Positions 1-64,000 of a stretch of DNA of 64,000 nucleotides are shown here, piece by piece. Source of the stretch: Siphonodentalium dalli (lineage: Eukaryota; Mollusca; Scaphopoda; Gadilida; Siphonodentaliidae). Every line of letters starts with the position of its first letter. The first letter of the stretch is position 1. Location: positions 15,128,440-15,192,439 of the forward strand of contig CP136061.1 in assembly GCA_032622095.1 (NCBI GenBank), in the 5' to 3' direction. The notes beneath the pieces are model-generated. The model was not told the DNA's origin. It saw nothing but the letters and a program-made list of their open reading frames with translations, and did no database searches. Made by a program: the position numbers and the translations under genes.

Positions 1-1150
1 ACTTATTTATACGTTATCAGATATAATCATGTCCATATTTATACGTATCAAATATAATCACGTCCATATTTATACGTTGTCAGATATAATCATGTCCATG
101 TTTATACTTTACCAGATATAATCATGTTCATATATTTACGTTATCAGATATAATCATGTCATTACGTATTCGTTATGAGATAATATCATGTTCATATTTA
201 TGCGTTATCAGATATAATCATGTCCATATTTATATGTTATCACATATAATCTTATCCATATTTATACGTTATCAGATATAATCATGTTCATATTTATACG
301 TCATCAGATATAATCATGTTCATATTTATACGTTATCAGATATAGTCATGTCCATGTTTATACGTTATCAAATGTAATCATGTCCATATGTATACGTTGT
401 CAGATATCATCTATGTAAATTTATACGTTATCATATATAATCATTTCCATATTTATACGTCATGAGATATAACCATGTTCATATTTATACGTTATCAGAT
501 ATAGTCATGTCCATATTTATACGTTATCAAATGTAATCATGTCCATATGTATACGTTATCAGATATCATCTATGTCAATTTATACGTTATCATATATAAT
601 CATTTCCATATTTATACTTTATCAGATATAATTATATTCGAAGTTATCCGTTATAAAATATAATCATGTTCAAATATGTGCGTTATTAAATATGCTCTTA
701 TTCAAATGTATGCGTTATCAAATATAATCTTATTCAAATGTATGCATTATCAAATATAATCTTATTCAAATGTATGCGCTATCAAACATAATCATATTCA
801 AATGTATGCGTTATCAAATATAATCGTTCAAATGTATGCGTTATCAAATATAATCTTATTCAAATTTATGCGTTATCAAATATAATCATATTCAAATGTA
901 TGCGTTATCAAATATAATCGTTCAAATGTATGCGTTATCAAATATAATCTTATTCAATTTTATGCGTTATCAAATATAATTATATTCAAATGTATGCGTT
1001 ATCAAATATAATCATGTTAAAATGTATGCGTTATCAAATATTATCTTATTCAAATGTATGCGTTATCAAATATTATCATGTTCAAATGTATGCGTTATCA
1101 AATATTATCTTATTCTATTTAAAGTTATCAGATATAATCATGTTCGTATT
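1..1150. repeat. 32-bp AT-rich minisatellite
   Basis: Units like TTTATACGTTATCAGATATA + ATCATGTCCATA up to about 640, then a second variant CAAATGTATGCGTTATCAAA + TATAATCTTATT to about 1130. Around 35 copies. Short relics reappear at 1722-1790. Confidence 0.92.
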
Positions 1151-1174
1151 TATGCGCTACCACATAAAATTGGA

Positions 1175-1315
1175 AGTTGTCGTGATATCCTGACTGACAA
1201 ATACACGCATCGGAAGCTGTTAGAATACAAAAACTGACGACGGAAACGGAACGAGAACCCGATGCGTATACACGGTGCATGATTAATTGAGACCATAATC
1301 CCCGTGAATGTAATA
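1175..1315. repeat. Array-flanking sequence, copy 1
   Basis: About 140 bp (GTCGTGATATCCTGACTG...AATCCCCGTGAATGTAAT) repeated with ~85% identity at 1797-1927. Each copy follows a stretch of the 32-bp repeat, so repeat plus flank was duplicated together. 1316-1720 between them is AT-rich with no gene seen. Confidence 0.75.
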
Positions 1316-1796
1316 ATACAAGTGAGTGGTGACAAGTGGTCTACTTTTGACATCTTTCCACACATAACTGATACCAACGCCCGGTCTTTATTTTTACCAC
1401 ACCGCAACATAATATAGTATAGTTCGCTAATTATGGATTTTGTTACATTTTGCATACAACTTTAGCCGACATATTTAATCACACAAAATGAGCATTACCA
1501 ATGCAGTATTATGTAGTATGTATAGTCATATAAGTACACAATGTATACCTAGACTTATAAATATGACAAACGCATGCAGTTGGATGTACTCTAGGTATAT
1601 TTTATAAAATAAGTATAATTATATGTACTTGAAATTAAATTTGATGTTTTGGGAAACCAATATTCAGAATAATATAAGCTGTGTTGAAGCAACATCGAAG
1701 CGTTACTCGATAGACTCTTTACAACAAATATAATCATGTTTGTATGTATGCGTTATCACATATCATCATGTTCATATTTATGCGTTATCATACTTG

Positions 1797-1927
1797 CCGT
1801 GATATCCCGACTGGAAAATACAAGCACCGGAAGCTGTTAGAATACAAAAACCGACGAAGGAAACGAAACGAGCAACTGATGCGTATACGCGGTGTTTATT
1901 TGGGCCCATAATTCCCGTCGAATGTAA
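1797..1927. repeat. Array-flanking sequence, copy 2
   Basis: Direct partner of 1175-1315 (shared GGAAGCTGTTAGAATACAAA and GATGCGTATAC). From 1930 to 2820 no gene is seen; a 14-bp motif CACCCCTACACTTC occurs three times at 2549-2590. Confidence 0.7.
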
Positions 1928-2821
1928 TCCAGTGGATGGACTTCCTGCGTTCTCCGGCGATTATTCGCGGGTCGTACACCGTCTCAGCTAATCTAGTGTG
2001 TCGTCACACACGCGATGGGATATCTCCTCCATATATCAAGCAATCTTATTGGATTATTGTGTGAGCTGAATCCCATCTGGCTCATTGGAATTTGAAAAAT
2101 CAATTCCCTCCCCTTTTTATGTGGAATACGGCCCATTTAGTAGCTCATTACTGGCCGAAAATAATTGGAGGATGCAAGGGGGCTCTCGGGAGTCTCGCTT
2201 TAATGTCCCGACGTGTTTGAGAGTATTTGTTGGCCCTGCCTATCGATGAGATAATCACACCATCGTCTGTGCAAAGTTTTCGTTTAATTCCGCGATTTCG
2301 ATTTCCCATTCCCTGTCCAATAATTCATTATCCCTGGTCAATGTGATGTCAACAGCGATTTTCATTAACGTCGTTTACGTTAGAAGAAACAAACATACCC
2401 TATTCATCGTCTGGAACAAGTATTTGTGTTTGGTATCATGTTTCATCATGTTTCAGTCGCTTTTGCTATCGAAGCCGGTGTATATTTCGATCTTCTACGA
2501 TCTTAATCAGCTTGTGACAATAAGTATTGAGACCTCGGTTGGATTCGTCACCCCTACACTTCACCCCTACACTTCACCCCTACACTTCACCAGAGGAAAA
2601 TGTTTAGTTTGAAACTCCATTCCTCACAGAAGAGCACTCTGTTTCTTGTTTCATTATTGAGGGTTTATCGTTGCTGCGGCAACTGAGTCCGCGTTCCCAA
2701 ACTACAGTAACAGTTTAATGACATAAATAACGTCCACACGAGACCGATGTCAAAATAATAAAAACATGTTAACAAGTTTTGAACATAATATATATACACC
2801 AATAACTATTAATATAATCAT

Positions 2822-3757
2822 ATTTATTACATGATCATACCCTTATTACATGATCCTACCATTATTACATGATCCTACCCTTATTACATGATCCTACCCT
2901 TATTACATGACCCTACCCTTATTACATGATCCTACCCTTATTACATGATCCTACCCTTATTACATGATCCTACCCTTATTACATGATCCTACCCTTATTA
3001 CATGATCCTACCCTTATTACATGATCCTACCCTTATTACATGATCCTACCCTTATTACATGATCCTACCCTTATTACATGATCCTACCCTTATTACATGA
3101 TCCTACCCTTATTACATGATCCTACCCTTATTACATGATCCTACCCTTATTACATGATCCTACCCTTATTACATGATCCTACCCTTATTACATGATCCTA
3201 CCCTTATTACATGATCCTACCCTTATTACATGATCCTACCCTTATTACATGATCCTACCCTTATTACATGATCCTACCCTTATTACATGATCCTACCCTT
3301 ATTACATGATCCTACCCTTATTACATGATCCTACCCTTATTACATGATCCTACCCTTATTACATGATCCTACCCTTATTACATGATCCTACCCTTATTAC
3401 ATGATCCTACCCTTATTACATGATCCTACCCTTATTACATGATCCTACCCGTATTACATGATCCTACCCTTATTACATGATCCTACCCTTATTACATGAT
3501 CCTACCCTTATTACATGATCCTACCCTTATTACATGATCCTACCCTTATTACATGATCCTACCCTTATTACATGATCCTACCCTTATTACATGATCCTAC
3601 CCTTATTACATGATCCTACCCTTATTACATGATCCTACCCTTATTACATGATCCTACCCTTATTACATGATCCTACCCTTATTACATGACCCTACCCTTA
3701 TTACATGATCCTACCCTTATTACATGATCCTACCCTTATTACATGATCCTACCCTTA
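2822..3757. repeat. 19-bp minisatellite, ~49 copies
   Basis: TTATTACATGATCCTACCC repeated almost without change for 0.94 kb; only isolated variants (GACCC, CCATT, CCCG) were seen. The homogeneity implies recent expansion or gene conversion. 3760-4150 beyond it has no gene seen. Confidence 0.97.
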
Positions 3758-4159
3758 TTCCATTCAATAAACCTATTCTATAAATTGTGATATTATACGT
3801 TCGTTTAATAGCAGTAAATAGTGCAAGGTGACCTTTGACTTCCGGTTTGTCGTCTGTTTACATTCCACACGCTACGTTTCTAAATACTATGGCTTTCAAT
3901 ATTTTCCCAAATAACTATAATGAATAAAGAGTTTGAAAAGGTATGTCATTAAATACACGCCATTAAATACGCCAAAGAGTCTTTATTTATCTGGAACTAT
4001 TTCTTAACGCGGACAAACAACCATAGTAACGTGAAACGTCATCGCATGCCTTGTAGACGCCGCTGTTAGTTTCGCATCACATTTGTTGATTTAAGTATGC
4101 ATTGCCGAGGTTTCGGATCATATAATAAATAGAATCTACAATTCGTCCACAGTTTTTAA

Positions 4160-4190
4160 CGGAATTTACAAAACTCGTCCAGTAAATTAG
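4160..4190. repeat. Terminal-repeat match to the element at the window end
   Basis: A 31-bp sequence CGGAATTTACAAAACTCGTC + CAGTAAATTAG is the exact reverse complement of 63970-64000. It is a dispersed transposon end rather than chance. Confidence 0.7.
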
Positions 4191-4245
4191 ATCAATAATT
4201 ATTGCATAATCATATCAGTATAATTTGACCTTTCTTTTAAAAGTG

Positions 4246-4320
4246 TCCGGACCATGTTGTATGTCCGGACCATGTTGTATGTCCGGACCATGTTGTATGT
4301 CCGGACCATGTTGCGGATTA
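4246..4320. repeat. 18-bp tandem repeat, four copies
   Basis: GTCCGGACCATGTTGTAT repeated four times; TCCGGA is itself palindromic. 4320-5230 next to it has no gene seen. Confidence 0.9.
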
Positions 4321-5232
4321 TGTTGTATGTATGTGGCTCGTTGTTTTGCATTATCCATTGGAATTTGTGGCCTTCATTCAATCCAATAAATTTAGCAGTC
4401 GTCATTCCTATATATTTACACACTAAGTGTTGTCATCACTAAATCCAGCATTCTGATTGGTCGGCGCCCACGTGGCTAGTTGCAGTTATTTCTCGGTGAA
4501 TGCGTAACGCCTCATAACACCAAGCTAATAACACCATCGATACGTCATTAGGTTTGGAAAGACGAACGCGTAATGCTTTGGGCGCATTTTGACTCGCGCA
4601 GGATTGACTAAATACATCATCGGGTTTCAACATGAAGAGAAATTGTTCCTATTAACTTTTGCCAAGGGTGCTATTGGGTATTTTGGGCTGATCTTGTCAC
4701 GATACACTTTTCGATTTAAATATATTTACAAAAGCGGCTTTTTCGCTAAATGTATATAAATATAAGGATTAACTGTCATGTGGACTATTTTTATGCAGAT
4801 GTAACGTATGTATGGCATATGTTTACATGCATTCCGGTTCAGAACGATTTATTGCGAGGGACAACGAACTCAAACATGCTTATAAAATGTATCTATACCA
4901 CAGAGAATGACGTGAGAAGTAAAACCTCTAGTTCCACATGTAACGATACTACTGTATTCCATTCAGATTGAGATCTGATTGCCCATTTTCAGACATGCTA
5001 TTGTGAACAGATAAATAACAACATTTCTATCTAAACAAACAGCAGTAACCCTGGAATGAAAGATGCAAACAAAACCAATTATAACGTCATTGGAAGTCCT
5101 TATTATGGTAAAAAATCGTACTAAATGTCATTGGGATTTGATATCCCGTGGCTGAGACACAAAAATCAACATTTCCAGATAAAGGAAGGAAATAATTATA
5201 GAACGGAGAATGTGAACAACGCCGTTTAACAT

Positions 5233-6215
5233 TTTAACGCTCGTAGCGCACACTATTAAGGGCCTTATGGCTATTATGGACCGGTGGGTATGAACGACAT
5301 ACACTATTAAGGACCGGGTGGATATGCATAACGCACACTATTATGGACAGGTGGCTATGCACAACGCACACTATTAAGGACCGGTGGTTATGCACAACGC
5401 ACACTATTAAGGACCGGTGGCTATGCACAACGCACACTATTAAGGACCGGGTGGATATGCACAACGCACACTATTATGGACAGGTGGATATGCACAACGC
5501 ACACTTTTAAGGACCGGGTGGCTATGCAGAGCGCACACTATTATGGCAGGTGGGTATGCACGACACACAATATTAAGGACCGGGTGGATATGCACAACGC
5601 ACACTATTATGGACCGGTGGCTATGCACAACGCACACTATTAAGGACCGGGTGGCTATGCAGAGCGCACACTATTATGGACAGGTGGGTATGCACGACAC
5701 ACACTATTAAGGACCGGGTGGATATGCACAACGCACACTATTATGGACAGGTGGCTATGCACAACGCACACTATTAAGGACCGGTGGCTATGCACAACGC
5801 ACACTATTAAGGAGCGGTGGCTATGCACAGCGCACACTATTATGGACAGGTGGGTATGCACGACACACACTATTAAGGACCGGGTGGATATGCACAACGC
5901 ACACTATTATGGACAGGTGGCTATGCACAACGTAAACTATTATGGACAGGTGGCAATGCATAACGCACACTATTAAGGACAGCGCACACTATTGTGGACA
6001 TGTGGGTATGCACGACACACACTATTAAATACCGGGTGGATATGCACAACGCACACTATTAAGGACCGGGTGGCTATGCACAGCGCACACTATTATGGAC
6101 CGGGTGGATATGCACAACGCACACTATTATGGACAGGTGGCTATGCACAACGCACACTAATAAGGACCGGTGGCTATGCACAACGCACACTAGTAAAGAC
6201 CGGGTGTCTATGCAC
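5233..6215. repeat. 33/34-bp minisatellite, ~29 copies
   Basis: Units GGACCGGTGGCTATGCACAA+CGCACACTATTAA with alternating forms (ACAGG, ACCGGG; GATATG, GGTATG; ACGACACAC). The period near 33 keeps frames open on both strands (MDRWLCTTHTIK-like), which are artefacts. Confidence 0.93.
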
Positions 6216-6507
6216 ACCGTCGGGTTGGGAGCTGACGCTAATGGTGCCCAGTGTGTAGTAATGTGTGCGCGTTAAAGAACCCTAACACAGAGATGAAGTC
6301 ACGAGTAAATGGCAAACTTAAACTCAAATTCGAGTCATTGAGCTCACGGGACCAAAGTGGGTTATATGCACTAGTATATGAGCCTGTAGAGTGTTATCAC
6401 TGCCCTTCCAGCTGAATAAACTCACTTATAATTTGAGAATAAGTATATTCAGGGACATGGTCACAGCCAACATATCATTGCGCAAATATAATCATATTAG
6501 TCCTATA

Positions 6508-6700
6508 TATTCACATAGGTTCACATTGGACTTGTTTGATTCTGAAATAACACAACAGTGGGCGTATGTATACCCGTGAGTCCGTTGAATGGCACGGGCC
6601 GCAGTTTTAGGTTCATATAGAGCCTAATTCAGATTAAAATAATGCCGATATGGGCTTACTCGTGTTTTTGAAATAAGTTCAATATGAGCTTATTTTAAGG
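6508..6700. repeat. Dispersed repeat, copy 1
   Basis: Shares TTTGATTCTGA, GTTCATATAGAGC, AATAATGCCGATATGGGCTT and TTGAAATAAGTTCAAT with 38056-38300, in the same orientation. Family unknown. 6700-7347 has no gene seen. Confidence 0.65.
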
Positions 6701-7347
6701 TGAACAGGATGTGACAGCATTGGAAACCTCAACCCCAACCCTTCCTCCACCCAAGGAAGAATGTTCTCTAACGACACCACTGAAACTCTATTCTAGAATT
6801 AACACTTTGTGTGGTATTTTAATTTCCTATGAATATATATGAAATTATCTGCTGACAACATGGATATGAACCGGAGATGGAACTGGGAAATCGTAGTAAA
6901 TTATGAACGAAAATGCAAAGTTAGTCACAACTCGGCGAGAATTAAAATTCTTCGTGTCAGATTTGAGGAACGTAAATAGTGCATTGTCTTCGATCAGCCA
7001 GATGGGTATTAAACATGGATTTTTTTGTAAAATGAAAAGAAACAATCGTATTTCATTGGTCATTAATTTAGTGCACATAAGTCATTGTGTTTGATATAAT
7101 GCTCATATCCCAATCGTGGAGATAGTTTTCATTCCAGAAACGACAGTATTTGGAACTTTAGTCTGCAATTTAAGCTTGTTCGGATATGTAATGTTTCAGT
7201 TGCGTATTGGGAATAGTTTGAAACATAACAACAAGTACATAACATACATTTAATGAACGAAAACATCATGTTAAAAAATTACAAAACTCTATACAATAAT
7301 GTTATATCCGAATGAATGACGCATGTGCCGCACAATTGCAGAATGAT

Positions 7348-7421
7348 GTCCACATAAGGTGAATTTAGTCACGCTATCCCACACATCGGGCTAGCATCAC
7401 TAAATTCACCTTCTGTGGACC
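7348..7421. mobile_element. Short palindromic element, copy 1
   Basis: Inverted arms GTCCACATAAGGTGAATTTA / TAAATTCACCTTCTGTGGAC around a ~25-bp loop. Related copies are at 11.06, 22.83 and 23.03 kb. Length and structure suggest a minimal MITE family; function unknown. Confidence 0.65.
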
Positions 7422-7429
7422 TTATTTGA

Positions 7430-7883
7430 GTTTGAAGAGAGAAACCAGCAGTATTGGAAAAAATACAGAGCAGACATACAAGAAAGACATATTAAGATAG
7501 AAACAGTTATAGAAGAAAAATTAATAACTCCATCACAATTATGTACGGACAACAGCAAATGTAGAAAACATTGCCAACATACAAGAATCATCAACACATG
7601 AATTGTTATTCGAAGAAGACAGGAAAACGATAAACGCTAACATAAAAAAAATGGCGAATTGTAATGAAAACAAAATCTTATCATTCTACATGATTGGTCC
7701 GAAATCAAGAAACAAAAGCCGTCTGTGAAGATAGTTTTAAAATCAAAGCAATTAAGAGGCAAAATTATCAAAGACGCAATTATATGCAACAGAAAAGAAC
7801 GTAAGACCGCAGCTAATTCAAAAATATATTTTATTAAAGATTACACTAAATCGCAAAAGCTTGGAAAAATTGTGAAGAAGTAG
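7430..7883 (+). pseudogene. LINE ORF1 remnant
   Basis: Three frame-shifted pieces read as one decayed protein: a coiled-coil-like Glu/Lys/Gln stretch, then FYMIGPKSRNKSR, then after a shift VKIVLKSKQLRGKIIKDAII and KIYFIKDYTKSQK. The order matches the RRM-like and C-terminal parts of LINE ORF1 proteins (nucleic-acid chaperones). An ATG-repeat microsatellite follows at about 7999. Several stops make it non-functional. The identification is from memory of the motif, so the clade is left open. Confidence 0.5.
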
Positions 7884-8580
7884 AACATTAACAATATCAA
7901 TCGTACGGTGAACAATGTATTGTGATGTGCAAATGTTAAACAACATAATATAATTAACGGGAACCAAGAGTTAATGAGATTCGTTCCTAGAATAAAGATG
8001 ATGATGATGATTATTCTGCTTATTTATGCCTCATGCAAAGTATATTTATTGTCAAATTATAACAGGCTTTTTCAGTTTCTTTAAAAAATCTCTTTTTCTA
8101 TTTTAGTTTATGTTCTCTGTATCTCTGTGGGTATACAGCTGCCTACTATGGTATAAATTTCTACTGTAGGTGTAAATGTTCAAACGTAATTTCATGTGTT
8201 AAACGTTTATACCCATAGTAGAACTACATCGTAGTTAGCAAAATAGTTCGTCACATTCATTTAAAATTAGAAGTTGTCATGATATCAATTAGATATGAGG
8301 AACATTGTCTGCATTGCAATATAATGTAGCTTACCATCGATTGACTAGGAAACATGAAAGGTAATTCCAAGTGACTGATCGCTCATAAACAGTCTGACGC
8401 CATGACGTTAATGTATCATTCCTTGTAACGTCGTATGTGTGTCTCCCTGTGAGGATAAACTTTCAAAGAGAAAAGCGGCAGTTGAATTCGCAGAATAAAT
8501 AAAATACATAATTATGGCATAAATAAAATAAACACATATCAGCTGAGAGTACAAAATGTAATTTTTCATATCCTCGGCTA
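7884..8580. other. AT-rich region without a gene
   Basis: Contains a small hairpin CTACTATGGTATAAA / TTTATACCCATAGTAG (8144-8222). Nothing else supported. Confidence 0.4.
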
Positions 8581-9205
8581 ATATGGGTATATTCTATATT
8601 TACAATTTAGTAATTAATTTAGTGTGAAAATTCTCTCTTTCTTGCTCTCTCACTCTCCCTCCCTCTCCCTCTCCCTCTCTCCCTCCCTTCCTCTCTCTCT
8701 CTCTCCCTCCCCTCTCTCTCCCCCTTGACTAATTGCATTGTGTTTGCAAATTATGTTTATAATATGGGTATATTCTATATTTACAATTTAGTAATTAATT
8801 TAGTGTGAAAATTCTCTCTTTCTTGCTCTCTCACTCTCCCTCCCTCTCCCCCTCTCCCTCTCTCCCTCTCTCCCCCTCTCTCTCCCTCCCCTCTCTCTCC
8901 CTCCCCTCTCTCTCCCTCCCTCTCCCTCCCCTCTCCCTCTATCCCTCCCTCCCCCGCTCTCTCTCTCCCTCCCCCTCTCTCTCCTTCTTGACTAATTGCA
9001 TTGTGTTTGCAAATTATGTTTATAATATGGGTATATTCTATATTCTATATTTACAATTTAGTAATTAATTTAGTGTGAAAATTATCTCTTTCTTGCTCTC
9101 TCACTCTCCCTCCCTCTCCCTCTCTCCCTCCCTCCCCCTCTCTCTCTCTCCCTCCCCCTCTCTCTCCCCCTTGGCTAATTGCATTGTGTTTGCAAATTAT
9201 GTTTA
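8580..9205. repeat. Three direct copies of a unit carrying a CT-rich microsatellite
   Basis: Units at about 8580-8760, 8763-9025 and 9027-9205 each start ATATGGGTATATTCTATATT, continue TAATTAATTTAGTGTGAAAA, pass through (CCCTCT)n-like polypyrimidine of varying length, and end TAATTGCATTGTGTTTGCAA. Open frames rich in Ser/Leu/Pro come from the microsatellite. Confidence 0.9.
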
Positions 9206-9726
9206 TGCACAGGGAATAGTACCACCACAGCGCCACCTTCCGAGATGCATGAGGAGAGCCGGATAGTTTGTCTCCTCTGTCTAATTTACACATCCCCTTG
9301 TGGATACGCGTGGTGTGTCTGTGGATCGAGATGAATGGTGCTGCCGATATAATCTGATGGCAGTTGAGTAATAACAAATACCTCCGCATCGCAACACTTT
9401 CTTTACCAATAGGATTCCCCATTCACTTATACAAATGTATATCTTGGAATGGTATGTTATTGCGATTGAAACATAAGAACACAAAAAGATGAAACAAGTG
9501 AAGAATGACTCCGATGCAATGGTGGATCATTCAGGCTTGTGACCCGACTCATAACATGTGCGACTAAAATAAAAAAGAATGAAAGTGTCAACGACAATGT
9601 AGCTCAACATGGAGAGGGTGTATTTTAATACATTACATTCAAAGGAACGACAATCTTGATTTACAAATATGTATAACATAATCGACTGGTATAGTAATCT
9701 AACATAATAATGTTTAAACTCACACT

Positions 9727-10345
9727 GTGAGAGATAGATAATGATTTATACGCCTGTTTAAACTCACACTGTGAGAGATAGTAATCTAACACCGCCTGTT
9801 TAAACTCACACTGTGAGAGATAGATAATGATTTATTGACTGGTATAGTAATCTAACAACGCCTGTTTAAACTCACACTGTGAGAGATAGATAATGATTTA
9901 TTATAATCTAACAACGCCTGTTTAAACTCACACTGTGAGAGATAGATAATGATTTATTATAATCTAACACCGCCTGTTTAAACTCACACTGTGAGAGATA
10001 GATAAGGATTTATTGACTTGTATAGTAATCTAACAACGCCTGTTTAAACTCACACTGTGAGAGATAGATAATGATTTATTGACTGGTATAGTAATCTAAC
10101 AACGCCTGTTTAAACTCACACTGTGAGAGATAGATAATGATTTATTGACTGGTATAGTAATCTAACAACGCCTGTTTAAACTCACACTGTGAGAGATAGA
10201 TAATGATTTATTGACTGGTATAGTAATCTAATAACGCCTGTTTAAACTCACACTGTGAGAGATAGATAATGATTTATTGACTGGTATAGTAATCTAATAA
10301 CGCCTGTTTAAACTCACACTGTGAGAGATAGATAATGATTTATTG
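9727..10345. repeat. 66-bp minisatellite, ~11 copies
   Basis: Unit CGCCTGTTTAAACTCACACT + GTGAGAGATAGATAATGATT + TATTGACTGGTATAGTAATC + TAACAA. Early units lack parts of the second half (51 and 37 bp). Each has the near-palindrome CTCACACTGTGAG. Confidence 0.93.
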
Positions 10346-10483
10346 GCAAAAAAACATCCACACGAGGACAGTTTGCTAATACAATGGATAATAGTATACC
10401 AAACATGTGATAATAAAATATACAAGAACAAAATTACATAATATGCTAAGATGTACAAGGAGTCTCAGGATCATGTATCATAT

Positions 10484-10785
10484 TTATGGTTTCCTAACTG
10501 TTATTTGCTCAGCACGAGTATCGAAGAAGCGACGGATCAGTTTACATATTATTCGTGTTAGAGTGGGACAGTCATTTGTCAATATAGTAGTAAATTGATC
10601 GTTGACGTTAATGCGTTGAAAATTTGGATTATGGTTAACCATTGATTCGAGAAGCTATCTTCGTAGTTGTGAATATGCAGTGCATTCCATAAGGAAATGT
10701 ATTTCATCTTCTACGACATCATCGCAGCAAAACACACACTTTCTATTTTCTAAATTTACTGGGGGCTGTAAATGACGCCCCTTTT
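10484..10785 (-). pseudogene. LINE ORF2 C-terminal fragment
   Basis: The minus strand reads RKCVFCCDDVVEDEIHFLME, then CTAYSQLRR, one TAG, and a further ~55 codons in the same frame ending RAEQITVRKP and TAA. The C-x2-C ... E-x-H-F-x-x-x-C pattern is the zinc-finger-like tail found after reverse transcriptase in several non-LTR clades. Truncated at its 5' side and carrying an internal stop, so dead. Confidence 0.75.
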
Positions 10786-11056
10786 CTATGTTCTAATGTA
10801 AAAATAAGATTTTTTGAGGCGGTCATTTGAGAGGAAATATTTGCCAAAAAACACTGTATTATCAGAATCTTAACATGTTCGACTAAAATCAAAAATAAAA
10901 AGTCGCGCGAAGCCACTGCCTCTGATGGAATGTTGGGTTTTCAGAAAATAAGGCTGTCGCATTTTTATGTTGGCGTCTTTTTTTTCAGGAAAAAAATATT
11001 TTAATTCAAGAATGACTTCGCTCATTTGAGGGAATGCGTTTAAATAGTTTGTACCC

Positions 11057-11124
11057 TGAGGTACCCAGATGGTGAATTTATTGCGGCGGGTTAGCGTTAC
11101 CAAATTCACCCTCTGGTGACCTCA
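11057..11124. mobile_element. Short palindromic element, copy 2
   Basis: TGAGGTACCCAGATGGTGAA...TTCACCCTCTGGTGACCTCA, the same arms as the 7.35-kb copy with a different loop (GCGGCGGGTTAGCG). A half copy (CCCAGATGGTGAAT) follows at about 11161. Confidence 0.65.
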
Positions 11125-11129
11125 TTCTG

Positions 11130-12250
11130 CTATGAGAGACCAAGACTCAGATTTATGTTCCCAGATGGTGAATATTATGATTTGCACCAATTGGAAATGT
11201 GTCATCTGCCAATTTGGAGGTATAGAGAAACTAAACTAAAAACGAAAAATATTGTTTGAGAAGAAGTTTCTAAAGAAACTAATTTAATAATAAAAATACT
11301 TTTAAGTGAACCCACGTCTTCCGGTAAAGGTATATTTCGTTATTTTCACATGAAACAATTAAAAAAAACACTTGACGCACCACATTCTCTTTGTTCTAAT
11401 CGTTAACATCACGTAGTATAATTAACTTACGACTGTAGATGTTATTCCATGGTGTACCTGTGCATTTTTTTTACATAACCGATATTTAAAAATTCGAAAT
11501 GACATAAACAAAACGATCTCAAATTAAAAAATATATATATGTTCAGTGCCTATCTCAACTTAGTTGATTGGAAATCGGCCACGTATGTATGTTTTGAGAT
11601 GCATGTACATCTTACCAAATTATGTGTACATAATTGTGGGGATCGAACGACCCATCTCAGTTTAAAGCATAATATGTGCTGCACGTGTCTTTAACATACA
11701 ATATAAATATAATATAAACAAGAAGGCGGGAATGGAGTACCGAAAGGTTGAGCTTGACAACTTATAACTTCGCCCCTCAAGATATATCAAACTTATACTA
11801 TTCGTCAGGGTTTAGCGAGGGATAGCGGCCAATCGTAGAATAACCATGTTAATCAACTCCGAATAACACAGAGTTAGAATTGTTATACCCTCGAGTATAC
11901 CGACTTTAATTTGGCATTTGGTATGTCTTATTAACACAAAAACGAAATTGCTGTGTTATACGACAGGGGCTTCGTTTGAAAATAGAACACAAGTGTCTAA
12001 CTACTGGATAAAATTTCACCTCACCCAGAAATGGTGACTTCTGATTGGTCGATAGATGTGACCTATACTGCTATATTTATATTTTAATTTAGCACGCTGC
12101 TACAGTGTATATACTATAGTACATGTATATTGTAATTGAAGTTTAATATTTGTTGCTAAAAGACGCCGCATTCTGATTGGTCGAGAGTTGCTCCCTTAAG
12201 TTTTCGAATTTGTAATGGAGCACGGCGTCCTGACAATGGGACTGCTTCAT
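11130..12250. other. AT-rich region without a gene
   Basis: No coding signal. The motif TTCTGATTGGTCGA occurs twice (about 12040 and 12170), and a related CATTCTGATTGGTCGG at 4450, perhaps parts of a dispersed element. Confidence 0.35.
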
Positions 12251-12256
12251 CCGTAA

Positions 12257-12346
12257 GGGTTAGAGCACAAGCATTATTCTTTACCAGAATCAATCGAGTC
12301 GAAGACGAGATTTATTCTAGTAAAGAACTATTCGCGTGCTCTGACC
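12257..12346. mobile_element. Hairpin element with ~34-bp arms
   Basis: GGGTTAGAGCACAAGCATTA + TTCTTTACCAGAAT pairs with ATTCTAGTAAAGAACTATTC + GCGTGCTCTGACC with several mismatches. The terminal GGTTAGAGCACAA also occurs at 18978 and, inverted, at about 12765, so it belongs to a dispersed family. Confidence 0.55.
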
Positions 12347-12593
12347 GTCTTAGAGCACAATTGATCCCACATAATGCAATCAACTGTAAATGTGCCGTGG
12401 AGCATGTTTTGACCACGACGCACAATCCGTACGCTGGCCGCGATTAGACACATTAGCCGGTTAGCCACGCCCAACAACGTGATTAACATGAATTGATCGC
12501 CGTTGAATGTGAATAGATATGTTCGAAACAACACGGACTGGTCCCACTTTGAAGCGCCCGTGCGATTTGTCTGTTATGAGTTGCGGGTGCCTA

Positions 12594-12751
12594 ACAATGG
12601 GATAATCACTGAACTATTCCTTCGCCAGCCTTGGGAATTGGTGTACTTTACCAACAATCAGGATACGATTGCAACAATGGGATAATCACTGAACTATTCC
12701 TTCGCCAGCCTTGGGAATTGATGTGCTTTACCACAAATCAGGGAACGATCG
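12594..12751. repeat. Tandem duplication of ~79 bp
   Basis: ACAATGGGATAATCACTGAA...TTTACCAACAATCAGGATACG repeated twice in direct orientation with a few substitutions. No gene content. Confidence 0.85.
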
Positions 12752-13010
12752 CAACAAGGGATTGTGCTCTAACGCTTATTATTGAACTTCCAATACATTC
12801 TTCATTCATTAACTGTTTATCGACCAGGGAATAATCATATTTTTCCCTCAGTAATATGGGCTGTACTTGATTTTTATTAAAATCTCCTGAAGATTTTGTA
12901 CAGTCCAGCAGTTTGTGCTGATTAGATGCCGTGTACTAAATATTCACAATACAAGTTCGAATTGTTCTGTGAAATATAATATATAGAGCATGTCTTGCCG
13001 TTGATTACGC

Positions 13011-13088
13011 GGGTATAGTGCCGAGTGGGGAGGGTATAGTGCCGAGTGGGGAGGGTATAGTGCCGAGTGGGGAGGGTATAGTACCCAT
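13011..13088. repeat. 22-bp tandem repeat, about four copies
   Basis: GGGTATAGTGCCGAGTGGGGA-type units, directly downstream of the gene's poly(A) region. Confidence 0.9.
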
Positions 13089-13153
13089 TGGAGTGGTTAT
13101 AGTTTACGACGCGAACCACTGTAACCGCCTTGTCAACTTTAATCCATGATAAA

Positions 13154-13159
13154 TTTATT
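13154..13159 (-). terminator. Poly(A) signal AATAAA of the DSL-EGF gene
   Basis: A canonical AATAAA on the minus strand lies about 103 nt after the TGA stop. Position and strand fit the 3' end of the gene. Such hexamers are common in AT-rich DNA. Confidence 0.45.
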
Positions 13160-13261
13160 AATATGCTTCCACCTCGGGTATACAGAGAAATATAGTGTGT
13201 TTCTACGAAGTTTGAAGTTTTTCCAATATAAACCTTACTAATATAGATCTATTCAGTTTAA

Positions 13262-13712
13262 TCAGATTACACGCTCATTTGGGAATGTTTTAACATCAGA
13301 GTCGGAGTCACTGGCTCCAATTTGCTCGTTGGACACACCAATCGGCTGGTCGAAAGCAGCAGACGACATCTCGATAGCAATGGGTTTCTGAATTGAGTTA
13401 TCCACCTTGTTGCTTTTGCGGCTGCGCGGCATTCGACTCGCAGATATGTTACTGTTCTGTTTGCCGCGACCATTGGTAACCACCTTGCCGTTGTGCCTAC
13501 TACAAAAACAGCGACAGCAACCACATAGTCCGATGCGACGATCGGTAGTTTCCATGGCGACCTCGTGTCTGTTTCCGCTACTATCAAGTGATGACCCGCT
13601 CTCGAGGCCCCGTTCGACCGTGTAGTTGCCGTAACCGCTGTCATGGCTGGCTAGTTCGCTGTCCGGTTCCCCGCTCACACCTCTCGTTGGTTCCTCTTCA
13701 CACGTGATCGCT
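13262..13712 (-). CDS. Exon 9: cytoplasmic tail and stop codon
   Basis: The acceptor is TTTATTCATATTATAG|A in phase 2, continuing the frame of exon 8. 150 codons end ERVI followed by TGA at 13262-13264. The tail starts acidic (AITCEEEP) and Ser/Gly-rich, has the cluster GLCGCCRCFCSRH near its middle (possible palmitoylation or metal binding), then a basic Asn/Ser/Lys region and an acidic DSDSD near the end. Lysines are present that could be ubiquitinated, as needed for ligand endocytosis in Delta/Jagged, but no classical PDZ ligand ends the chain. The exon is GC-richer than its flanks. An AATAAA follows about 100 nt downstream. Confidence 0.8.
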
Positions 13713-14082
13713 CTATAATATGAATAAACGTGTCATAAGCATACATCTCACGACCCCCCCCCCCCCCCCTGCTACCAACACTGCATCAAGTTATCGCCAA
13801 TTTTGTTGGACATTTCAAAATTTCTTCGGCCATTTTTCTCAAACGCACAAAATAAATGTTAAAGTTGTTCAGTCGGTAACGAATATCAAAATAAATAAAT
13901 AAATTATCCCTGATTTGGCCACATGGTCATATTTTGAAACAACAAAGCAGTGAAGTATTGTCACTTGCTGATTAAGAAATGGACGACGTGATAGCGGCCA
14001 ATCATCGTCGGTAGCTCACGTGGTAATCTGCACAGCCAGTGTTGACGAAGATGGTCCGAATCCAGATAAGCGCGGTGTTTAA

Positions 14083-14462
14083 CCCTTTACCCAACAAACC
14101 GGCCAAAACCGGCCAAATAAAGCTTCAACAGCCTAAAATATCTTCGGTCTGTCTCAATAGAACCATACAAATATGGATATCATTGGAACCGGCTCCTTGA
14201 CCACATTGTGATAGTTACAGTTATACCCTGTGCCAATGCATTCTCTTATATATGCGAGTCGACCATAGGTCGCCTCGCATATATAAGAGAATGCATTGGC
14301 CTAAAAAAAAACTTTTTACCATTTTTTCTTACATTCTTTAACAATTTTATAATTTGTAATGTGTTAAGCCAATGCATTCTCTTATATATGCGAGGCGACC
14401 TATGGTCGACTCGCATATATAAGATAATGCATTGGCACATGGCCCTTCTGTTGGGTAAAGGG
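14083..14462. mobile_element. TTAA-type MITE (family A), full length, 380 bp
   Basis: Ends are CCCTTTACCCAACA and its inverse, flanked by TTAA on both sides (14079-14082 and 14463-14466), as for piggyBac-superfamily elements. Inside are two ~68-bp hairpins of CCAATGCATTCTCTTATATA-type arms around a GTCGACCATAGGTCGCC loop, in opposite loop orientation. It has no coding capacity. It lies in intron 8 of the host gene. Confidence 0.85.
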
Positions 14463-15027
14463 TTAACCATTTCTTTACTAAATACTCAACAAACTAACAT
14501 ATTATTTGAACATTTCCCTGCAATAAATAGGAATCATTCTGCACTTTATCCCTCGTCTGCTTATTATTCCTGAAAACCACTCCATGTGAGTAATGAACAA
14601 TTCCAATTAATATTATTTTAACTAAGTTGGATAATCAATTTATAATAGAAAGGGTTAATAAAGCAAGGAAATTGTAGCATGATTCGTGTATCTGGTCAAG
14701 CTCATATTTGCCGCTTTTCTTCCTGTGTCGTGATTGTTGGTGATTGCTGGTAGTATGTGAACTGGTTTATACCTGCAGTTCAGTGATTGTTGATGAAACC
14801 TACCGCGCGGTCTTACTCCATGTGCAAAACTGACAAATTGGGGATTTGACGTTGAATATATATCAGGTAAAATTTAACTATATGTATCGCGTGCTACATA
14901 CTTCCAGGTCATATTCATAGACGCATTGTCATAGGATAATGAAATATGTGCAATTAGGCATAACTTAGCCCTTAAGACTCGTTAACTTAGCCATTAAGAC
15001 TCGTTGACGAGTAGTGCCATTAGGAGA

Positions 15028-15080
15028 TGTTCAGATAATAAGTTCAACAAACGGCCTATGTTGAACTTATTATCTGAACA
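15028..15080. repeat. Perfect hairpin, 22-bp arms
   Basis: TGTTCAGATAATAAGTTCAA+CA and its exact inverse, nine-base loop AACGGCCTA. A related TTATCTGAAAG/TTCAACAAC pattern lies near 23.57 kb. Confidence 0.8.
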
Positions 15081-15210
15081 GTTCCGCCAATGAACATGAA
15101 TCCTTCTGCATTTTATTATCTTGCCTCAGGTATGTCGTCTGCTTTGATTACCTGGCCATTCCTCCAAATGAATAATAGACCATTACAATGTATATTTTTT
15201 ATAAATATAC

Positions 15211-15305
15211 GTTATAAGCACGGCGTCCGATTTATAAGTTAAATAAAGATCACAAGCGCCCGGAGGTGTTTATTTCACTTATAAATCGGACGCCGTGCTT
15301 ATAAC
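15211..15305. repeat. Hairpin, 37-bp arms with one mismatch
   Basis: GTTATAAGCACGGCGTCCGA... pairs with ...TCGGACGCCGTGCTTATAAC around a 21-base loop rich in GC. Likely a foldback MITE. The ACGGCGTCC core recurs at 12.22 and 49.59 kb. Confidence 0.8.
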
Positions 15306-17501
15306 TTATTTATGACACCCAATCATCCGGATAAACTTACAATCAGTTCAAGTTTTTTACGAAATAGTCCATGCCCCGAATGGATGATTTCACGTCACCA
15401 GTTCAATCAAGTGACTACTCTGTTTATTCTCTTTATTAAATTCCGCTATAACCATATGATTTACCAGAAATTAGAATAATGCCACCATTGCATCCATGAC
15501 GCACACATGACGCACACATTTCGATATCGCGTATACATACATTACGCGCTATAGTTAAGTGACATAATTCACTTGTGAAATTATCGTTTATAATCACACA
15601 TATATAGGAATTTAATAAACAATATTATATAATACAATTTACTGCTATTATTGTCAACCGCTTTTTGGCTACGGAAAAACGAACGCTCATTATACGAGTC
15701 ATACACAATTATTTCCGATTACGACATTAATGCTTTAAGCTCACCGATCTACTGTGAGACAAACGTGGTCGCGAAAATTAAAAACAGGAGTCTGTTATTA
15801 GATAATAATTGGGGACATCACAAAATCAGATATAGTCTATATACGACCAAAGTGTCTTTGGTTCGTTATCAATTTTATTTAGAATTCCTTATCATCTAGG
15901 CGGGACAGTTTTATACAAAAATACACGAGAAAACATTGGACATACCAAGAAGGAGAACTCTATATTGTTAGCGCCCTCAACCATGGCAAATTGTATTAGA
16001 CTATAAAATTCACCACGATCGTATTATCGACACGACTTAATGCCTTTTAGACAAATGAAATAGAGTCTTCAGTTGTAACTGTATTTTGTGCACAAAATAG
16101 CTATCTGAGGTCTTGAAATTGGGATTTATAAAAAAAATAATGCTGTTGTAATTGTGGCCCAGAAAAATAGACCACATATGCTTTATTCTCTGATCCAATG
16201 TACATAAATGGATATTGAGAAATATAAATGGAGATAGTATACAAAAGATAAATAGAGTGAAACATGGAATATCTTTAATGACACCGTGTTTTTGGTAGGA
16301 AATAATGCAGTCTTCACTCATAGTTTCACGGTACCACTATTTAATGGATATATTCGTCGAATATAAATCATTCACAACACAAGGCAGCCACAACATTCAG
16401 GTAAAACAACTACCACGTGATCCAAACAAGTTAACCTACATGATGGTAAATATCAGTTCTGACTCAAATGGCTCCGCGTTACTGAGTCTGAAGAAATTAG
16501 CCAAACTCTACCAGAGCGCACCAGTCATACTTCCTTTTTGACTCTGTCATCGGCTGGGTACTGGTCTGTGTTTCTATATTTAGCATGGGGTTTTCAAGCA
16601 AAAATGGCGAAATCCGATCGGTACAATGTTAAATTTTCTATGTGCTTTGTGAATAATTCCCACACTAAATGGAATGGAAAATCAGAGCGGTAGTTTTGTT
16701 GACGATTTTTCCCAAGCTACTCGTCAAAATTGCATCAAATTAGAATGCTTGTGTTTGTTTTGCCATGCGAGTTGTGACAATGTCGTACACGCGCCTTTAG
16801 ACTTGTGTGCTGATAAAATAATCGGAGAACCGAATCACACCGTTTCGAAATATAGTTCTTCGGTTTTAGTGGGACTTTTCAAACTTAAGGTTCAAAATTT
16901 ACACAAATTTGTGTGCTTACCAAGGGCAGCATGTTGCTCTGTTCGCTTAGAATATATCATAATGTCGCGGAAGTCAACCAAATGTGGGTGAAATGTCGCC
17001 CCTGGCAGCGGTCTTACCGGGTCACCAAGGGAGGTAAACCCTGCATTGAATTTGGAAATTAGCTGCGTGCAATCTATTCAGTATGACGTCACATTGCACT
17101 AATAGTTTTACGATGTACTTTCAGTTTCCTTTTTTATCAGCAGCTTCAACTGGTGTCAAGTGTTGTATTTCTTGAAATACGCACTTCTATTCTCATTGCT
17201 ATGTATTATTGGTAAAGTATGGACAATTCACAGACGCTTTTATTGTTTAAGTAGTTGTCGTTATCTTTAATTTTGTAAACAATCTGTGAAACTGTCAATG
17301 TTAGATTAAATGTATTGTGCTATTTTAGCTATTTTGTGAATCGACCGCTGTATAGGAATTCCGCCAATCGCCTTATTGTGCTTATCGCAATGCTGCGCGG
17401 ATGATGCAAATAGAAAACACACCTACTATCTTCAGACTCAGTAAAGCGGAGCCGTTTGATTCTAATTTTAATTTGGGTCGTCTCATCCTCAAACGGCATA
17501 C
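15306..17501. other. Intron 8 remainder, no gene assigned
   Basis: AT-rich. A 105-codon plus-strand frame at 16674-16991 is present, but has no recognisable motif and AT-rich chance-like composition. Nothing else supported. Confidence 0.3.
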
Positions 17502-17641
17502 CTGTTATTTCTCTCTTGATTTCTGGCCCGATAGCGTCGTCGCATATACAAGTATACATATATAACAACGGTCACCAAACATATCATGATCAGCATCAGA
17601 ACACCGGCTATGGCCATGAGGAAACTGCTGGGAATCATATC
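17502..17641 (-). CDS. Exon 8: transmembrane helix and stop-transfer
   Basis: The acceptor is TTTATACTTTATAG|GA and the donor AATAACAG|GTATGC, phase 0 to 2. It starts DMIPSSF and continues into a hydrophobic run of about 25 residues (LMAIAGVLMLIMICLVTVVI), then YVYLYMRRRYRARNQERNN. The basic cluster right after the helix fixes the type I orientation, with the tail in the cytoplasm. In Notch ligands this region is cut by ADAM and gamma-secretase proteases; that is family knowledge, not seen here. Immediately upstream of the acceptor lies a 900-bp array of 30-bp units, leaving only about 25 bp of non-array intron. Confidence 0.85.
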
Positions 17642-17664
17642 CTATAAAGTATAAATACAAGTCA

Positions 17665-18565
17665 TATACAAGCTTAACACTCCCACGATGGTCACGTACA
17701 AGCTTAACACTCTCACGATGGTCATAACCAAGCTTAACCCTCTCCCAACGGTCATATACAAGCTTAACACTCGCCACGGTGGTCATAAACAAGCTTAACA
17801 CTCTTACGATGGTCATAAACAAGCTTAACACTCTCACGGTGGTCATATACAAGCTTACTACTCTCACGATGGTCATATACAAGCTTAACACTCTCACGAT
17901 TGTCATAAACAAGCTTAACACTCTCACGATGGTCAAATACAAGCTTAACACTCGCTCCATTCTCATATACAAGCTTAACCCTCTCACGACGGTCAAATAC
18001 AAGCTTAACTCTCCCACGATGGTCATAAACAAGCTTAACACTCCCACGGTGGTCATAAACAAGCTTAACCCTCCCACGATGGTCATAAACAAGCTTAACA
18101 CTCTCACTGTGGTCATATACAAGCTTAACACTCTCACGGTGTTCATAAACAAGCTTAACACTCCCACGGTGGTCATATACAAGCGTAACACTCTCACGGT
18201 GTTCATAAACAAGCTTAACACTCCCACGGTGGTCATATACAAGCTTAACACTCTCACGGTGTTCACAAACAAGCTTAACACTCCCACGATGGCCATAAAC
18301 AAGCTTAACACTAGCACGATGGTCATATACAAGCTTAACATTATCACGATGGTCATATACAAGCTTAACACTCTCCACGGTGGTCATATACAAGCTTAAC
18401 ACTCTCCACGGTGGTCATATACAAGCTTAACACTCTCGCGATGTTCATAAACAAGCTTAACACTCGCTCGGTGGTCAAATACAAGCTTAACACTATCACG
18501 ATAGTCAAATACAAGCTTAATACTCTCTCGATGGTCATATACGAACTTAACCCTCTCACAACGGA
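17665..18565. repeat. 30-bp minisatellite next to the TM exon acceptor
   Basis: About 30 copies of TCATATACAAGCTTAACACTCTCACGATGG, with an AAGCTT in nearly every unit. Variants alternate (CATAAAC/CATATAC, GGTGG/GATGG/GGTGTT), giving partial two-unit periodicity at 18.1-18.3 kb. Because the period is divisible by three, long open frames appear on both strands. These are repeat artefacts, not genes. The array ends about 25 bp before exon 8. Confidence 0.93.
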
Positions 18566-18794
18566 AGTGTCGCTGGTGTGGCACCAAAGGCACGTGCCAG
18601 TGCATTCTCTTATATAGGGAGACTCTCATATATACATGTAAGAGAACGCACTGGCTTAAAAGGCAACGGTAAATATTATATTGCCGATGTATTCTCTTAT
18701 ATACTACAGGCTCCATATGGGAGACTCGCATTTATAAGAGAATGCATTGGCACATACTTTTCTCAAAATTTCAGGAAGCTCCGGTCATAGAGGG
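18551..18794. mobile_element. MITE family B-like copy with two hairpins
   Basis: TTAA plus CCCTCTCACAACGG on the left and CCGGTCATAGAGGG plus TTAA on the right. Two hairpins of the GCCAGTGCATTCTC / GAGAATGCATTGGC type lie inside. The left end coincides with the last unit of the 30-bp array (AAGCTTAACCCTCTC), so the TTAA target may have been inside the array. Confidence 0.6.
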
Positions 18795-18798
18795 TTAA

Positions 18799-19230
18799 AC
18801 GTACATGTCTCATTGAACATCCAAATGATGTTCATATAATTGTGTTCACTGGATCAGTTACATCCAGATCGATTAATACACGACATATCGATATACGTGT
18901 CGTATGTATGTGTACTCAACGAACGGTTGTCAACGCCTAACTGGAATAGATTAATAATTTATATACTATAATAAGTAAGGGTTAGAGCACAAGAATATAT
19001 GTTTTGGACGTTTCGTAGAATAGTAACAAAACTGTTGTCTAAAGCGGTATACGCTGATTACAACTCAACGGGCGTTAGCACGCTGTTGTATTATAAGATA
19101 GAATAATTCAGTTAAAGGGTGTCACAATGACAGCCTATTGTGACGTAGTAGAGTGAGTGAGTTAATGAGATCAGTAAACTGAGTCACTTTAGCAGCGTCT
19201 TCCAGACTGAACAGGTGCATTTCGCCAAAA
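18799..19230. other. 5' flank of the DIRS-like element
   Basis: No gene seen. Contains GGGTTAGAGCACAAG (18978-18992), shared with the hairpin at 12.26 kb, and an imperfect palindrome GTGTCACAATGACAGCCTATTGTGAC near 19.12 kb that could belong to the element's 5' leader. Confidence 0.4.
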
Positions 19231-20391
19231 ATGGACGAAACACAAATAGAAAGAATGCAAGACGCGATTAAAAAATCACATGACGACATGTTAGAGAAAT
19301 TGGGGAAAGTGATAACTACGAACTTTAGCACGCTTGTTTCCTGTCAACGACAGATGCAAACGTCGAACACAGAAACATACAAATTTAAAAAACGTGCACA
19401 CGAAGAGCAGTTCAAGTTAAACTCTGAAGTTCAAAACAGGATGGCACAAGCAAAACACCACATGGAACAGAGCGAGCCGAATACAGAGGATGCTTTAAGC
19501 GCATTGCGAGATGGTTTGGACTTAATAAAAGATAGACAGAAGCTGATAAAATTAGCTGATTCTTCGGATTTGGGATGGAAAGTGGTAGACGAGTATCAGA
19601 GGCACAGCCTAGCTGACGATTCCGATGACGAGAAAAGGATTAGGAAGGCCATGAGCCAAGCCAAGCTGAAGGAAAAGGAGAAGAAGAAAAAAGTTCGACA
19701 TGCACCATATAGTGTACCTGTTTCATATTCTGTGTCGTCATCCAGGATAGCATCAGCTTCCACACCAGGAGGGAGGAAACCAGGGAGCTGTTTTCTCTGC
19801 CTAGAAGCTGGCCACTGGAAATTCGAGTGTCCAAAAAGAAGCCCCATGGGGCCGCAGAGACCTAAGATAAGTATTAGTTTTAATTCTTTAGGGTCTCAGG
19901 CCGGAGGGGCTGTTCGGGAAAGAAGCCCAATGCATGAGCTTAACGTAGAGTCCCATGGGCTTATACAACAAGACGTTCGCCACAAGCAAATTACTGGCGT
20001 GGGAGATATAAAGGGTTGTGTCAAAATTTGGGAGGAAGCAGGGGCTTCAGATTACATAATTTCTGTCATAAATAGCGGGTACCGTTTACCTTTTGTTGAT
20101 GAGCCAACAGCCAAAGTTTTGGATAATAACAAATCTTCCCGGGATAACGCTGATTTTGTAAATCAGGCAATCAAAACATTAGTAGATAAAGGTTGTGTTT
20201 CTGTAGTCGATTATATGCCGACAGTTGTCAACCCATTAACAGTTGCCATAAACAAAAATGACAAGAAAAGATTAGTCTTGGACTGTAGACATCTCAACGA
20301 GCATCTCGCAAAATATAAATTCCGCCTTGAGGACGGGTCAGTCGCAAGGCAGATATTTGAAATTAATGATTACGTGTTTGATTTTGTTTAG
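19231..20391 (+). pseudogene. DIRS-like retrotransposon: gag-like ORF and start of reverse transcriptase
   Basis: A 386-residue frame. Residues 1-160 are charged and partly coiled-coil-like with a KKKK cluster. A CCHC zinc knuckle C-FL-C-LEAG-H-WKFE-C is at 187-200. From about residue 345 the reverse-transcriptase start appears (RLVLDCRHLNEHL). The frame then ends at a TAG, before the catalytic motifs found in the next frame. In intact DIRS elements gag and pol are separate and RT is continuous, so this copy is broken by a frameshift or small deletion. It is antisense to the host gene, in intron 7. Confidence 0.85.
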
Positions 20392-20423
20392 AATCTGCAT
20401 ACCATCATATTTGTATAGATCCG

Positions 20424-20885
20424 ATGTACAGAAAGTACTTGGGTTTCAGCTGGATATATGAAGGGCAGTGTTTATGTACATATTTTGTTTTTAATGTTTT
20501 GCCTTTCGGAATTTCGAGTGCAGCCCAGTTATTCACGAAAATCACCAGAGTGATGTTGAAATCATGGAGAAGCGACGGTTGCAAAGTAGTAATGTATTTA
20601 GACGACGGATTAGCGGGCGCGTCCGATTTCGACGCGGCGTTAACTTTGAGCAAGCGAATACAAAACGATATTAGAAAGTTCGGTTTTGTATCTTCGGTAG
20701 AAAAATCGCATTGGATTCATACCCAGAACATCATATGGCTGGGCTTAGAATGGGATTTCAAAACCGGTACAGTCAGTGTTTCTCACGAGAGAATTGAGGT
20801 TTTTTGCGGAGCAATAAACAAGTTGAGTAACGCCATTAGCGCTAATGGTGGCAAAGTTTCCGCTAGAGCTTTGGCAGGCATTTGA
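20424..20885 (+). pseudogene. DIRS-like reverse transcriptase, catalytic part
   Basis: Carries the RT palm motifs LPFGISSA (residues 26-33) and the catalytic box YLDD (58-61), then the thumb-like WLGLEWDF segment. It is separated from the first RT piece by about 30 bp and a frame change. It ends at TGA just before the RNase H frame. The family copies its RNA genome into DNA; this copy looks inactive because RT is split into pieces. Confidence 0.88.
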
Positions 20886-20891
20886 GGCCAA

Positions 20892-22091
20892 TTGTCGTCC
20901 ATGAACGGTGCAATAAACGCACAAATTGGTTTAAAAACCAGATTTTTACATATATGTCTGTCCGATAAAACGAGTTGGAATGCATCGGTGCATATAAGCG
21001 AAGATGCGCGACGAGAACTCGAGTATTGGGCGAGAAATATCGAAAGCGTGAATGGTCAGGACTTGCTTAAGTCGGAACGCGACTTGATCGCGGGTAGCGT
21101 TTACACGGACGCGTCGGGAACCGGTTACGGCGGATTCATTATTTTAGAATCAGTTTGTTCCGAAAACATGGACGCATACACACAGCACAGTGCATGTATT
21201 GCAAAGCGACCAGAAGAAGCGCTAAATCGTGTAGCCCAAGGTCGCGGACGGCGTTCAGGACGCCCAAGGATAGCACCAGGTGCTAGCGAATCGCATAACA
21301 ATGCTTTTCTAAATGAGGCCCCGGGCCTAGAGGTCTTCGGGACCTGGTCAGCTTCCGAAGCTGATAGAAGCTCTACGTGGAGAGAGTTAGAAGCTGTGAA
21401 CCGATTTTGCAAATCGAAATTGGAGATAATGTCAGGCGGGACATACAAGTTATACACAGATAACAAAGCCACAGTGAGCGTGATCAAAAATGGTAGCAAT
21501 AAAGAGCATTTACACAGGGTTGCTATCGATATAGACGCGACGTGCTCCGAGCACAGAATCGCGTTGGTACCCGAATGGATTCCCAGGGAATTCAACGAGA
21601 GCGCGGACGCTCTGAGTCGCAGATTTGACTCTGACGATTGGAAAATTTCAGAAAACATTTTCATGAAGCTAGATAATGTTTGGGGCCCTCATTCGGTAGA
21701 AAGATTTTCAACAGATTATAATGCGCAGTTGAATAGGTTCAACTCAAGGTGGTGGTGTCCGGGTACAGAGGGTGTGGACGCAATGAAACAAAGTTGGAGC
21801 GGGGAAAACAACTGGATTGTTCCACCTCCGAAAAAAGTAACTGAAGTTCTGAGAAAAGTTCACAGAGATAACTGTGAGGCCACTTTAGTATTTCCGATTT
21901 GGAAGTCAGCACCATTTTGGCCACTCATTGAAAACGAAATAAATGAGCGGAAATTGGCATCGCCAGTGATGGACCTCGGAGGTCTGTGCGTAGTTTCTCC
22001 GGGGAGGGGAGACAACGGCATTTTTGGCCGGAGAACATTACCGTTCTCAATGGGGGCGATGCATATATATATTAAGGACATTTTACCATAG
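20892..22091 (+). pseudogene. DIRS-like RNase H and C-terminal pol domain with an in-frame insertion
   Basis: RNase H motifs are present: YTDASGTGYGG (residues 71-81, first Asp), WRELEAV (Glu), YTDNKA (second Asp) and SADALSRR. After these comes the region with RFNSRWWCPG and VPPPKKV typical of DIRS pol. Between the GGFI strand and EVFGTW are about 65 residues where related proteins have around ten. The extra part is basic (RGRRSGRPR) and unrelated, so it looks like an insertion of about 160 bp that kept the frame. The 3' end has an ILP stop. Confidence 0.85.
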
Positions 22092-22128
22092 CTATTAAGC
22101 ACATATATAATTATGTTAAATTTCATTT

Positions 22129-22533
22129 ATAGGTTTAACAAGACAGATACAATCAGCTGTAAACCAGTCCAGTTTGGTGGGTTCAAACAGAGCTAATGAC
22201 TTAACCGGCAAGATGACCGATTTGTTACTCAAATCGAGAGCGGACAATACAGTGAAAAAGTATTACCACAATTTTTCAAAATGGAAAAGCTTTGCTCGTG
22301 ACATTGGATGCAACGAACTTCCCGCGGACTCCATAAACGTGGCACTGTTTCTGACTGATTTTATAGACAAAGGAAGCTCACATAGTGTTGTGTCAGCTCA
22401 CAAATATTCTCTCAAATGGGTTCACGAGCATGTTCTGATCAAACTAGAGCAGCGCCTGCAATGGCTGCAGCCGGTTCATTGGTTGGCTTGTACCAAGCGT
22501 GTTAGAGCAAGTAATTGGTTAATCGCTATATAA
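22129..22533 (+). pseudogene. DIRS-like tyrosine recombinase, N-terminal fragment
   Basis: Open from about 22129 and containing SRADNTVKKYYHNFSKW, then FLTDFIDKGSS and KYSLKWVHEH. This is the SAM-like core-binding domain of phage-type tyrosine recombinases used by DIRS elements instead of an integrase. The catalytic R-H-R-Y domain is absent: the frame runs into unrelated residues and ends near an ATT microsatellite (22541-22560). The element is therefore 3'-truncated. No split or inverted DIRS terminal repeats were identified. Confidence 0.8.
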
Positions 22534-22584
22534 AACTGGTCATTATTATTATTATTATTAACATTATGTAGTAGTTCTACTCAC

Positions 22585-22759
22585 TAGACGGACGTCGCTG
22601 ACTGAGCCCGTCGGAATCGGACTCACTGGGCCTGTGTAAATCGTGTAATCCAGATGTTTGTCCAACTCATCGATGTTGATTTTTTCCCACAATTCTCTGA
22701 CATCCACTAATGTTCCTGACTTGTTATGGACGACCATTGATACCTGTGTGACCACCGTT
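22585..22759 (-). CDS. Exon 7: juxtamembrane alpha/beta segment, second half
   Basis: The acceptor is TTTGCTCTTCCAG|AA and the donor CGTCTA|GTGAGT. Phase 2 in and 0 out joins exons 6 and 8 without a stop. The 58 codons begin TVVTQVSMVVHNKSGTLVDV, a strand pair with a possible N-glycosylation site NKS. A helix (RELWEKINIDELDKHLDY) and a Pro/Ser/Gly-rich stalk (TGPVSPIPTGSVS) follow, before the membrane exon. A strand-turn-helix then stalk is what one expects for the last part of a membrane-proximal SEA-like or Jagged juxtamembrane domain. There is no clear GSVVV autocleavage motif. It lies 8.8 kb from exon 6. Confidence 0.72.
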
Positions 22760-22832
22760 CTGGAAGAGCAAACATATTTATATCATACTCACAGGGCAAG
22801 CCAGATCATATGCTGCATGGAATTTGCAGAGA

Positions 22833-22906
22833 ATGAGGTCCCGGTAGGATGAATTTACTCGGCACAGCAGCATAGCATCACTAAATTCACCTTCTTTGGA
22901 CCTCAA
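22833..22906. mobile_element. Short palindromic element, copy 3
   Basis: AATGAGGTCCCGGTAGGATG...TTCACCTTCTTTGGACCTCA with a loop similar to copy 1 (GCATAGCATCACTAAATTC). It sits about 70 bp upstream of exon 7 in intron 6. Confidence 0.65.
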
Positions 22907-23031
22907 TCTATAGGCATCATCTGCTCTGGAAAGTGTCTTTATTATCAAAATAACATTTGATTTAGTTTATTCAGCAATATTATGTATCTTTTTGTGTAGT
23001 TAGTTTAAGTATACGCACGAACTGCATAATA

Positions 23032-23119
23032 GAGGTGCCCACTGGGTGCACTTCACAATCTTCACTGTCTGGGAACTTATATCTGAGTCTATGTCTCCCA
23101 TAGCACCCTCTGGGACCTC
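23032..23119. mobile_element. Short palindromic element, copy 4 (diverged)
   Basis: GAGGTGCCCACTGGGTGCAC ... GCACCCTCTGGGACCTC. The outer arms match the family; the inner GAATTTA core is lost. Confidence 0.5.
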
Positions 23120-23328
23120 ATTTTGCAAATATCCGGTACCGTATTATCAGACCTTCTAACGGACTATTTCACCCATACCGAGCCCCAGACAAACATGAGC
23201 AGACGACACTCTTCTATATGCTTCTATATATGTGTGGAGCTCCCTGCAGGATTTTATTTTTATTTTTATTTTTGGTCCTAAAAATTGTCAGAAACATTTT
23301 GTTTTTTAAAATGATAAAAAATTGTTAG

Positions 23329-23397
23329 GCCAATGCATTCTCTTATATATGCGAGGCGACCTATGGTCGACTCGCATATATAAGAGAATGCATTGGC
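23329..23397. mobile_element. Isolated family A hairpin
   Basis: One near-perfect hairpin of the CCAATGCATTCTC...GAGAATGCATTGG type without the family A terminal repeats nearby. It is a MITE relic or a related element sharing the hairpin module, in intron 6. Confidence 0.7.
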
Positions 23398-23929
23398 ACA
23401 GGGTAAAAACATTATCATCCTACCAATGCTGCAAATCCATAAGAGAGCTATATGTTGTCAAATCGATGCCAAATTAATTTCCGAAATGTTAATATTAACC
23501 CTTTCAATACTACTGATTGGTGTGTAGTCCCATATGGACATGTTCCAATAAAAGGTTCAACAACTTACCAGGTCCCTTGCTGACCTTGTTATCTGAAAGT
23601 TGCCTTGCAATAAAAAGAACTCCATGTGGACTTGTATTATCTGTTGTATGTTTATTTCTCCTACAAACCCCTCGGGTTGACTCATATACCACTCCATATA
23701 AGTCTATCACACAGTGAGCGAAATTATTTAGTATAGACAGTGTTAAATGGCATGTTAAATTCGTACATAATTATGCTAATCCGAATTTGGGACGTCACCA
23801 AATGTTAGAACGACAAATCGTTGAGGGTAATTATAATGTCGCACAGTTGAACCTTTTCGGTACACTTGTGATAGTCGGAAGAGGTCGACGTGCAACCTAT
23901 CAGCACCAACAGCTAAATAGACCACCAGC

Positions 23930-24298
23930 AACAATGACCAACAGCAACAATGACCAACATCAACAATGACCAACATCAACAATGACCAACAGCAACAATG
24001 ACCAACAGCAACAATGACCAACAGCAACAATGACCAACAGCAACAATGACCAACAGCAACAATGACCAACAGCAACAATGACCAACATCAACAATGACCA
24101 ACAACAACAATGACCAGGGCAACAATGACCAACAGCAACAATGACCAACAGCAACAATGACAACAGCAACAATGACCAACAGCAACAATGACCAACAGCA
24201 ACAATGACCAGCAGCAACAATGACCAACAGCAACAATGACCAGGGCAACAATGACCAACAGCAACAATGACCAACAGCAACAATGACAACAGCAACTA
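23930..24298. repeat. 16-bp minisatellite, block 1
   Basis: Units ACCAACAGCAACAATG (16 bp) mixed with 15-bp forms ACCAGGGCAACAATG and ACAACAGCAACAATG. It lies in intron 6. No stop codon can form in the minus frames, giving long Leu/Val/Cys/Gly open frames that are not genes. Confidence 0.95.
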
Positions 24299-25290
24299 GA
24301 ATGCACTCAGAGAGATGCCAACGTGCGCAAAAATGTAATAAACAATAATTAAAAAAATAATTTCACTGTATTTTACTTAATTTATTTAATTTAATTTAAT
24401 GTTAGCAAAAAAAGACAATTACTCTTTCTCATTTCATCACAGATAAAAGGCAAATTACTATATTAATCATTTAAGTTATTAAAACCAATTCCATGTTGCC
24501 GAAAGGATGATACTTTAATATCGATTACATTTTTTTCAGCGGCATATTTTGATTTTCATTTTCCGATAGTCAAAGTTGACCAAAGGAGAAATTATAAGAA
24601 ATAATTAATACAATTTGTGTAAATATTGATAGCAGCCAATATGCAACAATAAATATCAATAATTAATCAATAATTAATCAATAACGATCATTTTATGTAA
24701 TAATAAACTCTTCAAACGGTGTTTGTGTCAACAAATGCGTTTTGTTTTGTGTTACGTCATTCGTCGTATTTGACCCGGAACTCGGCTGAAGGTTAGGCTA
24801 TTCAGCCTATTGCGTCGAATTACGAAATCGCGTTTTGAATGTCTCTCTTTTCCCGCACGATAAAAAGAGGTCTTCGCACGAACAAAAAATGATAAACTTC
24901 CCAATTATAAGTAAAAATACCCAAATGAAGGAGTCTATGTATGTCCCGAAGGAGTCTATAGACTCTTTGATGTAGAGTTCTGATGGAGAAAATGTAGGTC
25001 GATCTATTTTTGTCATAACTCTGACGTATTTTGACCTGGGAGAAAAAATCTAAATCCAGGCTCACTACGAGCATGCCAGTTTTAATTATAGAAACATGGA
25101 ATCCTGACAAATGGCGATATCGGCGACAAACTAATAATCGAAAAAAACACATAAAATAAACATAGCAAAAACGCGGCACAGTAAAAATGTCAGAACGCCA
25201 CAGGGTTTTACGTCGTTTTGGTGACGTCATGGAGTGTGACACCAACCTACGAATCTGTCTGATCGCCATACTGTTTCGCGAGCGCACGTA
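24297..25290. repeat. 1-kb spacer of tandem segmental duplication, copy 1
   Basis: Non-repetitive AT-rich sequence between 16-bp blocks, starting TAGAATGCACTCAGAGAGAT. An almost identical copy lies at 26862-27857, offset 2566-2567 bp. I found no gene in it. Short open frames (FSPSELYIKESIDSFG and neighbours) are present in both copies but show no family motif. Confidence 0.9.
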
Positions 25291-26863
25291 ACAATGACCA
25301 ACAGCAACAATGACCAACAGCAACAATGACCAACAGCGACAATGACCAACAGCAACAATGACCAACAGCAACAATGACAACAGCAACAATGACCAACAGC
25401 AACAATGACCAGGGCAACAATGACCAACAGCAACAATGACCAGGGCAACAATGACCAACAGCAACAATGACCAGGGCAACAATGACCAACAGCAACAATG
25501 ACAACAGCAACAATGACCAACAGCAACAATGACAACAGCAACAATGACCAACAGCAACAATGACCAGGGCAACAATGACCAACAGCAACAATGACCAGGG
25601 CAACAATGACCAACAGCAACAATGACCAACAGCAACACTGACCAACAGCAACAATGACCAACAGCAACAATGACCAACAGCAACAATGACCAACAGCAAC
25701 AATGACCAGGGCAACAATGACCAACAGCAACAATGACCAGGGCTACAATGACCAACAGCAACAATGACCAACAGCAACAATGACCAACAGCAACAATGAC
25801 CAACAGCAACAATGACCAACAGCAACAATGATCAACAGCAACAATGACCAACAGCAACACTGACCAACAGCAACAATGACCAACAGCAACAATGACCAAC
25901 AGCAACAATGACCAACAGCAACAATGACCAGGGCAACAATGACCAACATCAACAATGACCAACAGCAACAATGACCAACAGCAACAATGACCAACAGCAA
26001 CAATGACCAACATCAACAATGACCAACAGCAACAATGACCAACAGCAACAATGACCAACATCAACAATGACCAACATCAACAATGACCAACAGCAACAAT
26101 GACCAACAGAAACAATGACCAGGGCAACAATGACAACAGCAACAATGACCAACAGCAACAATGACCAACAGCAACAATGACCAACAGCAACAATGACCAA
26201 CAGCAACAGTGACCAACAGCAACAATGACCAGGGCAACAATGACAACAGCAACAATGACCAGGGCAACAATGACAACAGCAACAATGACCAGGGCAACAA
26301 TGACCAACAGCAACAATGACCAACAGCAACAATGACCAACAGCAACAATGACCAACAGCAACAATGACCAGGGCAACAATGACAACAGCAACAATGACCA
26401 GGGCAACAATGACAACAGCAACAATGACCAGGGCAACAATGACCAACAGCAACAATGACCAGGGCAACAATGACAACAGCAACAATGACCAGGGCAACAA
26501 TGACCAACAGCAACAATGACCAACAGCAACAATGACCAACATCAACAATGACCAACAGCAACAATGACGAACAGCAACAATGACCAACAGCAACAATGAC
26601 CAACAGCAACAATGACCAACAGCAACAATGACCAACATCAACAATGACCAACAGCAACATTGACCAGGGCAACAATGACCAACAGCAACAATGACCAACA
26701 GCAACAATGACAACAGCAACAATGACCAACAGCAACAATGACCAACAGCAACAATGACCAACAGCAACAATGACCAGCAGCAACAATGACCAACAGCAAC
26801 AATGACCAGGGCAACAATGACCAACAGCAACAATGACCAACAGCAACAATGACAACAGCAACT
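25291..26863. repeat. 16-bp minisatellite, block 2
   Basis: The same 15/16-bp units as block 1 for about 1.57 kb, with occasional CATCAAC, CAGAAAC and AACACTG variants. The order of variants repeats in block 3, showing that blocks 2 and 3 were copied as a whole. Confidence 0.95.
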
Positions 26864-27857
26864 AGAATGCACTCAGAGAGATGCCAACGTGCGCAAAAAT
26901 GTAATAAACAATAATTAAACAAATAATTTCACTGTATTTTACTTAATTTATTTAATTTAATTTAATGTTAGCAAAAAAAGACAATTACTCTTTCTCATTT
27001 CATCACAGATAAAAGGCAAATTACTATATTAATCATTTAAGTTATTAAAACCAATTCCATGTTGCCGAAAGGATGATACTTTAATATCGATTACATTTTT
27101 TTCAGCGGCATATTTTGATTTTCATTTTCCGATAGTCAAAGTTGACCAAAGGAGAAATTATAAGAAATAATTAATACAATTTGTGTAAATATTGATAGCA
27201 GCCAATATGCAACAATAAATATCAATAATTAATCAATAATTAATCAATAACGATCATTTTATGTAATAATAAACTCTTCAAACGGTGTTTGTGTCAACAA
27301 ATGCGTTTTGTTTTGTGTTACGTCATTCGTCGTATTTGACCCGGAACTCGGCTGAAGGTTAGGCTATTCAGCCTATTGCGTCGAATTACGAAATCGCGTT
27401 TTGAATGTCTCTCTTTTCCCGCACGATAAAAAGAGGTCTTCGCACGAACAAAAAATGATAAAACTTCCCAATTATAAGTAAAAATACCCAAATGAAGGAG
27501 TCTATGTATGTCCCGAAGGAGTCTATAGACTCTTTGATGTAGAGTTCTGATGGAGAAAATGTAGGTCGATCTATTTTTGTCATAACTCTGACGTATTTTG
27601 ACCTGGGAGAAAAAATCTAAATCCAGGCTCACTACGAGCATGCCAGTTTTAAATATAGAAACATGGAATCCTGACAAATGGCGATATCGGCGACAAACTA
27701 ATAATCGAAAAAAACACATAAAATAAACATAGCAAAAACGCGGCACAGTAAAAATGTCAGAACGCCACAGGGTTTTACGTCGTTTTGGTGACGTCATGGA
27801 GTGTGACACCAACCTACGAATCTGTCTGATCGCCATACTGTTTCGCGAGCGCACGTA
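26862..27857. repeat. 1-kb spacer of tandem segmental duplication, copy 2
   Basis: Copy of 24297-25290 with only a handful of differences (AAAC for AAAA near the start, one extra A after ATGAT, TTTAAATATAG for TTTAATTATAG). Spacer plus array makes a ~2.57-kb tandem duplication in intron 6. Confidence 0.9.
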
Positions 27858-29995
27858 ACAATGACCAACAGCAACAATGACCAACAGCAACAATGACCAA
27901 CAGCGACAATGACCAACAGCAACAATGACCAACAGCAACAATGACAACAGCAACAATGACCAACAGCAACAATGACCAGGGCAACAATGACCAACAGCAA
28001 CAATGACCAGGGCAACAATGACCAACAGCAACAATGACCAGGGCAACAATGACCAACAGCAACAATGACAACAGCAACAATGACCAACAGCAACAATGAC
28101 AACAGCAACAATGACCAGGGCAACAATGACCAGGGCAACAATGACCAACAGCAACAATGACCAGGGCAACAATGACCAACAGCAACAATGACCAACAGCA
28201 ACACTGACCAACAGCAACAATGACCAACAGCAACAATGACCAACAGCAACAATGACCAACAGCAACAATGACCAGGGCAACAATGACCAACAGCAACAAT
28301 GACCAGGGCTACAATGACCAACAGCAACAATGACCAACAGCAACAATGACCAACAGCAACAATGACCAACAGCAACAATGACCAACAGCAACAATGATCA
28401 ACAGCAACAATGACCAACAGCAACACTGACCAACAGCAACAATGACCAACAGCAACAATGACCAACAGCAACAATGACCAACAGCAACAATGACCAGGGC
28501 AACAATGGCCAACATCAGCAATGACCAACAGCAACAATGACCAACAGCAACAATGACCAACAGCAACAATGACCAACATCAACAATGACCAACAGCAACA
28601 ATGACCAACAGCAACAATGACCAACATCAACAATGACCAACATCAACAATGACCAACAGCAACAATGACCAACAGAAACAATGACCAGGGCAACAATGAC
28701 AACAGCAACAATGACCAACAGCAACAATGACCAACAGCAACAATGACCAACAGCAACAATGACCAACAGCAACAGTGACCAACAGCAACAATGACCAGGG
28801 CAACAATGACAACAGCAACAATGACCAGGGCAACAATGACAACAGCAACAATGACCAGGGCAACAATGACCAACAGCAACAATGACCAACAGCAACAATG
28901 ACCAACAGCAACAATGACCAACAGCAACAATGACCAGGGCAACAATGACAACAGCAACAATGACCAGGGCAACAATGACAACAGCAACAATGACCAGGGC
29001 AACAATGACCAACAGCAACAATGACCAGGGCAACAATGACCAACAGCAACAATGACCAACAGCAACAGTGACCAACAGCAACAATGACCAGGGCAACAAT
29101 GACAACAGCAACAATGACTAGGGCAACAATGACAACAGCAACAATGACCAGGGCAACAATGACCAACAGCAACAATGACCAACAGCAACAATGACCAACA
29201 GCAACAATGACCAGGGCAACAATGACAACAGCAACAATGACCAGGGCAACAATGACAACAGCAACAATGACCAGGGCAACAATGACCAACAGCAACAATG
29301 ACCAACAGCAACAATGACCAACAGCAACAATGACCAACAGCAACAATGACCAGGGCAACAATGACCAACAGCAACAATGACCAACAGCAACAATGACCAA
29401 CAGCAACAATGACCAACAGCAACAATGACCAACATCAACCATGACCAACAGCAACAATGACCATCAGCAACAATGACCAACATCAACAATGACCAACATC
29501 AACAATGACCAACAGCAACAATGACCAACAGAAACAATGACCAGGGCAACAATGACAACAGCAACAATGACCAACAGCAACAATGACCAACAGCAACAAT
29601 GACCAACAGCAACAATGACCAACAGCAACAGTGACCAACAGCAACAATGACCAGGGCAACAATGACAACAGCAACAATGACCAGGGCAACAATGACAACA
29701 GCAACAATGACCAGGGCAACAATGACCAACAGCAACAATGACCAACAGCAACAATGACCAACAGCAACAATGACAACAGCGACAATGACCAGGGCAACAA
29801 TGACAACAGCGACAATGACCAACAGCAACAATGACCAACAGCAACAATGACCAACAGCAACAATGACCAACAGCAACAGTGACCAACAGCAACAATGACC
29901 AGGGCAACAATGACCAACAGCAACAATTACCAACAGCAACAATGACCAACAGCAACAATGACCAACAGCAACAATGACCAACAGCAACAATGACC
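27858..29995. repeat. 16-bp minisatellite, block 3
   Basis: About 2.1 kb of the same units. The first ~1.3 kb follows the variant order of block 2; the end contains further internal copies of CAGAAAC and CAGTGACC motifs, so local amplification continued after the block duplication. Confidence 0.95.
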
Positions 29996-29999
29996 ATCG

Positions 30000-31528
30000 C
30001 CACGAGATGCATCACAACCACATCCCCATATATGTATACACAGACTATTTTTACTGTAGTGACTACTGTGGGATACTTAATAAAACATTTGACATATGAA
30101 ATGCATTGCTAGGCCCTGTCATAGGACTACATTATACATGCATTCGTCTGATAATCTATTGATATCCTATATTTTTCTTGAATCGAAAAGGACACGTAAT
30201 TCTGAACAAATGTACGACAGTGTAGAACCGCCACTTCCTCTTCTGCTAATAACGTGTTTTAGCAAGTTATTAACTATACAGCTGCACATGACTACTGTTC
30301 GAATTTTGAACTGGACAAAGCATGGTACATATCTGAGGCCGTGATCCGTTAATCCCCATACACACTGAGACAGGTGTGAAACAGTACTAGACTCAAACAG
30401 TCAACAATCGTCAAGTCGTTATTCAAAGACGCATTAGACGACAGAAACGTGATGCAGGAATAAACGGGAAAACCAAACTTTACCGTTGGTAAAACGGTGC
30501 ATGGATAACATATTGATCTTAAATATTGTGAAACCCGGCCAAATCAACCACCCGCCTTGAAGAAATGTACGACCGAAGTGGACGATCAGCTAAGCCATAC
30601 CCTCCGGCCGATGCCTCGTGTGGTACGGCCACCCTAAAACCACCTGGATAGGGTGCCACATTGGGGATTATTATCCCTCGCGGTGGGGCTGCAGGTATTT
30701 GCTACGGGCGTTATGGATTGTCATTGAATGTCAATAATACAGCAACAAATTATAGAACACCTATCGTGATTTGAGTGAGTCCCTGCGGTCGCTCGTTGAA
30801 AACTGATAGTTTCACTGCTAGTCACTCATGAAATAATTATGGTGTTCATTCAAAAACCATAGGTATCCTCTATTTATTATATGCCAATGTTGAATTTAGA
30901 CATTTTTTAGAAATTGACTCCCAAATGAGTTGAAAAGATTCCACAATGTTTCCATAGGATCATCAGTTGGAGATTGCTGAATCTATGCAAAAACAAATTT
31001 CCGGCCAACGTGAAAAGGTCAGATACATCCTTACTTCCACTATTATATTGATATTTCACTATTATAGTGGTATATGAGCATAACATATGCATGCTTCCTT
31101 TATTTGCATCAGGAGTAGAAGACGGCGCATAACAGTGGACAGCTAAATTTCACTCTTAACAATATTGCAGCGAATGAACAGTCTTGAGACAAAATACTTT
31201 GCGCCAGCTTTATTATTCAATAACATTACTAATATATGCCTCTCTAATTAATGTCAACAACAGAACATAACATTTAAACTAATTGAATGTTAATTGACTC
31301 ATTGAGTTGCTTATCGTGTGCCGTCATGATTAATCATTATCCTGGACAAAATAGATGTATGATACCGAATTAGAGCGACACTGATTTTGAATAATTTTGT
31401 GAAATATGTTTTGGATTATCCCTCTTTTATCAAATTCACAAAACGGTAATGGTCATATACCACTATAATAGAGGAATTCAGGATGTGCCTGACTTGGTGA
31501 ATACTGCTTAAAACTTTAAGATTCTTAC
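30000..31528. other. Intron 6, region 3' of the exon 6 donor
   Basis: No exon seen. 30530-30730 is GC-richer (ACCACCCGCCTTGAAGAAAT; CCTCGCGGTGGGGCTGCAGG) and may be an unrecognised SINE or old element. The rest is AT-rich. Confidence 0.35.
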
Positions 31529-31679
31529 CTGTTCAATCCCAGAAAATATAGGTAACTTTCGGCAAATATATTGATATCGTATGGCGCAAACTTAAGTAGT
31601 ATGAATATTGAACGAATAAGTTCCTCCTCAGCTTCATCAAAGACTTTCCCATTAAGATATATAACCAGCCTTCCAGTAG
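31529..31679 (-). CDS. Exon 6: juxtamembrane alpha/beta segment, first half
   Basis: The acceptor TTCGTTATTTCAG|CT and donor TTGAACAG|GTAAGA are both strong. The exon is phase 1 in and phase 2 out, exactly what exons 5 and 7 need. The 49 codons read as a likely strand (GRLVIYLNGK), a helix rich in E/L/I (EEELIRSIFILLKF) and another strand (YDINIFAESYLYFLGLN). No motif names the family. By position it matches the cysteine-poor region between the EGFs and membrane in Jagged-type ligands, and with exon 7 it could form a SEA-like fold (inference). A 37-bp stretch spanning the acceptor and exon start is duplicated 52 bp upstream in the intron. Confidence 0.72.
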
Positions 31680-31743
31680 CTGAAATAACGAAACACACCA
31701 ATCATTAGATATATAACCAGCCTTCCAGTAGCTGAAATAACGA
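31655..31743. repeat. Duplicated 3' splice site and start of exon 6
   Basis: A 37-bp sequence covering CGTTATTTCAG|CTACTGGAAGG and the next codons occurs at 31655-31691 (true exon edge) and 31707-31743 (52 bp upstream in transcript sense). The upstream copy is an intact acceptor. Using it would add 52 nt and shift the frame to a TAA. Confidence 0.9.
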
Positions 31744-31955
31744 TAAATGCCAATTAATAGTTATAAATCAACCCAAGCCTTAGAATGCTAATTAAATTAA
31801 GATTGGGTAAATCATTGTCCCGTTAAATTATGCAATTGACTAGTGTCAGATTATTTAACCTTTCAGTGTTGTAAACCATGAGGCGCAATATTCCAACAAT
31901 GTACATATATTTGTTGAAAATGATGCATGTTAGAACGAATATCATCACGTATTAC

Positions 31956-32394
31956 TTAAAGATACTCAATCCGATCAGACGGTCCCCATGCCATCAAGAT
32001 GCAACAACAACAACATTTCTTCAAAATGCACTTAAGTTATCAGAATCGATTTACTGCAACAAAATAATGCTAAAAAAAACTGTCAACTATGGTATCAAAT
32101 TTCCCAAAACTTGTTATTTATCAACATTTTGTTCAACAAAATATGGCCGTATTATCACTTGATTTTAGAGTTATCCATCTTAATCCGCAATTTTGTCCGA
32201 GACCCTCCGTTTTACTACGTGTTTCTGGGCCACATATTATTACACATCTCGAGAAATAACAAACTTTAAAAACCGATATCTAATCACTTTGAGCTTTGAT
32301 TAGTGGGTTCCTCGAACTCGAATCAAATACTGTTCACCCTCGAAGCCAAATAAATAGTAATTTAGGATCGTCTGATCGGATTGAGTACCTTTAA
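31956..32394. mobile_element. 439-bp element with 30-bp terminal inverted repeats
   Basis: Arms TTAAAGATACTCAATCCGAT + CAGACGGTCC and its inverse at 32365-32394, two mismatches. AT-rich interior with no gene beyond a chance 94-codon frame. MITE-like; intron 5. Confidence 0.65.
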
Positions 32395-32521
32395 AACAAA
32401 CATGCGCTTATGATATACACCTTGTGTGTTCAACTTTTAAGAAAGCACCCCACTACGGTCGACACTTTGTATATACACGTTCATGTTGCACAAAGATACA
32501 TAATATATAATTGTCATAACC

Positions 32522-32682
32522 CTTTCATGGCGGGAGCTGCGCTGGCCGTGGGTGCAGCGTTAAAGATACTGTGTCAGTGCCTCCTCTTATATGTGAGTCT
32601 CCCATTTGGAGCCTTCCACATATTACAGTGAATGCATTGACAGGGTATGTGCAAACTTTCTGGACGCTCCGGACATGGAAGG
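32522..32682. mobile_element. MITE family B copy
   Basis: Ends CCCTTTCATGGCGGGAGCTGC and, inverted, ...CGCTCCGGACATGGAAGG next to TTAA. Inside is a degenerate hairpin of CTCTTATATGTGAGTC...CACATATTACAG type. It lies in intron 5 only about 20 bp from the exon 5 donor. Confidence 0.6.
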
Positions 32683-32700
32683 TTAAATATATGCACTTAC

Positions 32701-33555
32701 ATGGCTGATGCACATGTTCGCAAGTTTTATTTAAACAAGGAATGTCAGTCTCGTTGCATATCCTTCCAGTCCAAGATGGCGGACACTCGCAGAAAAATCC
32801 GTGCTCTTTTCTGTGACATTTGCCCGCATTTGCGCACATGTTTTCCGCGCATGCGTGAGACTCATTACAATCTTTTCCAATTTTGCCGTTATTGCATTCA
32901 CAAAAATGTCTTCCACTATCGACCTTACAACTTTGCTTTTCACCACACGGGTTTGGATTACAAAGGTCAATTTCTCGATCACAGAGCTTCCCTGCCATCC
33001 CAATAGGACACACACACATTACATCGTCTCCACTCACGACGCACGTGCTTCCACGGAAACATGGGTTAGGTTCGCACAAGTTCGCTTTATGTTCGCAACT
33101 TGTACCAGACGATCCTTCCGGACACTTGCATACATAGTCCGACCCTTGTTGTTCACATACAGCGTGTGATGGGCATGGTGGTTCACAGTGGTTAATGTCT
33201 TTCTCACAAAGTAGTCCGGTCTTGTCAAGAGGGCACATACAAACGTGTCTGCCGTATTTTACTTCGCACTTGGAATCGCCGTGACATGGGTTCGGATCAC
33301 ATGGGTTTATCCTGCTTTCGCAGTTTCGCCCCGTTAACGACTCTGGACATTCACATGTGTAGTGGTCTACCATATCATGACATGTCGCTTCCCCACGACA
33401 AGGTGACGATGAACACGCCTGCATGCTGACGTCACATAAATCTCCGGTCCAACCGGAAGCGCATTCACAACGAGGAGAGACGAGTTCTATGCACGTGCCT
33501 CCGTTATTGCACGTGACATCTGCGCACATATCCACTTCAGTGTCACAATATTTTC
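32701..33555 (-). CDS. Exon 5: EGF repeats 4 to 10
   Basis: A large exon of 855 bp, phase 1 to 1, with acceptor CATTTATTTTTCAG|GA and donor GCCAT|GTAAGT. Seven consecutive EGF repeats follow, with linkers such as TEVDMC, ESRINPC, EKDINHC and DREIDLC. These approximate the calcium-binding linker but lack its full consensus. Repeats 6, 8 and 9 have unusual second loops (CHGDSKC, CFRGSTC, CGEKQSC) instead of NGGTC. Repeat 10 ends CPPSWTGRIC. The last residues NETDIPCLNKTCEHVHQP begin a cysteine pair that is not completed as an EGF in exon 6. NET, NES and NKT are possible N-glycosylation sites. Fusing seven EGFs in one exon suggests past intron loss. Confidence 0.93.
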
Positions 33556-34692
33556 CTGAAAAATAAATGGCAATCATCAAATATTTGAGTGCACGAATGC
33601 GATATTACCACCGTAGCATGGTATTACGTCATCAGAAGGCACAACATAATGAGAAGCATTAGTTTTAATTTGAAGCTGCCCACATTCCGAAGTTATTGTG
33701 ACCAATTTGAACTCATAATTTACTATGACAACCGCCTTATCATGCATGCTGAAGGGTACACGGGTTTGCTATCAACACTGGCGTTACTTAAACTGTTTTC
33801 CCAAAAGTTTGGCGCCCATCAGCAGTTTTCAGTTCATTTTAGTTTTCTTTGGAAGTAAACAATTATTCTCTGAAAACTAAGCGCAACTTAGAACAAGATT
33901 TCAAAATCTGATTACCGTTCAGCAATTGTTCAAAACATGTATACCCACGTCAGCGTTATCATACTGGCGTTACAGTGGATGACAAACAACCGGTCCCTAT
34001 CACCATAAAACAAGTTTGTAAAAACAACAAAATCATTCAACATTTATATGCGACACCAGTGATTATAAATGGTGGTGTTATAGACATATATATGCGACAC
34101 CAGTGATTATAAATGGTGATGTTATGGACACCACGTTTGGTGTGAGCTCATTCCGAGACAAAGACGAATAGCTGTTTGAAAACAAATATTGCTACTCGTT
34201 TGTGGGAAATTAGGATGTTCGTCGTTGAGGGAAATTCCTCCGCCTCGAATGTCAGTAATACGAACACGAGTATATATATACAGATGATACATTTGTCTTT
34301 TCCGCGAATGGCATAATTGACGGTAGCCACTCAAAAACACTAGATATGATCTTTATTATACACAATTGCAAAGACATTTACCATTTATGACAATAAATGT
34401 TCACGCTATCGCCTTCAATAAATGTTCACGCTATCGCCTTCAATAAATGTACCAAAGCTAACTTCTGATCGCTGCCCGTTAACGCAATCTTACTTCACCA
34501 TCATCATAATAGAGACATACAATTATTCGATTCCGTTTCTTCCTTCGAATTGTCATGCAACATTTTAGATATACTGTTATTGGAACTTTTATTATTGAAA
34601 GTGAATATAATTCAAATTAAAACAATAACAAGTGGTTCCTTAACTTTGTAGCCGAGCCCCTTGTTATGATTATGATGTACTGCAGGGATCAT
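33556..34692. other. Intron 4, non-array part
   Basis: No exon seen. A ~60-bp direct duplication ATATATGCGACACCAGTGAT... is at 34045-34125, and AATAAATGTTCACGCTATCG + CCTTC is tandemly doubled near 34390-34445. Confidence 0.45.
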
Positions 34693-35347
34693 ACCTGTAA
34701 ATCCTGGCGGGCATCTACACGTATAATCGTTAAGTTCATCCTGACTGCACGGTGATCCTACCTGTAAATCCTGGCGGGCATCTACACGTATAATCGTTAA
34801 GTTCATCCTGACTGCACGGTGATCCTACCTGTAAATCCTGGCGGGCATCTACACCTATACTCGTTAAGTTCATCCTGACTGCACGGTGATCCTACCTGTA
34901 AATCCTGGCGGGCATCTACACGTATAATCGTTACGTTCATCCTGACTGCACGGTGATCCTACCTGTAAATCCTGGCGGGCATCTACACGTATAATCGTTA
35001 AGTTCATCCTGACTGCACGGTGATCCTACCTGTAAATCCTGGCGGGCATCTACACGTATACTCGTTAAGTTCATCCTGACTGCACGGTGATCCTACCTGT
35101 AAATCCTGGCGGGCATCTACACGTATACTCGTTAAGTTCATCCTGACTGCACGGTGATCCTACCTGTAAATCCTGGCGGGCATCTACACGTATAATCGTT
35201 AAGTTCATCCTGACTGCACGGTGATCCTACCTGTAAATCCTGGCGGGCATCTACACGTATACTCGTTAAGTTCATCCTGACTGCACGGTGATCCTACCTG
35301 TAAATCCTGGCGGGCATCTACACGTATACTCGTTAAGTTCATCCTGA
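34693..35347. repeat. 67-bp minisatellite, 10 copies, derived from exon 4 end plus its donor
   Basis: Each unit, read on the minus strand, is 50 nt of exon 4 (from TCAGGATGAACTTAACG to GGATTTACAG) followed by GTAGGATCACCGTGCAG. Nine intronic copies follow the true exon end at 35298. Every unit has a GTAGGA donor, and the unit junction GTGCAG|TCAGG looks like an acceptor. The last copy (34.69 kb) has GTATGATCCCTGCAG. Reading through the first unit gives a stop (TGA) after GRITVQSG. Confidence 0.95.
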
Positions 35348-35525
35348 CACGTGGCACCATTCATGCAGTCGTTACCAAGGCAGTTATCGGCTCTCTCCTC
35401 ACATATGGTCCCTGTCCACCCACGTGGACACTTGCAGCGTACTCCTGAGTCGGTTTCTGCGCAGCTTCCGCCGTTAAGACACGTATTTCCAGCACAGACA
35501 CGCGATAGCTGGTCGCATTTAGTCC
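35298..35525 (-). CDS. Exon 4: EGF repeats 2 and 3
   Basis: The acceptor is TTTATGTAACAG|GG and the donor TTTACAG|GTAGGA, phase 1 to 1. It encodes two EGF domains: C-AGNT-C-LNGGS-C with KCPRGWTGTIC, then C-LGND-C-MNGAT-C with RCPPGFTG, whose last cysteine (KYC) is in exon 5. The GW/GF-TG motifs and cysteine spacing are textbook. The last 50 nt of this exon with the first 17 nt of the intron form the unit of the adjoining 67-bp array, so this donor is the first of ten copies. Confidence 0.93.
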
Positions 35526-35793
35526 CTGTTACATAAACAGTAACCATAGTTTGTAGTTTACAAGCAACTAAATAAATAGTTTTACATTTCTTGAAGTCAT
35601 AGAAAAAGTTACAAAAATGTGTGTGTTACATATAATGTTATCATGCGCAATGATATGGTATATATAAGTTACCAACAATAGCATAGAGTTGTGCTTCTTT
35701 TATGCGCATAACAGTTAACAAGCCTCACAGATTAAGTTATAATCCGCAATGATGTGGTGTATGTTACAATTACATAGAGTTACGCTCCTTTAA

Positions 35794-37824
35794 CTTGTTT
35801 ATGACCGGAGCTGCATTGGGGGCAGCATTAAGGTTACACTGGTGTAAATGTTTTCCATAGGACTCAGTGCTAACGTTTTAGCGTATAGTGTTGGCAATAT
35901 AAATGTTGGGTCCAAAATTTTCTTTAAATCTGAAAAATTGACATTTTGGGAAACTTTTTACCAAAAAAAATCATGTCTGTCTAGCAGGGAATTCGCCTTT
36001 AAATCTGATGTTTTCGTAACTAGTGTCAGAACCGCATAAAAAAATACAGTCATATTTTAGACCACACCAAAAAATTCAAACTTCACTACAAAGGGTTAAT
36101 TCCTGTGCCAATGGTTATTTTACCTATGGGAAATCATAGGGAAGAGGTGTGATGATTTTTTTATGTGAAAAGCACACAAGGCTATTGACCAATCAGGGCA
36201 CAGTGTCTATTTTATTCTCTCCTATATATTCCTCCCGCATCCGCTAGATGTCACTCGGAACCTTATTTACACCAGTGTAACCTAAAGCGATAGCCCGCTT
36301 TTTCGCGGAATAATTGTAACTCCCTACATTTCTTCAGAATTGCCCATCAATGGAAAAAATGTGTTCAAAAACAATATCACTTCTGTGGTTCTTTATTTAT
36401 CACACACAATTTAACCCCACCCTCTTTAACAAATTATTCATCAAAAAAGCACAATTTTCCACCACCAGTCATGTTCAGGCCCCATTTCACTCAGTTTTAG
36501 GGGTCTGGTGTTGCAAACTTGGATCAGCCATGGAAGACTGTTCAATATTCTTTCCATGAGAGAACTTCTGGTGATGTGCGGTCATTGAGTCCAGATCTGA
36601 TCAGCTGAGCATCAAGCGCATGACTTTATCAGCACATTGAAGAATAAAATATGACATTTTCAGGTCTGCAAGGGTGATCCAAGATAACTGGATGTGGGTG
36701 TATATTGAATTAGTTGAATAAAGATATGCTCTCTTTGAATTGCTGAAGCATTTTCTTAAATGTGTCCAAGTTTTAGTGCTATTAACCTTCAAATGACCAT
36801 ACCCACCAGTGGAAATGACACACTTTTATGATATATATCTGTATATCACTGGCTATAAAATCCAAAATACTTGTTAAATTAGGTTCTTATAACAATTGAT
36901 ATATGTGTCGTTGACATGCCCATGTTATGGGTCATTTGCATTATCATGTGACTATTACCACCTTGAAATTTTTTGAAAATACCTTGAAAAATTGGCATTT
37001 TTTATGAAAAATCTTACTATTTTTTTGGCTGATGTAAGTGAAAGAAGACATCAGCAGCAAGAATAGCCACATCAAGCATGAGATATTCATTGGACTGAAA
37101 GACCAGGCTCTGTAAAATGCATTAAAATGCTTTAAAGTGACTCACAGGAATCAAAAATGATAAAAAGCTATTTTTTCCCTTTAGGTTACACTGGTGTAAA
37201 TGTTTTCCATAGGACTCAGTGCTAACGTTTTAGCGTATAGTGTTGGCAATATAAATGTTGGGTCCAAAATTTTCTTTAAATCTGAAAAATTGACATTTTG
37301 GGAAACTTTTTACAAAAAAAAATCATGTCTGTCTAGCAGGGAATTCGCCTTTAAATCTTATGTTTTCGTAACTAGTGTCAGAACCGCATAAAAAAATACA
37401 GTCATATTTTAGACCACACCAAAAAATTCAAACTTCACTACAAAGGGTTAATTCCTGTGCCAATGGTTATTTTACCTATGGGAAATCATAGGGAAGAGGT
37501 GTGATGATTTGTTTATGTGAAAAGCACACAAGGCTATTGACCAATCAGGGCCCAGTGTCTATTTTATTCTCTCCTATATATTCCTCCCGCATCCGCTAGA
37601 TGTCACTCGGAACCTTATTTACACCAGTGTAACCTTAAGATAATGTGTTATTGCATTCTCGAGCCTCGCATATATAAGAGAATGCACTGACTTACAAGAC
37701 CAAAGTAAATATTGTTAGGCAAATGTATTATCGTATATATGCGAGGCTTCCTATGTGAGACTCGACTATATAAGCGAATGCATTCGCACAGGGTTTTCGC
37801 AAAAGCTCATTCATGGAAGGGTTG
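35794..37824. mobile_element. MITE family B copy interrupted by a 1.8-kb element
   Basis: The left part 35794-35831 (ACCGGAGCTGCATTGG) and right part 37635-37824 (two hairpins, ending GCTCATTCATGGAAGGGTT) are the two pieces of one family B MITE, split at an internal TTAA. The inserted element is annotated separately. Confidence 0.7.
35832..37634. mobile_element. Nested 1.8-kb element with 451-bp terminal direct repeats, copy I
   Basis: Direct repeats at 35832-36282 and 37184-37634 (451 bp each, about four mismatches seen) flank 901 bp. Each repeat itself begins GGTTACACTGGTGTAAAT and ends with the inverse. The whole is flanked by TTAA on both sides inside a MITE. Repeats contain a 60-residue open frame (FSIGLSANVLAYSVG...), a GACCAATCAGG (inverted CCAAT) and CTATATATTC. 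No protein family is recognised in the centre. It looks like a non-autonomous LTR-type element or a composite of two MITEs. Intron 3. Confidence 0.75.
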
Positions 37825-37867
37825 ATGCACAAGACCAGCCAACTCGTCTTACAGTCTTACTCGTCTT

Positions 37868-38050
37868 ATGGTCGACTCGCATATATAAGAGAATGCATTG
37901 GCACAGGGCATAACTGTAACCATCACAATGTGGTCAATGAGCCGGTTCCAATGATATCCATATTTGTATGGTTTTATTGAGACAGACCCAAGATAATTTA
38001 GGCTGTTGCAGCTTTATTTGGCCGTTTTGGCCGGTTTGTTGGGTAAAGGG
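37868..38050. mobile_element. TTAA-type MITE (family A), half copy, reverse orientation
   Basis: Reverse complement of the left half of the 14.08-kb element, from the middle of the first hairpin to the TGTTGGGTAAAGGG end and its TTAA. The other half is missing, replaced by family B sequence. Confidence 0.8.
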
Positions 38051-38055
38051 TTAAA

Positions 38056-38300
38056 TGTTCATGTAGGTTCATACTGGACGTATTTGATTCTGATATAAGC
38101 CCATAGTGGACGTATGCACGTTATTCCGTGTTATGACGTGGGCCACGATGAAAACACATTATAAAGAGCATACATCTCGTCGATTCAGGTTCATATATAG
38201 AGCGTAATGCTGCTGATTCAAATAATGCCGATATGGGCTTGAAATTGAAATGGTTTGAAATAAGTTCAATAATTATTAGTTTATTTTCAGGAGAGCATGT
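38056..38300. repeat. Dispersed repeat, copy 2
   Basis: Partner of 6508-6700. It directly follows a half MITE. After it, 38300-39030 (intron 3) is non-coding and includes a strikingly C/A-rich stretch (38640-38960, CCAAACCCACCAATCTCCAA type) with no gene. Confidence 0.6.
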
Positions 38301-39032
38301 TGAGTTGTTACGTGCAATGAATTTTCCATAACAAGAGGATGGCCATGCTTCCTATATGATTTTTCCGACAATTTCCCAAAATATCTATAATAATACATTC
38401 AGTCTCCATATCGTTATTGGTCTATAATGGTTTATTATCGTAAATCGACGTCAGTGGTTAAGATAGCGTGATCAATTGGTCAACTCTCGCATCAATCTTA
38501 ATTCATCATAGCTCTAAACTCATACAATATCGGAACACTGATTTACATGCACCTATACGTATAGACGCGACCATTGCTTACTCGATCAATTACTCACTCG
38601 CTCGTCTATAAACGCAAGCAGAATCAAACAATCAGTCAGTAATCCAAACCCACCAATCTCCAATTCCCACCACCCATCGAACTCAAAACCCCATCCACCA
38701 AACCACCGCACTATACACAATAACACAACCCATAATCCACACACGTCTCACATGCACACTCCCTCTGCCAAGTTCATACTCACTCAAAAACAACCCCACC
38801 CACACATGCACACACTTTTGTTTTTAACAACCCAATCCTCACAGAAATCTCACCCAAAACCCAGACACCCACATATACCCACCTATTCACACGTGCACTC
38901 ACTCAATCGTTAGTTCGCTCGCTAGCTTACCTACTCACCAACCCTCATCAAAAGAGCCACGTGTTTCCCATCCAGACGAAATCCAGACATCCACCTAACC
39001 CACGCACTCACTCGCTACTTACTTATACTTAC

Positions 39033-39146
39033 CAGTGTAGCCTGCGTGGCACGAACATATATGGTCATCATCGGCGGGTAGGCATGTTCCATGGTTACAT
39101 GAGTTTGATGCACACATTCCCCTCGTTGCCATGCAGGTTTCTATTC
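39033..39146 (-). CDS. Exon 3: end of DSL and EGF repeat 1
   Basis: The acceptor is TTTCTAGATTCAG|GA and the donor ACACTG|GTAAGT. Phase is 1 at both ends, the symmetrical class typical of EGF exons. It encodes IETCMATRGMC, finishing the DSL cysteine set, then a standard EGF core: C-ASNS-C-NHGT-C, eight residues, C-S-C-HAGYTG. The sixth EGF cysteine is in exon 4. It lies 7.7 kb from exon 2 across the 65-bp array and 3.5 kb from exon 4 across an intron holding nested transposons. The cysteine order and clean splice sites make this exon secure. Confidence 0.88.
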
Positions 39147-41370
39147 CTGAATCTAGAAATTATATAATTGGTGTGTTAGGGCTTCGTCGGTCTAGCTCCA
39201 ACGTTAATATGGTTACTATAGGGACGTGCCCCTTATTCCATTATCATTTATAATTTAGATGCTCCAGCTCTGTATCATATACTACCTGAAACATGTGTGC
39301 GCTTCGGAAGCCTTTATTCAGCGGCGTAGGGAGCTGCGGTCTATGTTTGCGCTTCGAGAGCCTTTGGTTAGTGGCTTTGCGCACATGTTTGATGTTTTGT
39401 TTTATTTTTAGAATGTGCTCCTTGCTAATTTTTTGAAGAACTGAGGCGTTCCAACAACCGTCGGGATACTTCTAGTCACCCCAACAAATCTGGTTGAAAT
39501 AGGCCATGGGACTCGCGAACAGATAGACATTATACAGACGGAAGGATAGACAGACAAACATATTCTACATTTTATGTAGATATTTGTATATCGCCCATAC
39601 TGATTACTTTCTGGTGCCATTTTCAAGACAAAATGTGAAATTCCGTACGATCAGTTGTTACCCCATAAACAATTTGAAATCCCGATAAAGGTTACCCCAT
39701 TGTGTGATTTCAGAAGTGGTTGGTCAGGTTATCTGAAACACCTCTATTGGGCCAAACAGGAAGCGGAAAGCAAACTGCACAGCTTTATCATATATCAGTC
39801 GCATTTGCTTACAAACTTAGCCATACCCACGTGAAACACATTCCCTGTTTATGTCTCTGGCATCGAAGATATCTTACACAAATAGCCATACTCACGCGTA
39901 ACACATCCCCTGTTTGTGTCTCTGATATCGAAGCTATCTTGCAAACTTAGCCAACAACGTGAAACACATTCCCTGCCTATGTCTCTGGCATCGAAGGTAT
40001 CGTACAAACTTAGACATACTCAAGTGTAACATATTCCCTGTCTGTGTCTCTGGCACCGAAGGTATCGTACAAACTTAGCCATACTCATGTGTAACACATT
40101 CCCTGTTTGTGTCTCTGAGATCGAATATATCTTACAAACTTAGCGCTAACCACGTGAAACACATTCCTTGTTTGTGTCTCTGGCATCAAGTATATCGTAC
40201 AAACTTAGCCATACTCACGTTTAACACATTCCCTGTGTGTGTCTCTGGCATCGAAGATATCTTACAATCTTAGCCATACTCACGTGAAACACATTCCCTG
40301 TTTGTGTCTCTGATGTCGAATATATCTTACAAACTTAGCCATACACACGTGTAACACATTCCCTATTTGTGTCTCTGAGATCGAATATATCTTACAAACT
40401 TAGCCATACTCACGCTTAACACATTCCATGTTTGTATCTCTGACATCGAAGATATCTTACAAACTTAGCCATATTCACGTGTAACACATTCCCTGTTTGT
40501 GTCTCTGGCATCGAAGATATCTTACAATCTTAGCCATACTCACGTGAAACACATTCCCTGTTTGTGTCTCTGATGTCGAATATATCTTACAAACTTAGCC
40601 ATACACACGTGTAACACATTCCCTATTTGTGTCTCTGAGATCGAATATATCTTACAAACTTAGCCATACTCACGCTTAACACATTCCATGTTTGTATCTC
40701 TGACATCGAAGATATCTTACAAACTTAGCCATACTCACGTGTAACACATTCCCTGTCTGTGTCTCTGAGATCGAAGCTATCTTAGAAATTTAGCCATACT
40801 CACGTGAAACACTTTCCATTTTTGTGTTCTCTGAGATAGAAGATATCTTACAAACTTAGCCATACTCACGTGAAACACATTCCCTGTTTGTGTTCTCTGA
40901 GATAGAAGATATCTTACAAACTTAGCCATGCTCACGTGAAACACATTCCCTGTTTGTGTCTCTGAGATCGAATATATTTTACAAACTTAGCCATACTCAC
41001 GTGTAACATATTCCCTGTTTGTGTCTCTGGCATCGAATATATCTTACAAACTTAGCCATACTCACGAGTAACACATTCCCTATTTGTGTCTCTGAGATCG
41101 AAGATATCTAAAAAATTTAGCCATGCTCACGCTTAACACATTCCCTGTTTGTGTTCTCTGAGATCGAAGATATCTTACAAACTTAGCCATGCTCACGTGA
41201 AACACATTCCCTGTTTGTGTCTCTGAGATCGAATATATCTTACAAACTTAGCCATACTCACGTGTAACATATTCCCTGTTTGTGTCTCTGGCATCGAATA
41301 TATCTTACAAACTTAGCCATACTCACGAGTAACACATTCCCTATTTGTGTCTCTGAGATCGAATATATCT

Positions 41371-43514
41371 TACAAACTTAGCCATACTCACGTGTAACAC
41401 ATTCCCTGTTTGTGTCTCTGACACCGAAGATATATTACAAACTTAGCCATACTCACGTGAAACACATTCCCTGTTTGTGTCTCTGACACCGAAGATATAT
41501 TACAAACTTAGCCATATTCACGTGTAACACATTCCCTGTTTGTGTCTCTGGCATCGAATATATCTTACAATCTTAGCCATACTCACGCTTAACACATTCC
41601 CTGTTTGTGTCTCTGGCATCGAATATATCTTACAATCTTAGCGCTAACCACGTGAAACACACTCCCTGTTTGTGTCTCTAGCATCGAAGCTATCTTACAA
41701 ACTTAGCCATACTCACGTGTAACACATTCCCTGTTTGTATCTCTGGCATCGAAGCTATCTTACAAACTTAGCCATACACACGTGTAACACATTCTCTGTG
41801 TGTGTCTCTGGCATCGAAGATATCTTACAAACTTAGCCATACTCACGTTTAACACATTCCCTGTTTGTGTCTGTGAGATCGAAGATATATTACAAACTTA
41901 GCCATACTCACGTGTAACACATTCAATGTTTGTGTCTCTGAGATCGAAGATATCTTACAAACTTAGCCATACTCACTTGTAACACATTCCCTGTTTGTGT
42001 CTGTGAGATCGAAGATATATTACAAACTTAGCCATACTCACGCTTAACACATTCCTGTTTGTGTCTCTGAGATCGAATATATATTACAAACTTAGCCATA
42101 CTCACGTGAAACACATTCCCTGTTTGTGTTCTCTGAGATCGAAGATATCTTACAAACTTAGCCATACTCACGTGAAACACATTCCCTGTTTGTGACTGTG
42201 AGATCGAAGATATATTACAAACTTAGCCATACTCACGTGTAACACATTCCTGTTTGTGTCTCCGATATCGAATATATCTTACAAACTTAGCCATACTCAC
42301 GTGTAACATATTCCCTGTTTGTGTCTCTGGCATCGAAGCTATCTTACAAACTTAGCCATACTCACGTTTAACACATTCCCTGTTTGTGTCTCTGGCATCG
42401 AAGCTATCTTACAAACTTAGCCATACTCACGTGTAATATATTCCCTGTTTGTGTCTCTGGCATCGAAGATATCTTACAAACTTAACCATAATCACGTGTA
42501 ACACATTCCCTGTTTGTGTCTGTGAGATCGAAGATATATTACAAACTTAGCCATACTCACGCTTAACACATTCCTGTTTGTGTCTCTGAGATCGAATATA
42601 TCTTACAAACTTAGCCATACTCACCTGAAACACATTCCATGTTTGTGTTCTCTGAGATCGAAGATATCTTACAAACTTAACCACACTCACGTGAAATATA
42701 TTCCTTGTTTGTGTCTCTGACATCGAAGATATATTACAAACTTAGCCATACTCACGAGTAACACATTCCCTGTTTGTGTCTCTGGCATCGAAGATATCTT
42801 ACAAACTTAGCCCTACTCACGAGTAATATATTCCCTATTTGTGTCTTTGGCATCGAAGATATATTACAAACTTAGCCATACTCACGCTTAACACATTCCT
42901 GTTTGTGTCTCTGAGATCGAATATATCTTACAAACTTAGCCATACTCACCTGAAACACATTCCATGTTTGTGTTCTCTGAGATCGAAGATATCTTACAAA
43001 CTTAGCCACACTCACGTGAAATATATTCCTTGTTTGTGTCTCTGACATCGAAGATATATTACAAACTTAGCCATACTCACGAGTAACACATTCCCTGTTT
43101 GTGTCTCTGGCATCAAGGATATCTTACAAACTTAGCCCTACTCACGAGTAATATATTCCCTATTTGTGTCTTTGGCATCGAAGATATATTACAAACTTAG
43201 CCATACTCACGTGAAACACATTCCCTGTTTGTGTCTCTGAGATCGAAGATATCTTACAAACTTAGCCATACACACGTGTAACACATTCCCTGTTTGTGTC
43301 TTTGGCATCGAAGATATCTTACAAACTTAGCCATATTCACGTGTAACACATTCCCTGTTTGTGTCTGTGAGATCGAAGATATATTACAAACTTAGCCATA
43401 CTCACGCTTAACACATTCCTGTTTGTGTCTCTGAGATCGAATATATCTTACAATCTTAGCCATACGAGTAACACATTCCCTGTTTGTGTTCTCTGAGATC
43501 GAATATATCTTACA
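41371..43514. repeat. Higher-order segment of the 65-bp array, copy 1
   Basis: About 2.14 kb of the array, 33 units with the same order of variants, recurs at 43706-45849 with an offset of 2335 bp. I noticed only one or so base differences in the parts compared, so the duplication is recent. A five-unit block near 42.55 kb also recurs about 325 bp later. Confidence 0.85.
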
Positions 43515-43705
43515 AACTTAGCCATACTCACGCTTAACACATTCCTGTTTGTGTCTCTGAGATCGAATATATCTTACAAACTTAGCCATACTCACCTGAA
43601 ACACATTCCATGTTTGTGTTCTCTGAGATCGAAGATATCTTACAAACTTAGCCACACTCACGTGAAATATATTCCTTGTTTGTGTCTCTGACATCGAAGA
43701 TATAT

Positions 43706-45849
43706 TACAAACTTAGCCATACTCACGTGTAACACATTCCCTGTTTGTGTCTCTGACACCGAAGATATATTACAAACTTAGCCATACTCACGTGAAACAC
43801 ATTCCCTGTTTGTGTCTCTGACACCGAAGATATATTACAAACTTAGCCATATTCACGTGTAACACATTCCCTGTTTGTGTCTCTGGCATCGAATATATCT
43901 TACAATCTTAGCCATACTCACGCTTAACACATTCCCTGTTTGTGTCTCTGGCATCGAATATATCTTACAATCTTAGCGCTAACCACGTGAAACACACTCC
44001 CTGTTTGTGTTTCTAGCATCGAAGCTATCTTACAAACTTAGCCATACTCACGTGTAACACATTCCCTGTTTGTATCTCTGGCATCGAAGCTATCTTACAA
44101 ACTTAGCCATACACACGTGTAACACATTCTCTGTGTGTGTCTCTGGCATCGAAGATATCTTACAAACTTAGCCATACTCACGTTTAACACATTCCCTGTT
44201 TGTGTCTGTGAGATCGAAGATATATTACAAACTTAGCCATACTCACGTGTAACACATTCAATGTTTGTGTCTCTGAGATCGAAGATATCTTACAAACTTA
44301 GCCATACTCACTTGTAACACATTCCCTGTTTGTGTCTGTGAGATCGAAGATATATTACAAACTTAGCCATACTCACGCTTAACACATTCCTGTTTGTGTC
44401 TCTGAGATCGAATATATATTACAAACTTAGCCATACTCACGTGAAACACATTCCCTGTTTGTGTTCTCTGAGATCGAAGATATCTTACAAACTTAGCCAT
44501 ACTCACGTGAAACACATTCCCTGTTTGTGACTGTGAGATCGAAGATATATTACAAACTTAGCCATACTCACGTGTAACACATTCCTGTTTGTGTCTCCGA
44601 TATCGAATATATCTTACAAACTTAGCCATACTCACGTGTAACATATTCCCTGTTTGTGTCTCTGGCATCGAAGCTATCTTACAAACTTAGCCATACTCAC
44701 GTTTAACACATTCCCTGTTTGTGTCTCTGGCATCGAAGCTATCTTACAAACTTAGCCATACTCACGTGTAATATATTCCCTGTTTGTGTCTCTGGCATCG
44801 AAGATATCTTACAAACTTAACCATAATCACGTGTAACACATTCCCTGTTTGTGTCTGTGAGATCGAAGATATATTACAAACTTAGCCATACTCACGCTTA
44901 ACACATTCCTGTTTGTGTCTCTGAGATCGAATATATCTTACAAACTTAGCCATACTCACCTGAAACACATTCCATGTTTGTGTTCTCTGAGATCGAAGAT
45001 ATCTTACAAACTTAACCACACTCACGTGAAATATATTCCTTGTTTGTGTCTCTGACATCGAAGATATATTACAAACTTAGCCATACTCACGAGTAACACA
45101 TTCCCTGTTTGTGTCTCTGGCATCGAAGATATCTTACAAACTTAGCCCTACTCACGAGTAATATATTCCCTATTTGTGTCTTTGGCATCGAAGATATATT
45201 ACAAACTTAGCCATACTCACGCTTAACACATTCCTGTTTGTGTCTCTGAGATCGAATATATCTTACAAACTTAGCCATACTCACCTGAAACACATTCCAT
45301 GTTTGTGTTCTCTGAGATCGAAGATATCTTACAAACTTAGCCACACTCACGTGAAATATATTCCTTGTTTGTGTCTCTGACATCGAAGATATATTACAAA
45401 CTTAGCCATACTCACGAGTAACACATTCCCTGTTTGTGTCTCTGGCATCAAGGATATCTTACAAACTTAGCCCTACTCACGAGTAATATATTCCCTATTT
45501 GTGTCTTTGGCATCGAAGATATATTACAAACTTAGCCATACTCACGTGAAACACATTCCCTGTTTGTGTCTCTGAGATCGAAGATATCTTACAAACTTAG
45601 CCATACACACGTGTAACACATTCCCTGTTTGTGTCTTTGGCATCGAAGATATCTTACAAACTTAGCCATATTCACGTGTAACACATTCCCTGTTTGTGTC
45701 TGTGAGATCGAAGATATATTACAAACTTAGCCATACTCACGCTTAACACATTCCTGTTTGTGTCTCTGAGATCGAATATATCTTACAATCTTAGCCATAC
45801 GAGTAACACATTCCCTGTTTGTGTTCTCTGAGATCGAATATATCTTACA
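43706..45849. repeat. Higher-order segment of the 65-bp array, copy 2
   Basis: Near-identical partner of 41371-43514, same orientation. It gives the array a two-level structure: 65-bp monomers inside a 2.3-kb higher-order unit. Confidence 0.85.
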
Positions 45850-46822
45850 AACTTAACCATACACACGTGTAACACATTCCCTGTGTGTGTCTTTGGCATC
45901 GAAGATATCTTACAAACTGAGCCATACTCACATGAAACACATTCCATGTTTGTGTCTGTGGCATCGAAAATATCTTACAATCTTAGCCATACCTACGTGA
46001 AACACATTCCATGTTTGTGTCTCTAGCATCGAAGATATCTTACAATCTTAGCCATACTCACGTGTAACACATTCCCTGTTTGTGTCTTTGGCATCGAAGA
46101 TATCTTACAAACTGAGCCATACTCACGTGAAACACATTCCATGTTTGTGTCTGTGGCATCGAAGATATCTTACAATCTTAGCCATACTCCCGAGTAACGC
46201 ATTCCCTGTTTGTGTCTCTGAGATCGAATATATCTTACAAACTTAGCCATACCTACGTGAAACACATTCCATGTTTGTGTCTCTAGCATCGAAAATATCT
46301 TACAAACTTAGCGCTAACCACGTGAAACACATTCCCTGTGTGTGTCTCTGAGATCGAAGATATCTTACAAACTTAGCCATACTCACGCTTAACACATTCC
46401 CTGTTTGTGTCTCTGATATCTAAGATATCTTACAAACTGAGCCATACTCACGTGTAACACATTCCCTGTTTGTGACTCTGAGATCGAATATATCTTACAA
46501 ACTTAGCCATACGTGAAACACATTCCCTGTTTGTGTCTCTGGCATCGAAGATATCTTACAATCTTAGCCATACGTGAAACACATTCCATGTTTGTGTCTC
46601 TGGCATCGATGATATCTTACATACTTAGACATACGTGTAACACATTCCCTGTTTGTGTCTCTGAGATCGAATATATCTTACAAACTTAGCCATACGTGAA
46701 ACACATTCCCTGTTTGTGTCTCTGGCATCGAAGATATCTTACAATCTTAGCCATACGAGTAACACATTCCATGTTTTTGTTCTCTGAGATCGAATATATC
46801 TTACAAACTTAGCCATACTCAC

Positions 46823-46932
46823 GTGAAACACATTCCCTATTTGTGTCTCTGAGATCGAAGACTTCGCACACATCCGAGCACTCCTTCCCACAGTACGACG
46901 CTGAACAGTATACTTTGACCTCTATATGTAAC
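46823..46932 (-). CDS. Exon 2: DSL domain (Delta/Serrate/LAG-2)
   Basis: The acceptor is CATCCATTTTAG|G and the donor TTCAC|GTGAGT. The 36 codons read LHIEVKVYC-SASYCGKEC-SDVC, then eleven residues, then C. Cysteine spacing 8-3-11-6 follows the DSL pattern C-x3-Y-x-G-x2-C-x3-C-x11-C. The remaining two DSL cysteines come from exon 3 (IETC, GMC). DSL is the Notch-binding module of canonical ligands. Divergent points: an extra cysteine in place of the second aromatic (YCG), and no GW near the end. The flanking intron array is built from the last ~38 nt of this exon plus its donor. The open frame continues upstream of the acceptor, so a longer exon (to about 47050) cannot be excluded. Confidence 0.75.
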
Positions 46933-47119
46933 CTAAAATGGATGTATGCTGGCAGTTCAAGTGCATGTCCCACGAAAACGACCATTGTGTGCGGCATTTC
47001 GAATGCCCCGACTTCGGTAATTGTTTTCAACAGATGGAAATTCCATGTGTGAAACAACATCACTTGGAATCTTCATACCAAACCACGTGCATGGGAGATC
47101 GACAAGACCAAACTACCTA

Positions 47120-47630
47120 CACGCGAAGTCGACAAGAGGTCGGTAAAACGAAAACACGGGCACGGAGGTCGGTAAGACGAAACCACGTACACGGGAGGTC
47201 GGTAAGACCAAACCGCGTGCACGGGAGGTCGGTAAGACCAAACCACGTACACGGGAGGTCGGTAAGACCAAACCACGTGCACGGGAGGTCGGTAAGACCA
47301 AACCACGTACACGGGAGGTCGGTAAGACCAAACCACGTACACGGGAGGTCGGTAAGACCAAACCACGTGCACGGGAGGTCGGTAAGACCAAACCACGTAC
47401 ACGGGAGGTCGGTAAGACCAAACCACGTACACGGGAGGTCGGTAAGACCAAACCACGTACACGGGAGGTCGGTAAGACCAAACCACGTACACGGGAGGTC
47501 GGTAAGACCAAACCACGTGCACGGGAGGTCGGTAAGACCAAACCACGTACACGGGAGGTCGGTAAGACCAAACCACGTACACGGGAGGTCGGTAAGACCA
47601 AACCACGTACACGGGAGGTCGGTAAGACAT
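47120..47630. repeat. 30-bp minisatellite in intron 1
   Basis: About 17 copies of a GC-rich unit GGTCGGTAAGACCAAACCAC + GTACACGGGA, highly uniform, with a few GTGCAC variants. All six frames stay open because the period is a multiple of three, so the 10-residue repeat RSVRPNHVHG is an artefact. The unit contains GGTCGGTAAGACC-type short symmetry and a CACGTAC/CACGTGC core. Confidence 0.93.
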
Positions 47631-48088
47631 TTACTCATTTTCATCATAATTAGCATGTTTTACGTCGCTCGCATTGCACATGATTGTATTTTGCTCACAA
47701 TTTATTTGTTGAATATTATTTGTCGAACATAGTAGGAGATGGTTCCAGCCAATAGCTGAATTTAGTGTACAGCACCCCATTAATCCTTTCAGTGCAAAGT
47801 CATGCAATTGAGTCATTGTTTCATCAAATAATGCTAAAGTACGCTTCTAACCAATTATTTTAACCAATTAATTAAGAATACAAGTAGGTTGACTCTGTTC
47901 TTTCGCATTTCCTCCATGTGGGCCGCGATGCGTTTCGATTCGATTTGATTTTGAATTTTCCATGGTTCGTAAATAGTATATGTTTTAAATATCAAAGTTG
48001 TGTAACAAAATAAATATATACGGTACTTCGCTTCACTCCCATCTTTCATTTTGGCTGTTGTATGGTATACAATACCAATCAACTTGAC

Positions 48089-48356
48089 AAACGTGCTTCC
48101 TTCCTGCACTCTATCCCTCTACCCCCTCCTAGAACAATATTTTTTCGGATCTAACATGATATCCCGTCTGCTAAATTTACCCTATATTGGTATCTATTTT
48201 GATACCAAGGGTAAAACTTTTATTTCGAGGAAAAGACTCGATAAAAGCCTTTCAGGCTTGTTATCTAATCCCCATTTTTGAACATGTGTTGTATATTATG
48301 TCAATTTGTTTGTATGTGTTAAATGTTCTGTTCGAAAATTAAATATTGTTTACACT
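48089..48356. repeat. Dispersed repeat (LINE/SINE 3'-end-like), copy 1
   Basis: CTTCCTGCACTCTATCCCTC ... ATAAAAGCCTTTCAGGCTTG ... GTTCGAAAATTAAATATTG. About 80-85% like 57062-57338. The AATAAAAGCC-hairpin and A-rich end resemble retroposon 3' ends. Intron 1. Confidence 0.65.
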
Positions 48357-48389
48357 AAGTCCGATTTTTGTATCAACCCATATACCATG

Positions 48390-48807
48390 TGCAATGCATT
48401 CTCTTAGATATGCGAGTCGACCATAGGTCGCCTCGCATATATAAGAGAATGCATTGGCCTAACATTTTTCATCATTTGTTATTATTTTTTATAATTTTTT
48501 ACAATTTTAATATTTTTTTCTTATATTCTTTAACAGACTTATTTTGTAGGTTTAGTGCCAGGGAATCTTACGTTTTTCATGGGCATCAAACTTATTACTA
48601 TGAATACTTGGTGATAGTTTTGAGTTATAACATGCCCCTAAGGTTTTATCAAGTTTGTTTTTAAATTCGCCGTAGCATGCTTAAGCATACCCAAAACAAT
48701 TCAACCCAAAACAAAAACAATTTTTTTTTTTTTTTTTTTTTTAGGGCCGATCTTACAGACCATAAATTAGGGCCGATGAGATCAGCCCCTGGCACTGAAA
48801 GGGTTAA
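48390..48807. mobile_element. MITE relic with family A hairpin and TTAA end
   Basis: A hairpin at 48390-48457 with one mismatch in the left arm is followed by a T/A-rich stretch, a run of 20 or more T (48720-48742), and the end GGCACTGAAAGGG-TTAA at 48803-48807. The left TTAA end is not clear. Intron 1. Confidence 0.55.
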
Positions 48808-48809
48808 GA

Positions 48810-49642
48810 CAACCGTTAAGACAACCGAACAACGTGCACGCACATGATATATCGCAGTGGTCGGTGTCATAACAGTTAGACTCAAAACTCACGTGATTGT
48901 ATTTGTTAATCAATACATTTTACACGATGAATACAACGGGACTATCTTGTGGTCGTATCTGATATGTCAGAACTGGGGGCAGAAGTGCAAACAAAATACA
49001 TACTAATAATAATCGACAATGTCCATGCTGGTTGAGAGAATATTTGTATAGAGTAGAGCGCAGCAATATAGAATATTATACATATTTGACTAGGTTGCGA
49101 CTATAAACACTGTACCATGCTAGATAATGGTTTATATATATATAATTTGTATTAAAAATGGATTATCTCTTAAAACAACACATGTTAGATACTTTCCTGG
49201 ATATGAAATAACGCGTATGAGTTGGAAATCCATGCCCGATAATGACTATCAATGTGTGAGGAAATCATTAGGATCTTTGTCTGAAATTATTTTGTCTGCA
49301 AAATTGGGCCCAATTTTGGTGTAGAATTCATTCAATTATTCTGCAATTTGGATTTTTACATTTAAATACTTATTTTTGTGTAAGAATTGTGATGATCCAT
49401 GATGTGAAACCGCCTGAATATTCGCTATAGTCACGTGATACGGCGATCAGTGTACGATCAGGTGTTGCATGACCTAAGTTTTACGATCTTGGGTGTGGTA
49501 TTATAGGCTGAAAGGCACAGTCGGGAAATAATCACATGAAGCGATGTTCAATACCTATACAAGGCATTTTGAGACATCTAGGGTGATGTAACACGGCGTC
49601 CGATGTAGAGTCAAATGGCGCGATGCATGATTCGTGTCCTAC
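48810..49642. other. Intron 1, no further exon
   Basis: No exon recognised next to the exon 1 donor. ACACGGCGTCCGATGTAGAG near 49590 echoes the hairpin core at 15.2 kb. Confidence 0.35.
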
Positions 49643-49860
49643 CTTTTGGATGACCGAGGGTTTGGTAACCATAGCGACACAGGCAAAGCTACTCTGCTAC
49701 TAGCTGAAGCCGCGGTTCGTATTGTTTTAGATAATGTCGTCACCAGTGTTGTTTCGCTCCGACTTCTGGAATGATCCACCCGAACCTTCAGCTTCGCCTG
49801 GCCCTGTACAAAAGAAAATAAGGAAACCATAGTCAGAAATGGTAACGGCGTCAAGATCAT
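49643..49860 (-). CDS. Exon 1: leader and N-terminal region of the DSL-EGF protein
   Basis: The frame opens at the first ATG (49858-49860) after an in-frame TAA upstream. It begins MILTPLPFLTMVSLFSFVQG, a plausible signal peptide, followed by about 53 residues. The exon ends AAAAG|GTAGGA in phase 2, matching the phase-2 acceptor of the DSL exon. The stretch RVALPVSLWLPNP resembles the LPF-F-WP motif at the end of the MNNL (C2) domain of Delta/Jagged, and the preceding KLKVRVDH resembles its FRVCLKH strand, but the family cysteines are missing. Alternative: the leader codons TTATTTTCTTTTGTACAG also make a strong 3' splice site. This could therefore be an internal exon (49643-49803, phase 0) with the start further upstream, or a terminal exon of another frame ending DDII. 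The domain is far shorter than a normal MNNL. Confidence 0.5.
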
Positions 49861-49905
49861 AGCAACCACCCCAGTGGGTGTTTATACCTAAATGCAGGTG
49901 AATTA

Positions 49906-49913
49906 TGACGTCA
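49906..49913. promoter_or_regulatory. CRE-like palindrome upstream of exon 1
   Basis: A perfect TGACGTCA lies about 46 bp upstream of the proposed start codon. This octamer is the consensus for CREB/ATF-type bZIP factors. A single octamer may be chance, and no convincing TATA box or start site was identified. Confidence 0.25.
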
Positions 49914-50334
49914 TATAATTTTTCTATATTTCTATACCAAGAACGAAAATGCAGTGTATGCTTTTTTGTAAATTTCACACGTGACTTCCGGGGGGTTACT
50001 GCGCAGAATCCAGCAGAAACTACAGGGTGCTCAGATATAACGGAGGAATATTCAGACAACAACAACAAGTGATCAAATTAATTCCCAGGTTCTAGATACT
50101 CCGTTCTTATCGATGATTAATTTCATCTGATAAAAATCATTAGGATATTAGATTAATCGAGGATTAATCACAGCCTTTCTAGTTTGATAACATTATTACC
50201 GTGGCACAGTGTGTGATTAGCCATCTCGATTGTAAACAAATCTTCTACGCGAAATTTGTAAATTAAAAACCAAAACTCGGACACACATACATGTACCAAT
50301 ACGCATTCACATCCACTGAGAAACAACGAAGAAA

Positions 50335-50412
50335 CAATTTTATTTAGAGCCGGCACAGGAATGTGATTTGGGGGCTAACCCCGGGATGGTCGAATAGACC
50401 GAGAGGTCTATT
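50335..50412 (-). promoter_or_regulatory. Hairpin and AATAAA downstream of the unidentified ORF
   Basis: GAATAGACC-TCTC-GGTCTATTC forms a 9-bp perfect stem; about 60 bp later on the minus strand is CTAAATAAAATTG. This arrangement suggests the 3' end of a transcript, probably of a retroelement. Confidence 0.4.
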
Positions 50413-50488
50413 CCTTCACCCCTCATTTTTTTAGCTTTAATTATTTGTAATCACAAAAAGGAGCATTTTTATACTATTAATCAAATAT

Positions 50489-51223
50489 TCATTTCTGTTT
50501 GTGCTTCTTCTTTTTATGTGGCTTTTCTGTTGAGGATAGTGATGTTGGTTTGTCCTTCCGTTCTTGGTCTTTGCTGCTGGTCATTCGGATCATTCTGTCG
50601 GACTCTCGGAGCACTCTGCTGGACTCAGCTAAAGTCTTGTCGATTCTTTCTTGTTGCTCAGATATTCTTTGCTGCATGGCTCTCTGTTGTTCTTTTTCAT
50701 CCTCATCTTCGAAGTAGTTGTTGTTGTTGTTGGTGGAGGAGCTGGGGGACACCGGGATAAGATGGAATTCCGGTGTCCGTGGTGGCAAGCTGTCCAACTC
50801 CACCTCGAAGCTGGTGGCAGGAACAGCAGGGGTGGTTTCCTGCTCCCTTTCTCCGCTCGCCTCGACGACGACAGCAGGGACCTCCAGCAGATCAACGGAG
50901 TCCCTTCTAGCTGATGCAATGTCGCCTGTCTCCATGCAGGTCGGGTCGTCTGGGCGTCTCTCAGACAACTCAGACCTGCCGGTTGTGACCTTGGACGTCG
51001 GCTGAACCACAAGGGGAGGGGTGACTGGCAGATCAACAGTCACCCCCATCTCCTTCTTCCATTTGGCTCGTCCGGCGGCGTCCCTTCTATTCCTCGCAGG
51101 CGTCTTTTTCTTCGGCGGCCCCTTCTTCTTCCCACTCTTCATAGAACAGGAGGCAGTCTTGGCATTGGCTTCCCGGGTATGTGATCTCTGGATGCCAGCA
51201 TTGCAGTCCGGAACTCCAGGCAA
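50489..51223 (-). CDS. Unidentified Lys/Glu-rich open frame
   Basis: Open for 244 codons; the first ATG gives 217 residues starting MKSGKKKGPPKKKTPARNRR. Very basic N-terminus (nuclear or nucleic-acid-binding type), Pro/Thr/Ser-rich middle, an Asn run with an acidic EDEDEKEQQ, a coiled-coil-like RISEQQERIDKTLAESSRVL, and a basic end HKKKKHKQK. GC-rich compared with its surroundings. The minus-strand 3' side has a perfect hairpin GAATAGACCTCTCGGTCTAT-TC and then AATAAA, as in retroelement tails. It may be a LINE/LTR ORF1-type protein or a host exon. No domain recognised. Confidence 0.5.
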   Translation of the reverse strand: MPGVPDCNAGIQRSHTREANAKTASCSMKSGKKKGPPKKKTPARNRRDAAGRAKWKKEMGVTVDLPVTPPLVVQPTSKVTTGRSELSERRPDDPTCMETGDIASARRDSVDLLEVPAVVVEASGEREQETTPAVPATSFEVELDSLPPRTPEFHLIPVSPSSSTNNNNNYFEDEDEKEQQRAMQQRISEQQERIDKTLAESSRVLRESDRMIRMTSSKDQERKDKPTSLSSTEKPHKKKKHKQK

Positions 51224-51511
51224 AGGGTCAGGTAATCCCTGCTAGACTGGAGACTCCAGTTAGCAATGTCCAATACCCGACTCTTTTGCACTGCGCCAAC
51301 ACAGCTTCGTGGATTAAGTTCATAAGCCTAATCCAAAACTGTCTCACCGGCGTTAATCACGAGGGCAGCTGCACCCGGATGCGCGACCACACGACTCACC
51401 CGTGCTCAACGCTCTGACAGAGAGGAACTAATGCAACCGAAGCAACCACGACTGGTTCGCTCCACTCCCTGCCAGAGTATAGCCGGCATCGGCGTCAACA
51501 AACACTTTATA

Positions 51512-53323
51512 GGAATCACTGAACTAAATGGTTTCCCATAGGCGACAGTGTTAACGTTTCGGCCAAATTCACTGAATTGAAGCCTGCAGGCCATACCAGT
51601 GATGTTTACCCAGCTAGAATGACAACAGTTGATCACGAAAATGCAAGAAAAATCATAGGTCATGTGTTTACTTTTTTAAATAAATCCCCAAGTCTACGAC
51701 AGGGCTATCTCACAGCCAAATTTGATCTGGAAAAACCCAGAACTACAGCAGCTAGTTAAATAAATTTCCCGCTCACAAAAATCCATTCCCCCATTCATTC
51801 ACCAGTTTAAATTATTTAGATATTATGTACAAATCAAATAAACGCGATGTCACCCTTTAATAACGTGTCGCATGTATCAGGTGAAGGTCATTCTGCAGTT
51901 ACCTTCACCTTTCCACGGTGTACTCGGTGTACTCGCTCCCCGACTCTAGAACACATTTAGCTCCCTGATTCCTATATATATGTATATGTGTGAAACACAG
52001 CGTTTCTTATAGTATTTTATCAAAATATAGACCTTACTGAAATCAAAAATGGATTATATCGAGCAGTAGTGGTTTATTTTTCCAATATGAGGCATCTTGA
52101 AAATTATTGTCCATCCTCAAAATAAAGCCAAAAAAATTAGATTTGTTTTTCAATTTTACTAGCTGATGCATCTCGTATAACTGAAGTATGCCCTTATATG
52201 CCATAATATTACTAAATTGAAGAGGAAATGTTAATGTACATTTTGAGAGGGATATCTTATCCAATTTTAAACACTTTTCATGCAGAATTTGGCAATTTAT
52301 AATAAACATTTACCAAAATTAACAGAAAATAAAAATAAAAAATACTTTAATAGCAATATAAAGCAACCATAAGTCAATTTAAATATCTAAACATAGTGAT
52401 ACAGTATCAGACACAGCTTCAGGCATGACATTTTACCAGATGGCAGGGCATACTGTCTGTTTAAAAAACCTGCCATGACAATTTTGCACGACAGTAACTC
52501 TAGTGGTGGTGCCATAACCCCCCCCCCCCGACTTGGGGTGGGGCTACGGTCCCCGATAAAACTACTGGGGGTGCCGGAAAAGTTTAATTGGGTCAACTGT
52601 CACATTTTCCCAATGGGCGGGGGGGCTAACACTCCTCAAAATTGTGGGGATGGGTCTTTAGACCCCCCTGACCCGCTAATGGTACCTGATGTCCATGCAA
52701 AATTCCCAGATTTGTCACTTTCTTTACTATATACAGGCGAATCCATGGGTTTCTTCTTCAAATATGTCCAAAATTTGGTCATTATCATTTGAAAATAAGA
52801 AAATATGGAATTAACAACTTATCATGGCGAGACGTGAAATTTCGTAAAATTCAAATTGTTCTTATAGGAATCACTGAACTAAATGGTTTCCCATAGGCGA
52901 CAGTGTTAACGTTTCGGCCAAATTCACTGAATTGAAGCCTGCAGGCCATACCAGTGATGTTTACCCAGCTAGATTGACACCAGTTGATCACGAAAATGCA
53001 AGAAAAATCATAGGTCATGTGTTTACTTTTTTAAATAAATCCCCAAGTCTACGACAGGGCTATCTCACAGCCAAATTTGATTTGGAAAAACCCAGAACTA
53101 CAGCAGCTAGTTAAATAAATTTCCCGCTCAATAAATCCATTCCCCCATTCATTCACCAGTTTAAATTATTTAGATATTATGTACAAATCAAATAAACGCG
53201 ATGTCACCCTTTAATAACGTGTCGCATGTATCAGGTGAAGGTCATTCTGCAGTTACCTTCACCTTTAGCATTCCACGGTGTACTCGCTCCCCGACTCTAG
53301 AACACATTTAGCTCCCTGATTCC
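51512..53323. mobile_element. 1.8-kb element with ~460-bp terminal direct repeats, copy II
   Basis: Direct repeats at 51512-51972 and 52867-53323 flank 894 bp. Repeat ends are GGAATCACTGAACTAAATG and the near-inverse, flanked by TATA. A 60-70 residue open frame (GDSVNVSAKFTELK to TTAAS) occurs in both repeats, nearly identical. The first 40 bp (TAAATGGTTTCCCATAGG, CAGTG, TAACGTTT) are clearly related to the repeat of copy I, and the overall dimensions match (461/894/457 versus 451/901/451). The centre has a run of C and G-rich patches but no recognisable gene. Confidence 0.75.
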
Positions 53324-53879
53324 TATAGCGTGTACCAACTCTCCACTACAAGGTCAAGGAGGGTCCTACTAAACAACGAACACAAACGAACATAAACGAA
53401 CACAGGTCCAAAAAGCGGAATAGAATGGTGAAATTAGGTTTGTGTGTGGGTCCACTCTATGTATATGTGGTGTTATTTCCAACTTTGACCACTTATATTT
53501 TTAGTTATTAGCATTATTTGAATACAAAGCTACTAAACAACGAACACAAACAAACATAAGATTACCATACTGCAAAGGTGTTAATTAACTACGGCTTACT
53601 CTGTCTCCTTGTTAATTGCACATCTGTGAGTTGTTTTTACTGCAAGGTGATTTCCTAGGCGTGTCTGATTACTCTGATACTGTGCGCGAGACATAGCTCC
53701 AACCCTCTTTTTGTTCCTATTCCTTTGAGGTTTTACAGTTGAAATATAATATTATATGTTTATGTAACTTGATTGACCTGTGCATGCGTTAGAACTATGA
53801 GAATCACACACATCGTCAAGGACAGACAACGGATCTACTTAAGCTAGCCACACATGCTTGCGTATGCGTCTGGTGCGTT

Positions 53880-54180
53880 GTGTTATTTTTATCGCATGCG
53901 ATTGTCGGACGGAAAATCAAATAGAAATGGTGGTGACCTGACAGATAATCATGTAAAAAAAATCCGTTTCTGTTTATGTGGGGAACATGAGACAACTTAC
54001 CACTATCTCTTTGAATGTACTTTCTATCAAGATCACAGAAGAGAACTATATGACACCCTACCCAATGTTGCCCTATCTGAAAACACTATATTGCGGGGAT
54101 CAAGGGAGCTTATAGCCTTCGCGAAAACAAACATATATTTAATGCAGTTCAGACATATATCATGAGAACAAAAAGATTTC
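53880..54180 (+). pseudogene. LINE ORF2 C-terminal fragment
   Basis: Reads FCLCGEHETTYHYLFECTFY then QDHRRELYDTLP, ILRGSRELIAFAKTNIY, with a one-base shift before NAVQTYIMRTKRF and a stop. The C-x-C ... H-Y-L-F-E-C pattern is the cysteine/histidine tail after reverse transcriptase. Different family from the 10.5-kb fragment. Upstream parts are missing. Confidence 0.7.
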
Positions 54181-54439
54181 CATGATGCTATCACCTGTAC
54201 GGACAGCGAATTGCTTTGGACTCTGGTCGAGTTTTGCGGCAGCATGATATTCCTCACTATACATGTGTAATTACTTATTGACCAATGCAACATTTTAATA
54301 ACTGCGCTTGACCCCCTCCCATGGCGCCTGACACACGAAGAATAGTATAGACGAGCATCATTAGTATTACTATTACGTAACAACTCAACTCAATTATTGA
54401 AAACTCCTCACAACTACCCCCTCTCCCAGCATCTCATCC

Positions 54440-54515
54440 CCTTTATATCTATTATATATATATATTTTGAAAGATCTGTGTGTGTGTGTGTGTGTGTGTG
54501 TGTATCTGTCTGTCT
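54440..54515. repeat. TA and TG microsatellites
   Basis: A short (TA)n near 54450 and about 15 TG units at 54476-54505, then (CTGT)n. Confidence 0.9.
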
Positions 54516-55184
54516 GTCAGTAATCGATGGACTCGAAAATAGCCCAGCCGATTTCGATGAAACTTGGTATGTGGGGGTATATTCGGGCCACGAGTAACAT
54601 AGGCCTATTGATTTTCAGATCCGATGTCAACTTTTCACGTGCCGAGGTCAAATCTGTTTTTACGCCGTTTTGCGCTAATATATTTCAGTTCGGTGCTCAC
54701 AAATCGATTCGATATAGCGCGAATAATAAATTGCCAGTCATATAATTTGCACGGTTAGAATCTGTGGCTCTTCATCTTTCCAATGATGCATCACACGCCT
54801 GTGTACGTTTAAAGTTTCTACCTTAATTATCGGGAAGAACACAGGACCATGCTTCGCTCATCGAAAATCATTGCGTAAAATATATTACGCCATCAACATA
54901 TCGTGACGTGTTCGCGTTAACTCTTGATCGGCCGATGTCGCGTTAACTCATCACCGGCCGAGGTATCCGCAAATGACATTGGGCTATATATCTCGCAAAC
55001 GGGTGGAGCTATCGACTTGAAATTTGGAATGTGAATGTATCTTGCCCCGGATACGAATTTTATCGGGTCGCCGAGCCCGTGCGACGCCAGCTTCGCGCAT
55101 GCGCAGACCAGATCTCGGAAACGGGTGGAGCAATCGACTTGAAATTTGGTTTTGAATAGCCCGGACGAAGTCGGGTCACCTTCT
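54476..55184 (+). mobile_element. Non-autonomous Helitron-like element (3' end clear)
   Basis: The 3' end reads CCCGGACGAAGTCGGG, a short hairpin, then TCACCTTCTAG|T, i.e. the CTRR terminus followed by T, at the edge of a (TA)n. The body has GCCGATTTCGATGAAACTTG, a motif I associate with animal Helitrons, and a tandem-like TCGACTTGAAATTTGG pair at 55012 and 55134. The 5' TC end is set only by the microsatellite and is uncertain. Confidence 0.6.
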
Positions 55185-55735
55185 AGTATATATATATATA
55201 TATATATATATCTCACGACAACAACATTATACTATAATTATGATAGTTTCATTCCTTCCCGTCCGACCCCCTGTACACTTAATGAAGATTTGGCGCGAAC
55301 CAAAAGGGGAGCAAACTTAATAAAAGCCCTTGGGCTTGTTGTTTAATCCCCTTTCCAATCATCCGATTATATATATTATTCTGTATTACTGTAAAATATT
55401 TGTCAAATGTTTTAAAATGTTATTTTTTTATTGGAATAAAATATGTTTACATCAAATAGAAATGCACGGGCACCCACACATGCATGCGGTTCCGATGCGA
55501 AACTATTCTGACGCTCCGAATGTCTCCGATTTTTATCGGACCGAAAATACTCGTATTTTCCATCCGATAGAAATCGTCGCTCCGTTTGCGTTCGCATGTA
55601 AATCCATGGTGAAGTGACTGAAACGATCATTATCGGACAACGTTCGCACGACCCCAAACCGCACGACGAACGGATCCGACGAACGGATCCGATTATTTCC
55701 GCTAACGCATACGCAAGCATGTGTGGCTAGCTTTA

Positions 55736-56716
55736 GGGTGCATTTACATTGCTATAGAAATGTATATAGATATGTATGAAGTCACGTGTCGCGCATTACT
55801 GTGATCACAACATGATTACCAATAGTGAACGCGCCTATGATATGATATTACTCTGGTAATTGACAATTCACTGCGAGACGTGTCAGTTTAGGCCAGACAT
55901 GAAAATGTATCAACTATCAGCAGATAACAGCGATTTGGTATGTGCCGCATGTATTTAAAGTGTATCCTTATACCACTTGATAATGGTTCGAAGAAAGAAT
56001 GAAAATCATGCAGTTACCCTACAACACCCTTTATTTGACCAAATGTAGTAAAATTTTCAACTGATGACAATTCCAATGACAATGTTAACCAATGTAGGAC
56101 AATATTGTTTTCTTAAATTACATGCAGTTTTTATATATAGCTGTTAGACAATAAATATGATGATGATGACTGGCCACGGGGAGGGACCAGGACACAATCT
56201 TTCCAAGTGTTGGACATTTCCAACATTACATCCGCCCCTATGATAAGGTTGGAAAATTTCCAGCTGATGGCCATTCCAGTCCAAAATTTTGATAAAAAGT
56301 AGGAAATTATGCAAATATTGGTCCGAAAACAATACCCCCCCCCCCCCAAATAAAATGTTTGAAAATCAAACTACAAGATCATTTTTAATCTATTGTTGGT
56401 TTGGAAATTACAACTAATGTTGTGTCAGGTATGAAATATCCAACCGTTGAACAAGTTGCCACGGCCCTATCCGTGTTCAATATTCGAAATACACGGGTTG
56501 AAATGACAACGAAAACATTCGCCAAGCCCGAGTAACAATTAATCAAAACTGATTTGCCTGTCGCAATATATGGGCGTTGACCGTGACGTGTAGCGGTCAC
56601 GATTTTTGCTCACACGAACTAATACCGTTTTCTTTCTGTGTGCAGTTCTATATCAACCCGTTTACACTGTCTGCGTGTAGATCTGTGTACATTTCTATAG
56701 CAATGTAAATGCACCC
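55736..56716. mobile_element. 981-bp Harbinger-like non-autonomous DNA transposon
   Basis: Terminal inverted repeats GGGTGCATTTACATTGCTAT+AGAAATGTA match exactly at both ends and are flanked by TTA on both sides (55733-55735, 56717-56719), the target size and sequence of PIF/Harbinger. Interior AT-rich with a C run at about 56336-56347 and no transposase. Confidence 0.7.
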
Positions 56717-57061
56717 TTACACATTAACCTAACTATTTAATTAGACGGTTATGATATCGTTGACATGTTTTAGTCGATAATACACTCCCCATTTGAGCCA
56801 AATAGACCAACTGAACGAAAATGGCACCATCCTTGATATTTCTGGGGCATACTAGAACTTATATCACATTATTGCCTCGTTAACATTCGGATATGTAAAT
56901 ATAAGAAATCAATTATTGTTTCGTTCATTTCCATGGTGTGTGAATGCATGTGAACCTGGCAAATGTGAGAAGTGATTCTGCGCGTCACGCCAATTTTCAG
57001 GCCTATATGCATTCTTACCCATTAAATTGAAAGAGACAATTGAATTGTAAGCAAAAGGGTT

Positions 57062-57338
57062 CTTCCTTCCTGCACTCTATCCCTCTACCCCCTCCTTGAA
57101 CAATATTTTTTCGGATCTAACATGTTATCCCCGTCTGCTAAATTAACCCTATATGGTCAGATATGGTATCTATTCTGATACCAAGGGTAAACTTCCTACT
57201 CCGAGGAAAAGACTTGATAAAAGCCTTTTAGGCTCGTTTTCTAATCCCCGTTTTGAACATTATTATTAATTATGTCAATTTGTTTGTATGTATGTATTAC
57301 ATGTTCTGTTCGAAATTAAATATTGTTTACACCAAAAG
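57062..57338. repeat. Dispersed repeat (LINE/SINE 3'-end-like), copy 2
   Basis: Same orientation as 48089-48356. A short third match (ATAAAAGCCCTTGGGCTTGT) is at about 55320. Confidence 0.65.
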
Positions 57339-57339
57339 G

Positions 57340-58085
57340 GTTCTATCTCTAAACACATTTTTGTCTTTTATTATAAAACTGGCGAGTTTCTAGAACTGAG
57401 ACTTCGGATATAATAATATTTTAGTTAGCTTTAACATTTTAAAACATGACACACATTGAAAACGATTTACTTGGTAATTCCCGTCTCGAAATTTCAACAT
57501 CGATTTCCCAAAAAGTATGAGGCCCCACCCCCTTTTTCATACACCGTATTCCATGCCCTGTTATGAAGCACTCCGTATTCCAGTCCCTCTGTTAGATGGT
57601 ATTCGGTATTCCAAAAATACCGGTACATGTATTCGTATGCCGAACTTCCAAAAAATGAAGTTTTCATATATGTTTATGTATTTCATATGGCTGCTAACTG
57701 GTATTCCGTATTCCACCCTCTGTGTTAAGTGGTATTCCGTATTCCATGGGTGTGGGGATGCGGGCCTCATGTATGGGGCCAGTGTGGCTATTACTATGGG
57801 CCCATAATAATATACAATGAGATGGACTCAATCATTCGCAATCAGAGGGAAGTAAGGGAGTGTTAGGTATTTGCGCTTAAGCGCAAAGGCAAATAAACTA
57901 GACACATATTTGTGGTTAAGGCAAATGATTTGCGCTAAAGCGCAAATGAATAATAAATGTGAAAAGGGCCTCCCATAGAGGCTGAATTAGTCTATTTTTC
58001 ATTACTGGTATATCTTTTAATTTTCTAGTTCAATTTACTTTGTAAGTTTGAGATATTGCCATGGGTTGGCGTCCATCATCTGTGT
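57340..58085. other. Region with two palindromes, no gene
   Basis: GTATTCCGTATTCCA-like simple sequence at 57540-57745 gives chance frames. TTTGCGCTTAAGCGCAAA (perfect 18-bp palindrome, about 57870) and ATTTGCGCTAAAGCGCAAAT (about 57928) lie 60 bp apart. Confidence 0.5.
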
Positions 58086-58088
58086 GTC

Positions 58089-59295
58089 TGTCAACATTTT
58101 CCTTTGGCACGGGCTACAGATCGTACCGTTGGTCTGATCTTTATGAAATTTGTCATGAATGTTAAAATTGACATGTAGATGGGAAACAAGTCATTTTGGG
58201 GTTGTTCAGCCAAAACACATGGCCGCCAGCAGCCAAGTTTGATTTTACTCTTTGTATGACTAAATTCTTTGGCGCGGGTTACAGGTCGTAACTTTGGTCG
58301 GGTCTTCATGAAATTTGTCATGGATGTTAAAAATGACATGTAGATGGGAACGAGTCTTTTGGGTTCATTCGGCCGAAAAACATGACCGCTGACGGCCATT
58401 TTGGATTTCAAAAGTAAATCAATTGGCATGGTCTACAGGTCGTACTGTTTGTCTGATCATCATGACATTTGTCATGGATGTTAATACTGACATTGTAGAT
58501 GGGAATAAGCCATTTTGGGGTCGTTCGGCCAACAAACATCGCCGCCAGCAGCCATATTTGATTTTACTCTTTGCATAACTAAATCCTTTGGCACGGGCTA
58601 CAGGTCGTAGCTTTGTCGGATAATCGTGACATTTGTCATGGATGTTAATAATGACATGTAGATGGGAATGAGTCATTTTGGGATCATTTGGCCAAAAAAC
58701 ATGGCCGCCAGCAGCCATCTTGGAGTTTGCTCTTTGCATGACTAAATCCTTTGGCACAGGCTAGAGGTCCTTACTTTGGTCAGATCATTATGAAATTTGT
58801 CATGAATGTTGACATTGATATGTAGATGGGAACGAGTCATTTTGGGGTTGTTTAACAACAAAAAACATGGCCGCCAGCGGTCATCTTGGATTTCAAAATT
58901 CAATCCATTAGCACGGGCTACAGGTCGTATCTTTTGTCAGATCATTACTAAATTTGTCATGGATGTTAAAATTGACACGAAGATGGGAAAGGAGTAATTT
59001 TGGGGGCATTCGGCCAAAAACATGGCCACCAGCAGCAATCATGGATGTTAACAATTACATGTACATGTAGATGGGAAACGATTCATTTTGAATTCAACCA
59101 TAAAACCCGGCCGCCAGCAGCCATCTTGTATTTTACTCTTTTCACAACTAAATCCTTTGGCATAGGCTACAGGTCGTATCTTTTGTCGGATCATCATAAC
59201 ATTTGTGCAGGATGTTAACAATGACATATAAATAGGAATGAGTCTTTTTTGGGGGTTATTTGGCAAAAAACATGGCTGTCGCGGCCATCTTGGAT
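58089..59295. repeat. ~160-bp satellite, 7-8 copies
   Basis: Units run from GGCACGGGCTACAGGTCGTA through ATGAAATTTGTCATGGATGT, ATGTAGATGGGAA and AACATGGCCGCCAGCAGCCA. Divergence between copies is 10-20%, so older than the short arrays. One unit near 59.03 kb is truncated. Confidence 0.88.
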
Positions 59296-59515
59296 ATTAA
59301 TCTTTGCATAACTAGGCCTTTCAACTTTCCACATTCCTAATAGCTCCATTGACTGTAACACATGAAATTACATGTATTCCCTTTCCAAGTTGAGATACAG
59401 TGTCTTTGACACTTTCATAATTACATTTCAGTCAATTCAGATTTTCAGCTGCATATACATGTAAACCAAATTCATCATTAAAGGAAATTGCAAATTCATC
59501 GTTGATTCTATCATC

Positions 59516-59935
59516 TCAGCATTTCATTAAAGTGAGACTTTATGTTCACACATCTATTCATTCGGGCAACATTTTTCCATTTCTACACTGCTCATTGCAT
59601 TGCTCGTCTTCAATGGGGATACCCTATAATTCTACATGTATATTATTGTTAATTATTAAAGTGACATTTCTCTTCCTCCCGATGGATATTTCATTAAAAT
59701 GACGCTTCATATTCATCACACTTCATTCAATAATTTCCGTTTCTGCGTCGCTTATTGCATTGATTGTCTTTAGCTAAGGTAATCTATGTCCGACTCAAAT
59801 ATTGAAGTGACGCATCATATTCAATAAACTTCATTCAATAATTTCTTTTTCTACATAGTTTACATGTATTGCATTGATTGCCTTCAGCTAAGGTAATCTA
59901 TGGCAGACTCAAATATTAAAGTGCATTCCATTTCC
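59516..59935. repeat. ~115-bp degenerate tandem repeat, 3-4 copies
   Basis: Shared TTCATTCAATAATTTC, TTGCATTGATTG, CTAAGGTAATCTATG and GACTCAAATATTAAAGTG blocks. No coding function. Confidence 0.75.
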
Positions 59936-59994
59936 ATCCATTAATTCTAAGGAAACTTCAGCTGTGGTATATATATATATGTATATATACATAC

Positions 59995-60519
59995 CGGGTA
60001 CTACATGTGCTACACCACTTGGAGAAATGTCTGTGTCATCACACTAAAATACCATGTTAGAACTTTTATTGATATATTCATAATCGCATATAGTCACCAA
60101 TAGCAGGGTTACTACCGTAGTGCCGGTACCTGAAATTGCCTATCTAGTGAACGATTCAAACCCAGCAGGACTGGTTGATTTCGCTGTGGGATGATGGTTC
60201 ACTTCCATCCTCGAGCTAATTTTGTTCGGACGTGCAGGGGTAGATGTGCTTGAGACACCACCACAGTTCAATTAACACCGGTTCTCTGCTATTATTATCT
60301 TATATTGGAACTTCAGTCATATGTTTGGACTTATCATGACCATGATTTTAATGCTATGTTTGAATAGTTCACTAGATGGGCAATGTCAGGTACTACGGTA
60401 GTAACCCGGATATTGGTGACTATATACCATTACGAATATATCAATCTAAGTTCTAACATGGAATTTTAGTGTGATGACACAGACATTTCTCAGAGTGGTG
60501 TAGCACATGTAGTACCCTG
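59995..60519. mobile_element. Foldback element with ~160-bp inverted arms
   Basis: Left arm 59995-60160 (CCGGGTACTACATGTGCTAC... to ...GAACGATTCAAA) is complementary to 60359-60519 with ~90% match; the 198-bp loop is unique. The arms carry ACTACGGTAGTAACCC near their inner part. No protein. 60520-61110 beyond it holds no recognisable gene. Confidence 0.85.
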
Positions 60520-61118
60520 TACGGAACATCCTATAATTATTGTAATATTGAACTTAATGATCAACTTGGTGGTTGCTCCATTACGTGTCACGTACGATCA
60601 TATTATTATTAGGCATATATACAATACAGCAGCTTTAATGTGGTGACTGTGAAAAATATGTATACATGTATAGGTAACGCCTATGTAGTTGATTAGATGT
60701 GATATTATTTGCATGTGCATGGGTATACTTTACACTTGGCGAGAATGGGTGTGCATACATTTTTTTAATCGGACCTTCCAATCTAAAGTTTAATTTCAAA
60801 TATTTAAACACCATACGTCACGTATGATATGTGGTACACGGGTTGAATATACTATTTCCCTTTTAACTAAAGTAAAATAATACCGATTTTTTGGCAATTG
60901 TATACCAAAGTAACATCATTACACTACACACTACTGAATAATGCACGAAATAGCATGCAGAATACTTAGACCACAATAAGTATTGCCAATCTTCCATGAT
61001 TCCGGTACGAATATATCTAAGTACATTTCTAATAATATTTCCTCATGCCTCCAGTGAGTACCAAAAAATACGGACAGAGAAAACACCCTTAGAGGGCGTA
61101 ATAAGCTTTGTAATTTAA

Positions 61119-61508
61119 CCCTTTACCCAACAAAACGGCCAAAACCGCCAAATAAAGCTTCAACAGCCTAAATTATCTTGGGTCTGTCTCAATAAAACCA
61201 TACAAATATGGATATCATTGGAACCGGTTCATTGACCACATTGTGATAGTTACAGTTATGCCCTGTGCCAATGCATTCTCTTATATATGCGAGTCGACCA
61301 TAGGTCGCCTCGCATATATAAGAGAATGCATTGGCCTAAACAAAATCTTTTTTTAACACTTTTTACTATTTTTTCTTACATTCTTTAACAATTTTATAAT
61401 TTTTAATGTGTTAAGCCAATATTTCTCTTATATATGCGAGGCGACCTATAGTCGACTCGCATATATAAGAGAATGCATTGGCACAGGGCCCTTCTGTTGG
61501 GTAAAGGG
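61119..61508. mobile_element. TTAA-type MITE (family A), full length, 390 bp
   Basis: Same orientation and layout as the 14.08-kb copy, with TTAA at 61115-61118 and 61509-61512, matching terminal inverted repeats and the same double hairpin. Small indels distinguish the copies. Confidence 0.88.
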
Positions 61509-61860
61509 TTAATTACGTCACACTATTATAGTCCACTCACAGTGACTTGTCGTTTCGAGAGCAAAAATGATCGAAAACGAAATTTAAAAAGTATTGAAAA
61601 TAAACACTAGTATTAGAGATGTTTTTGTTAAAGTGGCACGCGTTTTTTATTTTATTTATGATCTTTTTAGCTAGTCTGTTTTAAGGACAAGCCATATGGC
61701 CATTTATGTGCAATTTATGAATTTACGCATGAAGGCGTGACATGGAGAAAGGGAGACACGGCACTTTAAGAGTGCGTATATGACTTGGTGTTAATTCGTG
61801 TCTATCTGGCGTTTTGGCTTGAAAGCAGTACATTTTGCATATTTATATAATCTACGGGTT

Positions 61861-63075
61861 CGATAACGTCGATCTATACAGGGGGTGGTATAACGTCGAT
61901 CTATACAGGGGTGGTATAACGTCGATCTATACAGGGGTGGTATAACGTCGATCTATACAGGGGTGGTATAACGTCGATCTATACAGGGGGTGGTATAACG
62001 TCGATCTATACAGGGGTGGTATAACGTCGATCTATACAGGGGTGGTATAACGTCGATCTATACAGGGGGTGGTATAACGTCGATCTATACAGGGGTGGTA
62101 TAACGTCGATCTATACAGGGGGTGGTATAACGTCGATCTATACAGGGGTGGTATAACGTCGATCTATACAGGGGTGGTATAACGTCGATCTATACAGGGG
62201 GTGGTATAACGTCGATCTATACAGGGGTGGTATAACGTCGATCTATACAGGGGTGGTATAACGTCGATCTATACAGGGGGTGGTATAACGTCGATCTATA
62301 CAGGGGTGGTATAACGTCGATCTATACAGGGGTGGTATAACGTCGATCTATACAGGGGTGGTATAACGTCGATCTATACAGGGGTGGTATAACGTCGATC
62401 TATACAGGGGTGGTATAACGTCGATCTATACAGGGGTGGTATAACGTCGATCTATACAGGGGTGGTATAACGTCGATCTATACAGGGGTGGTATAACGTC
62501 GATCTATACAGGGGTGGTATAACGTCGATCTATACAGGGGTGGTATAACGTCGATCTATACAGGGGTGGTATAACGTCGATCTATACAGGGGGTGGTATA
62601 ACGTCGATCTATACAGGGGTGGTATAACGTCGATCTATACAGGGGTGGTATAACGTCGATCTATACAGGGGGTGGTATAACGTCGATCTATACAGGGGTG
62701 GTATAACGTCGATCTATACAGGGGTGGTATAACGTCGATCTATACAGGGGTGGTATAACGTCGATCTATACAGGGGGTGGTATAACGTCGATCTATACAG
62801 GGGTGGTATAACGTCGATCTATACAGGGGGTGGTATAACGTCGATCTATACAGGGGTGGTATAACGTCGATCTATACAGGGGTGGTATAACGTCGATCTA
62901 TACAGGGGGTGGTATAACGTCGATCTATACAGGGGTGGTATAACGTCGATCTATACAGGGGTGGTATAACGTCGATCTATACAGGGGTGGTATAACGTCG
63001 ATCTATACAGGGGGTGGTATAACGTCGATCTATACAGGGGGTAGTATAACGTCGATCTATACAGGGGTGGTATAA
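61861..63075. repeat. 26/27-bp minisatellite, ~46 copies
   Basis: GGTATAACGTCGATCTATAC + AGGGGT with an extra G in about a quarter of units. Extremely uniform apart from that G-run length change, implying recent growth. Confidence 0.97.
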
Positions 63076-63467
63076 ATTACACGCGAAAACACTTTCCCGC
63101 TACTGATTCAGCTTCTGTCAAAATGTCGCACTTCTAACTCAATCATGTGGCTATTTTGCTGATCATAATGAGTTTGATTTTCTTGTTTATCTACGAACTC
63201 AAATAGCGAAATGCATCCTTTTGATGTCGAAATTCTTGCATGTAAGACAAATTAGACAAAATTCTTTACATTGTGTAATTACTGGCGGCCTATTATATGT
63301 CAGCTGGGGATCATAGATTGTCAAGATCTGTATTTCTGTCTCTCTTCCGGCATTAGTTACAATGTATACATAGCAGTGGAATTTAAAGAAATAAGTTTTG
63401 CCTGTCTTGAAAAAAAAACAAAAGATCTAATTAAGACCGTTTGACTGTAAGATGACGATAACATTCT

Positions 63468-63688
63468 TAAATAACTTATCAATGTTGAATAATATAAATA
63501 ACTTATCAATGTTGAATAATATAAATAACTTATCAATTTTGAATAATATAAATAACTTATCAATGTTGAATAATATAAATAACTTATCAATGTTGAATAA
63601 TATAAATAACTTATCAATGTTGAATAATATAAATAACTTATCAATGTTTAATAATATAAATAACTTATCAATGTTTAATAATATAAAA
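63468..63688. repeat. 27-bp AT-rich minisatellite, ~8 copies
   Basis: AATAACTTATCAATGTTGAA + TAATATA. The period is a multiple of three, so NNLSMLNNI repeats appear on the plus strand and YYSTLISYL on the minus strand; these are artefacts. A 21-bp duplication CGAAATGCTATCGTTAATTA follows at 63740-63780. Confidence 0.93.
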
Positions 63689-63908
63689 TGTTATTTTTGT
63701 GGAAAATCGTGTATAAAATGTCGTATCAGCGTTCCCCACGAAATGCTATCGTTAATTATGAAATGCTATCGTTAATTCTGAAATGTCGAATGTCCTATTT
63801 TCTAATTCGTTTCTAGATAATTTTGATTGGATTATTTTGAAGAGGCACGGAGTTTCCTGCTTAACAAAATCCTGATAGATCATATACAACTCGTCTCCAG
63901 TTTATAGC

Positions 63909-64000
63909 AGAATTTACAAAACAAGATCAGTAAATTGGGTCTGGACCGAGCCTTTGTATAGGTCGAGACCTAATTTACTGGACGAGTTTTGTAAATTCCG
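63909..64000. mobile_element. ~92-bp foldback element (may continue past the window)
   Basis: GAATTTACAAAACAAGATCA+GTAAATTGGGTC pairs with GACCTAATTTACTGGACGAG+TTTTGTAAATTC around a short loop CTGGACCGAGCC. One arm is identical to 4160-4190. Confidence 0.65.

Follow-up and report, generated by a model that had tools for sequence, protein, structure and literature searches.

How an array of tandem repeats comes to start at the edge of an exon, and how a 5′ splice site is chosen when the true one is followed in the same intron by dozens of copies of itself, are questions raised by a predicted minus-strand gene of Siphonodentalium dalli. We have examined a 64,000-nucleotide stretch of DNA containing it (the window), in which a 65-bp minisatellite occupies most of the intron between two exons, A and B.

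The 65-bp array and the exon from which it starts

The predicted exons of the host gene and the array between them are as follows.

49643..49803, minus strand: tentative 161-nt exon preceding A, with a fitting phase and without a domain match
46823..46932, minus strand: exon A (predicted, 110 nt), DSL-like, preceded by AG and followed by GT, phase 2 to 1, with characteristic cysteine spacing
46814..46822, minus strand: true 5′ splice site GTGAGTATG, the first bases of the intron
39808..46861, minus strand: exon-edge minisatellite of 65-bp units, 109 in all when that of the exon is counted, by TRF and unit alignment
39033..39152, minus strand: exon B (predicted, 120 nt), EGF, phase 1-1; the first exon beyond the 65-bp array
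35298..35525, minus strand: exon C (predicted, 228 nt), with two stretches of EGF and, at its end, unit 1 of a second array
32701..33555, minus strand: exon D (predicted, 855 nt), with EGF repeats

TRF reports 39808-46861 as a repeat of period 65 with 109.0 copies and 88% matches, and wrap-around alignment to a cyclic consensus likewise gives 109 units, from unit 1 at 46860 to unit 109 at 39868, in agreement with an earlier note on this DNA that had counted about 108 units holding an exon end and a donor. Each unit has 38 nt of exon-like sequence followed by 27 nt resembling the start of the intron. Unit 1 in transcript order lies inside exon A, as the note had also held, and comprises the last 38 nt of that predicted exon plus the GTGAGT donor, the final exon base being 46823 and the donor G 46822. 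The 26-mer across this junction, CACGTGAGTATGGCTAAGTTTGTAAG, has 95 matches in the window at up to three mismatches and none in 100 shuffles, and GTGAGTATGG occurs 65 times in 39808-46900, counting the true site. Altogether the array contributes 7,015 bases to an A-B intron of 7,670 bp.

There are 66 distinct sequences among the 109 units. A block of 33 units is present twice, with units 17-49 and 53-85 matching at 98-100% in this single assembly, reflecting either a recent block duplication or else an assembly duplicate. Microhomology at the seams, judged by eye, is about one base per seam and is uninformative. The Rfam search gave no match at the gathering threshold, and a 34-nt piece of the 65-bp unit has no exact match in the viral contigs searched.

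A DSL-like host gene

The exons are predictions from the sequence, but they form a coherent minus-strand chain, with AG and GT edges present and phases that are consistent at every junction (2, 1, 1, 1). Exon A translates as LHIEVKVYCSASYCGKECSDVCEVFDLRDTNRECVS, and its first four cysteines are arranged C-x8-C-x3-C-x11-C with YxG, the spacing seen in DSL domains and, compared by eye in an alignment, that of Delta-like 1. A search of the window in all six frames finds this exact 8-3-11 plus YxG spacing a single time, and a looser cysteine pattern is found on average 0.03 times per shuffled window (60 shuffles). Pfam identifies EGF domains in the frames of exons B, C, and D, such that EGF repeats follow the DSL-like region as they do in the DSL family. 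Profile searches are less generous to exon A itself: its open frame alone has no Pfam match, and in joined pieces the DSL profile scores 12.1 bits (54 aa) and 10.5 bits (136 aa), below the cut-off of 24.2. A PDB search with the exon A part places antibody chains at the top (E 0.21), with Delta-like chains further down (E 2.6 and 6.4); a longer piece that takes in the EGF repeats has a match to Delta-like 1 at 6.8e-54, mainly through its EGF part. We therefore call exon A DSL-like and the gene Notch-ligand-like, a putative assignment made from sequence; the plain designation "DSL exon" in the earlier note stands as far as the exact cysteine spacing goes, but not at the level of profile scores.

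Reading through the true donor of exon A gives ...CVSREYG and then a stop at the fifth codon to include intron bases, so that the stop falls within five codons as had been claimed. The origin of the array in an exon edge, also proposed earlier, is well supported by the open frame, the matching phases, the cysteine spacing, and a second array built in the same way.

Retention and loss of the donor

The hexamer GTGAGT is intact in 74 of the 109 units including the true one, and thus in 73 of the 108 copies; the previous description of about a hundred near-identical donors was an overstatement. The five nearest copies share a 4-nt deletion. With 67.9% of units intact, the donor ranks 36th among the 65 six-column windows of the unit, the median of which is 65.1%, and columns derived from the exon are conserved at 90.7% as compared to 94.7% for those derived from the intron. 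Because conservation of the donor is close to that of the median window and the exon columns are no better kept, there is no sign of selection for either donors or coding sense.

Two features describe the copies closest to the exon.

46551..46795, minus strand: units 2-5, with unit 6 continuing to 46490; the nearest copies, from which the donor is gone by a common 4-nt deletion
46446..46451, minus strand: first intact decoy GTGAGT, in unit 7, 371 nt downstream of the true donor

The deletion in copies 2-6 changes GTGAGTATGG to GTATGG, and the same change is seen in units 17 and 53. Use of the unit 7 donor would yield an exon of 481 nt rather than 110 nt. Five distant copies (units 25, 30, 51, 61, and 66) carry CAG|GTGAGT, for which pairing to U1 is calculated at -11.9 kcal/mol as against -5.5 kcal/mol for the true CAC|GTGAGT. 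Units 25 and 61 lie 36 units apart, as do 30 and 66, and the five therefore correspond to approximately three independent units.

Donor loss is concentrated near the exon, with GTGAGT kept in 7/20 of units 2-21 but in 66/88 of units 22-109 (Fisher 0.0011). Identity over the rest of the unit is equal in the two groups (0.926 and 0.925, respectively). Near-donor loss resembles the removal of nearby competitors, but may be a single event spread over neighbouring units. When only distinct sequences are compared the proportions are 7/19 and 32/46 (p 0.025), and with the GTGA deletion counted once they are 7/15 and 32/46 (p 0.13). The far end is also donor-poor, with retention in 3/10 distinct units in 97-109 versus 29/36 in 22-96. 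Purging of near decoys by selection is not claimed, on account of the p value of 0.13 after single-counting, this donor-poor far end, and the retention of near donors in the 67-bp array described below.

A second exon-edge array in the same gene

The gene contains a further array of this type, absent from the earlier note.

34679..35348, minus strand: second exon-edge array, 67 bp x 10.0, with donor GTAGGATCAC at 9/10 sites including the true one

TRF finds ten repeats of a 67-bp unit with 98% matches in 34679-35348, and the unit carries the last ~49 nt of exon C plus the donor GTAGGATCAC. In this array the donors right beside the exon are intact, and read-through past the exon C donor gives CPPGFTGRITVQSG and then a stop. 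The motif TTTACAG|GT is present at each of the ten sites, so that acceptor-like and donor-like sequences coincide as they do in recursive splice sites. We have not adopted recursive splicing as an explanation, because ACAG|GTAGGA in the 67-bp unit fits both roles but the 65-bp consensus CAC|GT cannot.

The region 32701-49803 holds three arrays with at least 10 units, two of which begin at an exon end. When upstream edges are placed at random, at least two of three fall at exon ends in 0.117% of trials, a post hoc figure for one gene, and something may thus favour the seeding or the keeping of arrays at such positions.

Another array (47136-47628) has a 30-bp unit in 16.5 copies at 96% and lies in the intron just before exon A. 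Its plus-strand units contain the donor-like TCG|GTAAGA, for which an exon was not found.

Relationship to known exon-edge repeats

A minisatellite grown from an exon edge is a kind of structure already described, in the mirages of lancelets and in the variable number tandem repeat (VNTR) in intron 18 of human ABCA7. The name mirage is given to exon-intron boundaries duplicated in tandem in genes of lancelets, and the hosts described include Adh3, the globins BflGb6 and BflGb9, troponin C, and PGBD5; AG and GT signals are retained in many but not all copies, and the Adh3 units are 10-72 bp (PMC3087553, PMC3902484). Their lengths are variable, and somatic instability is described at Adh3 (PMC3087553). 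In these accounts the data are taken to suggest that regular splicing is undisturbed (PMC3087553, PMC3902484), with no aberrant mRNAs noted for the Adh and troponin C mirages and the same suggested for PGBD5 (PMC3902484). Mirage-type arrays are also proposed as one source of new introns (PMC3087553).

Both the 65-bp and the 67-bp arrays share with mirages tandem units that span an exon-intron boundary. In the 65-bp array the authentic exon edge is the terminal unit, with unit 1 in predicted exon A, and splice signals persist in many but not all copies (GTGAGT in 73/108), as in the lancelet arrays described. They differ from these in several ways. The 109 units here far exceed the copy numbers given for two BflGb6 haplotypes (3 and 6) and for PGBD5 (2-7); the BflGb6 mirage repeats the acceptor side, whereas both arrays here are donor-side and in one gene; and, unlike in the lancelet mirages as described, the five nearest donors are deleted in the 65-bp array. 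In man, Turri in 1995 reportedly described a transcript induced by interferon, that of the gene IFI6 (6-16), with a minisatellite that holds multiple splice donors.

The ABCA7 VNTR starts with the exon 18 donor and reaches kilobase lengths, with one allele of 9,711 bp; retention of one unit is reported at about 2%, independent of length, and skipping of exon 19 increases with VNTR length (PMC5954066). Like this VNTR, the 65-bp array adjoins an exon and includes its donor (PMC5954066), but the ABCA7 unit is described as 25 bp from the GT while the 65-bp unit adds 38 nt of exon, and is thus not of the ABCA7 type. A further difference is that the ABCA7 VNTR has a known effect on splicing. Related cases include a potato RdRp gene in which new splice sites come from a duplication that spans an exon-intron boundary (PMC4974935) and, in man, internal tandem repeats located at such boundaries (PMC2812944). 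In the described gain of introns by tandem duplication a boundary is likewise crossed, but the copies here sit inside an existing predicted intron and show no new one. A literature search made without the species name returned no paper that we recognised as describing this locus. The cited papers describe lancelet and human cases, to which this adds a very long exon-edge minisatellite with a second in the same gene.

Probable origin of the array and its possible consequences for splicing

We consider it probable that the 65-bp array is a mirage, a boundary-duplication minisatellite that has grown within the intron, is largely neutral, and leaves the first donor in use. A tandem duplication across the end of exon A would have seeded it, and unequal exchange within the intron would have enlarged it. 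When transcribed, the array would follow the true donor with 73 further intact 5′ splice sites, but the spliceosome would presumably still use the first, because it closes a normal 110-nt exon and the next intact copy a 481-nt one, and would mostly ignore the others. Occasional use of a copy would produce a message with an early stop. The sequence itself shows the exon-edge anatomy, the copy number, the donor retention, the stop codons, and the second case; enlargement by unequal exchange, neutrality, choice of the first donor, and the fate of mis-spliced RNA are inferred. The array is thus most likely a tolerated by-product, mostly ignored by splicing. Conservation of the donor near the median for the unit fits a neutral expansion that may be tolerated through first-donor choice, and neutral expansion of an exon-edge duplication, offered as a fall-back in the earlier note, emerges as the best reading. 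The second array of equal anatomy in the same gene lends further support, as does the block of 33 units present twice, if it is not an assembly duplicate, and the window as a whole is rich in minisatellites, with 21,658 bases in 22 listed TRF arrays, short ones left out.

Several observations count against this reading. The five CAG|GTGAGT copies that pair more strongly with U1 than the true site are uncomfortable for a purely passive array; two of three arrays in the gene start at exon ends; donor loss is enriched in units 2-21, although this fades once shared events are counted singly; and the length of the ABCA7 VNTR does affect splicing (PMC5954066). An effect of the latter kind, in which donor choice is more or less unchanged but array length or bound splicing factors raise skipping of exon B to give a protein minus an EGF segment, is unlikely. 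In its favour, the array is placed as the ABCA7 VNTR is, in which greater length brings more skipping of exon 19 (PMC5954066), and the length of exon B is a multiple of three, with the same phase at both ends. A single human case is a thin precedent, however, and lancelet mirages are said to leave regular splicing undisturbed. Should the array have an effect, the expectation from ABCA7 is that the in-frame, 120-nt exon B would be skipped, and not that the copies would be used. It is decidedly improbable that exon ends are preferred minisatellite seeds in this genome and that selection silences only those decoys within reach of exon definition, such that distant and even stronger ones persist; if silencing were graded in this way, nature would have provided a graded experiment on that reach.

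Misprediction of exon A, or a broken gene, would make the array an ordinary intergenic or intronic minisatellite with a chance open edge, and the blank Pfam search of the exon A frame, the DSL scores of 10.5-12.1 bits, and a PDB list headed by antibody chains all point that way. We nevertheless regard this as very improbable, given the exact cysteine spacing, which is rare in the window and, in a looser form, in shuffles, the consistent phases on both sides, the EGF exons that follow, and the second array on a clear EGF exon. Likewise very improbable is a selected decoy or U1-binding array, in which copies are kept to hold U1 or to feed regulated non-productive splicing that limits gene output. 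Retention of GTGAGT in 73/108 copies, the five with better U1 pairing than the true site, and the in-frame stop on read-through would suit it, but hexamer retention is close to that of the median unit window and the nearest copies are without a donor. The U1 sequestration and isoform control suggested previously thus find no support, as the donor columns are unexceptional, the nearest five copies lack the donor, and read-through stops within five codons. The true donor with its 73 intact copies offers a ready test of how the spliceosome chooses the first of many near-equal sites.

Other repeats and elements in the window

Consensus units of 14 arrays were scanned for donors. The possibility of recognising other exon-edge arrays by donor score was rejected, as the top five (34679, 39808, 47136, 2824, and 9778) were each matched by 38-80 of 500 shuffles; with top scores so common in shuffles, no array stands out by its donor score alone, and this applies to the two exon-edge arrays as well. 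No exons were seen by eye beside 2824-3763 or 9778-10345. The array at 2824-3763 has a 19-bp unit in 49.5 copies at 98%, and its minus-strand unit GGGTAGGATCATGTAATAA has GTAGGATCA in common with the exon C donor.

Several kilobases at 23905-29996 consist of a 16-bp repeat (ACCAACAGCAACAATG) that seemingly also recurs in blocks of ~2.6 kb. Retroelement-like open frames are present on the plus strand at 19183-22533, and of four that were scanned, 20382-20885 matches Pfam RVT_1. The translations of 51406-51759 and 52851-53114, about 1.4 kb apart, are near-identical, and these are perhaps copies of a mobile element.
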